Below, piece by piece: positions 1-64,000 of a DNA stretch of 64,000 bases. Source of the stretch: Owenia fusiformis (Eukaryota > Annelida > Polychaeta > Sabellida > Oweniidae). Location: positions 27,047,248 to 27,111,247 of the forward strand of contig CAIIXF020000003.1 in the NCBI GenBank assembly GCA_903813345.2, in the 5' to 3' direction. The translations under genes and the position numbers were made by a program. Below the pieces are notes generated by a model, which was not told the origin of the DNA, ran no database searches, and worked only from the letters and a program-made list of their open reading frames with translations. Position 1 is the first letter of the stretch. Every line of letters starts with the position of its first letter.

Positions 1-27
1 GCCGCTTTAGAAATGACGGGACTTTTT

Positions 28-540
28 CGCAAAAATCATAAATTTTTCATTCTAAACCAAAGTAATTAATATTATTGTTTGAAATTTTGGCAGTATATTC
101 ACAACATTTATCTATTTCACATATATTCCGTGTTTTTCATCCTGACCCCCAGGGGCCGTGTATGGGGGGTCAGGAAAACAGAAATTTTGGCAAATTTTTA
201 GATCTTTCTGAAGTATAGCTTTATTATACTCAAATGAAAGGAAATTAAGAGTAGATTGCAAATATTGTATCTTTTTTCTTATTCAAGCCTCGTAAAATTC
301 AAAATGGCCATCTAATGTACGATTTCGCAATAATTTTTCGATCCCTTCAAAGTATGGCTATATTATACTCAAATTGAAGGAATTTTGGAGTAGATCACAA
401 TTATGGTATTATTTTTCAGATTTTTACCTCAGAAAATTCAAAATGGCTGCTTTGCAGGAATTCGCAATTATAAAATCTAATTTTTTCAATTTTAACCAAA
501 GTAATGAGTACAATTGATTTGAATTTGGTAATTGATATTT
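28..540. repeat. tandem duplication, about 138-bp period
   Basis: A block starting near 201 (gaagtatagctttattatac) recurs near 339 (caaagtatggctatattata), each followed by the tract ending caaaatggc. The outer flanks also match each other (accaaagtaat near 55 and near 494). No coding frame of interest is present. Confidence 0.7.
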
Positions 541-571
541 TGTTCGTTGGGATTTGCTACTCCGCGGAGTT

Positions 572-775
572 GCTATTGTCTAGTTTGCACGTTTGCATTG
601 ACGATGCGGCTTTTTTAATAGATCTCGTATCTTAGAAGCGAATCAGTTCAAAAAAATACTAGAAGTCCTAACATATTTTGCCATGGTCTGCGCCTATTCA
701 TTTGGCAATTCAGTTGTAAACTTTCTCTTGAAAAAATAAATCATCCAGATTTGTTGGATTTTCTTGCAGAAGATC
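572..775 (+). repeat. dispersed repeat, copy 1 of 3
   Basis: Shares the blocks aatagatctcgtatctta, cctaacatatttt and cttgaaaaaataaatc with copies at 2795-3150 (opposite strand) and 3370-3735 (same strand). Copy 1 is shorter and more diverged. No protein is encoded. Confidence 0.75.
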
Positions 776-939
776 GCCTACTCCCATTCCGTTCATTTGT
801 CCGATCACCGGGCGTGATCTTACACAATTGTTTGTAGGCCTTTGATATAGCACTACAGGGCCTGTAATTTTTAATTGTAATCTTACATATACACTGCGTG
901 AAATATGGAATTCCTATCCTAAGCACCTTTAGAAACTAA

Positions 940-1075
940 GTCTAAGCACGCCGGGTGCTTAGGCGTGACAATTTTTGACAACTCTAGGTACGCGATGAAA
1001 CCAACTCTAGACATCTCTAAGCACGTCTAAGCAAACGCATGGCAAAGACGTGTTTAGAGCGTAACAAAAAGTCTT
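940..1075. repeat. short AAGCAC/GTGCTT-rich inverted tract
   Basis: The motif ctaagcacg and its near complements recur several times (948, 1018, 1050), giving an imperfect palindrome that may be a decayed miniature element. From 1080 to 2060 I see no gene and no clear repeat. Confidence 0.3.
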
Positions 1076-2061
1076 GACATGGCTTGAGACGAATAATCAA
1101 AATCTTTAAGTATGCTAATATTCATTTTTATAGACATATCATTTTGCCCATGGTACAAGTATCTTTAATTGAAGTACCCCATAAATTTCTCCAGTTCTTT
1201 TTATTTTTATCAAATGCATTGTTATTTTGTTATAACACCTAATATTGAATCGGATATGTTTCAAGACAAGATAAATAATTAGTGGGCTGTTTAGAACATA
1301 TCCAATTTGGAATCCCAAACAAGCTGGACTGGTACAATGCAATATATGTATCATACCCATGCCATAGCCAATTTTGCCGAGGGGGACTACTCTGGGGGAG
1401 CTAGTATAAAAACTTTGAGGGATCAAAAGAAAGATCATTCAAACGGTGCTAAAATGGTGATAACTGCATTGATTTGAAAGAACTTTTGGACGAGGGGCAG
1501 TCGCTCTGTCTCTTTATGGACCTCTCATAAAGTAGAAATATTTTCCCGGACAGTACAGTACCTGTGACCAAATGGACTTATCAGCGACTTGTTAATCGCT
1601 TGTTAATAAAAAGGTAAATTATATACAAGGAGATATTTTGCCGCATGCCCATGTTCTGTCTTACTGGGCCCATCAACAGGCAAGTGCAGATTGTAATTAT
1701 AATTCCAATCAATTTCTCTATGAGCGGTCATCTAGACGTAGAAAACTTACTAATTAATTGCAGCCTGATTGCAATTATGAATTGTGTCATATGTATCAGG
1801 TACATGAACAGGATACCCTGAGAAGACCAGATTAACCCGACCTGATATCTCGAAGCTGTTCATGGTTCAAGATTAAACGTCTTGATATGATTGAATAAAT
1901 GAATTTATCTCTTTCGTGAGATAAAAATGTATGATATTAATTTGTGTATGAATCAACACGCTGAGCCTCACTTCAAACTTCAAAAGATGTTTTTAAAATA
2001 GCATTTATAACATTAATGTCAGATTACATACTTCAAAAATTGTATATCTGGCGCACTGAGA

Positions 2062-2800
2062 CAATCATTTATCATTTATTTATTGTACCAATAATCCCTT
2101 TAAGGGCAAATGTACAAAAGAAGAGAAAAAAACTTACATAGACATAATAACGCGTACGTACAAGTAGAAAAGTACATAAATACAGATGTATATATATATA
2201 TGTAACTGGATCACGTCGTTACTGGGTGAGTCTGTCTGAAATCTACCTACTGAGCAAAGTGCTCCTTATAGAGAAGAATTTATTTACCATGTTAGAAAAG
2301 ATGCTGCAATATTGCTCCTCAGCATTAAATAAGAAAGCTAGTAAATCCATATCTGATAGCGAGCCGTTATTAGGGCATTTGGTATAAAGCAAGTCTAAAT
2401 ATTTATTTGTGATATGTTTGAGCTCATTACACTTGAGCAAAAAATGTTCTTCGGTCTCCTGTGCCTTTTTACATAGTTTACAAAATTCTGAGTTCGGGTG
2501 GAAGATGTGGTCTTTTATATCTACCCTTCTCGACTTCAAGCTTGTGACTGCTAATTCTAAGCGATGTTAAATTGCGGCGGGCATCTTTATTCTTAATATG
2601 GTCAAGATAATTTTCATAATGAAATGAAAATTTGATTTGTTTATAAAACCTTAATTTGCCATTGGTATCTTTTAGCATGTTTTCAAAGTATTGTTCGTAT
2701 CTTTCTTTAAGCCTAGATTTTAATTTCTTAGTGTTGATATTATCACGCCTGGTGATCGTGAATATGGGACGGAGGGGGGAGCAGGCAATTTCTGCTAGGA
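2062..2800 (-). pseudogene. LINE retrotransposon 3' fragment (reverse transcriptase C-terminus)
   Basis: Only the C-terminal end of a non-LTR retrotransposon polyprotein remains, read on the minus strand. Two overlapping frames cover it: 2810-2478 carries RISSHKLEVEKGRYKRP, a stretch typical of the region after the RT domain, and 2539-2243 continues with the zinc-knuckle-like motif CKLC followed by HFLLKC. The change of frame falls in a TTTT run near 2490, so one indel breaks the gene. Beyond the stop, the strand holds a 3' UTR containing CCTTTAAGGG or its complement and an AT-rich tail of ATAAATGA type at about 2062-2090, which marks the 3' end. The 5' side is lost: the RT catalytic motif is absent and the fragment runs into an unrelated repeat near 2790. 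It cannot be active. The clade (CR1/L2-like or other) is not determined. Confidence 0.75.
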
Positions 2801-3150
2801 AATTCAACAAATCTGGAAGATTTATTTTTTCAAGAAAAAGTTTACTATTGAATTGCTAAATGGATAGGCGCACGGTATGGTAGAATATGTTAGGTTTTCT
2901 GGGATTTTTTCTGAAACGATACGCATCTAAGGTATGAGATCTATTAAAAAAGGCGCAAGGCCATCAACAGGCACAAACCAACGTTTTTGCTATAAATCAA
3001 GCAACAATGGTCTGGACGACCTGTAATAAATACTTGTAAGTGATGTTATCATAACTAAATTAATGTCATTGCTGAATTTATAAAATAAGTTTCCATATGT
3101 GAAATAAAAAATAATCGAAAATAATGAATTTGGGACGGAGGGGGGAGGGG
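2795..3150 (-). repeat. dispersed repeat, copy 2 of 3 (inverted)
   Basis: Reverse complement of 3370-3735 over about 350 bases; for example gcgcacggtatggtagaata here against the matching complement near 3640. With copy 3 it forms a large inverted repeat around a 220-bp centre that holds the poly-C tract. Confidence 0.85.
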
Positions 3151-3165
3151 ACGGAGGGGGGAGCA
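3133..3165 (+). repeat. G-rich tract, possible G-quadruplex
   Basis: Several runs of three to six G (gggacggaggggggagggga) lie close together; a related run is at 2766-2782. The sequence would suit a G-quadruplex, which is inference only. Confidence 0.5.
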
Positions 3166-3337
3166 ATATGTATATAAGACATGATTAGAGATGTTTCGCG
3201 ACTTTAAGTCCTTTTACTCCAAATGTCCCCATTTTTCAGTCTCCAGGGGTATATCATCCAGTTTCTTACTAAGTTAATGAGTTCATTTTTCAAATACAAG
3301 AATTCGTGTGAAGTTGTTTCACTTTATAGAATTATTA

Positions 3338-3364
3338 CCCCCCCCCCCCCCCCCCCCCCCCCCC
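3338..3364 (+). repeat. poly-C run of about 27
   Basis: An uninterrupted C tract at the inner edge of copy 3 of the dispersed repeat. Its length may be unreliable, as homopolymers of this size are hard to sequence. Confidence 0.95.
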
Positions 3365-3369
3365 TTCGT

Positions 3370-3735
3370 CCCCTCCCCCATCCATCCCATTTTAATTATT
3401 TTCGATTATTTTTTATTTTACGTACGGAAACTTATTTTATAAATTCAGCAATGACATTAATTTAGTTATGATAACATCACTTACAAGTATTTATTACAGG
3501 TCGTGTAATCCATTGTTGCTTGATTTATAGCAAAAACTTTGACTTTTGCACGTTGGTTGCGTTGCGCCTTTTGTAATAGATCTCATACCTTAGATGCGTA
3601 TCATTTCAGAAAAAATCCCAGAAAACCTAACATATTCTACCATACCGTGCGCCTATCCATTTAGCAATTAAATAGTAAACTTTTTCTTGAAAAAATAAAT
3701 CTTCCAGATTTGTTGAATTTCCTAGCATGTGCAGT
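3370..3735 (+). repeat. dispersed repeat, copy 3 of 3
   Basis: Same orientation as copy 1 and inverted relative to copy 2. Shared blocks include aattattttcgattatttt, taataaatact complement, and cttgaaaaaataaatcttcc. Confidence 0.85.
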
Positions 3736-4105
3736 GCGATGAGAAAAAGAACAATGGGCAATATTTGGAATCAATTGTCTGTATGATTTTCTTAAAGTAT
3801 TTCAATACCTAGTGAATATGCACAAATTCGAATTCAATAAAACTCATAAGTGGCAACTTTTGAAATCACTTGTTTGTGTTACGATAACGTTTTAACGACA
3901 TGAGAATCGTTCAAAATGTTATGATATTATAATCCAAGAAATTATTTTAAATGTTACCACCTGTGAATCTTGTTCTTGAAATGTGAATTCGAATGTTGCC
4001 ACGTGTTCGTATGAAATATTCATTACTGAAGTCAGATGATCACTTTGGTTGTATTCCGTCATTAAAATCTTTAGCAAAATACAAACGATTGATTAAGCTA
4101 GTCGC

Positions 4106-4714
4106 AAAGGGTGGGCCAATAAAAATTGGAACATTTTCCATTTGTCCAATTGTCTTTATCATTGCAGTTCAACCATAAAAATCTAGATAATGGTAAAATG
4201 ATTATTTGTGAAAATGTTCAAGATAAAATATGTATTGTCTATGTATAATCATTTTTGGCTTGTCATGGTCATGATCTGTATACTGCGTGTGTCGTGAAAA
4301 TTTTTGTCTGCTTGAGATATTACTGCTAAGAATACAATATCTTTCATGTCATACAATATGTATCCTTTAAATGGTCTCAACACAATTTTCATCACTTAAA
4401 TCATATATCTCCCTTGGTTATTATAGCTTAACTGACCTCCGTTTTTATCAAAACTGGCACAATATGTCTCCAAATCTATGATAGTACCTATTAAGCCATG
4501 TATGACTGTCAAATACTGATCAGACTGATTGTTCATGTGGGTGGAGGACATGTTCAGCAAACCCTTGCTTTGAGTAATTAGTGAGCTAGTATATTCCTTT
4601 TTTACACATTAGCTCTTGACAATGATTTTTTCAATTATCTAAAGTATTGAAGATGATACGTGATTAAAAAGTTACAATGGGTGGAAAATGTTCCATCTTT
4701 TTTGGCCCACCCTG
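4106..4714. mobile_element. mariner-like miniature element, about 0.6 kb
   Basis: The left end carries gggtgggccaat followed by ttggaacattttcca; the right end read in reverse carries cagggtgggccaaaaaagat and then ggaacattttccac. Ends of the form CAGGGTGGnCC with TA at the right border are typical of Tc1/mariner. No transposase frame remains, so this is a non-autonomous copy. The left terminal CA is decayed. Confidence 0.6.
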
Positions 4715-4920
4715 TACACTTGCCTGACAAACTCGGACATCAACGGAGATATAGAGGGCGTATATATATAGTATTAGTTGTAAACTACATTAATGTGGTA
4801 GAAATACTAACTGGGGTTCAAAATGACCGCTGATCTATTACAGTATTGGGCATGGATAGGCGACGGTTATTCTGGGTCCCTTTTGCAAAATTTAACAATA
4901 CTTCGGTTATTCTGAGTCCC

Positions 4921-5085
4921 GGCTGCAGTAGTCCATAATTCTAAAACTTCTCAGAACTCATCTAATATGCAACCAGGCTGCAGTAGTCCATGGTTCTAAA
5001 ACTTCCCAGAACTCATCTAATAAGCAACAAGGCTACAGTATGGTTCTTAAACTTCCCAGAACTCATCTATTATGCAACCATAGGT
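4921..5085 (+). repeat. tandem repeat, about 60 bp x 3
   Basis: Three successive copies of a unit containing ggctgcagtagtcca, aaacttcccagaactcatct and atgcaacca; the third copy is shortened. A smaller duplication (cttcggttattctg) lies just upstream. Confidence 0.8.
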
Positions 5086-5752
5086 TATCTGCGTAACCGA
5101 GCACCAATGATTTCCTGAGCGTCGTGTCACCGTGGCCTTATTTTTTCTTAAGTAAATAGGTGAAGACTTATCTACAGATTGAATCAATAAAAAGTGTCCC
5201 TTCAAGGTATTACTACAAATTCAGGCTAGTTTAGAAAATACATCACCAAGAAAATGCATTTTCTAAGATTTTGGGGCTCCCAGAGGATAAATTAAAATTA
5301 TGAATTTCACTTTTAGATTTTTATGAAACAAATTGCCTATATCATTATGTATGTTGTAATATTATACATTAATCAATAAGAGGTACTAAAGTATTACTAC
5401 TACACATTTAATTTTTAAATGTTATTATCGAATTCAAATATAAATCAACTATTTTAAATGAGCCAAGTATTGGATGATTGGAGGCAGTTTTGATCAAATT
5501 TGCAAAGGGTTAATTTTATTCTCACCTGTCTCAACAAAACAGGAATATCCCAGAATTCATACAGTCATACTTCTCTTATGTAAACTATATCATTGATTGG
5601 CCAAGGGTTCATCTATAATCCTGGGAAATGACCTCTTCTGGACGAAAAGCGTGGGAACATCTGATATGACCAGTTCCCATGACAGTGTGTCACCTGTCAT
5701 TTCTCTGGAATGATGTACACTTTCCTCCAAAAGATTGAAAACAATTGTAGTA

Positions 5753-6499
5753 CAGTAAAACCTGTATATCTGAACACTTGGCTAATCCGAACACCTCCCA
5801 ATTTGAACATTTTTGGTCCCGTTTTTCCTCCCATTGACTCAAATGTTAAAAAACTTGAAATATGAACACCTCCCAATTTGGACAGTGAACAGTCATGTTT
5901 GAAAAATTAACCTATCTAATCTGAACACATAAAATATCACATGTTCCATACAAAATTGATCAAATATTTGAAAAAAACTTGAACGATCTCACTCATGGTG
6001 GGGCTTTCTAGGATGACTAAATTCATTTGAATCAGATTTTCATGTCACTGTAATGCCATAAAGCTGAGTAGTCAAAAGAACTATAATATTTATTGAGAAT
6101 TTGTTTCTATTTCTTCAAAATACCAAATCTTGCAAATGCCCTCTAAAAGTTACTGAAATCACTGGCTGGGAATTGGTGTTCGCTTACACACAGGTGTTCA
6201 ATAGAGTATACTCATATGTTCGCTGGGCACAGTATTTCACTAAAGAGATGTTCATTATGACAGTTTTACTGTACTGGGAATTGGTGTTCACTGTACACAG
6301 GTGTTCAATAGAGTAGACGCATGTGTTCACTGGGCACAGATCTTCACTAAAGAGGTGTTCATTAGGATATTTTTACTGTACTGAAATCACTGACTGGGAC
6401 GGAATCGGTGTTCACTATACACAGGTGTTCAATAGAGTAGAGGCATGCCACTGGGCACAGATCTTCACTAAAGAGGTGTTCACTATGACAGTTTTACTG
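5753..6499. mobile_element. Tigger/pogo-like non-autonomous element
   Basis: Begins cagtaaaacctgtatatctg and ends gacagttttactg, with TA on both sides (5751-5752 and 6500-6501), as expected for the pogo/Tigger branch of Tc1/mariner. The body is built from variants of tctgaacac/gtgttcacta. The right half is expanded into about three copies of a roughly 110-bp unit (6150-6499) that each end in a terminus-like ttttactgtactg. No transposase is left. Related elements are at 52256-52417 and 52420-52661. Confidence 0.7.
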
Positions 6500-6654
6500 T
6501 ACTGAAATCAATCACTGGGAATTCACTATATACAAAATTGAAATGTGTGTATCATGCCACCCCTGCAAAATAATTGACTCGCCCACTTGGTCTGTTGGAT
6601 CCACTTGCAAAATATATATAACCTAAAATAACTCAATGGCCTTAATAGCCAAAA

Positions 6655-6935
6655 TGTCATAATAGAACAATGTGCCATGCTAATAAGTAGTCAAATATCA
6701 AATATGAACAAAATCGCTCCACTACTTTTCAAGTACAGCAAAAATTGTAAAATAGCGTGTAAAAGCATGGTGGCCATTTTCAAAATGGCCGCCTTCTTGC
6801 CAAAATATCATAAAACAGTGTGCCATGCTAATAAGTAGTCACATATTAAATATGAACAAAATCGCTCCACTACTTTTCAAGTTATAGCAAAAATTGTAAA
6901 ATCGTGTGTAAAAGCCGCCATTTTTCAAGATGGCT
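6655..6935 (+). repeat. tandem duplication, about 143-bp period
   Basis: The tract ccatgctaataagtagtca through cgctccactacttttcaagt and caaaaattgtaaaat occurs twice in direct order, followed each time by a segment containing atggccgcc-like sequence. Confidence 0.85.
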
Positions 6936-7544
6936 GCCATGTGTTTCTTAAATATCATGTCTAGCTTAATTAATGTGCTGTATAACTTTTTTACTTTTAA
7001 AACTCCTTGCTATTACAGTTTTATATACTGTACCTAAATGACTGTAAAATCGTCACTAAAATGGCCGCCATTTTGAAACGAGTGGCCATTTTGAAAATCG
7101 GCTATCGAGCAGAACCTCTACTCCCATAGGGTATATGTGTCTACATGCATAAACTACGAAAAAAGCACTTGGTGAAAAATGTGTATACCCTCTGGGAGCC
7201 CCAGCATGCATTTTCTTGGTGTTGTATTTTCTAAACTACCCAAATTCAGAGTAATGTATTCTCGTCGATATTATACACCATTGGAAATAGAATCTGTAAT
7301 CTGCAAATGTGGTGTTTTTGAATGTCGATTAAAGGATAGTGATTTCAATGGGGGAAGTCTTTTTGCACCTTACTGGCAAGTTCATTTTTACAAGTTGAGC
7401 CAAAAGGTAACCCAAACAGGTTTTTGTCACATTAAAAGGAATAAAAAATTGAAAATATGAAATAATCAATCAACAAATACCATTTTGTGTAGCTATAAGA
7501 AGTATGCTAGAAATATATTTTAAGATTCTAATATTGGCCTTTGC

Positions 7545-7614
7545 ATTAAATGCACTTTTGATGCCTTCTCACCTAGTCCCGTACGCTCTTAGCAATTTCT
7601 TCCACCGTGAAAAA
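7545..7614 (-). pseudogene. transposase remnant, downstream half
   Basis: On the minus strand, directly after the 7617-9121 element, the frame reads FFTVEEIAKSVRD and then a stop. It continues, in the same reading frame, the remnant at 9124-9410 if the element and one TA are removed. This is the separated tail of that decayed transposase fragment. Confidence 0.5.
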
Positions 7615-7616
7615 TA

Positions 7617-9121
7617 CAGGGTGGTCCAAAAAAGTGAACCCCTGCAACAGGCTACATTTTTCTTAATACATGCATGAATTGGCTCATATTATCACATGTT
7701 GTAGAGAAAGGTCTAAAATTTTGGTTGATGCCATAATTTATTCTCAGTCTTAAATTTTGAAGAAATTACAAGTGTTTAACAAACATGCCTGTAATTAGAT
7801 ATTGTACAAAATTTTACAAATGTGATTCACGGAAATTGTTGAACCACATAGGATGATCTTAAACAGCTTTCAGTTAGAGATACAAGTTTAAAACCCTACC
7901 ATATGACAAAAGGGACACTATTCAAGCAGAAAACACATTTCACACATTCATTGATCATTTTAAAGGATTTTTAACTGTTCAACAGTTCAGGGGTATGTTA
8001 CCTACACCAACAGTTAGAGGGGGGCCTCTTATGGAAGGAAGTTGCCACCTATGACCAGGAATCTGATAACTCCTTCATCAAATATCTCTTAAAAATCAAA
8101 AGAAAATTCAATATTCAATGTTTTGAGACATATATCATTAGAACTGGTCCATGATTTATGAAGATATTGACATTTCAAGATCATATAGGGGTATGCTCTT
8201 GATTTCACTGGAAAATGTTTTCGTCTGTGGAAGCTTAGCACATCTCTTTGGATCACAATAACTTTGCAACTAACAAATGTAGGATGCTAGTTTAAAGCCA
8301 TAATGTGCAGGATTTAAAATTGAACAAAGTCAGAAAATATTACTTCTTTAAGACTGCAGCTTAAAAATTTCTCCGGGGAAAGGTGTTTAAAGGGTGACGC
8401 ATATCGTTTAGCAAATCGAACGCTCGTTTCTGGTGTTGCTCACCGTTTAGTATAAAAGGCCCGATCCCGGAATAATACTCAAGGGTTCACAGGTTTGAGG
8501 TCGTTGTGTCAACACCTCTAACTGTTATATAGCATAAGTATATTATAGATCGTCACACATTTATAAAAGGGTGATTTTTGTTTTGACAAATCAATTCCAC
8601 ATTTATGGGTGAAGTTTCAGGATCTTCTATTTGTGTACAATAAGGAAAAAATGGCATCTAAATTTCCCCATAACGTAATAGCACACAGCTTGGCATATGA
8701 TATATGTATTCTTTGAACGCAATCACTCTTTGGATAACGTTTTCAAAATCATTATAAACGGATTACTTTATCTCAAAGACAATTTCAATAAACTGGATTT
8801 TACAGAACTCCCCTTATTTCATAAAAATGGACTGATCCAGTTGATTCGCCTGGAGCCGCCATATTGTTTTTATACGGGATGCTAATCGGAACCCTTTAAG
8901 GGTTGAAGAATCGCGGATATTGAAAATCACAATTTGTCCATTTTCAGTAATGTTTGGTTGGGGCTTATAATTTCTGCAAATTTCAAGACTAAGAAAAATG
9001 TATGGTACCATCATAAATTTTAGACCTTCCTCTACAACATGTGAAAATAAAAAAGAATTCCTGCAAGTAATAAGGGAAATATGGCCAGTTGCAGGGGTTC
9101 ACTTTTTTTTGGACCACCCTG
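7617..9121. mobile_element. mariner-like element with long imperfect TIRs, 1.5 kb
   Basis: Termini are cagggtggtccaaaaaagtg on the left and the complement of cagggtggtccaaaaaaaag on the right, both followed by gaacccctgcaac. TA stands outside each end (7615-7616, 9122-9123). The similarity between the two halves goes on inward for about 150 bases (tcacatgttgtagag, aaggtctaaaatt) and then fades. The interior has only short frames with no transposase motif, so the copy is non-autonomous. It interrupts an older transposase remnant. Confidence 0.8.
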
Positions 9122-9123
9122 TA

Positions 9124-9410
9124 GGTGAAAAAGTGAGGTGTGTGGATTGGAGTTGTCATCCAGGGTCCAGTTATCATTTCTAAATCTCTTCTGCCACCTC
9201 ATAATTGTAGTTCTATCTGCTGTATACTCCTTACATACTTTCTTCATGGTAGCATACGTTTGTGTGGCTGTGAAGTATGAAATTGGGCCACCGAACGCAA
9301 GGCCTTGTTATCAGGTTTGAGAATTGCAGGCATTTTTGCAATTTCTTGATTGTTACTGCATTTGAATTTGTGACTATTGAACTGAGCCATGAAACCATCA
9401 CAATACTAAA
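9124..9410 (-). pseudogene. transposase HTH-region remnant, interrupted
   Basis: Read on the minus strand, the longest intact piece is MKKVCKEYTADRTTIMRWQK followed by RFRNDNWTLDD (from 9247 down). The pattern of basic helix, TTIMRW and RF resembles the second DNA-binding helix-turn-helix of Tc1/mariner-type transposases. Upstream, a second frame starting MAQFNSHKFKC (near 9390) gives the first part of the domain, separated by a frameshift and stop. The catalytic DDE/D region is absent. The 3' side is cut by the 7617-9121 element at a TA, and the frame resumes at 7614. Confidence 0.55.
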
Positions 9411-9469
9411 TGTCATTATCTGTGCTTTGCGAACACCATGCTGAATAAATTTCCAAAGGTCCATGTGCA

Positions 9470-10955
9470 GTATGGCAAGTGATTTTAGACAGTCATATCT
9501 TTCACTATGAGTACTTTATGGGTATAAATATTATAACAATATAGGACACTGAGGACATGATATCAAAAATTCTATGTACAATTAAAAATGCTAGCCTAAT
9601 GCACATTGCGCTATGGACAGCAATTTATCTAACTGTACAAGTATGCAATTTATGTAACTGTATTGGTATACGTACTAGTATGTAACTGTATTAGTCTGCT
9701 TGTAATAATTATTTGAAATAAACGTATAATGAAAAATACATTTTAATCATATTAAACTATGCATAATAATTCACACTCTACAACCCTTTTTGAATAGAAC
9801 ATCGTACAACGTCAAACTCTGCCATCTTTCTGTTTGAATAAAGTGTTACAACCCGCTTTTCAGATTAATAAGTAATTATAATTAATTAATAAAATAATGA
9901 TTTATATGAATTAATGTAATAATAATCTAAGTGTCTACAGGTATGAGTAATACAATTATCTCGATGTAAGATCATCTGTCTAGAACTTAACATAACCTAA
10001 AATGATTTATGACAATAGAATGTACTGTTTCACCTGTAACAGGTTGGAACTGGTTATGTATTTATAGTAACAAAACGCTATTTTCTGTCAAAAATATAAT
10101 ATTGATGTTTATTATTATCCAATCAAAATCTAAATACAATTTCAAATATCTGCAAGCCAAGCGTAATTTAAGCCCAAATTATAGCAAATATAAGCAATAT
10201 TTTGACAGAATGATCAATGTAGCTCTACCTGTATATAAACAAGTGCCGAATTGCAGTCGAAACATTCGGAAATTGGAATTAATCAAACGCTAACAAAACC
10301 ACGGAAAGAAGCTAAAACAAAATGGACTTAGGAAATATTCGCTACTTTTGGATTAGAGAATTTCGGCAACATTTCGGACTAAGAAAATATTTGGCTGCAA
10401 CTCGGACTTAGGCACATGGAATCAGGAACAAGGATCGGAAAATAAAATCATAAGAACTCGACATCAACTGCGTTAGTTGATTTATTGCTGCGACCTGTGA
10501 GTGTGAGTACCAGAGACCCACAAGATCCTGGAAACAGCCCTGAGTGATTATCGGTCACGCCTGGCCGGTGACAAAAGACTAAACTGACATAATAAATGAA
10601 AGGTTTATTGATCAATGTAGTCAATCAAAGGACTGACTTTGTATTTGCTTTCCACATCTTTGCTGGCAAATATATCACTAAAGGTCTAGATGACCTGTAA
10701 AAATAAATGGAATACGATCATACAATGTGTATATACCTGTAAGATAAAATAATCATTTATCTTCTTTGAAAGATCATTGTGGATGATACTTTGATGATAT
10801 CTCCATACATTCTTGAGGCTTTCTAGTTACAAAGAATAGAGTTTTACTTTATATATTGATAGAGTTGTCGACAGGCTAGTCAACACAAGAAATTCAGGCA
10901 CTAAATCAGATCAACTGTAAACTGTGAACCCCCATACCCCCTTTTGGGGCTCACT
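9470..10955. other. no gene seen; AT-rich
   Basis: No coding frame with recognisable content. The frame at 10009-10293 on the plus strand is open for 94 residues, but is low in complexity and lysine/isoleucine-rich and has no splice or start context that convinces. Short variants of gtaactgtatta recur near 9640-9700. Confidence 0.5.
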
Positions 10956-10959
10956 TCGC

Positions 10960-11030
10960 TTGCACTGAGGCAAACTTAAAAACGCCCCCCCCCCCTCCCC
11001 AACTTGACAATTGCTGGCTACGCCCCTGAA
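10960..11030. repeat. fragment of a CCCC-rich miniature element
   Basis: Contains a run of about 12 C and the end-like sequence gctggctacgcccctga, which recurs as gctggctacacccctga at 17740-17757 and in reverse as ggcgtagccagg at 62486. Probably one decayed end of that family. Confidence 0.5.
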
Positions 11031-11394
11031 ATCATTAATATCATGAAGATCACATTAACCAACAAGATAGACGTCCTTGCGATAACATAGATTCTGAGTC
11101 TAAATAAACACAACCATTGCCAGTCTGGCATGACTAAATGACATGATCCAACCTTTCACAATTTATATTGATAAATGTTGATGAATTCAATGTACCAAAT
11201 AAAATGAACAAATCAACAGTAATTCTATGCAACTAATTTTGAATTGCGTAAGGTATATTTATTTATTTTTATTTATTTCGACTTACACTTTTAAAACAGT
11301 AATACAATTACCTCGAATGCATGATACGCAATGCTACGGAATCATATACTTATTAACGTATACATAAAAATATTGGGTGAGACTTGAGATAATG

Positions 11395-11600
11395 TATGCG
11401 GCGCCAGTCAAAATTGAAACTTCTGATTGGGTTCGAAGCCGAGATGCCCGGATTTTTCACGAAGAAGGGGCGGAGTTTAAGCGAGATCCATCGAGACTTC
11501 TCCATTTAAGGAAAGTGTCAGTCCGCTTATAACTCCGCCTTTTGGCCCTTAAATGGAGAATGCCATTTTCGAAGGGGTCCTTTTAGGGGAGATTTTCATC
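11395..11600. repeat. inverted repeat around ggcggagtt
   Basis: ggggcggagtttaagcg near 11466 faces cgcttataactccgcctt near 11524, and ctccatttaagg faces ccttaaatggag. A short hairpin element; no protein. Confidence 0.5.
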
Positions 11601-11699
11601 GGTTTTTTCCTAGATCTTTGACGTTTATGGAGTTATTTCAACCATTCTTTGTCAGTGTACACCTCTCGCCAATATTCATCTTAATAACCTATTGCCGAG

Positions 11700-12540
11700 T
11701 AATTTATTTTTTTGATTTGACAAAAATTCGATCAGAAACTACCTATTACGAAAAACTCCAGTGATATATTTTAGCTAGGCTCCACCAATGTTACTTGGTG
11801 GTGATATAATTCCTAAAGTCAATGAACATAAGCACCTTGGCTTTACTTTTGACCAAAATTTGTCGTTTGAACCGCACATTATTCAGGCCTCAAACAAAAT
11901 TGACAAGCTACTTAACCACTTGAAAAGTTTATCAAAAAAACTCAGTGGAAAACATCTTCAACTCATGTTTAATTCTTACATTTTGCCACATTTTGACTTC
12001 TATGATATACTCTATGGCTGTGCAAACTCCTTGACTCTAAAATGCCTAGATAAATTATATTATAAAGCTGCTGTGATTTGCTCAGGTGTCATCCACGAAT
12101 CATCCACCATCAAAACACTCCATACTTTAAATTGGCCATCACTCAAAATCCGTAGGAAATTACATAGGATGTTCCTAGTTTTTAAAGTTAATAAGGGTAA
12201 TGCTCCGAATTATGTTAGCTCTATTTTTGCAAAGTTTAAAAGAGCACCTATAAGAGATCTAAGATTAACCTTACCATATCACATCCCCGCGAAAAGATCA
12301 TCAATCCAAAATAGATCATGTGTTTTTTCTTGTTTAGGAGAGTGGAACTCACTTGAGCCAACTAAAAGTGGCTTATAATGTACCTTACAAAGCCGCTAAT
12401 GTATTTGTGTTTATTGTAATAATTTGAAATAAAGAAATACAATATATAAAAAAAAGCTAGCCTTGGACCAAGCCTAGCTAAAATATATCACTGGAGTAAT
12501 TTATTTTTTTGATTTTTTAGCTAGGCTTGGTCCAAGGGGC
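11700..12540. repeat. duplicated and inverted flanks around a LINE fragment
   Basis: The tract agtaatttatttttttgatt occurs at 11698 and again at 12494. The tract ccagtgatatattttagcta at 11758 occurs in reverse complement at 12473-12492, and gctaggcttggtccaagg at 12520 is the complement of 12461-12478. The LINE fragment therefore lies inside a rearranged, partly palindromic duplication rather than between simple target-site duplications. Confidence 0.65.
11788..12460 (+). pseudogene. LINE retrotransposon 3' fragment (RT C-terminus)
   Basis: An open frame of 196 residues (11788-12378) corresponds to the part of a jockey/CR1/L2-type LINE polyprotein after the RT palm. Recognisable stretches are NEHKHLGFTFDQNLSFEPHI, the segment MFNSYILPHFDFYDILYG, the pattern LDKLYYKAAV, and a C-terminal part ending CVFSCLGEWNSL. 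The first methionine is internal to the original protein: the RT YxDD motif, the endonuclease and all 5' sequence are missing, so this is a 5'-truncated insertion. It is still uninterrupted, which suggests a young copy. A 3' UTR with AATAAA near 12428 and a short A-rich tail at 12449-12457 close it. It is not a host gene. Confidence 0.8.
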
Positions 12541-12559
12541 CCGTCTTAAGTGCGTGTTG

Positions 12560-13035
12560 AATTAAATGGAGCCCGGGTGTCGTAGTGATGAGTTTGAATT
12601 ATGTCGATTATTCGATTGTTATATATAAATAAACATCGATCTTCGGCGAAGATAAAGTAAGAACAACATATATATCCGAGAAACATGTTGGTAAGTACAG
12701 TATTTAATTTATAATGGCAGAAAATCAAATTGAATCGAAATCGAATTTTCAACTTTTTCAATTTTTTTTCGTTCGATTAGTCTATTTTGATTTTCTATTT
12801 GATTTTTACATTCTATCTTCTTCGTCCTGCGGGACTATACTAGGCAAAGGCCCGGAACATGTATAACATTGAGTCAAATTCACTTATAGAACATGCTGTA
12901 AGCTTTATTTCTTTCCATTTTTACGGGCCTATGCCTGGGCTATGATTCTAGGCCTAGCTATAGACTACTAGATCTATAGGACTTAGACTAGCCTAAAGCT
13001 AGAGCCTTAGATCTAGCTCTTTCAGAGGCTGTGAC
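12560..13035. other. no gene seen
   Basis: AT-rich sequence with a cluster of ctaggcct/agatct-like short palindromes at 12925-13020. No supported coding region. Confidence 0.4.
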
Positions 13036-13039
13036 TGAT

Positions 13040-13830
13040 CTGTTAGAACAGCCTTTAGAGCCCGCTATCAACCGCTTCAAAATTGTGTTAGTGTCCTCCT
13101 TGCGAAAATCGAAAAAATTAAAAGGTGCTTCTGTGCCGAACAGCAAATTCTCATTAATCATTGAGAAGATACTCTTTACCAAGAAACCAAAAATGGAAGT
13201 TTTGACGGAAAGACATGACGTACAAGTCAAAATCTCTGAATCTTGCTAGGTACATGACAGATAAAGAGAATTTAAATCCTGATCGGCAAAGAAGCGGCTA
13301 ATAACTTACATATTTTCTCAACAAAAAGCACTGATGTAGCTCACATTGGGAGATAGTAGTAAGCACTTGAAGTTGATTTCAGTAGATCAGTTACACCTGT
13401 CATGATTTCAAGGAAAGACACAAAGTATCCGTCAAAAGAGAAAAGCTTACATAAATGCGAGCAAAATCTGCAAATTTATTATAGCTATTGACTTCTCGAA
13501 TATGTTGAACGCACAACTCTAAACAATACTTGAAATTGAATAAAATTGACAAAATATGAGAAGACAGTCTAAAACCTAACTGGGAGAGCTGCCATTGTTT
13601 GCCCGGAAATCTTCAGAGATTTTGACTAGTACTTTGTGTCTTTCCATCAAAATTGCCATTTTGGTTTCTCGCTGGGTAATTCACAGATGAAGAGAAATCT
13701 TGATTGACAAAAATACAGCTGATAGCTAACAGCTTTTCTTAAACAGAAGATAAAGGAAGATATAAAGGAACCTGTTATGATTTTGAAGCGGGTGATAGCC
13801 GATAGGGGGCATGTTAAGGCTGTAAGTAGA
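13040..13830. repeat. inverted repeat with arms of about 200 bp
   Basis: The left arm (13045-13250) and the reversed right arm (13610-13825) share aaccgcttcaaaat-like sequence, gagaaaccaaaa/caagaaaccaaaa, ggaaagacac and agtcaaaatctctgaa in the same order. Short frames on both strands of the left arm are repeat sequence. A third partial match (aaggaaagacacaaagt) sits at 13410. Confidence 0.6.
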
Positions 13831-13859
13831 GGGTGTAGCAATAAATCTAACCCAAATAG

Positions 13860-15850
13860 AGTTTAACACATCTCAGTATAGGCAAAATTAAAATTCATTA
13901 AAGTTTCATCACTTTAGCATGTGTACATTTGCTGGCCTTCTAATATTTTGCCAATAGATTTGTTAGGCTTGATTGCAAATTCTTATGAAATATATGAGTG
14001 TATGGTTTCAATGTACTGTACTCCCGATATTTTTCGCGTGCAATTTAGTTTCGTGCTTTTCGCGATTGTGTAAAAATCACGAAAATTAATAGTCGCGAAT
14101 ATCGCCAATTAAAGGCTGAGGTGCAACATGCCATTGACTAAGATCTAGAGATTGTAAATCTTATCCAAAGTATATGATATTGGGTAGATGGCAGTTCTTA
14201 AATATATGATAGACACCAATAATTCAACATCATAATTTAACCTTTTCCATTAAATATTCCCTGTATCAAGCACAAAAACGTATTTACACCCTTTACTAAA
14301 ATGGCAACCCCTCTATCACGCACTTGTTGTACATAAACATTTTCGTCGGTTTTAAATCATCGAGCTGTTGCCTAAGATAATGTACGAGTATGTTAAGATG
14401 AATATTCAAAGCTTTGTCATATTATATGATTTAATTATTCTTTTTCAAAAATGACTTCCAACCTTTCTTGTTGTTAAATCATTGCATTTTCCTGGATGTA
14501 GCAGATTGGCATTAGTAAAAACAATTAAGGCATTAACATGCTAAATGTTACCACCTGTCATTTGTTACAGACGCCGAACGCCGAACAACGTCCACAAAAA
14601 AGTTTGAGACTTTAACATTATGTCACGACTTGAGGTGGTGACATAACAAAGAATGATAACCTATAATGCCTAAGAGTAGATATTCTCTTATTGTTTTCAT
14701 CTTCGGATAGAACCATACACAAGGCCTTATCAAATCAAAATAAAAAAACATATCAGATAGGAGTTGCCGCTTTCAATAACAGCATATAAAATGAATGCAA
14801 TCATCGGGCATGGAAATTATTGGAAATTGTCTTGTGGCGTTATGATTTATGACTATTGACTTAAATAAAGGGATATAATGAAGCTTAATAGTTCGTTCTG
14901 CTTGACTTCTTTCTTCGATAATATTATTCCATCAATACGATCTCTGCGTGGATGGGTAGATAGATACGCGCGTTTGTCTGCTAGTGCGTAGCCACACAAT
15001 AACAATCATAACGACATCTTGGAAGTTTTTTTTATATTCATATTCTGACCCCGAACCCAATGCCATTGCCAATGCCTTGGAACTCTCGCATTTACATGTT
15101 TATGTTTAATAGAATGAAAGGTGTGCACAAATATTGGAACTTGCTTATGTTTGGAATTTTACAAATGGAACTTTTGTTGAGTCAATGATTTGAGATAAAA
15201 CTTTTAATTTTGAGTTTTCAAACGTTCAATCGCTTAGGGTAAGGGTACGACGGATTTGGGCGTGTCTTTACTCCTTTTCTCGTATCTCGCTAAATAAAAT
15301 AGTTATTGTCTACTGATGGCCAAATGTTAATATATGATCTTTACATCTTTATTCTGCGATTTGGTAGCAATGTAAAAATTCTAAAAATGTGAAATGTGTT
15401 TCGAATTATAAAATGTTTACAACTGAACGTTCTGAAAAGTGTTATCACAATTAAAAGCAACAGGTTGTCCGTTTTCTCCCACACATCAAATAAGCCAATT
15501 GATTTTACACAAATCTAGAAACTAGTAACAAGTATTCAGTGTTACAATTTGATGTATATTATATTTTAGGGTACCATGCAAAACGGAAAAATAAAATAAA
15601 TAATAAAATATAGATTCACCAATGTAAGGTGAAATGTTTTCTCCAAACACGGCACTGTATTGCCGACCTCCAGCCCCGAACCCGACCCCACTACTAATAA
15701 GATGTTGCCGCCCTTTCCGTCAAACTTCAATCAAGCAATGACGTCACCATGCAGTAAATAAAGTCAGTTTTCTCTTTGTTAATCTTTTATTTAGTTTCAG
15801 ATAAGAAATAGACAGGTATATTAATAAAAGATTTTCCTTACAGGTAAATT
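13860..15850. other. intergenic; two short repeat copies
   Basis: Contains a small ttcgcgaatat-type hairpin tract at 14030-14105, and at 14545-14640 a tract with ttaccacctgtcatttgtta and cagacgccgaac that recurs at 60178-60310. Nothing else identified upstream of the first gene. Confidence 0.5.
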
Positions 15851-15856
15851 TATTGC

Positions 15857-15865
15857 TATATAAAT
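15857..15865 (+). promoter_or_regulatory. TATA box of the upstream Cys-rich gene
   Basis: TATATAAAT lies 93 bases before the ATG at 15958. A start of transcription near 15888, about 30 bases downstream, would give a 5' UTR of about 70 bases. Placement and consensus support it; no transcript data. Confidence 0.55.
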
Positions 15866-15957
15866 ATCAGCGTTCATCCCGACGCTGCACAGTATACGTT
15901 AAGAACCGAGATTGAATTTTAAGTCTCGATTTCCAGATTCACAAGACGCCGTTCAAC

Positions 15958-15975
15958 ATGCTTTATTTCGTCACA
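15958..15975 (+). CDS. gene 1 exon 1 (coding part)
   Basis: ATG followed by six codons and a strong donor (ACA then GTAAGTAA). It encodes the start of the signal peptide; the 959-base intron after it is in phase 0. Confidence 0.65.
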
Positions 15976-17169
15976 GTAAGTAATTATTTAATCTTAATTA
16001 AAATCATTCTTGAATTGATTAAATGCTTAATCGTATCTTTGGTTATTTTCCTCGCTATGCTTATGTATTACTAAAGAATATTCATGGTTACTAGAGGTTT
16101 GTATATATTAGAATATAAATTGCTGACAAGTCATATGGAAAGATTTTTATCAACACGTATACAATTTACCTGATCGGGACAAATTCAGAGCAGACATTAA
16201 GAATATTTTTTCATTAGTTTATTACAATTCATATCTCAATGTTTTAATTTACGTTCTATGAATTCTTCTGATGGAATTTTTTCCTTTACGTTTTTAAGGG
16301 AAGTAAGATTAATATATAAGTAAACAACGGCATCAGTTAAAGTCAAAATGAAGAAACTGACTGGGATTTGGCTGAAGAATATAAACTTGAAAAAAATACT
16401 TACTAGTAGTTAAATCAACTTTATTCTCCAAATTCAATATTCTGAAAACAAAATTGAAATGTTATAGTTTAAGAATATGATGTTTAAATAAATCACACAA
16501 TTTAGGAACATTTAATTTAAAAAAGTTCAAACTGTCATTTTCAAGAATAAACATCATAATTATTCTTTAAAAACTGCTCTTCTCGGGAAATACTTAATTT
16601 TTTTTAAAATGCAAAGTTTTTGTAAAATTTCGTTTTTCCAAAAATTAGTATATCCATTCTAATTATTTCATTTGTGCTGCTGTACGCTATAGCCCATGTG
16701 GCTGATTAATTGGATACACAGGTGCGTCTAATATAGTCATTTTATTTATTTAGGGGATTCTTTTTTCTAGCACATGATACATTTTTAGATTGTGACATGT
16801 TGTATGTTTTGATATTTTTATGATAAACAAAATAAATAAATTAAATAAATAAATGTTATAAATTCATATTCAATCATAAATAAAATCATGTAATGACAAC
16901 CATTTTAAACCTTCTTAAATTATTGTATTTCCAGGCCTTAGTCTTAGCAGGCTGTCTCGTGAATGCAGACCCGATTAAGAAGTGTAAAGGTGAATATGAC
17001 ATGGCCGGGAAAACCTTCCCGATTGTATCAGATAAAAAGTGGGTCGAATATGACGAAGTGAGTGATGTAAAAAGAGACTGCTATTGCCAAGAGTACAGAG
17101 AGATTCTTTTTGATGACTGCGGAAACCATGACTACTGCAGTACTCCTACTAAAAGATGTAAATGGAGAG
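15958..17169 (+). CDS. secreted cysteine-rich protein, gene 1 (3' end not found)
   Basis: Two exons are visible: 15958-15975 (MLYFVT, donor GTAAGT) and 16935-17169 (acceptor TTTCCAG, donor GTAATA). Joined in phase 0 they give a signal peptide, MLYFVTALVLAGCLVNA, then a short secreted domain. Its six cysteines (23, 55, 57, 68, 74, 81) have the order C-W-CxC-EY-C-C-C-W. The spacing nearly equals that of gene 2 at 21379, and both genes share CKW next to a phase-1 donor, so they are paralogues. The early CxxxxG, W and CxC arrangement weakly recalls beta-microseminoprotein-like domains; I do not claim that family. If the donor is not used, translation stops at 17193-17195, giving a 93-residue form ending INSYII. 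No third exon homologous to that of gene 2 was found before 21300. The product is probably extracellular and disulphide-bonded; function unknown. Confidence 0.65.
16935..17169 (+). CDS. gene 1 exon 2
   Basis: Acceptor TGTATTTCCAG. The exon encodes the end of the signal peptide (ALVLAGCLVNA) and the six-cysteine domain up to KRCKWR, leaving one base (phase 1) before GTAATA. Confidence 0.7.
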
Positions 17170-17484
17170 GTAATATTAATTCATATATTATATAATTTCA
17201 AGTTACATTCTCCCCTTCATTGGCAGGTCAACTGTACATGTTGCTTGCAACTTTGTCATCCCCTATAGATCTGATTCTGCCTTTATACAACTTCACCAAT
17301 TGATAACATGTTGTTGATCTTTTGGGAGATATTATATTTGAAATTGTAAGGAATATATTGCTTGGTCAGTTACACATGTTGCTTGCAATTTCCCTATTAG
17401 ATCTGATTCTGCTTTTAAACACAACCACTCATCCTAGTGCAAATGGTAGAATTCCATCTTCTCAATGTAATTATACATATATAG

Positions 17485-17757
17485 GCGTAGTCAAGGGGGG
17501 TTCGATGAGTGCGATCGCACCCCCCCCCCCCCATAACCAATAGAAATAAAAGCATGAGAATGAATGCTTTTTATTTGAAGCTTCTAGCTCAATTTTGAAG
17601 CAAATTGCATCAATATTTGTAAAATTCAAAATAAATCTTATTTTGGGCTAGTTTATGCCACAATCGCACCCCCACCCCTGACTGAAAACCGAAATTTTTG
17701 GGCGATCGCACCCCCCCCCCCCCCCCCTGACTGCAAGCTGGCTACACCCCTGATATA
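17485..17757. mobile_element. CCCC-rich miniature element
   Basis: Starts ggcgtagtcaagggggg and ends ctggctacacccctga, an imperfect inverted pair. Inside are three gcgatcgcacccc or caatcgcacccc motifs with poly-C runs, and tttttatttgaagcttctag, which recurs at 62595. Same family as 62486-62670. Confidence 0.65.
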
Positions 17758-18124
17758 TGTTTACAATCGGGTGTTTGCAGACGACATTTTTTTCTCGTTT
17801 GTTATGTGAGCATTTGGGTGAGACAAGACAATTTCACCATCATAAAGGTTATGCTGATGTCAAATACTTTTAAGTATAAATAACGTAACTGGTGGATATT
17901 CAAAGAAAGTAAGGTAGAACAGGTTACGATATTATTACCTTTTAAATCTAATCAAACAAATACCGCGGACTGATATATGACGTCAATGTTGTGCCTTCAT
18001 CTGATGCTGGCTAAATACACCAAAATTCAAAATGACCTATAGCCTATACCATCAAGAGACTATGTGATAGCATCAAGGACTAAGCATGTGGGAATTGATT
18101 GATAAACCTTCTGTAATAACATAG

Positions 18125-18245
18125 GATAACGATTACACATTCAAAAGAATTGTTACACATTCCAAAGAATTGTTACACATATACAAAAGAATGGTTGTTA
18201 CACATTCCAAAGAAGCGTTGCATATTCCAAAGAAAAAGTTAATGT
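18125..18245 (+). repeat. short tandem repeat, cacattccaaagaa-type
   Basis: About five imperfect copies of a 20-27 base unit built from ttacacattc and caaagaattg. Lies in the ground between gene 1 and gene 2. Confidence 0.7.
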
Positions 18246-18423
18246 TACACGTTCGTCAAAATGATATCACATTAATTGAAATCTACATGTAAAAAATTAC
18301 ATCTAGAAATCTGGTTCTAAATAGTGTTTATCAACTTTGAAAAATTAATTTTTTTTTGAAAATGTGACTTCTAGGTCGGGGAGATTCCCCATTGACTCCA
18401 TGTTATAAAATCACATTTCACAA

Positions 18424-18718
18424 CAAGGAGGATTGGCTCCCAGAGTGCAACATCGATATTCTGCCCCATATATGGGTATGTCGTGCTACAAAATTTGAAT
18501 TCCAACGACCGCCATTTTGTTCACTTCAACATTTGAATCGTGAATTTTGGTCTTATTTCCCAACGAAAAATTCCAAAACTCACAAGAAATGATCGAGATA
18601 TTGGTTCGAATATTTTGAACTGTTTATTTTGAATTTATAATCGGTTATAATTTCAGTAAATTACGACAATTCGGCGTTTTCATTGTTGGAAAATATCGAC
18701 TTCGATTCTGGGAGCCAA
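18424..18718. mobile_element. miniature element with ggaggattggctcccag ends
   Basis: Left end aaggaggattggctcccaga, then gcaacatcgatattc; right end is the complement, gaaaatatcgac... tgggagccaatcctcctt. About 25-bp TIRs and a 295-bp length. Related copies are at 31610-31980 and 37153-37510. Confidence 0.75.
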
Positions 18719-19391
18719 TCCTCCTTGATTTCACAAGTAAAATCTTTTCTTGTATTGCACAGATATTTTCTTTTACAAGACATACTTTAATTTGTACCAC
18801 TATCAGATACAAAAGGGGAATTTGAAAATTGAACCACTAAAACTGATGAATATTTAAGTTTCAGGGAACTTTCTAATACCCTGCCATGTTATCTGAGGTT
18901 ATCTGCCCGAATTAGCCACCTAATGATGAAACTGACAACTACCTACTCGCATCTGGGTTATTGTTCTAGTATATTTGAATATTTAATTTTGCCCTTTTTA
19001 AAATCTCGGTGTTATTTTTCTAAAAGAATAACAAATATAGATCTAGAGTACTCTTGAAAATGGGATAAAATAAAAGTGAAGAAAAGTTATTTATACACTA
19101 ATTATCTCTTTACTTTTCATCGTTTAATAATTTATTCACTTTTTTCATTCATCGAACTGGAAAAAAACATGTTGTATGCGTTATAATAAATATGTTATAC
19201 TTAGAATAATTAAGATATACATACAGTATATCATACAGCGTTACGTAGAGACTATAAAAATATTATCAATGGTTATAGGTTGATGGATTCAAGAATGTTA
19301 CTATGAGTTGATGGAGAAAACAATGAATTTCTTCAATTTTTCATAAAAGGTTTTGCGAGTATATAACTGATAAAGATTATTTAGAATTTAA

Positions 19392-19668
19392 AGTTCATGC
19401 CGCAGTCACATTTGATCTATGGCAACCGTACGGCTACCCTGCGTGCAGAGTCTAGTTAAACTACAAGAAGACGAAGCTCTCTTTTAAGAAGTGAGGTCAA
19501 ACGAATGCAAAGGGTACCGTACGGCGGTCGTATCTTCCCAAAATTGAGAGAAATATGCAGCATTAAATATAGGGATTAGCAGTTCGATGTAGATTTTCTA
19601 TATCGATTTTGTAAACCTACGGCCGCCGTACACCCGCCGTAGAGCAAATGTGACTGAGGCTTTATCAA
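19392..19668. mobile_element. miniature element with cagtcacatttg ends
   Basis: TIRs are gccgcagtcacatttgatct and the complement of gcctcagtcacatttgctct. The interior has tacggctaccctg/ggccgccgta-type GC patches. A shortened relative, sharing the aaaatcgatatagaaaat block, is at 56522-56655 in an intron of the receptor-like gene. Confidence 0.75.
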
Positions 19669-19669
19669 C

Positions 19670-20560
19670 ATATTGATATGGACAGTTTATCATCAAGCTA
19701 AATGCAATGCAAATATTTTTGACGTGATTTAATCTGTGAAATAGGACGTATTTATATCTTAGTGTTTATATTGAATAAAACTGGCATGTTTGTTATGTAA
19801 GACATATTATATTGACACGATGTCTGTTTTCAGTATGACAGGGTAAACCAGGATAATGTCTTCCAGGATTCTTGAAATGTGTATTGTTCATTTTAGAGCA
19901 TTTTTAGATCCCGTCTGGTGTTTGTTCTAACATACATTTTGAAGCTTTTGCCCTTTTATCCTATCATTAATATTAACTAATTACGTTGTGTGGTTCGAAT
20001 GGGCCGTCTTGCGGGCATATATTTATACTTAAAAATATGATTAATCCAATGTAATATTTCATTATACATATAAAAATATGATTTATAATATGTACCAATA
20101 TGTGGTATAATCAATGTACATAAAAAGTATTTTTGAAACAAAAGCATGATTGATTTGTACCTACAAATAAATGCAAATAAGATTGGTCGATAAATCGAGG
20201 ATTATTGATATGACTGCGTCTGGGGCTGATTAATTAAAATGGTATTTTTGTCTCGGAATAGAATAGCAAACAAATGAAAAATGTGACACGTCTAGATATT
20301 ACATAAATTGAGTTATTTGTTTGAATTCTGCCAATATTTTAATCTCAATTTAATTTCCTATCTGCGCACTGTACTGACATGTTGCTATCTTGGCAACTAC
20401 TAATTCGCCATCAGCACCATTTAGTTAACGATACCACGAAGATGTTTATACTTAACATACAAGCTAAAGGAGACAAAGTCCCAAGGCCAGGTTAACCTGC
20501 TAACGATGCAAAAAGACCAGAGTGTGACGCACAATATAGTATCCTGAAGAAATAAGCTAC
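19670..20560. other. no gene seen; AT-rich
   Basis: Low-complexity AT-rich sequence with aaaaatatgatt repeats near 20030-20090. I searched it for a third exon of gene 1 (a phase-1 acceptor followed by a Cys-rich frame) and did not find one. Confidence 0.5.
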
Positions 20561-20632
20561 ACGGGTGTTCCAGCCTCTTCGCTATGTTACTCTTTTATCC
20601 CAAAGAGGACCGATACAAACCCAGACAGTTAC

Positions 20633-20696
20633 ATGAAATTGATTCTGCTGACAGCCCAACTCAATGTGGCCCTGGGCCAAGGAAAAAGATGTGCCC
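20633..20696 (+). CDS. possible isolated signal-peptide exon
   Basis: ATG at 20633 opens MKLILLTAQLNVALGQGKRC, shaped like a signal peptide plus the start of a mature chain. A GTAAGG donor follows at 20697 in phase 1, the same phase used by both neighbouring genes. The frame also stays open upstream to about 20600. No partner second exon was identified, so it may be a relic of a third paralogue or chance. Confidence 0.2.
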
Positions 20697-21312
20697 GTAA
20701 GGGAATGATAGTTATAAACCAGCCATAGTGGATCACTGTTCACTGCCTAACTCAGAAAAAAGCAAACGGATTTAGGGGAATATATAAGCACAAATGCCAA
20801 AGGGAAGGGTGACATGAAATGAAATGCTTATGCTTCTGAAATACCCAATGACGAATCGGAGCACTCACGTTTTGACACCCACGTGCACGCACTACGTGCC
20901 ACGTATCCTGTTCAAATTGCAGAAATGAATATTAGATGTCCATAAGGAAAATGCAGAAAATTTACATGTGACACGTAACATTAATTTATCCTGATGCATA
21001 CTTCGAAACAGGTGTTATCAACTTTTGTAATAATGGAAGATATAAAACTGATAATGCAATTTTTATATTCAAACACTTAACAAAAGGAAATTATATTAAA
21101 AGGTTGCATTTGTATCAGTTAAGAAACAATAGAAAACAAAAGATATAATTGTAGATACGAAGCTAATAGGGGAAAATATTACAAATTGCTCGCAGCTTTG
21201 ACTCATTAGCAATTTAGATTTTCATACAACTTGTTATTAAGGCCCATTTATGTATACATTATACAATAAATATATTATATTTTGCCTGTAATGATTCCTT
21301 GATAAATGCTTG

Positions 21313-21319
21313 TATAAGA
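21313..21319 (+). promoter_or_regulatory. possible TATA box of gene 2
   Basis: TATAAGA, 60 bases before the ATG at 21379. It is a weaker match than the element of gene 1 and is supported by position only. Confidence 0.3.
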
Positions 21320-21378
21320 TAATCGAATGGCTCTTTTACTTATTGGACTTGAACTGTAAACACATTAAGGGATTTAAA

Positions 21379-21411
21379 ATGAAAATAGCAATAACTTCAT
21401 TCAAGATATGG
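21379..21411 (+). CDS. gene 2 exon 1
   Basis: MKIAITSFKIW, then donor GTAAGT at 21412 in phase 0. It is chosen over the internal ATG at 21844 because it supplies the n-region of the signal peptide and parallels gene 1. Confidence 0.7.
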
Positions 21412-24400
21412 GTAAGTCCTTTAAAACACTTTATCTTTAATTAGAAAAATTATCTTGTACTAAATAGTTTTTGAAACAGACGATTAGAAAAGGTGATAAC
21501 ATTTATGGACATCGTAACTGAAGTAAAAACTGACGAGAAATGTTTCGAAATACCATTTAATACCAAGTACAAACGACACTACAGTACTCGCATAACATTT
21601 TCACATTCATGATTTCCTCATTCATAAAATGACCAACAATACACACATGTTAAACGTAGGCTACTTTATCATTGATCATAAATGCATCAAGTCAATTTTG
21701 CTCTGTAAACTTCTGCTCGAAACAGCAGCAAAAATGTGAACAAAAAAGCTCATGGGCTGGCAAAGAACGTCTTTATAAATGTGAAGTAAATCATGGCCTA
21801 ATGTTACTTTACGATATACATGTAGCTGTTACTGGTCCTCATTGTGACCATGGTGGCCCTCTCTAGTCAGCAGAAGGAACCAAAGGCACAGAAGCGAATC
21901 AAAAGACGAATCAAACGGTGTTTGGGAGAGCATAATCAGGCGGGTATAACTAAGAAAATCGGAGCCACATGGACAGAGATAGAAGAAGCGAGCGGAATAT
22001 CTGCAGAGTGTCGCTGCATCGAATACAAAGAATTGCTTTGGTTCAGCTGTGATGTTCCGGGCTGTAGGGACGCTACAAAGAAGTGTAAATGGCAGGGTAA
22101 GTGGAACTGCGCATGCGCTTGGTGCTCAACATCCAAAACTGAAGTTCGAGGTCGAAATTGTTCGATAGGAAAATATTTTTAGTTTTGGAGGGACGCCGGG
22201 CCGGCCAAATTCCCGGCTACCTGTTCTGCCTGACTACCTCATGTTGTGGCACGGTAAAGTTAAAAAGACTTTTCCTTGGAGCATGCCAAAGGTCAAGCAT
22301 TGTCCAAATAATGTCAAATTCTGAAAATATAAGTTTTTCATTACAATATAAATAAAAATAGACATACTTTTTAGTCTCGTGTGTTTCTTAAAAACCTAGA
22401 TCCTAATATCCATGTAATGCTAATGACTCCAATATCAACTCACTTGTCTACCACAATCGGTAACTTTAAATTCTGCATGATTGGTTTAGTGCGGATCTAA
22501 TAAATTTTCACTTAAAGGCAGAATCAGATCTAGAAACTTTAAAAATTGTTTGCTTATCGGCGCGGTTTCATTATTTTCAATAGAATCTAGAATTAGTGAC
22601 CTTGGGTGAATTGCAGGTTATATAAGAGCATGCAGTTATTTGAAATAGTGTATGTGTGAAAGTATTTTAGCAATTGAGACAAAGGAGGAGGGAAATTAGT
22701 GCAACAGATTTTGGACAGTCATATGTTTGATTTTGGCCATTTCCTGGGGATTTAAACAGGTGCATTTATTAGGCCAATGCATTATCTCCAGGAAAATCAC
22801 TTCTAGAGATGACAAAATAATTTCGACTTTGAGACAGGGTAGATGCAAACAACCCACCCACATGTTTTTTCTGAAATGTTTTCCTGATTTTCAACCCCTT
22901 CCATCCCTGCTTTTTTAATTTTTCTTGCATCAATATGTTGCGTTTTGACACACAGTTAATCCCTTAAAAGGAATAAATGATTCCTTTTAGATAAAGTGGA
23001 AAACAATATATCCCATGTTATTTTCCCATAGGGAAAATCATTGCTTTCAGCTAAGTTTGGTCACCCATAATGGGTATCTTTAAAACCCCTGAAGGAATCA
23101 CTTATTCCTTTAAAGTGGTTAACTATGTGTCAAAACGCAACATATTGATGCAAGAAAAATTAAAAAAGCAGGGATGGAAGGGGTCGAAAATTAGGAAAAC
23201 ATTTCAGAAAAAACATGTGGGTGGGTTGTTTGCATCTACCCTGTCTTAAAGTCGAAATTATTTTATCATCTCTAGAAGTCATTTTCCTGGAGGTAATGCA
23301 TTGGCCTAACATATGCAATTGTTTAAATCCTCAGAAAATGGCCAAAATCCAACATATGACTGTCCAAAATCTGTTGCGCTAATTTCCCTCCTCCTTTATC
23401 TTGTACAATAGGCATTTTTATGAATGTAGCTTTCTATAAAATTAAATGAATATATACTATAAGTTATTGAATGATTTGAAGTGCAATACAGGATATATTC
23501 TGTTCGAGAAATTCCGTATTGGAACGAGACGAAGTCGAGTGCCAATACAGAATATCGAGACAGAATATATCCTGTATTGCACTTCAAATCATTCAATAAC
23601 GTTTTTATCGTGTTATCCTCTGTATTGCTACTGAGATTGTCTCCTCCGTACCAATAGTTTCTGTATTGCGACGGAGATGATCAACGCGGACAATCTCAGT
23701 AGCAATACAGATTGGTACAGCACAAGAACTGACCAATCAGAGGGCTTCATTTTACAGATCATACGATAATAGCTTGTACCCATTATGGTTCGCCTTCTTG
23801 CATTATGTGTATTGGTTAGTACAGTACATGCACTCATGCTTTTAAATTTCCGATATAGCAGGATAGAGGATTTTTATTCCTTGAATAACAGTATCCATTG
23901 CAATTATTCTATATATACCATTATTGTAATACATAGTCTATAGAAAATAGAATGAAATACTTGTAAAATAATAGAAGTAATAGTGATAATAAAAAGGTAT
24001 TTGGTGTGCTAAACTTGCATTATTGATTCCACTCAAAATCCCAGATCCGCTCAAATAACAAGCGAGAACATTAATTGATCGTGTCACACATTATTTCCTT
24101 GGTGATATCTCCTACTGCAACAAACTATCAAATGTTGGTCCTACTCTCTATTGATTTATATGGTGACCTAATTACAGTTATTTTCCTTATCATTTATACA
24201 TAGTCGGGGCCGGTAAGGGCCGTCAAGAAAGGGGACCATAATCCCCAGGGGACAATAATTTCTTTCACACCGGGGGTCCTAAAATCCTTTTATTCTCAAC
24301 GTTTGCTTTGCCATTGAACTCCATGAAGCATCATGACCATACTGAGTCAATTCATTATGATTTCCTGAATATTCATTTTACTCTTTGCAGTACAAGTTGT

Positions 24401-25645
24401 CAAGTTGGCAACGCATCAATTTCACTCAATTTCAATTCGTAGATGGCTGTTCCGGATTAGGTACATTCTCCCTCTGAATCTAATATTAACTTTCATTTAC
24501 TAATAGTTTACTCATATTATCAGATATTATTTCACCTGGTGTATATTTGTCTGTTTTTGGTTGAATATACAAGAGGTGTGAGTGAATAGAACAGCCAACT
24601 TGAAGGCAACTTTAGATTTGAATTTTATGTAATCTACATATGACCTTGGATGGGTTGTTGGCTATGGGCTTTGTATAAAAGACCTCCTACCTCATACCCA
24701 CCTACCCACCCACCTACGTGGAACCTGATACAATCATTGAAGGGTTCAATTTCAAAGGTTATTAAATCTCAAAATAGCTCAAATTATTAACATTTCTACA
24801 ATCCTGGCTTTACTTTATGACTAGACAGATGACAGATCCATAAATAAAGGCATATGGATGCATTTTAATATGTTATGACGACCGCGAGCATAGGTCCAAC
24901 AAGCCAGACAAAGAAATTGAAAGAAATTAGAAAGTGTGCTAAATTCGATGCTCCGAGTGGGAATCGAACCCAGCTGGGATGTAGTAGCAAGGGTCGTTAC
25001 AAATGTATAATTCATCATACTAAGATCTTTAAAATTGAACCTTTCAACGACTGTATTATGTCCCACGTACGTGGGTAGGAGGGTATGAGGTAGGAGGTTC
25101 TTTATACAAAACTCTATATAATGTAATGCGGCTATATGAAAAGTGTGTTCTTGTTGGCTAAGGCTTGAATTTGACACACCCTGCCTAGCTATGTGTGATT
25201 GAAACATAATGTTAAATGTTCAAAACATCTACATGTACACTGTGGCAGCTACGTAAATGTTATGATTTCGACAATTACCTTCTAACTTCACCGCACGGAA
25301 AAGGTAAAAAAGACTTGACCCAAGTGTTAATCACATTTTTTTCTTTTTTAAGGTTGCGTAACGGAGGTGGGAGGAGAATACGAGCCCTATTATCCTTTGG
25401 ATTCCAATGTTGTCAAGCCTAAGTTCGAGATTATAACCTACCCCCACAGATGCTTATGTAAATGTCTCAATTCATCTGAGGCCAGTCAAAGCAGCTACAT
25501 AGCCGATGCACCACAAGACCCGTTCGTCTGGGACTGCGATTGCGACCAGAATTGGTATTACTATGATGAGCCTATAGAAGAAGACAAACAGAATCAGAAT
25601 GAGATTGAGGAAAGGAAGCGAAGGAAAAGAAGCACAAATGTGTAA
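21379..25645 (+). CDS. secreted cysteine-rich proprotein, gene 2 (complete)
   Basis: Three exons, 21379-21411, 21826-22096 and 25353-25645, join in phases 0 and 1 to give 198 residues. Residues 1-25 are a clear signal peptide with the core LLLVLIVTMVAL, formed only when exon 1 is spliced to exon 2. A basic stretch follows (33-42) with two RIKR furin-type sites directly before the first domain cysteine. The exon 2 domain has Cys 43, 73, 75, 86, 91, 98 and matches gene 1. Exon 3 adds Cys 103, 135, 137, 139, 163, 165 (CLCKC and CDC), one N-glycosylation sequon (N141), an acidic/Gln/Tyr-rich stretch, and a terminal RKRRKR before STNV. Twelve cysteines allow six disulphides. It looks like a processed extracellular factor. 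I do not recognise the family; function unknown. The 3.3-kb second intron contains two foldback elements. Confidence 0.78.
21826..22096 (+). CDS. gene 2 exon 2
   Basis: Acceptor CATGTAG. Encodes the hydrophobic core of the signal peptide, the KRIKRRIKR processing stretch and the six-cysteine domain up to KKCKWQ, then a phase-1 donor GTAAGT. Confidence 0.8.
22677..23401. mobile_element. near-perfect palindrome (foldback element), 725 bp
   Basis: Arms of about 310 bases: aaaggaggagggaaattagt at 22681 returns as its complement at 23380-23398, and gttgcgttttgacacac at 22936 as the complement at 23127-23145. The centre (22990-23085) is itself partly symmetrical. Short frames in both arms are mirror images and not genes. 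It lies in intron 2 of gene 2. Confidence 0.9.
23450..23775 (+). mobile_element. palindrome-rich miniature element, copy 1
   Basis: Built of two hairpins: gaagtgcaatacaggatata faces its complement 90 bases on, and ctgtattgctactgagattg faces caatctcagtagcaatacag. Ends in a single-copy tract (tgaccaatcagagggcttca). The inverted partner is at 26925-27195. Confidence 0.8.
24672..25115. mobile_element. foldback element with about 90-bp arms
   Basis: Left arm tttgtataaaagacctccta through ctacgtggaa and gggttcaatttcaaag; right arm (25022-25115) is the complement in the same order. Between the arms lies a tRNA-like repeat (24877-25010). It ends 240 bases before exon 3 of gene 2. Confidence 0.75.
24877..25010 (-). 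repeat. tRNA-like SINE or element core (A box lost)
   Basis: On the minus strand, a B-box-like ctgggttcgattcccactcg lies between tgtaacgacccttgctacta and the tract tttcaatttctttgtctggc. Both flanks are shared with 36882-37092, which keeps the A-box half. This copy has lost it, so it is not a functional tRNA. Confidence 0.55.
25353..25645 (+). CDS. gene 2 exon 3 (last coding exon)
   Basis: Acceptor TTTTTTAAG. With the carried G the first codon is GGT, giving GCVTEVGGEYEP and the Cys-rich tail to the stop TAA at 25643-25645. No canonical AATAAA follows closely; the first is at 26037. Confidence 0.8.
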
Positions 25646-26042
25646 AATGACTTATAATAAGATTTGATAAAATACGTTTTATATGCATAGATAACATTGA
25701 AACATGGGTTCATTTTGTTGTTGATCCTTGTGCTTTCCTTAATTTTCCCCTTTCTATCCCGATCTGTCTTCTCCCGCCCAAAGGGATTACTTCAGTTAGA
25801 CTTGCACTTCATTTACAAGGTGATACATATTACCTAATTCTGGTGCCAATGTAATGGCCATGACATAACAAGGAAGACTTGAAGGTCGAAGGTCACTAGA
25901 ACGTAATAATATTATATTTACAAAATTGATTTTGAGGCAAATTTTTGTAAGGGTCAGCTCTATCGAGGATACGGTCAAGGTCAACTGAAAGCTTAACTAT
26001 CGAAAACAGGTATGCAAATGATTGCTTTAATTAAGGAATAAA

Positions 26043-26203
26043 GACCGAGATTTTATGATTTATGGCGTAATATATGACCGAAAATTTTATTCTGTTCATT
26101 GTTAAAAGACCGAAATCGCGTAGCGATTGAGGTCTTTGGCAATGGCCAGAATAAATTTTGAGGTCATATATTGACATAAATCATAAAATCGAGGTTTTTG
26201 TTA
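26043..26203. mobile_element. palindromic miniature element, 160 bp
   Basis: gaccgagattttatgattta on the left faces taaatcataaaatcgaggtt on the right, and ggcgtaatatatgaccgaaa faces the matching tgaggtcatatattgac. Forms an almost complete hairpin. Confidence 0.75.
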
Positions 26204-26924
26204 CGATTCTAATAAGATAAACAGACAAGAAACACGATTTTTTGCATTTATGAATTTTATTGGTCAAACATACTCCAATATAGACCAGTAAATCAATTGT
26301 TCTAGCCAGTATGACGTCACGTATCATATTAGAATTTGTTTTAAGGATCGTTGAATTCATCGGGGTCATTAAAGATTTGGGTCATACGTTTTGATGAGAA
26401 AGAACTAAAGATCAAAACAAATTTGTTGGTATTTGGTATTTTTAAAAATCATTTTAAGATGAAGAATGGGTAATGTCAAATATAAGACAGTGTCTAATGA
26501 CGATCAAATGACGTCATTAAACAGGATGGGTCAAAAACATCCATAATGTTTGATGCTTTATTATATGGTAAATTCTCGTACAGCCCATGACTTTCAAAAT
26601 TGTTTTTTGAAGATATATGGGTCAATTATGCAGTTGTTCCTAATTCCATTTATAACAAACACTATTGCATAATTTACTCCTGTATCTTCAACAAATATAT
26701 TTCATATATCTTGGATCATTCTGAAAATATCTAATCTATAAAACATGAGTACTGGGTATTAGGTGAAATGATTAGAGCCAGTACAAATGGTTTATATCAT
26801 TTAAAACCCACACTGACTCTTATGAAAGGTAAACAGTCCATGGTCCATTTAAACTTACACTGTACTTTTTTAATGTAAAAATTGATTTCTAAATGCATTG
26901 ATTATTCAATAATTTTACTAATCG

Positions 26925-27195
26925 CATGATCTGTAAAATGAAGCTTTCTGATTGGTCAGTTCTTTTGCTATACCAATCCGTATTGCTATTGAGAATGTCT
27001 CCATTGATCATCTCCGTCGCAATACAGAAAATATTGGTACGAAGGGGACATTCTCAGTAGCAATACAGAGTCACACGATCAAAACGTTATCGAATGATAT
27101 GATTTGAAGTGCAAAACAGGATATATTTTGCTTTCGATATTCTCCACTTCGTCTCGTTCCAATACGGAATTTCTCGAGCAGAATATATCTTTTCT
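26925..27195 (-). mobile_element. palindrome-rich miniature element, copy 2 (inverted)
   Basis: Reverse complement of 23450-23775: atctgtaaaatgaagc, tctgattggtcagttctt and caatccgtattgctattgag occur in mirrored order. Its hairpin at the far end is decayed. From 27200 to 28225 I see nothing further. Confidence 0.75.
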
Positions 27196-28227
27196 CCGAA
27201 ATAAACTACAGTTCATTCTATTGTGTTGCTACCAAATTGGGATCAAGAACGTTTTAATGACCTACCCTGTATATTTGTTAATATATAATTGGACTTGGTC
27301 TGTATTTGATGAAACTATACCTTTTCGATTGAATCAATGTAATTTGATAAAGGTCAAGGTCACAAACTGTTTAAAAGGTCATGAAAAGAGTTAAGAATCA
27401 AGAACTGCAATGAGCTCAAAGTGCGCGTCATATATTATGTAACATCATCTATTACTATAGTACTCGCTGTGTTGCATTACGATTTATCAGCTAGAAGAGT
27501 CCTCTTTATATAACTTACCGATCTCAAAGGATAATAGAGAATGTGGATGTCGTACAATGAGCTCATCGTATACTTTAGCTTTACTACGTCATTGTACAAT
27601 AAGTTTGTAAGCTGAAGAGTAGCAAAACATAATCTTAAACGCAATTGTGCAATGAACTTATTTATAATGTAAGTCTAACACTGTGTGCTCAGGGAGCTCA
27701 GGTGGTTTGTGAATATTCAATGGACTGAATATCAATTTCAACAAATATAAAACGAACAAACTTTTACAAATATGTTTGTGTCAAATAAATAAACGATTGA
27801 TAGGATATGAAAAATAAAGATCTGTGTTGTGTTCTTTTGTTTCCAGAACTACACCGTTGCTCATATTTTCGGCATATTTGTTAACTAACCATTTATTTTA
27901 ACAGGTTTTACTCTGCTCTGAACTTTTGGTGAAAATAATGTTGTCAGATATTTTTACGAATTCGTTTAACAATTTCGGAACTTTCAATCTGTTTGATTAT
28001 CACAATTTAATCCACGAGAATGCTTTGAAGTTTTCTATATTCTCAGGATTTGCTCGGGTTATGTTATTTTTCTGTAATACATTTCTCAAAGCATATGTTT
28101 TACGGTAAATATCGTGTTTTTCGACAACTAGTATACGTGTTTCAAAACAAATTATGAGCAACGGTCAACGAATGAGTGTACCCTTGCGATAGTAAGGGAT
28201 AAAATCACTGACTAGTGAGTGAGTGAT

Positions 28228-29187
28228 CACACTGGTGATCCACTCGATTACGCTAGTTACCGAAACAGTTCGATTCTGTAACAAAATGTCGGAACGCATC
28301 GAAGCTACGATTTTCTTTTTTCCATATTTCACACCTTCTAGACAGAGTTCTCACGACATTTTCGACACAAACGTGTATCAGTAACATATGATCAAGAAAA
28401 TGTACACATTCGCGAACAAATAGTTCAGAAGACAACAGAATCGTCGATTTAATTCCTCACTTAAGTTACAGAAACGGTATTTCGAAAAACAGTTAAGATC
28501 TGCACTTTTAACCCAAACCGTTTCTGTAACTTAAGTGAGGAATTAAATCGACGATTCTGTTGTCTTCTGAGCTATTTTTTCGCAAACATGTACATTTTCT
28601 AAAACATATGATCCTGATACACGTTTGTGAGAAAAAACGTCATGGGGATTCTGCCTACAACGCGTGAAATAGGGAAACAAGAAAATCAAGTGAAAATGAC
28701 ACTAGAAAAATACGAAGGCCATAATGCTATTTTGACAAAACTGATCCACTTTTTATGAAAATACCACAGATAAAGACAATGAACAAACTACATGTAACTG
28801 CTTGTTTTCTGTTGGTTAGGTAACATATTAATGACGTCACAAATTAAAATATAATAAACACTGTGATGTGTGCCGTTTAGCTTTCTTGTCTGTTTAGTTG
28901 ATAGGGCAATAAGTAACTGACGTCATAGTTTATGTTATATTACGTCATATCTTCATCACAAACACAACATATGACGTCGTGATCGTTGCTTTGATGATTT
29001 GCCATATAAGGTAATAATGGCGGACTTTTGGTCACGTGAATGGTCGACAGTCGGTCCATAGAACGAATGGCTCCGCCCACTTCGTGGGGGGCCTTCGTAA
29101 AAAAGAAAAATCGTACATTCGACGTTCCGACATTTTGTTACCCGTTTCGGTAACCAGCGTAATCGAGCGGATCACCAGTGGATCATA
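28228..29187. mobile_element. foldback element with TIRs of about 90 bp plus an inner palindrome
   Basis: The outer TIRs carry ggtgatccactcgattacgc and aacaaaatgtcggaacg (left), with complements at 29097-29187. An inner palindrome pairs 28340-28490 with 28505-28660 (gtttctgtaacttaagtgag and its complement). The right part (28660-29095) is unpaired and non-coding. Confidence 0.8.
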
Positions 29188-29621
29188 AACCAAAATTGAA
29201 ACAGAAAAACAGGTTACTCCAGCGGGTTATCTCCACTATCGATTGATTTTATTACAGACCTTTTTTGCAATGTTGAAGTTTGAAAATTGCGTTCATAGTC
29301 ACACACTATCCTACCCCTATACTGTAGTCTTTTTTTAAAAGGAATACAGGCTATACAGTGAAGTTACAAAAGGAGAACGTTCGTGTATTTCCATATTTCT
29401 GAATTCGAAGGAATACTTGATTTTACATATATTCCAAGTGTTCAACTATATATTGTATAGATTTAACTGAGCAGTTTGCATTTTATTATTACCAGAAAAG
29501 CCCTATCGACAACAATAAAGAATACCCGCTCCATTTGCATCTTCACTGTAGCATGAATCCCTTTTAAAGAAATACAGGTTGCAGTATGGTAATGTGAGGT
29601 GATTGCCTGGCGTCGTCACAT

Positions 29622-31122
29622 CCCAATTGAAAAATAAAACTAATTACCAACTAATTTACAACTAATTATCAACAATTCTGCTGGCAATTGGAATTAAAGT
29701 TAAGCGTTAATTAAATCAATGATAATTATGGCCTAATTATCAGTAGCAAGTTCAACGTAAATTAACTTACAATAATGCTGATTTGTGATTTTTAGTTGAT
29801 AATTAAGATATGAAATGTTTGAGGGTGATAGTAAGTGGTAAATTAAAACGTTTTTGTTCTGAAGTAGATTATTGGTTGATAGTTAACATATAGGATGATT
29901 ATAATGATAATTAGTCGTAAATTAGGCCCATGATTTAGAAATACAAAGCCCCTAAATTTAATTTCAAGATGGTGGAAAAAGAAAACATGTGAGAGATATT
30001 TCTCTCATAAAATTTAGAATTACAACGTGAATGGTGCGTATACTACCATGAAATTTGGTCAACATTATTATAAGGGTATGTATAACATGAATACAATGTA
30101 TGTTAAATCTTATTCACACTTCTGTCTGAAATGTTTATGAATTTGAAAATCTTTTTGAATCAGATCATATAATATTAATCCTAGAATGCAATTTAGGTAC
30201 TAACATGGGTTACATGTACCTATATTTCACAAGTAATCCAAATGTGCTCTTCTAAATAATGATTGTTAGATCAAAGACATTTCAAAACATATTTTTGATT
30301 ATATCTGTTACGTCCTTATTATGTAACATTATAGTCTAATGTTTGTGTTCTGATTTTAGTTGTTGATGGCAATAATGATGTTTTCACATGCTTTTCATGA
30401 ATCTTAAAAATTTGCAAAATAGAATAGCTTTAAAAAAGAGGGGGAGAAACCCCAGGGTTCAAAGATGACATACGCTTATAATGTAAATCTGTATTGAGAT
30501 GACATCGTCGCTGATTGGTTTAGCGAGTCGATCGTTGATTAAAACTAGGTCAATTTGAAAACTTTGAAAACCAAGATGGAGGGTACGTTTTCGACAAAAG
30601 GAGGTGTGCGAAGGAGGAAATCGTATGTCATCAATTGAATCATGGGGTTTTCCCTCCCCTTGCTGTGAAATTTCAATAGTTCAAGTTCAATGTTGTCTGT
30701 TCTGAAAGATCCTAATTAAGATGAATATTCCGTCACAAAATAGTTCAAGATGAAGCAAAAATCTCCGAGTGAAGGGAAACAAAAAAGAAGCAAGTCATTT
30801 TTGAGAAGTCACAAATCTGACTTACACCTAACTTTCAACTAATTATCAATAGTAAATTAGGTGATAATTAGAGATTAACTTACATCAAACTTACAACTAA
30901 TTTACAACTAATTTACGTAAATCAGTGACAATCGACCAATATATAGCTCATTTGCATATTGATGGTAGTTAATCGTTAATTAAGTTGCAAATTAAGCGTT
31001 AATTAAGTTGATAATTAGCTCATTTGCATGTGAATTTTTACACCTAACTTTCAACTAATTATCAATAGTAAGTTAGGTGATAATTGGAGATGATTTTCCA
31101 TAGGCTTTTTTCAATTGGGATT
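29622..31122. mobile_element. 1.5-kb element with tcccaattgaaaaa ends
   Basis: Begins tcccaattgaaaaataaaac and ends ttttttcaattggga. Both subterminal zones (29640-29940 and 30820-31090) are dense in aactaattatcaa and taaattaggtgata variants on both strands. A second small element sits inside (30435-30662). No transposase frame. Confidence 0.6.
30435..30662. mobile_element. nested miniature element with about 40-bp TIRs
   Basis: gagggggagaaaccccaggg then gatgacatacg on the left; the right end is the complement of the same order (cgtatgtcat, then ccatggggttttccctccc-like sequence). Confidence 0.65.
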
Positions 31123-31609
31123 TTCTTCGATTTCAGATGAATATTTCGTTCAAAATTGCATTGATTTCTGAACAAAATAGTTATCGGCCGGTGTGCGAGT
31201 CGGTATCGAAGATCAGAGCAAATGTGACCACGGCATTACAGATGTACACATGCAAATGTCATATGTTGCTAATTAGTGAGCATTCTGATACCCATCGCAT
31301 CTTTCTATTTCACCTGAAACATCTGAGAAGAAATCATCCTTGGTCCAAGGGTATTTCACTTTTTTGAATTGAGTAATAAATGAAGTCCTTTGAATGAAGG
31401 ATGAGAAGAAATGACATGTCTTGGTTTATCATAATGATTAGTGATCAATTTTCTGTAATACGACATTCATCCAAAAATTATATAAAATGATAGTTATCTC
31501 GACCTGACTCATATACAGGGAAAAGCAACTCATCAAAGTACTTTTCCAAAAATGTGGTTCTAATTTTCACCAAAAGATAACCTCATCTTATAATGTTTCA
31601 AACAGAACC

Positions 31610-31980
31610 TCGATATTCGATCGCAACCCTGACCTTGATCGATATCAACATTGAAAATGTCAGTATTTTCTGACATTAGGCTTATAACTAACTATATATT
31701 CATATTCTGCGATCCAAAATATTTGAACGAATATCTTAATCACTCCTTGGGTGTTTTGAATTAGTTTGTCAGGAAATAAGACCAAAACTCGCAATTCAAA
31801 ATCACGAAGTGAAAAATTGGCCAGTGGCGGATCAGGGGGGGGCTAGGGGGCTCAAATTCCCCCCCCCCCCCCTCTTGTTAATTTGTGGATCCGCCACTGT
31901 TGGCGGCTGTTTGAGTTTGAATGTCGTACATGGCAGAATATGAGTTGGAAGCCTGGGAACTAATCCTCCTCGGTATATAT
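31610..31980. mobile_element. ggaggattggctcccag-family element, interrupted copy
   Basis: The interior matches 37240-37370 (agcaatcc, aatatcttaatcact, ggtgttttgaatt, gaaataagacc, gattcaaaat) and the right end carries cctgggaactaatcctcct. It is split at 31822-31899 by a smaller element. Confidence 0.6.
31822..31899. mobile_element. 78-bp miniature element with cagtggcggatc ends
   Basis: Perfect ends cagtggcggatc and gatccgccactg around poly-G/poly-C runs. The 5-bp direct repeat ttggc stands on both sides (31817-31821 and 31900-31904). The ends resemble hAT-type miniature elements, but those make 8-bp duplications, so the superfamily is open. Confidence 0.75.
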
Positions 31981-32059
31981 TCTAAGACTGAGATAATGGA
32001 TGGATCTTGAGAAAGAGGCTGGTGGTATTTTCTTTTTTAATGGAGCTTAACATTTCAAG

Positions 32060-32235
32060 TTCAAAATTCAATAAACAAAAAAATTACGGACTATTACGGG
32101 CCTTGTAATTACAAGCTCTTGCGAGGCTCGAAAATTACAAGCAATTAGTTACGAGAATCGTAACGAGGCCCGTACGAGGTTGTACAGGGCCCGTTGATTC
32201 AACGAGCTTCGTACGGGCTTGTACGGGGTCCGATG
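32060..32235. repeat. GC-contrast repeat with gcccgtacgagg motifs
   Basis: Several short palindromes (ttgtaattacaa, cccgtacgagg, cgtacgggcttgtacgg) cluster here. Likely a decayed miniature element. Nothing further is seen up to 32590. Confidence 0.4.
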
Positions 32236-32589
32236 TAATTTGCCTGTGATAGCTGATTCAATCTGGTTTTTATACAAAACGCACATTTACAGACCAGTCT
32301 AGGACCTGAAACTGAAATCTGAAACACAATAACTTGATGATTTATAAAAACTGATTCATAACTAAACATAAAGGAAAAGTATTCATTGTACGCAAGAGAA
32401 ATCATTAATTAATAAAATAGGAGGGAAATAATGATGGGCAATAAAAAACAATCGTAAATGCTATTTTAAGATCAGAAGACGTTAAGCAGTGACTTTTTAT
32501 GCTTGATGGTATATTTATTCATTGTTGGTAGGTATGAGATCAATAGAGATAACACAGGATAAAAAATATACATGTATTCATGTAAGCCT

Positions 32590-33062
32590 TCGACGTATTC
32601 CTAGTCTAGTAGGTCATCTCGTTTGAAGTACATTGTCACACGATCTAATTACAGAACGGTATGATCGCCATCAAATTTTGAAATTATTCAAAATTCTAAA
32701 TCATTTTCCCGTTTGAGAACGTCCACGAAGTTCGTAAATAGACCCTACAAAGATGCATGCTACGTTCATTCCGTTAGCTGACAGTGTGAAAACAGTTCAG
32801 TAATAGGATTAGGATTTAAGTACGACAATTCCGTCCGTAGTACGTCCAGCTCGTCTAAAGTACGCTGTCACTCGTTCTGATTGCAGAATGTGGCGAGATT
32901 GCACTAAGTTCTGGAGGATCTAGGCCTACCCATTCGAGTACGTTCATGAAGTTTGAAAATAGACCCCAAAAGTTTTAAGTACGCACAATCCGTTCATACA
33001 AAATCGTACATTTTAAGCGGCCCGTTTTCGAGAACGTAGCAAGAACTAGTGTGATAGTAGGG
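32590..33062. mobile_element. actagtt-ended miniature element, copy 1 (left-truncated)
   Basis: Shares acagaacggtatgatcgcca, ttcaaaattctaaatca and the right end cgagaacgtagcaagaacta then gtgtgatagtaggg with the copies at 33215-36356 and 39453-40024. Confidence 0.7.
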
Positions 33063-33316
33063 TAAGCAGAATGAATAAGGCAGGTTGTGAAAAACAATTA
33101 CCCTCTGGGACGTTATCAAATACACAATGGTTAGATTAGATATATAGATAGGTATAGCCAACCAACATCTTTCTAATCTTCTTTAATAAATCAAGAATAT
33201 TCAGTAGTTTATCCCCCTATCACACCAAACTAGTTCTTACCCGTTCTTGTTAGTCCTACGAAAACGTCGTAAAACGGGCTCAATCTGGCTGTGATCGGGA
33301 AATATGTCTAAAATAA

Positions 33317-35746
33317 CTAGATTGGTAAATTGAACAAAGTTCAATTTAAGACTCCAGATTGATTTACTTGAGTAAAGAGCTGAGTAAGTAACTGAGTAGG
33401 AAGCTGAGTAAGTAGATGATTAAGTAATTGAGTAAGTAGCTGAGTAGGTAGCTGAGTAAGCAGCTGAGCAGGTAGCTGAGTAAGTAGCTGAGTAGGTAGC
33501 TGAGTAAGTAGCTGAGTAGGTAGCTAAGTAGGTAGCCGATTAGGTAAGTAGGTAGGTAAGTAGGAATTTTTGACCGGAAGTCGGATTGAAATTTGGTTTG
33601 CAGATTTGGATTCCTGAGAAAATTCTACCCTTAATTCATAACTCATAAGTTAAATTATGAGAACTTTTTATTTTGACCTACTTTACGAACACCATATCTC
33701 AAAAGTGGGTCAAAATACTTTCTGACGGCAAAAGGCTTTTACTATTAGCACACTCTTTGCTACCTGTATACAAAATGTTGAAGCAAATCCTAAAGGTGTA
33801 GTGCCAGAATCGAAAAAATAAGGAAAAACTATGAATTTGACCTAGATTTTGACCTAGGCATTTTGGTGTCCAAATATTGAAACTAGGTAGCTTTTGAGGT
33901 CCCCTTCTTTTATCGGAATTCATTATCTTAAGCTGTACTCAATCTATATCTCGTATTTTACACTTCAAAAAAATCTTTTTTCCTTGACCTTCTATCAGGA
34001 TACCATCAGATCGATATTCCGAAATTTCAAAACGCCATAACTTCCGAACCGGATGTCGAATCGAAATTTGATTTAAAGATTCGGATTCCTGACAAAATTC
34101 TACCCCTAATTCATAACTCATACGTTAAATTTGGCGAATTTTTATTTTGACCTACTTTTCGTACACGCCATAACTTTGGAACCGGAAGTCGGATCGAAAT
34201 TTGGTTTGCAGATTCGGATTCCCGAGAAAATTCTACTCTTAATTCATAACTCATATGTTAAATTTGGAGAATTTTTTTATTTTGACCTACTTTTCGGACA
34301 CCATATCTCAAAAGTGGGTCAAAATACTCTCTGACGGCAAAAGGCAAACACTATTAGCACACTCTTTGCTACCTGTATACAAAATTTTGAAGCAAATCCT
34401 AAAAGTGTAGTGCCAGAATCGCAGAAATAAGGAAAAACTATGAATTTGACCTAGATTTTGACCTAGGCATTTTGGTGTCCATATATTGAAACTAGGTAGC
34501 TTTTGAGGTCCCCTTCTTTTATAGGAATTCATTATCTTAAGCTGTACTCAATCTATATCTCGTATTTTACACTTCAAAAAAATCTTTTTTCCTTGACTTT
34601 CAATCAGGATAACATCAGATCGATTTTTCTCGAAATTTCAAAACGCCATAACTTTCAAACGGGAAATCGGATCGAAATTTGGTTTGCAGATTCGGATTCC
34701 TGACAAAATTCTACCCCTAATTCATAACTCATACGTTAAATTTAGAATTTTTTTATTTTGACCTACTTTTTGGACACGCCATAACTTCCGAACCGGAAGT
34801 CGGATCGAAATATGGTTTGCAGATTCCGATTCCTGACAAAATTCTACCCCTGATTCATAACTCATAAGTTAAATTTGAAGAATTTTTTATTTTGACCTAC
34901 TTTTGGGACACCATATCTCAAAAGTGGGTCAAAATACTTCCTGACGGCAAAAGGCTAACACTATTAGCACACTCTTGGCTACATGTATACACGATTTCGA
35001 AGAATATAATTAAAGTGTAGTGTCAGAATCGCAAAAATAAGGAAAAACTTTAAATTTGACCTAGATTTTGACCTTGGCATTTTTGTGTCCAAATTTTTAA
35101 GCTAGATGGCTTTTGAGGTCCCCTTCTTTTAAAAGCTTCCATTATATTTAGCTGAACTCAGTCTATATTTCGTATTTTTCACTTCAAAAAAATCTTTTTT
35201 CCCATTGACTTAACATGGGCACCAAATTTAGCGATTTTTGAGCTTTCAAAACGATATAACTTCCGAACCGGAAGTCGGATCGAAATTTGGTTTTCAGATT
35301 CGGAATCCTGAGAAAATTTACTACAAGACCAGTAGCGTGGACATTGAATTGGGAGAACTTTTTTTTGGACCTCGTTTTCGGACACTGATATCTCGAAATC
35401 GGTTTGAGATATCAAAAAACTAAATCGACCTGTTTTCCCCTACTTTTTTATGAGGAACACAATGAAAAAAACCCGGATTGAAAATATTGAAGGACGACCG
35501 AGAAAATTGAAAAAAGTGACAAAGTACTGGATTTGACCTAGTTCTTGACCTTTGACCTAGATAAAAATTTGACCTAATTTCCCATCATCCCAGATACATT
35601 CCCTAGTTGATCATGTAAGTAGCTTAAAGTAAGTTCTTCTAGTTGGTGAGAAATCTTGTAAGGAGGAAGAGGAAGAAAGAAAAATAATAATAATAAGAAG
35701 AAAACTGGCAAAAGCAATAGACTCCAGATTTTCATCTGGAGTCTAA
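33317..35746 (-). mobile_element. Helitron-like unit A
   Basis: Read on the minus strand, the 3' end has a hairpin (AAATTGAAC, loop, GTTCAATTT), six bases, then CTAG followed by T. The 5' end starts with a hairpin of AGACTCCAGAT and its complement. The arm sequence also stands beside the 3' hairpin, an asymmetric terminal repeat as described for Helentron/HINE elements. The body holds a 12-bp minisatellite (gtagctgagtaa, 33375-33560) and three units of about 600 bp containing ccgaaccggaagtcggatcg. No RepHel protein is encoded; non-autonomous. The 5' TT instead of TC is atypical. Confidence 0.65.
33375..33565 (+). repeat. 12-bp minisatellite, gtagctgagtaa
   Basis: About 15 imperfect copies of gtagctgagta(a/g) in unit A; other units carry ggata-type repeats at the matching place. 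Confidence 0.85.
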
Positions 35747-36881
35747 TTAGCTCAATACTTCAATACGACGTCCATCTCATTCGCAGTTCGTTCAGGTCGC
35801 ACCACGACGGTGTGCAACGTTGTATAACGCGTCCCTTAGTCTAGAAGGTCATCATGACCTGATTACAGAACGGTATGGTCGCCATCGAATTTTGAATCGA
35901 TTCAAAATTCTAAATCACATTCCCCGTCCGAGAAAGTCCATGAAGTTCGTAAACAGACTGTAGAACGTTGTAGCTTCGTTCATTCCGTTCGCAAACAGTT
36001 TAAAACCAGTTTTGAAGAACGCATTGGGAACTTTCTTGGTGTGATAGCTATTTTTGCTAACTCGTTGATAAATACGTTCTTAATCACGTTTGCAATTAGT
36101 TCTACCTCGTTCTCAATACGTCCTCAGACGGTTCAACTCGTTGTAAAAACGTCCCTAGTAAGATTGAAATACGACGGTTCCGTTCGTAGTACGTCCAGCT
36201 CGTCGTTAGTAGGTTGTCACTCGTTCTAATTGTAGGATGTGACGACCAAGAAAACATTTTAAGCATGTTCCAAGTTCTACAGGACCTACCCGTTCGAGTA
36301 CGTTCGATGCCCTTTTTCGAGAACGCAGTGAGAAGTAGTTTGGTGTAATAGTAGGGTTATACTTATTACCAATTACATAGTGAGCTGAAAAACACTTGGT
36401 GTGGATAAATGTTACTTCCTGCGAAAGCTATGTGGGTTTTTGATATAAGTTTCAAAATCTAACATGGCTCTCGAAGTGAGTAAGGTAAATGAGCACAGTC
36501 AGTTTGAAATACAATGACATTTTCGAAGAGCAACTACTACAGTTTTATATATCCATATGTGTAGCACCTAATAAGAAACTGTAAAATTAGCAAGATTAAT
36601 TATTTAATAATCTGATAATGTAGCCTATCTAGCGTGTATCTAAATAGCTTTTCCCAAGATAATGCTAGATAAGGCGGCACCATTTGGTACTAGACTATTA
36701 AAATCCATATAAATGTAAAAAAAATGAACAACCCATGAGGTTAATGATCATTAGGCCTAGTCTTTCTCGTCATTTGTTGTTAATAAAGACAATTTTTTGT
36801 AGTTTTCATTTAGAACAAATATAAGAAACCAATTGTGTGAAGCATATACGATATCACATCATTTAGTAACATATGGAAGAA

Positions 36882-37092
36882 TCTGTAATGACCCGAGGGC
36901 GCCCCAGGGGAATAACTAATTAACTAATGACTATAACGAGCATAGTGTAACAAGCCAGATAAAGAAATTGAAAGAATCGAACTTAGGACCCTTGGATCCA
37001 AAGACTGATGCTCTACCAACTGAGCTATAAAGGCTTAAGCCACTACAGCTGGGCCGTAGTAGCAACTTGCTATCAAGGGTCGTTACAAATCC
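36882..37092 (-). repeat. tRNA-like element core
   Basis: On the minus strand an A-box half (tatagctcagttggtagagc) and a B-box half (ggtcctaagttcgattc) lie in tRNA order. The acceptor arms do not pair and the ends are tgtaacgaccc and its near complement. It is a SINE or a miniature element that carries a tRNA-like core, not a tRNA gene. Relative at 24877-25010. Confidence 0.6.
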
Positions 37093-37152
37093 ATTACTTT
37101 TAAAAAGAAGATTACAGTGACATTAGTCATATTAATAAATATAGTATATTTA

Positions 37153-37510
37153 CAGAGGAGGATAGGCTCCAAGAACGCAATCTCGATATTTTCCAACAAT
37201 GAAATTGTCGTTATTGTCTGACAATAAACTTGCTATAAACAATCATAATTAGCAATCCAAAAGATTTGAGCTGAGTGATATCTTGATTACTGCTTGTGTG
37301 TTTTGATTTTTTGTTATGTAATAAGACCCCAACACTAGCGATTCAAAATCTGAAGTGAAAATGGTGGTATAATTTTGAATTTTGCAATCAAGAGATCCTT
37401 CAAGACCGTGCTTGTTCAAAGGTTTATTTAATAATCGGGGCTTAGTATGTGTATCGAACGAATCGAAAGAATATCGAGATTGCATTCTGGGAGCTAATCC
37501 CCCTTCCAAT
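37153..37510. mobile_element. ggaggattggctcccag-family element, intact copy
   Basis: Left end gaggaggataggctccaaga then gcaatctcgatattttcc; right end is the complement (gaatatcgagattgcattct, then gggagctaatcccccttcc). Length about 355 bases. The frame at 37249-37596 is element sequence. Confidence 0.75.
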
Positions 37511-37699
37511 AACCAACAATGTTGATACTTGGGGCTCTCATTTCTCCATCTCATTCCGACAATTATTTTAATAATATACAGAAATAATGAATTCAATGGA
37601 GAAATGATATGGCATTTACACTCATTAATTCGTTTCTAAACCCCAACTAATTATTCAATCTCAAAATTAACAATCTTCCGTACAGTCCGTAAGGGAGAT

Positions 37700-37915
37700 C
37701 TCCCGTGGGATATTCTACCGCACTTTTGCTTTGGACCTCAGATCTCTGCGATCTACCAAGCATGGTCGGGTGTCGGATACCCCATCTTTTTAGGCAAGGG
37801 GCTATCTACCGCACTATTCGCCTTGGGTGTCAGGTCTTCGCGATCTACCAAGCATGGTCGGGAGTCAGATACCTCATCACCCCTTTCTGTCATGGGAGCT
37901 ATCTACTGGGCATAT
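37700..37915 (+). repeat. tandem duplication, about 91-bp period
   Basis: gatctaccaagcatggtcgg occurs at 37750 and 37842, each within ctaccgcact...gtcggatacc/gtcagatacc. The open frames here follow from the repeat and have no start or splice support. Confidence 0.75.
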
Positions 37916-38430
37916 CCAGCTATATGTACAGGTGTCAGATACCCCAACTATTACGTAATACCTTGTTACGTGACACATGATCCTAGCTTGAGAACGAACG
38001 TGAGTTTGAATGCTATTGATACATGTTTAGTTAGCATCATGTATCAAGTGCCGCCCCAAGCCAAAGTAAATTAATGTTAGTTTTTGTATTTAATTGCTTT
38101 ATTTGTACTTATCTACTGATCAAAATAAATCTGTTATTTAAATATTCTGGTTTTGTTATTTATAAATAGTTGTTTACAAATTATGTAAACATTGTTTATA
38201 AATAAATTTTTAGGTAAGACCACACACTCTGTTCATACATCGTTGAGTACTATAATTGCAAAGACTTGTTCAACGAATCTATACTTTCAGAGAGTAGAGT
38301 TATGAACTCAAATAATTTGAAATATTTTTAAAATAAGATGGGCTTTAGTTGACTTGATCTTTACTTGCTGTATTGAAGACACTAATTCTGCTTTGAATAC
38401 TGCAAGTAATACCCCATGATTAACACTAGC

Positions 38431-38457
38431 TATGTATGTATGTATGTATGTATGTAT
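38431..38457 (+). repeat. (atgt)n microsatellite
   Basis: About six copies of tatg/atgt. Confidence 0.95.
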
Positions 38458-38489
38458 CTTTATGCTAAAAAAGTTGACTTTGACGTCAG

Positions 38490-38830
38490 AATACCTAATC
38501 ATGGGTCGCCAATGAATTTAGATATTGAAGTTTGACCTTGGAATGATAAACATTGACCTTGATCTCGGGTCACCTTAGATCACCTAATCATGGGTCGCTA
38601 AGGGTCGCCAAGGTCCCAAAAAGGCCTCAAAAGGACAATTAATGTATATATTGACCTTGGAATGACCTTGACCAATAAACGTTGACCTTGACCTAGGATC
38701 ACCTAATGATGGGTCGCAAAGGGTCACAACACGCCCCAAGTAGCTTAAAACGGCAACTACATAGATATTGACCCTAAACCTCAGAATGGCCTTGACCCAG
38801 CAGCCCCTGAATGCCTTAAATGCCGTAGAA
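38490..38830 (-). repeat. degenerate tandem repeat rich in TCAAGGTCA half-sites
   Basis: Two to three copies of a 130-150 base unit with cctaatcatgggtcgc, ttgaccttggaatga and cgttgaccttgacct. On the minus strand this gives many AGGTCA half-sites, several extended to TCAAGGTCA, the form bound by monomeric nuclear receptors (ERR, NR5A). Function is not shown. Confidence 0.6.
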
Positions 38831-39119
38831 TATATCCATTGACTCATTTAGTATGTTGACCAATTATTCTAATCCAAGGCTGAACGGTCTCAAAGGAGAT
38901 GTCGGGACAGCGAGAGAGACTGCTTCAGAGTAAAATATAGGTAATTCTGAAAACATCATTTTATGATTGTCAAATTAAAGGTGCGAAAGGTAATCTAAAA
39001 CCTTCTTGGAAGGTAAGAGCACTTTCTTTCACTTACAATTACAAAAGTTGATATTATCTAGAAGTGTGCAAATTTTCTTCTAAAATTGGAGTCAGGAAAT
39101 GTATTCCGAGTCGGAAACC

Positions 39120-39452
39120 ATTAACCCCCCTATCTTTTTTTTGTATTTTGTTTACCACCAATGAAGGTGAGCAATACCTCTTGGGTATGTCCCGTATATA
39201 TACGGTCGTAATTTACGTAATTAACATGGAAGATAGACCCAGAAACCCCTCCTTGAAGGAGCCCTGTGTTCTTTTGTGTGCACTTATACATAGACATACA
39301 AGTACACACCACAGCCTTTTGCGGACCACTCAGTCAAACACCCTGAAGTACTTCACGCAAACAAGCAAATTTTAGTCTTGCCTGAACCGGGGATCGAATC
39401 CGGGACCTATTGCGTAAGAGGTACCTGCGCTACCGCTGAGCTACACGGGTGG
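39120..39452 (-). mobile_element. tRNA-derived SINE
   Basis: The 5' head on the minus strand has an A box (tagctcagcggtagcgc) and a B box (ggattcgatcc) in tRNA spacing, followed by about 250 bases of unrelated body and an A-rich tail (complement of tctttttttt at 39131-39140). Its start abuts the truncated left end of the miniature element at 39453. The acceptor stem does not pair, so it is not a working tRNA gene. Confidence 0.6.
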
Positions 39453-40024
39453 ACCAAACTAGTTCATACCCGTTCTTGCCAGTTGTACGAAAATGTTGTA
39501 AAACGGGCTCAATCTGGCAGCGGTCGGGATATATGTCTAAAATAATTAGCTACTTCGTTCATAAACAGTCTTCAATACGTCCATCTCATTCGCAGTTCGT
39601 TCAGGTCGCACCACGTCGGTGTGCAACGTAGTATAAACCGTCCCTTAGTCTAGAAGGTCATCATGACCTGATTACAGAACGGTATGGTCGCCATCGAATT
39701 TTGAATCGATTCAAAATTCTAAATCACATACCCCGTCCGGGAAAGTCCATGAAGTTCGTAAACAGACCGTAGAACGTTGTAGCTACGTTCATTCAGTTCG
39801 CACAAAGTTTAAAACCGATTCGGCGACGTTTTGACGATCACAAGAAAATTTTAAGCATGCTCTAAGTGCTGGAGGACCTACTCGTTCTCGTAGTTCATGA
39901 AGATTGTAAACAGATCCCAAACGGTTCTTAGTGGGTTCTTTTCTTTGTGCGTCAAATCCGTTCGTGAACAGTTTAAGCCCGTTTTCGAGAACGTAGTGAG
40001 AACTAGTTTGGTGTGATAGTAGGG
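39453..40024. mobile_element. actagtt-ended miniature element, copy 3 (uninterrupted)
   Basis: Begins accaaactagttcatacccg and ends ctagtttggtgtgatagtag. Carries the empty site aaaataattagc at 39539-39550 where copy 2 holds unit A. Left terminal bases are missing. Confidence 0.8.
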
Positions 40025-40470
40025 AAATATTTCAAAAAGCTCAAATTGAGAGATCAGTGGTGAAAACATACCGCATAAATGGGTAAACGTATACATGTAC
40101 AGTTAAAACAATAAAAAAAACATTCCGTTTTTCTGACATTTATCTCAATTTTGCCCTCTTTAATTTTGGATCGGTTTCCTGATAGATCCCCACAAATTGG
40201 TAAAAAAGAAAACCTTGTATTATCTTTTAATGTTATGACATTAATGATTAAGTAGTTACTGTCGAACTATCTGATAATGCAGTGATATCTAACGACAGGA
40301 ATCAACTTTTATTTTTCATAAATTTATTCAAAACGTTGAGATCAGCGTCTCGAATATCTCACATATTCATCCAACTGGAAAATTCATTCAAGCAAGCAGT
40401 AGCAGATGCATCGCCCATGACGCACATTAGCTCTGATACGCGATGAAGATCAGATACTGTGGAAGAAAAA
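40025..40470. other. no gene seen
   Basis: AT-rich spacer between the miniature element and unit B; no feature recognised. Confidence 0.4.
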
Positions 40471-40473
40471 TAA

Positions 40474-43034
40474 CTAGACATGTAAATTGAACAAGTTCAA
40501 TTTAAGACTCCAGATTTAAAACTTTTTTTAAGCTAAGTCATCCAAAATACTGTTAGCTGAGCCATTCAGAATAAGCTGAGTCATCTAGAATACAGACATT
40601 TAGACAACTCTTAAGTAGCTTATCTTTGTCTACATTGGCTTAACATGGGGATATCATAATGTCGACTTTTCGAGACTTTAAACAGCTATAACTATCTAAC
40701 CAGAATTTGGGTTGAAATTTGGTTTGCAGATTCGAATTTCTGAGAAAATTCTACGTTTGTGTCATAACTCATACATTAAATTTTGAAAACTTTTTATGTT
40801 GACCTACTTTCCAGACGCCATTCCTCAAAATCGGTAAGAGTAATCAAAAAAGACAGTTACAATAATGAAAGGACTGTCTTTAAGCTACATGATGAAAAAA
40901 AGATAAAGGAATAACGACGAATAGTGACAAAGATAATTGACATAACATGGGATATCAAAATACCAATTTTTTAATTTTTCAAAACGCCATTACTTCCAAA
41001 CCGGGTGTCGGATTGAACTTTGATTTGCAGATTCGGATTCCTGGGAAAATTCTACCCTTAATTCATAACTCATATGTTAAATTTGGAGAAACTTTCATGT
41101 TGACCTACTTTTCTGACACTTTATCTCAAAAGTGGGTCAAAATACTTTCTGATGGCAAAAGGCTAACACTATTAGCACACTCTTTGCTACCTGTATACAA
41201 AATTTTGAAGCAAATAATTAAAGTGTAGTGTCAGAATCGCAAAAATAAGTTAAAACTATAAATTTGACCTAGATTTTGACCTAGGCATTTTGGTGACCAA
41301 ATTGTGAAGCTAGCTAGCTTTTGAGGTCCCTTTCTTTTATAGGCTTTCATTATGTGAAGCTGTACTCAGTCTTTATCTCGTATTTTACACTTCAAAAAAA
41401 TCTTTTTTCCCATTGCCATAACATGGGGCACCAAATTTAGCGATTTTTGAGCTTTCAAAACGACATAAATTCCAAACCAAAAGTCGGATTGAAATTTGGT
41501 TTGCAGATTTGGATTCCTGAGAAAATTCTACCCCTAATTTATAACTCATACGTTGAATCTTGGGAACTTTTTATTTTGACCTACTTTTCGGACACCATAT
41601 CTCAAAAGTGGGTCAAAATACTTTCTGACGGCAAAAGGCTAACACTATAAGCACACTCTTGGCTACATGTATACAAATTTTCGAAGAATATACTTAATCT
41701 GTAGTGTCAATATCGCAAAAATAAGGAAAAACTTTGAATTTGACCTAGATTTTGACCTAGGCATTTTGGTGTCCAAATTTTTATAAAAAGAAGGTCTTGT
41801 GGTCCCTTTCTTTTATGGGCTTCCATTATTTTTAGCTGTGCTTAGTCTATATCTCGTATTTTACACTTCAAAAAAATATTTTTTCCCATTGAATTAACAT
41901 GGGGCACCAAATTTAGCGATTTTTGAATTTTCAAAACGCCATAACTTTCGAACCGGAAGTCAGATCGAAATTTGGTTTGCAGATTCGGATTCCTGACAAA
42001 ATTCTACCCCTAATTTTTAACTCATACGTTAAATTTGGAATTTTTTTATTTTGACCTACTTTTTGGACACGCCATAACTTCCGAACCGGTAGTCGGATCG
42101 AAATTTGGTTTGCAGATTCGGATTCCTGAGACAATTCTACCCTTAATTCATAACTCATACGTTGAATCTGGAGAATTTTTTATTTTGACCTACTTTTCGG
42201 ACACCATATCTCAAAAGTGGGTCAAAATACTTTCTGACGGCAAAAGGCGAACACTATTAGCACACTCTTTGCTACCTGTATACAAAATTTTGAAGTAAAT
42301 TATTAAAGTGTAGTGTCACAATCGTAAAAATAAGGAAAAACTATGAATTTGACCTAGATTTTGACCTAGGCATTTTGGTGTCCAAATTTTGAAGCTATGT
42401 AGCTTTTAAGGTCCCCTTCTTTCATAAGCATTCATTATGTTAAGCTGTACTCAGTCTATATCCTGTATTTTACACTTCGAAAAAGTCTTTTTTTCCCATT
42501 GACTTAACATAGGCACCAAATTTAGCGATTTTTGAGCTTTCAAAACGCCATAACTTCCGAACCGGAAGTCCGATCCAAATTTGGTTTGCAGATTTGGAGA
42601 CCTGAGAAAATTCTACATCTTTTTCATAGCTCACACATTCGATTTGGAGCATGTTTAGGCATGACCTACATTTCGGACGCCATATCTCAAAATCGGTAAG
42701 AGTAATCAAAATTCTGATGTCATATCTTTGATTCGCCTTTTTCTAAGCTACACGATGAAAAAAAGATGAAGGAGTTACGAAGAATATTGACGAAGATATG
42801 ATGAAGAATGTTGAAAATGTAAGATTTGACCTAGTTCTTGACCTTTGACCTAGATAAAAATTTGACCTAATTTCCCAGAAAGCCGGTTTCAGTCTTTAGT
42901 TAACCATGTAAGTTGGATTAAGTAAGCTGTTATAGTTGACGAGAAATTTGGTGAGGAGGAAGAAAAATAATAATAATAATAATAAAGAAAACAGGCAAAA
43001 ACAATAGACTCCAGATTTTCAATCTGGAGTCTAA
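40474..43034 (-). mobile_element. Helitron-like unit B
   Basis: Same ends as unit A: on the minus strand, a hairpin AAATTGAAC/GTTCAATTT, then ACATGT and CTAG before TTATT; the other end has the AGACTCCAGAT hairpin at 43003-43032. Three internal units carry the cggcaaaaggc tract (41147, 41624, 42230). A perfect DR1 motif lies at 42839-42851. Confidence 0.65.
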
Positions 43035-43284
43035 TAATGCTGAAACAAAATGTCACAATCCGGTTAGGATGATACATATATCCTTTTCATTTTCATAGTA
43101 ACGGATATCGAATAAAAAAAGAAAACCCTAGTATGCATCTCGTGCAAAGTTTGAAACAACACCTTTGAGGAATGATGATCAGAATACATACGGCATCACC
43201 AATACCAATAACCTTATTTCAAAGGGCAAAATTGTAAAATCTTGGGCCAATGGCCAACAATTTGCAAACTCGTTTTTCTCCTTG

Positions 43285-43310
43285 AACACCCCCCCCCCCC
43301 CCTCCCCATT
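43285..43310 (+). repeat. poly-C tract
   Basis: A run of about 12 C plus ctcccc, similar to the C-rich ends of miniature elements elsewhere in the window. Confidence 0.9.
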
Positions 43311-43519
43311 ATGACTCCACCTACTGCTCAGGCCTCGCAATGTGGTGATAAATAATATACAATAAGATAATACAAAACGACTGTGTGTGTTACAATTATT
43401 TATTATACATTTCAACAATCCTTAAAGGGAGATTATTTGAATAATAACAGTTAATATTCAGTATAATTTATATATGAACTATGGATTTTTATATATGATA
43501 TCAAATATTTGTTAAAAGA

Positions 43520-43989
43520 ATGTTTATACATCAATTGTGCACGTATATGGTGTGCAAAGTAGCTTTCACATTAGCCGTATTGGCGCATCGTTCACCACCG
43601 CGTTGTTATTTTGGGGAATTCATTTTTAATCAATTAATTCTTTTATTTGGTGTGATGGGAATACTTTGCTGTAAAACTATTTATTTTGCCAACCGTGCAT
43701 TCAGGTTGTGCCCTGCTATCTGCTGCAAAATATTTACACGGTGGAGAATGGTGAACCCACACCGCCTAAGTATGACAGCTCCATAATATGCTTTGTTGCT
43801 GAACAACCAGCACTCTTTAACAGTAACATGAAGACAATCTATAGCACAATTTGGCTACATGTTCCGATTGGATATAGAGGTCGAATCAAAGAATCACTTC
43901 TCAATTTAAGAGTGCAAATGCAATCAGGCTCTGAAAAGAGTACTTCAAACATGATCTACAAGATTCAAAGTAAACTGCAGTATCTGTAA
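43520..43989 (+). other. unassigned open frames, possible exon or retro-fragment
   Basis: From 43706 a frame stays open for 94 residues to a stop at 43987-43989, with balanced composition (for example YDSSIICFVAEQPALFNSNM). An acceptor-like GCATTCAG precedes it at 43704. A second frame upstream (43520-43786) overlaps it, starts MFIHQLCTYMVCKVAF and is hydrophobic. They could be a terminal exon, or a decayed copy of a gene. I do not recognise either sequence. Confidence 0.25.
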
Positions 43990-44127
43990 AAGTGAATAAT
44001 TACAAAATACAGTAATCATTTGACTACAAGTTAGACTATAAATGGAGTAGAAACTATCTGAATTCTTAGCATAGTATAATACAGTGTAACAAGTATATCA
44101 ATGTAAAAATATAAAAAACACATATAA

Positions 44128-45534
44128 CTAGATTTTGGAAATTGAACGAAGTTCAATTTCAGACTCCAGATCTAGACTTTTTTTTAGCCGAGTCATCCAG
44201 AATAAGCCGAGTCATCCAGAATAAGCTGAGTCATCCAGAAAAAGATGGATAAATAAAATAGGAAGGTAGGATAGGATGGAATAGGAAAGAACGATAGGAT
44301 AGAATAAGAAAGAAGGATAGAATAGAATAGAAAGAAAGGATAGGATAGGAAGGATAGGAAGGAAAAGATACGAAGGAAGGATAGATAGGAAGGATAGGAT
44401 AGGGTCAGATAGGAAGAATGGATGAATTTTTCAATATTTTCTTCTCTACTCTTGACTTTCTATCAGGATACCATCAGATCAATTTTTCTCGAAATTTCAA
44501 AATGCCATAACTTCCGAACCGGAAGTAGGATCGAAATTTAGTTTGCAGATTCGGATTCCTGACAAAATTCTACCCCTAATTCATATCTCATACGTTAAAT
44601 TTGGAGATTTTTTATTTTGACCTACTTTTCGGACACACCATAACTTCCGAACCGGGAGTCGGATCGAAATTTGGTTTGCAGATTCGGATTCCTGATAAAA
44701 TTCTTCCCTTAATTCATAACTCATATATTAAATTTGGAGAACTTTTCATTTTGACCTACTTTTCGGACACCATATCTCAAAAGTGGGTCAAAATACTTTC
44801 TGACGGCAAAAGGCTAACACTATTAGCATATTCTTGGCTACATGTATACATAATTTCGAAGAATATAATTAAAGTGTAGTGTCAGAATCGAAAAAATAAG
44901 GAAAACCCATGAATTTGACCTAGATTTTGACCTAGGCATTTTGGTGTCCAAGTTTTCAAGCTAGATGGCTTTTGAGGTCCACTTCCTTTAAAGGCTTTGA
45001 TTATATGAAGCTGAACTCAGTCTATATTCTGTATTTTTCACTTCAAAAAAATCTTTTTTCCCATTGACTTAACATGGGCACCAAATTTAGTGATTTTTGA
45101 GTTTTCAAAACGCCATAACTTCCGAACCGGAAGTCTGATTCGAATTTGGTTTTCAGATTCGGAATCCTGAGAACATTTTCTATAATGCTAATATCCTGGA
45201 CATTGGATTCGGAGAACTTGATTTTTGGACCTCGTTTTCGGACACTGATATCTCGAAATCGGATTGAGATATCAAAAAACTAAATCGACCCTAGCTTTCC
45301 TACTTTTTTATAAGGAACACAATGCAAAAAACCCGGATCGAAAATATTGAAGGACGACCGAGAAAATCGAAAAAAGTGACAAAGTACTGGATTTGACCTA
45401 GTTCTTGACCTTTGACATAGATAAAAATTTGACCAAATTTCCGAGTAACTAGATACTGGACATAAATTGACTGAATAATGATCTTTATTGGAAACCTTAT
45501 GGTTATCGAGAAAACTGGGAGAGAATAATAATAA
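44128..45534 (-). mobile_element. Helitron-like unit C (no 5' hairpin)
   Basis: The 3' terminus on the minus strand is intact (hairpin, CCAAAAT, CTAG, then TTAT). The other end lacks the AGACTCCAGAT hairpin and runs straight into the terminus of unit D at 45535. Contains a ggata-type microsatellite (44225-44420) and one copy of the 600-bp body. Confidence 0.65.
44225..44420 (+). repeat. ggata-type microsatellite
   Basis: Irregular array of ggata, ggaa and gaag units; related arrays at 45650-45835, 47070-47155 and 48685-48780 in units D and E. Confidence 0.9.
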
Positions 45535-46947
45535 CTAGACTTTGGAAATTGAACGAAGTTCAATTTCAGACTCCAGATCTAGACTTTTTTAAGCCCAGTC
45601 ATCTAAAATAAGCCGAGTCATCCAGAATAAGCTGAGTCATCCAGAATAAGATGGATGGATAAAATAGGAAGGTAGGATAGGATGGAATGGGAAGGAACGA
45701 TAGGATAGAATAAGAAAGAAGGATAGGATAGAACAGAATAGGAAGAAAGGATATGATAGGAGAGGATAGGAAGGAAAGGATACGAAGGAAGGATAGATAG
45801 GAAGGATAGGATAGGATCAGATAGGAAGGATGGATGAATTTTTCAATATTTTCTTCTCTACTCTTGACTTTCTATCAGGATACCATCAGATCGATTTTCC
45901 GAAATTTCAAAACGCCATAACTTCCGAACCGGAAGTCGGATCTAAATTTGATTTAAAGATTCGGATTCCTGACAAAATTCTACCGCTTATTCATAACTCA
46001 TATGTTAAATTTGGAAACATTTTAATTTTGACCTACTTTTCGGACACGCCATAACTTCCGAACCGGAAGTCGGATCGAAATTTGGTTTGCAGATTCGGAT
46101 TCCTGACAAAATTCTACTCCTAAGTCATAACTCATACATTAAATTTGGAGAACTTTTTATTTTGACCTACTTTTCGGACACCATATCTCAAAAGTGGGTC
46201 AAAATACTTTCTGACGGCAAAAGGCTAACACTATTAGCACACTCTTGGCTACATGTATACACAATTTCGAAGAATATAATTGAAGTGTAGTGTCAGAATC
46301 GCAAAAATAAGGAAAACCTTTGAATTTGACCTAGATTTTGACCTAGGAATTTTGGTGTCCAAATTCTGAAGCTAGATGGCTTTTGAGGTCCCCTTCTTTT
46401 GAAGGCTTTCATTAAATTAAGCTGAACTCAGTCTATATTTCGTATTTTTCACTTCAAAAATATCTTTTTTCCCATTGACTTAACATGAGCACAAAATTTA
46501 GCGATTTTTGAGTTTTCAAAACGCCATAACTTCCGAACCAGAAGTCGGATCGAAATTTGGTTTGTAGATTCGGATTCCTGACAAAATTCTACCCCTAATT
46601 CATAACTCATACATTGAATTTGGAGCACGTTTTGGTGTGACCTACTTTCTGGACGCCATATCTCAAAATCGGTTTGAGATATCAAAAAACTAAATCGACC
46701 CTAGGTTTCCTACTTTTTAATGAGGAACACAATGAAAAAAACCTGGATCGAAAATATTGAAGGACGACTGAGAAAATTGAAAAAAGTGACAAAGTACTGG
46801 ATTTGACCTAGTTCTTGACCTTTGACCTAGATAAAAAATTGACCCAATTTCCGAGAAACTAGATACTGGACCTAAATTGACCATATACAGGACTTGACTC
46901 AATGTCTTCTAGTTAAGGAGAAAATGGGGGTAGAATAATAATAATAA
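45535..46947 (-). mobile_element. Helitron-like unit D (no 5' hairpin)
   Basis: Same layout as unit C and joined head to tail with C and E. The body has a perfect DR1 motif at 46816-46828. Confidence 0.65.
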
Positions 46948-47229
46948 CTAGACTTTGGAAATTGAACGAGTTCAATTTCAGACTCCAGATTCAGACCTTT
47001 TTAGCTGAGTCATCAAGAATAAGCCGAGTCATCCAGAATAAGCTGAATCATCCAGAAAAAGATGGATGGATAAATTAGGAAGGTAGGAAAGGATAGAATC
47101 GGAAGGAACGATAGGCTAGAATAAGAAAGAAGGATATGATAGAATAGAATAGGAAACAAGAACACAAATGTGTACAAAATGTCCCCACCAAGTTGTGATC
47201 CCGTGAAATGGTTATCCTGAAAATGAGTA

Positions 47230-48065
47230 GACAAGACTTTACCAACACAATTTGAGGACGGAAAATCCAAAGTGGCCACCTTAAAATTTACCCAGAATGC
47301 CCAAAATTTAGTCAGTTCTAGATTTTCATACTAAGAACCACCCCTGAAAAATTTGAAATTGATCCGTCACACAGTTAACCAGAAAACATGTAAAGAAGAC
47401 TTTACAGACAAGATTTCAGGATGGAAAATCCAAAATGGCTGCCTTGACATTTACCGAGAATATCAAAAAACTAATCTGTTTGTAGATTTTCATACTAAGA
47501 ATCATCCCTGAAAATATGAAATTGATCTACCAAACGGTTCACCTGAAAACGGGTAGACAAGACTTTACAGACAAGATTTTAGGACAGAAAATCCAAAATG
47601 GCTGCCTTAACATTTACGCAGAATGCAAAAAAAGTAATCAAATGTAGATTTTCATACAAAGAATCATCCCTGAAAATTTGAAATTGATCTACCAAACCGT
47701 TCACCTAAAAACGCGTAGACAAGACTTTACAGGCAAGATTTTAAGACGGAAAATCCAAAATGGCTGCCTTGACATTTACCCAGAATGCAAAAAAACTAAT
47801 GAGTTCTAGATTTTCATACTAAGAATCATTCCTGAAAATTTGAAATTGATCTACCAAACAGTTCACCTGAAAACGAGTAGACAAGACTTTACAGACAAGA
47901 TTTTAGGACGGAAAATCCAAAATGGCTGCCTTGACATTTACCCAGAATGCCAAAAAACTAATGAGATATAGATTTTTATACTAAGAATCATCCCTGAAAA
48001 TTTGAAATTGATCCACCAAACGGTTCACCTGAAAACGTGCAGACAAGACTTCACAGACAAGATTT
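47230..48065 (+). repeat. 165-bp tandem repeat, about five copies
   Basis: Each unit contains agacaagactttacagacaa, gaaaatccaaaatgg, tctagattttcatactaaga and ccctgaaaatttgaaattga. Confidence 0.9.
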
Positions 48066-48564
48066 TAGGACCGAAAAATCCAAAATGGCCGACAATAAAA
48101 AAGTCCTTATGAGTTTTTGCTGATTTCTTTTTACAAAATTATCACATATAACTACTGTTAACAATAAAGTAGGCTTTTACAGCAAAGTACATCTGAAATT
48201 ATTTATAAAGCTACTAAATAGTTAAAGTATGAAAACTCAAAAACACCATTGAATATGATACAAAGTATTATCGCGCGCTAACTTTTCTTAAGACATTCAA
48301 AATGGCTGACATGACTGAGCTAGCAGGTCCAAAACCTAATCAGATCTAGAATGAAGTGAGCTGAACAAGATGTTAAAGTTTTAAATGCAACTGTGAAGCA
48401 GTTTTTCTTAAAGTTTGCAGACAAGGATTTTAGCATTTGACTTCAAAATGGCCGACAGGAAGTAGGTTTCGAGTTAAATTTTTTTCATCCACATCTATAG
48501 GCACTCATAAGTTATTCCTGAAAATTAGAAGGTGATACCTGTAGCGGTTTTGGAGAAAACTGCC

Positions 48565-48640
48565 GGACGTACGGACGGACGGACGGACGGACAGACAGAC
48601 AACCAGACAGACAGACAGACGGACGGACGGACGGACGCGC
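48565..48640 (+). repeat. ggac/agac microsatellite
   Basis: Blocks of ggacggacggac and agacagacagac. Confidence 0.95.
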
Positions 48641-49924
48641 CTAGGACGACAATATGGCCCCACACTATGTGGTGGGGACATAAAAAGGATATGATAGGAT
48701 AGGATAGGAAGGATAGGAAGGAAAAGATACGAAGGAAGGATAGATAGGAAGGATAGGATAGGATCAGATAGGAAGGATGGATGAATTTTTCAATATTTTC
48801 TTCTCTACTCTTGACTTTCTATCAGGATACCATCAGATTGAGTTCTCCGAAATTTCAAAATGCCATAACTTCCGAACTGAAAGTCGGATCGAAATTTGAT
48901 TTGAAGATTCGGATTCCTGACAAAATTCTACCCCTAATTCATAACTCATACGTTAAATTTGGAGAACTTTTCATTTTGACCTACTTTTCCGTTACCATAT
49001 CTCAAAAGCGGGTCAAAATACTTTCTGACGGCAAAAGGCTAACGCTATTAGCACACTCTTGGCTACATGTATACACAATTTCGAAGAATATTATTGAAGT
49101 GTAGTGTCAGAATCGCAAAAATAAGAAAAACCTTTGAATTTGACCTAGATTTTGACCTAGGCATTTTTGGTGTCAAAATTTTGAAGCTAGATGGCTTTTG
49201 AGGTCCCCTTCTTTTTAAGGCTTTCATTAAATTAAGCTGAACTCAGTCTACATTTCGTATTTTTCACTCCAAAAAAATCCTTTTTCCCATTGACTTAACA
49301 TGGGCACCAAATTTAGCGATTTTTGAACTTTTAAAACGACATAACTTCTGAACCGGGAGTCGGATCGAAATTTGGTTTGCAGATTCGGATTCCTGACAAA
49401 ATTCTACCCCTAATTCATAACTCATACTCTGAATTTGGAGAACTTTTGTTTTGACCTACTTTCTGGACGCCATATTTCAAAATCGGTAAGAGTAATTAAA
49501 AAAAAACAGGGACACTTATGAAAGGGCTTTTTCTAAGCTACATGATGAAAAAAAGACGAAGACGTTTCGATAAATAACGACGAAGATAATTGATAGAATG
49601 TTGAAAATGTAAGATTTGACCTAGTTCTTGACCTTTGACCTAGATAAAAAATTGACCCAATTTCCGAGAAACTAGATACTGGACCTAAATTGACCATATA
49701 CAGGACTTGACTCAATGTCTTCTAGTTAAGGAGAAAACGTGTTAAGAAAAATAATAATAATAAAGAAGAATAATGACGAAAGTAATAGACTCCAGATTTA
49801 CATCTGGAGTCTAATAATAAAGAAGAAGAATACTGGCAAAAACAATAGACTCCAGATTGATATCTGGAGTCTAATAAGAATACTGGCAAAAACAATAGAC
49901 TCCAGATTGACATCTGGAGTCTAA

Positions 49925-50430
49925 TAAAGAGTACATGTTAGTCTCAGAGAGTTCATACATTATTAATTTCTCATAAGCCTACTTATTGATGTTTATATGA
50001 CATGACATCACTTTCTATTTATTATTTATTTTAAATGTAAAATGTGCTGTAATGTTGTGGTTGCCATGACATTACTGCAAAAAATGCATGTATGATCTAG
50101 CGCGTATCTAGGGTATCTAAGTAGAGAATTCTTAATACTTAATAATAGGGTCCCACCTAGTCAAAACCATAAATATACTTTTGTTCAAACTAGAGGAAAG
50201 TAAATAAAATTTGGAACTCCATCATATTCATTAGCATCTACAATGTATGTCTTGTAGAACTACATGTACTACTCATATTCAAACTTATTGATCAGCCTTA
50301 TTCCATAAAAAATGCTGTTCATGAACAATCGGTTAAATCTAGAAAAAACATAAAACCAAAAAAAGAAAATCTAACTACTCAACTGGAACAATTTTTTCAC
50401 ATCAATTTCAACTGAACAGTCAGAATTATT
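49925..50430. other. no gene seen
   Basis: AT-rich sequence between unit E and the minisatellite. Confidence 0.4.
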
Positions 50431-50960
50431 TAACACGCAGATCTTCCCAGATCTTATGATTCAGAATTATTTAACATATAGATCTTATGATTCAGAATTA
50501 TTTAACATGTAGATCTTATGATTCAGAATTATTTAACATGCAGATCTTATGATTCAGAATTATTTAACATGTAGATCTTATGATTCAGAATTATTTAACA
50601 TGCAGATCTTATGATTCAGAATTATTTAACATGCAGATCTTATGATTCAGAATTATTCAATACGCAGATCTTATGATTCAGAATCAATTAACATGCAGAT
50701 CTTATGATTCAGAATTATTTAACATGCAGATCTTATGATTCAGAATTATTTAACATGCAGATCTTATGATTCAGAATTATTTAACACGCAGATCTTATGA
50801 TTCAGAATTATTTAACATGCAGATCTCATGTTTCAGAATTATTTAACACGCAGATCTTATGATTCAGAATTATTTAACATGCAGATCTTATGATTCAGAA
50901 TTATTTAACATGCAGATCTCATGTTTCAGAATTATTTAACATGCAGATCTTATGATTCAA
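50430..50960 (+). repeat. 31-bp minisatellite, about 17 copies
   Basis: The unit contains gattcagaattatttaacat followed by gcagatcttat. Copies are nearly identical, with changes concentrated at the acatg/acacg position and two catgtttcag variants. No unique spacers, so not a CRISPR array. Confidence 0.95.
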
Positions 50961-50964
50961 TATA

Positions 50965-52065
50965 AAAGCAATTAACTGAATACATTTTTCATGATATTAC
51001 AATGGAGATAACAAAATATTGACAATACAAAGATACATTCAATATATCAAAATGGAAACACATATAAACTGAGCCAAAAAAACTACACAAAATGAAGTAC
51101 ATGAATTAAAAAATAAATGTAAATTAAAGTATATCATTACAGATAAAGGTCAGTTTAACAAAAAAACAGATAATGTATCCATTTAAAATGGATTGTCATG
51201 ATATGCATTGTCATTATGCATATATGCACCACCTGTTGTTTTGTACATGTAGCTAGATGTACAGTATGTAATAAGTTATTTCCATGCAATATTTACACTA
51301 AAAAGCTTCTTCAGTCTTAAAATGTAGTGAAGGTATGGGCATTTTGCAAACCAAATAGCCCTGTGGGACAAACACCTCTTTGGTAACAAGTTTACAAGTT
51401 AAATAATGTAGACAGAAAAACTTTTAGCTGTGCCTTTAATTGATTTCTTCTATGTACAAGACACTACACGACATGGTGGTTACAGCCAGACTGCCATGTA
51501 TGATACAGGCAAGCACATGCATTGCATACCCTGAGGACCAGGACCTATTAATTACTATTATGCTCTGAGGAGGACAAATAAATAAACAGCATTGATTTTA
51601 AGATTTTACAGAGATCAACAGAATGCAATTCTGTTTGGGTAGCTGGATATACAAAAATCAATCTATTCCGACTGGATAAGGTTGGATTGAAGGCCTATCT
51701 TTCATTTAAAAAGTGTTTATGAAGCGCTCTTTTAAAGGAGCAAAATTAACTACTAGAAGGGCCACTCCTTGCCAAATTATTCAAACAGAAATTGTTGCTT
51801 TCAGTTGCTTAATTGCTTCAAATACACTAGGGCTATTCACAGGCCTTTTAGTGAGGATGGGCCTTGTTTTCTATAATCCTGACAAACATCAAGTCTCTTT
51901 TTCCAATTAAAATGCTTGTTCAGTTATTCATACCCAAAAGGTTTCCCCCTATCTGACCTAATTCAAAATTCTGGCTATAGCCCTACATGCCGTATATGCT
52001 ACTCAGATGAGAAAAATGTGTAAATATACATTATCAAAAAATTGTAAATGCTGAAAAGTTGTAGG
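50965..52065. other. no gene seen
   Basis: Could hold the 3' UTR of the minus-strand gene that ends at 53350 if that UTR is long; no polyadenylation signal stands out. The frame at 51713-51910 has no support. Confidence 0.4.
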
Positions 52066-52069
52066 AAAA

Positions 52070-52114
52070 TACAGAGTGACCCATATATCCATAAATCTTT
52101 TTGGACACCCTGTA
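52070..52114. repeat. 45-bp mariner-type end pair
   Basis: Runs from tacagagtgaccc to ggacaccctgta, inverted ends of Tc1/mariner form with almost nothing between them. Confidence 0.5.
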
Positions 52115-52255
52115 CTTTCAAATTTGCAATTGTCAAAAAGTAAATATTGCTGAATTTACATCGACGGCTCTATGCTCACCACAAATGAGTATTCAATCTC
52201 TATTAGGCCCTCTTGCAATTGAAGTCAATGCCTCTCACTCAAGGCATTAAAAATA

Positions 52256-52417
52256 CAGTATAACCTGTCTAAGTGGAACACCTTTGGTACCTCTAAAAAG
52301 TGTTCCATTTATAGAGATGCGTTTAACATTAAGTCAGATGGTCTTGGGACTCTGGAAAGTGGTCAACTAACAGAAATGTTCCACTTCTGGAGGTGTTCCA
52401 CTTTACAGGTTTTACTG
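52256..52417. mobile_element. Tigger-like miniature element
   Basis: Starts cagtataacctgtctaagtg and ends cactttacaggttttactg; TA at the left border. Interior of gtggaacacctttgg and aaagtgttccatt type. Confidence 0.7.
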
Positions 52418-52419
52418 TG

Positions 52420-52661
52420 CAGTAAAACCTGGATAGTATACCTCTAATCTGAACACCTCTTAATGTGACACCTTCTTAACCAAATTTTGTTATCTCATTT
52501 TTACTCACATATCAATAAACCTTTATGAACACCTGCTAATATGAACACTGAACACCTGCTAATATGAACACTGAACACCTGCTAATATGAACACTGAACA
52601 CCTGCTAATATGAATACTTTTGGCTAGTCCCAGTGGCGTTCAGATTAGAGAGGTTTTACTG
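52420..52661. mobile_element. Tigger-like miniature element with internal 23-bp repeats
   Basis: Starts cagtaaaacctggatagtat and ends cagattagagaggttttactg, only two bases after the previous element. Four copies of gaacacctgctaatatgaac lie inside (52525-52615). Confidence 0.75.
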
Positions 52662-53349
52662 TTCATCAAAATCTCAATTTTGAGATTCAATTATCTATGT
52701 AATACTCTGAAATTGAAACCGATCTCTGGATTTCTGGTTCGAATGTAGGATCAGTCTTAGAGTTGACAATTAGCAAGCAACATTTACAAAACTTGTTCTA
52801 TACCATATACCATCCCATATATAACACCTCCAAAAAAATTATGACATTTAATTGAATGATTAAATTATCTAAGATTGAAAAGACAGAAATGCTTAACTCC
52901 TCAATATAATGTGGATATCAATACTGAAATAAAAATGCATACAAAATTGTTTAAATCTTACATTTTTCTTATAAGGAGGATAATTAGGTGTGACTTTTGG
53001 TATTTTTGATGGGATAAGAATTAATATGAGCCGAGAAAAACCAAATCATGATCTTTGAAGCAGGTGGACTTTGCACTGTGCCCATATCAGATTTTGAAAA
53101 TAGGCTTGAACCTAATTGAAAATTAAATTTACATCCACTTGAAAATTAGAAAAATTAGACTCGCAGTGATAGATATTGCAATTTTCTAATGAGAAATTAG
53201 AAATGGCCACCAAGTAATACAAAGCATGGTGAAACTTTATCAGATGTTGGCACTAGTTTGCCCTTACATCTTCATCAAATTTCAAATTCAACAGGTAAGT
53301 GGTTTATCTGGATTGGTGATCACATACATTGTGTTGTAGGACAGAAGTT

Positions 53350-53534
53350 TTAATATCCTGTCTTAAGTTCTTCAGTGGCAGGAACGTATCCCACAGGTTG
53401 ATGTCCTGGGGGTGGGGCTCCTGGGGGTGGGGCTCCCGGGGGATATTGTCCTGTTGGTGGGGGATATTGTCCTGGGGGTGGAGCACCACCTTGTGGAGGG
53501 GGGTATGGTGGTTGTCCGGGGTGTGGGGCATATC
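53350..53534 (-). CDS. receptor-like gene, exon 7 (tail end)
   Basis: Acceptor ATTTCAG; residues 352-412, repeats of PPPGQYPP and PPPGA, ending EELKTGY and stop at 53352-53350. Confidence 0.88.
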
Positions 53535-56500
53535 CTGAAATATATGTAAATCATATATATTAATGAAATTATCATTAAATTATGAATATTGTTGGTTACA
53601 TAAAGAAGATTTCTACCTTATCACATATTCATTATCCAGGGGTCTCCAAGTCATTAGCAACACTTGACCATTAATTTTTATATGACTACATATTAGAAAT
53701 GTTGATGCAATATACATAGAGTTTTAGTTTTGTGGTTGGTGGTTGGTCTCACACTAGTTTAAAATAAATATAGACATTGCATACTTAAATAATATACATG
53801 TAGCCCAGTCCATATTTATTTACATATACATGTATTCAAATATCTAATTTTATGAAAACAGCTGTGGAAACAACAGTCATACTTTGAGAGAATGAACACA
53901 GAAACGTCAATTTTATAGGTTTTTTATGGGACCCTACTTAAATGTAGAATCATTCAAGAAAGCGGATGAAACATCCTGATAAAAGGTGTCATTATCATCA
54001 CTCCAAATTTTCACCAAATGGAATATATGTATTTACATACAGGAATTTATGTACAAAATTTGTAAAGAGAATTTTGAGTGACATGTCTTTTGCATATTTC
54101 TTTTTATATATTGCCTTTATCAATGTACTTTTGTTACACAGCAAGAAATAAATTTTAATCATGCTATCATCATGGCTTTGAACTATAGCCTACCTGGGGG
54201 AGGTTGTGCGGGTCCTGGATATCCCTGGGGTGGTGGTTGATAACCCCCATATGCTGGGGGAGGTTGTTCCCCAAGTGGGTATTGCGCAGGACCTTGGGGC
54301 TGGAAGGCTCCATATGCAGGTTGTGGTGGCCCTGCAGGTTGCATTTGTTGGTAACCTGCAGGTTGTGCAGGATAAGAACCAGCAGGAGCAGCAGGGGAAA
54401 CAAATGTAGTAGGTTGTGCTAAAAATTAAATAAACCAAATAATGGTAATATATAATTAAAAAGAATTTCGGATTGTTGATCAGCTAGGCCTAGATTGGCT
54501 CTAAACCATAGCTCTCCACAATCCATAGATGTGAAGTACATTGTGTGAACTCTCACCCCCCCCCCATGTGAACTAAATTGTGTGAACTCTCACCCCCCCT
54601 ATGTGAACTAAATTGTGTGAACTCTCACCCCCCTATGTGAACTACATTGTGTGAACTCTCACCCCCCCTATGTGAACTACATTGTGTGAACTCTCACCCC
54701 CCCTATGTGAACTACATCGTGTGAACTCTCACCCCCCCTATGTGAACTACATCGTGTGAACTCTCACCCCCCCCTATGCGAACTACATTGTGTGAACTCT
54801 CACCCCCCCTATGTGAACTACATTGTGTAAACTCTCACCCCCCCCCTATGTGAACTACATCGTGTGAACTCTCACCCCCCCCTATGTGAACTACATTGTG
54901 TGAACTCTCACCCCCCCCCCCTATGTGAACTACATTGTGTGAACTCTCACCCCCTCCCCCCTATGTGAACTACATTGTGTGAACTCTCACCCCCCCCTAT
55001 GTGAACTACATTGTGTGAACTCTCACCCCCCTATGTGAACTACATTGTGTGAACTCTCACCCCCCCCCCCCTTTAAGATGGAACACTTTACAACATGAAT
55101 AGTAATGTTCATACATCTCCTCAATTTTTCTTTTGTCCCCATGTTAAATGTGTGTCATCCCAGAAGAATGAGCAATTCTAGAAAATTCTTAGGCTGAACA
55201 TATGCAAAAAGATCCCAGTAGTGTCTACAGTTGGTAGGTTTTACGGTTTTACTCTTTTTTGATCACTTTAACAAAGCAGTTATACACCCAGAAGTCTAAA
55301 AAGTAATTATTTACGATGCAATGCTTATCTGTTTATCACACTGTTATTACATAATTATGCTTAAAAAAATGGGCATCGCTGACTTTGTATTAAGAATGTA
55401 GAAAATCTAAAATCAAATCAAATCATGTCAAGCATTTGTTTTTCAAATATACATATCTTTTTCTGGTCGCAAATAAACAAATTGTTTGAGATACAAATCT
55501 TCGATACATTTATATATCTTCATCAGTTATATAAATATATCGAAAACTATCTCAAAGAATTTGTTTGTTTTAAACACTTAATAGGTATCTCTGATTGCTG
55601 TATAGATTTTAGTTGAGGAAGTGAACTTACCCGGGGGAACTGATGTATTCGCTGCCTGTTGCCCTGCCTGTCGTCTACGACGATACATAACCACACCAAA
55701 TATAATGAATATGACAACTAGGACAACGATTCCTCCTACGAGGAACTGGCTCCAACCAACTTTTATCCCAGATGAGACTGAAAACATAATTTTCAATTCA
55801 ATAAGATTAATAATGAGCGTGTGAAAAAAGTTTCAAGGGACCTGGTGGACCTATTTTTGATCCAAAATACATCAAAACTAGAAATACTATTCTAGTAATA
55901 ACTTGGACCATCTACAATGAAAATGAAAAATACATTCTTTTTATAAATTTGGAACCTGAAAAGTTTTGCTATAGTAAGTGAACAAATCACCTTTGAAAAA
56001 TACTAAGAGATGCATGCATCCCCTTATAGTTTTTCCATGTTATGCCGTTTACAAGGTATTTTTAACCTTGATCTTCTTCATGAAAGTATCTCTGTAACAA
56101 GTTTGCTGATGATACAAATTCAACTAATTGCGAGCTGCTATGATTTTTGGAATTTGGGGAGACAGCGCCATTTTAGCAGGCTTTATAAATAAGTCTAAAA
56201 ACTTAATTAAAATTAATTATTTTTACAATTAACAATTTGAAAGTAATTAATGGCCTCTCCAATCAAAAGAAGAACAACAAATAAATTGACATACATTTAC
56301 ACTTAGTCGGATATGATGTAGACTCATCTGAATTATCTCCGCAATGGTCAACCCCATCACACTTCAATGAATCATCAATACATTTGCGATTTCTACATTT
56401 AAACTCATCACAAACTGGAAAGCAAAGCACACATGATAAAATGTCGCCATTTCATAAGTTATACTTCAAAAAGTCACAAAAAGTCACAAAAGTGTTACAA

Positions 56501-59500
56501 TATTACAAATACAGACAGTACTGAAGCCTCAGTCACATTTTCTCTTGACAGCCGTGGATTTACAAAATCGATATAGAAAATATACCATACTGCTCATCCA
56601 ATATTTTATGCTGCATATTTCTTTCAATTTTGGAAAGCTGACTGAGGCATTAACTCACGGAGCGGTAGGCAAACTGCGCGCCTACTATGCACGCAGTTTG
56701 GAACATTGACAAACTGCGCGCCTATTCACAAAATGGCAGACAGGGAGGACACGACTCCCAAGAGGATGGAAATTACTGACAATACAAAGTTAATTTTGGT
56801 TATCAGACAGTACCAAGATGTGGAGAGTAATTTACTTTATACGTAGCACTCGATTTTTTTCCCGATGAATATCTAGTTATCTCAAAATAAGGTTCCCAAT
56901 GAGCTTTCTTGTTCAAATTATACAGTGTTGCGTCATATAATGTCTGTTTTTCGTAGTTTGACGTTTATTCAGCCCTCATGTTTGCATATACTGAAAGATA
57001 TAGGATTGCTGCTAATGGTTTAAGTAATATAGGGTTTGTGTGTTAAACAGTGACAAGCCATTAACGTGATTTTATTTTTTTCGCTGTCAAACTGCGTGCA
57101 TACTTTCACGTGGATTTCACAAACTGCGTGCCTAATACTTACAAACTGCGCGCCTATATTTTCAAACTGCGCGCCTAATTTGCAAGCTGTGTGCAAGTTT
57201 GTTGTGTATTTTCAGAAAACGTAAACCCCTCTCACTAAACCTGTCCATATATAAAAAAACCAAAGTCTGTCCCTAACAAAGATGTAGATAACAACAGTGC
57301 ATCTTCAAAAACCATGAAACCAGAATTAAGATGTTATTTTCACACGCACCAATGAAGAAAAGGAAACCAATCAAGAAACTAAAGGGGCGATTATTTAAAG
57401 GTACCAGTGACTCATTTGAAAAAACATGAAATTAAAAGACTGTGAAAACCTCTTGCCCGATGTCCTCTCAAACCTTAAAAGAAATAGTACATTGTGTCAA
57501 CCCTTCCTCAATTTCCTTACCCTCATCTCAACAAATTCAATCCCCCTTGAAATTACCGATTTATCAGGCTCGTATAATATACATGTACTGCAGTCGGAAC
57601 ATTCAAGTATTACTTCCTTTGGCATATGCTATAGAATAGACTCGAAACGATTGTATCCCCAAAAATTCAAAGATTTAAGTGAAAAAGTTTTGAATTACTG
57701 AATTTTGCTCATTATGCATGCGTGGTCACTTATTTATGGTAACGTGGGTAATAAACAAAGTTTCAAGTCGAAAGAGTGAGATTGTTGTAAATATCATTTT
57801 CTTACTTATATGTTCCTAAAACTGTAAATTGATATAGTATTTTATAATGAGGAATTCATTGAATTCTAAGAAATGGCTTTTTGGACTGCATCAATCAAAA
57901 ATCTAAATAAAAAAGGATTCAATATATATATTTACACAATTTTTATGAACGTATTTATTTATGTTGCACCATGCATGAAATAGTGTTAGTTTGAAATAAA
58001 GTAATAAAATAGGCAAGTTCGGCACTTCAATTGGGACTAGGCGGGGGCCTCCTGTGTGTCTTTTAGAAGGACCCCAATAGAATAAAACCATTTTCATGAG
58101 ATTTTTGAACTCAACTCTATATGATGAAGTCGAATCATTGCGCCATACTTTTATAAAATCATATAGACAAGAACAAAATAAAATATATAAATATGTACAT
58201 TTCCACTGGTTGTCAACCATCAACCCAATTTTAGTTTTTGATTTTTTTCAACTTTTTCAATCTCTACCAGCTTACTTACGTACTCCCATGAAATCACATA
58301 GGCCTGCATCAATAATATGCACGCAGTTTGGAAGAGTATGCACGCAGTTTGTGATTTCTGGCTAAAATAGGCGCGCAGTTTGTGTTTTATTACTTCTTTC
58401 TGTCATGTTCATCTGTTTTAATATGAAATATTTTGTATTGTACGGGAGAACTGGGTTGAGATTTACCTGTGAATCAAAACCCAAGTGTTTTCTATTTCTG
58501 TGAAACGTGCGATATCAACTTTTGTATCGGTAATCCAAAAATCGATGCCAATTTTTTGTATTAATCTGCTTATATTTTTAAACCAACGTTCATCTGGACA
58601 TACATTTCGCTATCACATGGCTGAATCATATAATCGCTACCGAATGGACGTGTGAAACTATAAAACAAGTCAGAATAAATGTCTTAAAATGACGTTTGAA
58701 AACACAGACTCCAACTTGTATGATGCAATGTTGATAGGCGCGCAGTTTGTCAGTCTTTCAAACTGCGTGCATAGTAGGCAAGCAGTTTGGCTACCGCTCC
58801 GTGTAACTGTCCAATTAACTATAGCAATAGCAATAACAACTACATACCACGAGAATTGTAGAATGATGTCATAATGATCTTAAACTTGTAACCTTGGAGA
58901 TGGAGTCCCTTGGAAGACTCCAACACAACAGCAGCATAACGATTCCTGGACTCAAGAGTGTAGTTGGACTTTTTATCGGTGCATGTTAGAACTGTCTGTA
59001 AAAAATAGATGTAAGACCTATGCTATAAGCAGTATTGCATTTATGTCAGATTGGGACTTTATGGTAGGGAGAATAGGATGACTTTGGGACTTTAGGGTGG
59101 CTTCGATTAATGACTGACTTTAAGGTCGCTTAGATTGATGACCTTTGGACTTCATGGTGGGGAGAATAGGAAATTTAAGGTGGTTTCGATTAATTGCATC
59201 GATTAAATTGGTTGAAATCAGATAATTTTTCATTTTTTGCCAGTTTTTGACATCTTACTACATACATATACGACAGATGATGCTCATTTTAGTATAATTA
59301 GATGGCAGAGATTATTTCTATACATTTTAAAACAATTTAAATAAAACAGAAAATTTTTAAGTAGGATTTACCAAACACTCAGACACATGTTTCTTACAAA
59401 TACACTGTAAAGGGCTCAATTCTATAGCAACACTTACATCGGGTATTGCCCTTCTGCTCAAATCATCATCTAAATATACTGAGAGTATTACATCACAATT

Positions 59501-61260
59501 CGTAATTTTAAAGTCTTTGATTTGAACAAGCATTTGTGTCGTGGTAAATATTGATTCAATGTCACCTTTGCCATAGAAAGTTGCTTTTTTGCAATTCGGT
59601 GCATATTTTGGAAGAAGCACAGCTCCATCTATATCCCCTGGACTTTGAGCATTATCGGAGAATCCATACATACAATTTTTCCTTGGTAAGGTAACTGGAA
59701 AAGAATGAAATATATATAAGAACAATGTTATACCAAAAACAAAAAATTATGGAAAATCACTTGAGACTCTAGTATTGAAATTGAAATGATCAATGGTAAA
59801 ACTTAGATATTGACAAATTGGGTCTAGGATTGATATTAAAGGGTCTGCCATATGTGTAAATGCTCAAATGGCCATCTTAAGGTCATTGTGTACTTTCGGC
59901 CAATTCGATGCAATCCTCAGAGTCACATATTGGTTTCAAATTTGAACTCATCCTTCCCCACACTGTCTATACTGGTACACTCTTTGTGTAAATTTTTAAA
60001 ATGTAGAGAATGTGGGGAAGGAGAAGTTCACTTTCGAAAATAATATGTAACTCAAAAAATGATGATTCTAAAAACTCCAAATGTACACGGTAGATCAATT
60101 GGCAGAGGTAAAACAAGAGAAATTTTTATGTGAAATATAATTCTCAACAAACAATAAATATAACCCGGCATTAATATGCAAAATGTCACCACCTGACATT
60201 TGTTACAGATGCCGAACACCAACCACTGAATGCCAACAGCCAAACATCAATCATGCACCAAACACTATAAACAAAAGTATTGGAGACTATAACAATATGT
60301 CACCACCAGTGGGCACCAACCAAAGTCGATGGAGATATTAGAGAACAGGGAGGCAATGTTATCAATGTTTGTCGTCAATGTTGGTAATTGCTGGACAAAT
60401 GGCTCCATGCAATAATTGTCTGACAATTACCCACATGGACAACATTGCCCCTTCCTCTAGGCCAACACTCTAAAACTGTTTGAGAAATGTAAATATAAGT
60501 TATTTCGAAAGTCGCATAACATAAACATAACATGAACATAAAGATATAATAGGGGAGATTAGTGTTGTAGCGATGTGTCATAATCGTACATCGATGCATC
60601 AGTAATTTTCAATAGTAAACATCGATGCACACCGTGATGTACTGTACATCGGGAAAAGTCTTACCAAATTTACCACAATTATAAAATAATAAAATTCTGA
60701 ATGCAACAAATAAATCTGTATAATAGATGTTTTGTTTCAGACATCGATGCATAGCCAGAATCACTTTTGGCGATGATTATCACGATGTGTCGATTAATGG
60801 CGACAACACTACTGTAGGGGAGATGCGTCAAATTTTGATGTATGGAGTTACTTCGTCATGGCCCATGGGGCTACTTCGGCCAAGGGGTTATTTCGACCAT
60901 GCTCAAAATTAGGGGTCTGCCATCTTGGATTAGATCTTGGATGTTGGAGATTTAGACTTTTTTTTTAATTTTCAAAAAACAAACATGGCAAACTGCATGA
61001 ATCAGGAAATGTAAGCTAATGTCAAAATAGCCCCATGGTCGAAATTAGCCCCATGACAAAGGCCCTGCATACGTCAAAGTTCAACATTTTATATTTGTTA
61101 CTTGTTTTTCCAGAATATAGGTGAATTACATTTTTGAACTTTCATAAGAATATAAACTACAATACTCACAATATTTATTCTTATCTGCTTTTACTTGGGA
61201 CTCTCCAAGAATTGAAAGAAAAATCAACTCTATTATCGCCCATTCAATTTTTATTTCCAT
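53350..61260 (-). CDS. single-pass receptor-like protein: CUB-like, LDL-receptor A, TM, PPxY tail
   Basis: Seven coding exons (listed separately) join with consistent phases 1,0,1,1,1,1 into 412 residues. Signal peptide 1-24 (core [12 protein letters not shown]). Residues 31-187 form an ectodomain with Cys 38, 65, 97, 128, 130, 137, 143, an NYT glycosylation site at 149, and a C-terminal strand pattern ([20 protein letters not shown]) that looks like a divergent CUB domain. Residues 189-226 are a full LDL-receptor class A module: six cysteines with [13 protein letters not shown] holding the calcium ligands. Transmembrane helix about 238-259, then RRRR. The cytoplasmic tail (260-412) is rich in Pro, Gly, Gln and Tyr, with PPAY (330-333) and PPGY (350-353), ligands for WW domains such as those of Nedd4-type ubiquitin ligases. 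The order recalls NETO proteins, but those have two CUB domains; I do not assign orthology. Function unknown. Confidence 0.85.
54194..54418 (-). CDS. receptor-like gene, exon 6 (tail)
   Basis: Acceptor TTTTTAG, donor GTAGGC in phase 1; residues 277-351, Pro/Gln/Ala/Tyr-rich, with PPAY. The other frames of this exon are open too, because it is compositionally biased, but only this one joins its neighbours in phase. Confidence 0.88.
54538..55073 (+). repeat. C-rich minisatellite, 34-41 bp, about 15 copies
   Basis: Unit: ctatgtgaactacattgtgt then gaactctcac and a C run of variable length (6-12). Lies in intron 5 of the receptor-like gene. No unique spacers. Confidence 0.95.
55631..55777 (-). 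CDS. receptor-like gene, exon 5 (transmembrane)
   Basis: Acceptor TTTTCAG, donor GTAAGT in phase 1; residues 228-276 with the helix [20 protein letters not shown] and the stop-transfer RRRR. Confidence 0.92.
56295..56414 (-). CDS. receptor-like gene, exon 4 (LDL-receptor A module)
   Basis: Acceptor GCTTTCCAG, donor GTATGT in phase 1; residues 188-227 contain one complete LDLa repeat. A single module on one phase-1/phase-1 exon is the usual shape of this shuffled domain. Confidence 0.95.
56522..56655. mobile_element. cagtcacatttg-family miniature element, short copy
   Basis: Starts gcctcagtcacattttctct and ends gctgactgaggc; the interior shares tttacaaaatcgatatagaa with 19392-19668. In intron 3, next to the transposon at 56656. 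Confidence 0.7.
56733..56846 (+). CDS. short frame of the 2.15-kb transposon
   Basis: [12 protein letters not shown]... to a TAG, 37 residues, starting right after the left TIR. The segment [15 protein letters not shown] is like the first helix of a Myb/SANT or MADF-type DNA-binding domain, a weak resemblance. It may be a first exon of a degraded transposase gene. Confidence 0.3.
   Translation: MADREDTTPKRMEITDNTKLILVIRQYQDVESNLLYT
57426..57701 (+). CDS. second frame of the 2.15-kb transposon
   Basis: 91 residues starting [20 protein letters not shown] and ending SEKVLNY. Composition is coding-like, but no motif is recognised. Probably a remnant of the element's own protein. Confidence 0.3.
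   Translation: MKLKDCENLLPDVLSNLKRNSTLCQPFLNFLTLISTNSIPLEITDLSGSYNIHVLQSEHSSITSFGICYRIDSKRLYPQKFKDLSEKVLNY
58848..58995 (-). CDS. receptor-like gene, exon 3
   Basis: Acceptor TTTTACAG, donor GTATGT in phase 1; residues 139-187 with C143, the N149 sequon and the strand [12 protein letters not shown]. Confidence 0.85.
59372..59694 (-). CDS. receptor-like gene, exon 2
   Basis: Acceptor TTTTCCAG, donor GTAAAT in phase 0; residues 31-138, the first part of the CUB-like ectodomain. Six cysteines, two of them as CIC. Confidence 0.85.
60178..60310. repeat. ttaccacctg-family repeat, copy 2
   Basis: Shares caccacctgacatttgttac, gatgccgaac and aacaatatgtcacc with 14545-14640. In intron 1. Confidence 0.6.
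60548..60815. mobile_element. miniature element with tagtgttgt ends
   Basis: tagtgttgtagcgatgtgtc on the left faces gatgtgtcgattaatggcga then caacacta on the right. The interior has repeated acatcgatgca. The sequence aggggagat occurs beside both ends. In intron 1. Confidence 0.6.
60826..61080. mobile_element. inverted-repeat element, ccatggggcta type
   Basis: cgtcatggcccatggggcta on the left and its near complement (tagccccatggtcgaa, tagccccatgac) on the right. In intron 1, about 90 bases from exon 1. Confidence 0.55.
61170..61260 (-). CDS. receptor-like gene, exon 1
   Basis: ATG at 61260-61258, residues 1-30 with the signal peptide, donor GTGAGT in phase 1. The start is the first ATG of the frame and lies just before the hydrophobic core. 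Confidence 0.8.
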
Positions 61261-61734
61261 TTTGTAGGTCTAATATTTCACTAGAGTGGCAATTCCAGGA
61301 TAAATTTTAAGTTCTAAATTATTTAAATATATCCAATGTTAAAGTATAACACGATTTATTACATCGTTATAGTTCTTGGTCGCTGAAAACAGCTGAAATT
61401 TGAAACATTTTGAGAGGAAGAAATTCCAAAAATCGATTGTCGAATCAAATCGTTAAAAGCGACGTAACCCAGCTCGAAGAAAACAAAGTTTTACATTTGC
61501 AACGTGGTCTTTTCAAACGTTATTTCTGATATATTTGAGGCATATAACTGCATTTTATCATTACTCATATATGTAGGACTATCTAAAGACTATTTCAAAG
61601 AAGACTAGGCCGGTTACAAGGCAGATAAATATGGTAATTTAATGTTGTTGGCATTTTTGACAAACCGGAAGTACAATTTTTATTTTTATTTTTGTGCTTT
61701 GACAACTCCGGCCTTTTACTCAGAGCTGTCAAGT

Positions 61735-61860
61735 GTCCCGCGAATGGCGGGATTATCCCGCGAATTCGATCAAAATTAGGCTAATTCGCGTGTCCCGCAA
61801 TGTCCCGCGAAGTCCCGCAAATGTGGCTTTCGACCTCCGCGAATTTCCGAAATTGTTGCA
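61735..61860 (+). repeat. tcccgcgaa repeat cluster 1
   Basis: Six or more copies of gtcccgc(g/a)aa spaced 10-30 bases. The related cluster 2 is at 63305-63615 in the same orientation, so the pair bounds a 1.9-kb region. Confidence 0.75.
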
Positions 61861-62124
61861 ATCCCCTATATGGTGATTATCTTATCTTATATAAGAAGCT
61901 TTTGCACTTTTGAGGAGTAAAGTTTACCTAATTTTAAGTACCTAGCATGCTGTTGTTTGGTATCAAAATAAAGAGGAAGGGTTCAACTTTGATTTTAATT
62001 ACGACAATAGGGATGTAGGTCACAAATAGTTCCAACGTTGGCCTTTTTACTATCCGTGTGGCCTTCATCTCAGAACTGAGTAAAAGTTAGCAAACGCGAG
62101 TTATAATAAATGGACGCTGATATC

Positions 62125-62945
62125 TAGAAAGGGTTTGTAGAAAAAACCGGGTACCGGGTAGTAAATCCTCCATGCTGGGTTCAAACTTGGTACCCGGTAC
62201 CCAGTCAAAAAACGGGTACCCAAAAAATGAAAAATACGAATATACGAGTATAACATAATTAGATTATCAGAAAACGTGTAAGATTTGTTTTGAATTTACA
62301 AAAAATGTATGTAACATCCTTCAAAATTGAGCTAGAAGCTTCAAATAAAAAGCATATTTTAAGGCTCTTTTCTTCCTCTATCGTCATGACCATATTTTCA
62401 TTGGTTATGTTCACGTACCAACATACGAACTCATTGAAAATAGAGTAAAATTGATTTGTCTTGTTATTCAAATCGTCTTACAATGTCATTGGCGTAGCCA
62501 GGAGAGGGTGTGATGGTGCGATCGCACCCCCTCCCCCTTCATTACCAATGGAAATATGACCATGATCATAGAGGAAGAAAAGAGGCTTAAAATGCTTTTT
62601 ATTTGAAGCTTCTAGCTCAATTTTGAAGGAAGTTACATTTTTGTGAATTCAAAACAAATCTTACACGTTTTCTAATGATCTAATTATGTTGTATATTCGT
62701 ATATTTCGTTTTTTGGGTACCCGGTTTTTCGACCGGGTACCAAGTTTGTCTACGTAAATTTTATTTATATTATTATGTATACGTTAATTAATTGCATTAC
62801 ATTTACATCTACATTTATATTTACATTTACATGTACATAAATAAGAATGAAGGAATAAAAAAAAAAAAAAAGTTTGAACCCAGCATGGAGGATTTACTAC
62901 CCGGTACCCAGTTTTTTCTACAAACCCTATCTAGAAAAGTAACCT
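62125..62945. mobile_element. foldback element with ccgggtacc motifs
   Basis: The left arm (62135-62405) and the right arm (62545-62945, reversed) share agggtttgtagaaaaaac, tactacccggtacccag complement, ttttgggtacccg and gcttctagctcaattttgaa. The right arm has an extra 110-base AT-rich insert with poly-A (62758-62872). Confidence 0.8.
62486..62670. mobile_element. CCCC-rich miniature element, copy 2
   Basis: Starts ggcgtagccagga, then gcgatcgcaccccctccccc and the block ttttatttgaagcttctagc, as at 17485-17757. It forms the turn and inner right arm of the foldback at 62125-62945. Confidence 0.55.
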
Positions 62946-63304
62946 CATTCCCTATAATTTGATGTAGATTAATCGAACCCCTATATCATGGGCTTTCAAT
63001 TGAAAGCCCATGCCTACAGTATGGTAGTAGTTGGTCACGACGCCAGAAGCAGAGAAGTGCAAAGTATTGTTCCAAATTTTTGAATTTCGTGTTAGATTAT
63101 GATACTCACACCTCAAGCATGGTTTTTGTTTTTGATAAATTACAATAAAGTTTAATAATATTTCTATGCGTATTTTGTGAAATTATGTTGACGTTTATTT
63201 AAGTTACAATGAAACGGTGCATTGTATTTGATTAATCAGTATCTGAAAGTTTGATTCATGTACTTTTACACGCTTTTACATTAGTCCAAATCACGCAAAT
63301 CCCT

Positions 63305-63615
63305 TGAATGTCCCGGGACATCCTGCAAATTTAGGTGGATGTCCCGCGAAATCCCGCAAATTTAGGGCACTTTTTCTAGAAAATCTGTCCCTCTATGAAG
63401 TTTTTGCTGGTAAACCTGTTAACTGTCCCGCAATTAGGGTGTTTGTCCCTCGAATGGTCCCGCGAAATCACGCGAATTTGATAAAAAAAATTGGCCTATA
63501 AGCGCAATCACGCAAATCCCTTAAGTGTCCCGCGAAATCCCGCGAATTTAGTAGATGTCCCGCAAAATCCCGCGAATTTTGGGCACTGGGTCTAAAAAAT
63601 CTGTCCCGCGAGAAA
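63305..63615 (+). repeat. tcccgcgaa repeat cluster 2
   Basis: About ten copies of tcccgcgaaatcccgc(g/a)aa-type motifs with tttaggg or tttagta spacers. The open frames here follow from the repeat. Confidence 0.8.
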
Positions 63616-63814
63616 ATCTTTGGGGGTTGACAGTACTGTTTACTGTTGTAAGAAGTCGTTATTCTTCAATACCATATGTAAACAACCTCTATGAAACTCT
63701 TTATTTATATTCAACCCCGTTATCTATACCTCAGTTGTCTATCTTTATATGGCTCTTAGCCGCTCTTTTCACTGAGGTCATTTCCAATATAGTTCACTCA
63801 TGTGACACATTGCT

Positions 63815-63997
63815 ATGAGTTTCTACCACGCTATACTCCATGCCAGTCCAAGTCTTCAACATATCACTGCGGCAGGCAAAACTTTAGTCTCATTTTCACC
63901 TGAATTAAAAGATGTCATTGGAAATCTCAAGAATCGAGAACTTGATCGGTTCCCCTGCGCAGGTGTACATATTATTGATGAACCATGCAGTAATTGA
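63815..63997 (+). other. short open frame at the window edge
   Basis: 60 residues (MSFYHAILHASPSLQHITAA to EPCSN), stop at 63995-63997. Composition is coding-like and non-repetitive, with an in-frame stop shortly before the ATG. It could be the fragment of a mobile-element protein or an exon that continues outside the window. Not recognised. Confidence 0.25.
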
Positions 63998-64000
63998 GCA

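Follow-up and report, generated by a model that had tools for sequence, protein, structure and literature searches.

A tandem pair of genes for cysteine-rich, probably secreted proteins outside Pfam in Owenia fusiformis

The gene pair and its surroundings

We analysed a 64-kb stretch of O. fusiformis DNA (hereafter the window) in which two neighbouring plus-strand genes each carry a six-cysteine module in the second exon. Compared with gene 1, gene 2 has an extra N-terminal basic stretch and a further segment encoded by a third exon. The features of the pair are the following.

15857-15863, plus strand: TATA-like box TATATAA, a pattern match about 100 bases upstream of the gene 1 ATG
15958-15975, plus strand: gene 1 exon 1, MLYFVT, with phase-0 donor GTAAGT
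16935-17169, plus strand: gene 1 exon 2, remainder of the signal-like peptide and six-Cys module, with phase-1 donor GAG/GTAATA (slash marks the junction)
16983-17168, plus strand: gene 1 six-Cys module, inside exon 2
17170-17195, plus strand: (G)NINSYII-stop if the gene 1 donor is read through, in open reading frame 16884-17192
21379-21411, plus strand: gene 2 exon 1, MKIAITSFKIW, with phase-0 donor GTAAGT
21826-22096, plus strand: gene 2 exon 2, signal-like peptide, basic RIKRRIKR and six-Cys module, with phase-1 donor GTAAGT
21919-22095, plus strand: gene 2 six-Cys module, inside exon 2
25353-25645, plus strand: gene 2 exon 3, second six-Cys segment C-x31-CxCxC-x23-CxC, then stop

The splice signals of both genes are standard, the second donor of gene 1 being weaker: three donors read GTAAGT, the GTAATA at gene 1 exon 2 departs from them, and the acceptors of the pair end in CAG, TAG or AAG. 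None of the five exons contains a stop or a frameshift, and the three exons of gene 2 join in frame to give 198 residues and a stop codon. In each gene a short exon 1, ending at GTAAGT, starts a signal-like peptide which is split by a phase-0 intron. An earlier note on this DNA had described this arrangement, and it holds for both genes, the peptides being signal-like by reading. Because of these starts, as read from the sequence, the proteins of both genes are probably secreted. Exon 3 of gene 2 encodes an NSS glycosylation motif and a basic RKRRKR close to its end; in the numbering of the whole protein the glycosylation motif lies at residue 141, and there are four furin-like matches (RIKR at 35 and 39, RKRR at 189 and RRKR at 191).

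Several other features were recorded in the window, in which Rfam and tRNA scans gave no matches (0 and 0). Inside intron 2 of gene 2, an inverted repeat at 22677-23401 with 310-base arms that are 94% complementary is probably a foldback mobile element; a second inverted-repeat pair, with 369-base arms, occupies 2793-3727. Two minus-strand fragments gave matches below the Pfam cut-off. The one at 2246-2566, which weakly matches a zinc-binding reverse-transcriptase model (E 0.00036), is likely to be the end of a retroelement, and the one at 9035-9307, with helix-turn-helix matches including a Mos1-like one, is a likely transposase fragment. A repeat family, both dispersed and tandem, extends over 33531-49925; its many copies, up to 300 bases long and 60-96% identical, are spaced by about 476 and 609 bases. 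A minisatellite array with a 31-base unit lies at 50324-51067. On the minus strand, 53350-59692 is a probable gene for a membrane protein: it has an LDL-receptor class A exon (56296-56415, E 4.4e-9), a transmembrane-like exon (55634-55778), proline/glycine/tyrosine-rich exons (54186-54421 and 53350-53534), and, at 59360-59692 and 58846-58995, exons that look CUB-like by eye and have no Pfam match. A minisatellite at 54529-55074, of about 35 bases with C-runs, sits between two exons of this probable gene.

Relationship of the two exon-2 modules

The modules of the two genes align over 62 columns, with 24 of the 59 aligned residues identical and all six cysteines and two tryptophans conserved. 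Searches between the modules gave E-values of 1.1e-11 and 1.6e-12 by tblastn in the 64-kb window, and of 1.1e-10 and 1.1e-11 by blastp among the 348 window open reading frames of at least 50 residues, where the next best match had 0.61. In the module-versus-module test, and in the tests with 5000 shuffles below unless a shuffle is called full, the cysteines and tryptophans were held in place; none of 2000 such shuffles reached the module-versus-module score (z 7.6). Judged by this likeness, which is far above chance, the two exon-2 modules are homologous.

Details of the alignment largely bear out what had been noticed earlier. The spacing is equal in both modules, with 13 residues from Trp to CxC and 11 from CxC to the next Cys (counted on the alignment), and the phase-1 donor falls at the homologous place, after CKW(R/Q)G, in both genes. 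The order given as C-W-CxC-EY-C-C-KCKW needs one correction: EY does follow CxC in both modules, but gene 1 has RCKW and not KCKW. The proposal that the genes are tandem duplicates encoding a small extracellular protein is supported, the word 'extracellular' deriving from the signal-like starts.

Among the 59 aligned codons, differences at the first, second and third positions number 24, 25 and 38, an excess at third positions with a P-value of 0.028, and at 15 of the 24 identical residues the two genes use different codons. The excess and the codon differences therefore speak for selection on the protein. The same excess, together with the five exons free of stops and frameshifts, counts against the view that one or both copies are decaying or untranscribed; what favours that view is the missing recognisable third exon of gene 1, and we regard it as distinctly unlikely.

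The duplication behind the pair looks old, since comparison of the two loci by blastn (15401-18200 against 20801-26500) yielded five short matches of 13-28 bases and none longer. No further copies of either module were found in the 64-kb window by tblastn, the other matches being short with E-values of at least 0.74. We conclude that gene 1 and gene 2 form a real tandem pair of old date, that they fall outside Pfam, and that their cysteine-rich products are probably secreted.

Exon 3 of gene 2 and the end of gene 1

Exon 3 of gene 2 is credible because it provides a 97-residue open frame with six cysteines, preceded by a pyrimidine tract of 14/14; conservation is not part of this argument. We considered whether it could be a repeat of exon 2 and rejected this, as 336 of 2000 shuffles scored as well in the comparison with gene 1 and 834 of 2000 in that with gene 2. 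At the level of sequence exon 3 is thus not detectably related to exon 2.

By tblastn, no counterpart of this exon was found for gene 1. The exon layout, described earlier as common to both genes, is accordingly shared for exons 1 and 2 and not for exon 3. We also scanned for phase-1 AG acceptor sites from 17230 to 25500 followed by a frame open for at least 25 residues with at least 3 Cys, a filter that would miss shorter or Cys-poor exons. A full pyrimidine tract (14/14) occurred only at 25353, the next best being 11/14 at 17738. Between 17230 and 21378 the scan returned five rows, with starts at 17601, 17738, 18375, 18384 and 18444. The candidates for a third exon of gene 1 were rejected: 17738, with the best tract of the five, has 11/14 pyrimidines, 3 Cys and no likeness to gene 2 exon 3; the frame at 18375, which is Cys-richer, continues into a foldback element with CAAGGAGGATTGGCTCCCAGA common to its two ends; and 20606, which appears with a looser Cys limit only, has 2 Cys. 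Neither tblastn nor the acceptor scan, then, revealed a private third exon of gene 1 in the interval before gene 2, so that only exons 1 and 2 are common to both.

Three endings of gene 1 are conceivable: a one-module protein of 92 residues, a splice to exon 3 of gene 2, or an exon that was missed. According to the first possibility, exon 2 continues past its weak donor to the TAA at 17193-17195. The in-frame extension is short, the donor is weaker than the others, no third exon was found, and AATAAA is present at 17545 and 17630; against this, a donor GT stands at the place homologous to that of gene 2. We see this ending as a serious possibility, though less likely than not, and it is compatible with our best explanation of the pair, as it concerns the end of gene 1 only.

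According to the second possibility, the locus is a single transcription unit with two alternative 5′ parts, both exon 1-2 sets being spliced to the exon at 25353; either of two N-terminal modules would then be joined to the same C-terminal segment. The phases are suited to such an arrangement: exon 3 starts in phase 1, both second exons have a phase-1 end at homologous positions, and gene 1 has no private exon 3 that we could find. It would, however, require an intron of about 8.2 kb spanning the second promoter and the use of the weaker gene 1 donor, and a separate gene 1 exon may have been missed by the filters of the tblastn search and the acceptor scan. We consider it unlikely.

Family relationships and proposed nature of the proteins

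The earlier note had found no named family for these proteins, and this stands: in Pfam, no family scored above cut-off for the whole proteins, the modules or the trimmed modules. Controls run against the same library were recovered with E-values of 3e-11 and 1e-11 (fn1), 2.3e-34 (PSP94) and 6.1e-12 (VWC). Matches were listed to E 10, with the HMMER filters dropping most of those above about 0.1. The weak rows for exon 3 were DUF7457 at 0.07 and 0.12 and BACOVA_00961-like at 0.045; a match to Vpu over the signal peptide of gene 2 (residues 3-43, E 2.3) was set aside as chance. In the PDB, three weak rows obtained with the whole gene 2 protein (E 0.46-0.75) and one obtained with exon 3 (E 0.72) were likewise judged chance. 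The gene 1 module found a single unrelated PDB chain, CT296 (E 0.52), and a profile of both modules found 0 matches in the PDB. In non-animal collections, the two-module alignment gave 72 pattern matches among viral contigs and 46 among genome contigs, with 0 confirmed in either. We recognised no description of this module family in the titles and abstract openings of the literature listed, which is not proof that it is unpublished.

Beta-microseminoprotein had been suggested as the nearest relative. Both this family (PF05825; PDB 3ix0) and VWC (PF00093) share features with the modules. Microseminoprotein is small and Cys-rich with a Cys...Trp...CxC...Cys arrangement, and the stretch GKTFPIVSDKKW before the Trp of gene 1 resembles by eye the microseminoprotein stretch GNKHPINSEW. 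VWC has a Trp before CxC, and the Cys-x4-Cys that follows CxC in gene 2 is as in the VWC of collagen II. The order C-W-CxC-C is the common ground of a divergent microseminoprotein or VWC assignment. However, the Cys-x2-Cys-x-Cys of the VWC and microseminoprotein reference sequences is missing from the modules, which lack the Cys three before CxC and the Cys-Cys pair of microseminoprotein as well as the CxxCxC signature of VWC. Neither a PF05825 profile match nor the CxxCxC...CC pattern was found in the modules, nor a PF00093 match with its CxxCxC signature, and the control of each family matched. Pfam gave no match for the modules, whereas for the microseminoprotein control it gave VWC as well, at 0.0046.

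Scores against reference sequences point the same way. The sets are small, pieces of other hits having been left out: two microseminoprotein sequences of 6 hits, and four VWC segments, one being the collagen II query and the other 3 coming from the 8 stretches of one NEL protein. The summed score of gene 1 was reached by 3973 of 5000 shuffles for VWC and by 3671 for microseminoprotein; for gene 2 the figures were 2251 and 4554. Profiles of the two families gave at most 1.8 bits for any of the three stretches (the two modules and exon 3). This maximum belongs to gene 1 with the two-sequence microseminoprotein profile, where 484/5000 shuffles were as good, the lowest Cys/Trp-fixed count for either family; gene 2 had -1.1 bits with this profile (3117/5000), and for exon 3 with the VWC profile 540/5000 full shuffles were as good. 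The suggestion of microseminoprotein as nearest relative is thus not supported, its scores being no better than those of shuffles and PSP94 not appearing among the Pfam matches of the modules listed up to E 10, and we consider it very improbable that the pair encodes divergent members of either family.

Fibronectin type I (FN1; PF00039; PDB 2cg6) is a better lead, if a weak one and for the sequence of gene 2 only. The best PDB match of gene 2 was human fibronectin, with E 0.036 when the whole protein was the query and 0.064 when it was the module, values that are borderline given that several queries were tried. In this match NQAGITKKIGATW...ECRC of gene 2 is aligned to HEGGQSYKIGDTW...ECVC of fibronectin, a stretch that alone has E 0.36. 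Eight distinct FN1 segments, taken from the 5 of 10 hits with printed alignments, served as a reference set, again a small one. For gene 2, the sum over the segments was reached by 22/5000 and the best score by 0/5000 shuffles; without the module picked by the search these counts were 77/5000 and 462/5000. For gene 1 they were 2501/5000 and 340/5000, with one of the 8 segments standing out (6/300 shuffles as good). The FN1 profile gave 5.2 bits for gene 2 (38/5000 full and 144/5000 Cys/Trp-fixed shuffles as good), 1.6 bits for gene 1 (390/5000 and 885/5000) and -0.5 bits for exon 3 (558/5000 and 3629/5000). For the exon-2 modules, whole or trimmed, PF00039 was not listed by Pfam up to E 10, nor was the second FN1 model, PF23003, and the two FN1 controls matched.

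Both modules contain the core pattern of FN1, with C1, C2xC3 and C4 in order and a Trp before C2, and in gene 2 IGxTW...CxC is in register with the fibronectin module. They differ from FN1 in having two additional cysteines and in lacking the Gly-rich stretch that follows CxC in the FN1 segments; where the fibronectin module has Tyr before KIG in the printed alignment, gene 2 has Lys, and the gene 1 paralogue shows no likeness to the FN1 set. Because gene 1 and the shuffles without the picked module weaken the signal, we treat the FN1-likeness as a lead for gene 2, not as membership.

Structure models add little. The two-sequence model of the gene 2 module had a pLDDT of 53.6 and that of exon 3 alone 56.6. 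The strands of the module model, of low confidence, are 9-14, 17-22, 28-35 and 54-58; the first three come in FN1 order and appear to agree with the FN1 alignment, which does not count for much. With Foldseek, neither model had a fold match with E below 1: there were 121 matches for the module and 233 for exon 3 at E up to 10, the best with E 2.1 and 1.3. The best 50 of the 121 are nearly all protein kinases, and the best 50 of the 233 are a mixture of retinoid-binding proteins, chromodomains and ribosomal chains; we regard both as noise. Factor XII contains FN1, and its heavy chain appears among the exon 3 matches at rank 31 with E 4.8, also noise.

We give an even chance to the interpretation that the products of the tandem paralogues are small secreted proteins sharing one type of beta-rich disulphide module with six cysteines. 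Each module would fold alone with three disulphides, as suggested by the even number of Cys in each. The disulphides of fibronectin type I are Cys1-Cys3 and Cys2-Cys4; the modules may use the same two, with Cys5-Cys6 as the extra pair. Once secreted, the stand-alone module might bind an extracellular partner, and the basic ends of gene 2 might be cut by proprotein convertases or bind sulphated glycans. In view of the four furin-like matches and the glycosylation motif in its predicted protein, we think such processing or glycan binding of gene 2 likely enough to test.

The family of the pair is either lineage-restricted or too diverged for Pfam. As no curated family matches and the best lead, FN1, is weak and one-sided, the two genes look like duplicates specific to their lineage, not like a novel type of system, and their family is probably one of many with such a restricted range. 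Our best reading is a secreted disulphide module confined to one lineage, its fold perhaps a divergent FN1-like one. If the FN1-likeness were true, it would bear on the origin of the FN1 module. One paper describes a fibronectin or fibronectin-like gene as lacking in cephalochordates and non-chordate deuterostomes (PMC5006582), and a review describes echinoderms as being without fibronectins (PMC10381214); given these statements, an FN1 module outside the fibronectin-bearing group would matter. We think it highly improbable that the locus combines a true FN1 module in free-standing small secreted proteins, in an animal outside that group, with two promoters, alternative first modules and a shared C-terminal segment. 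Curated profiles can miss small, Cys-rich secreted proteins of invertebrates, and two clean duplicates in which the Cys/Trp frame is conserved are a seed for finding the family.
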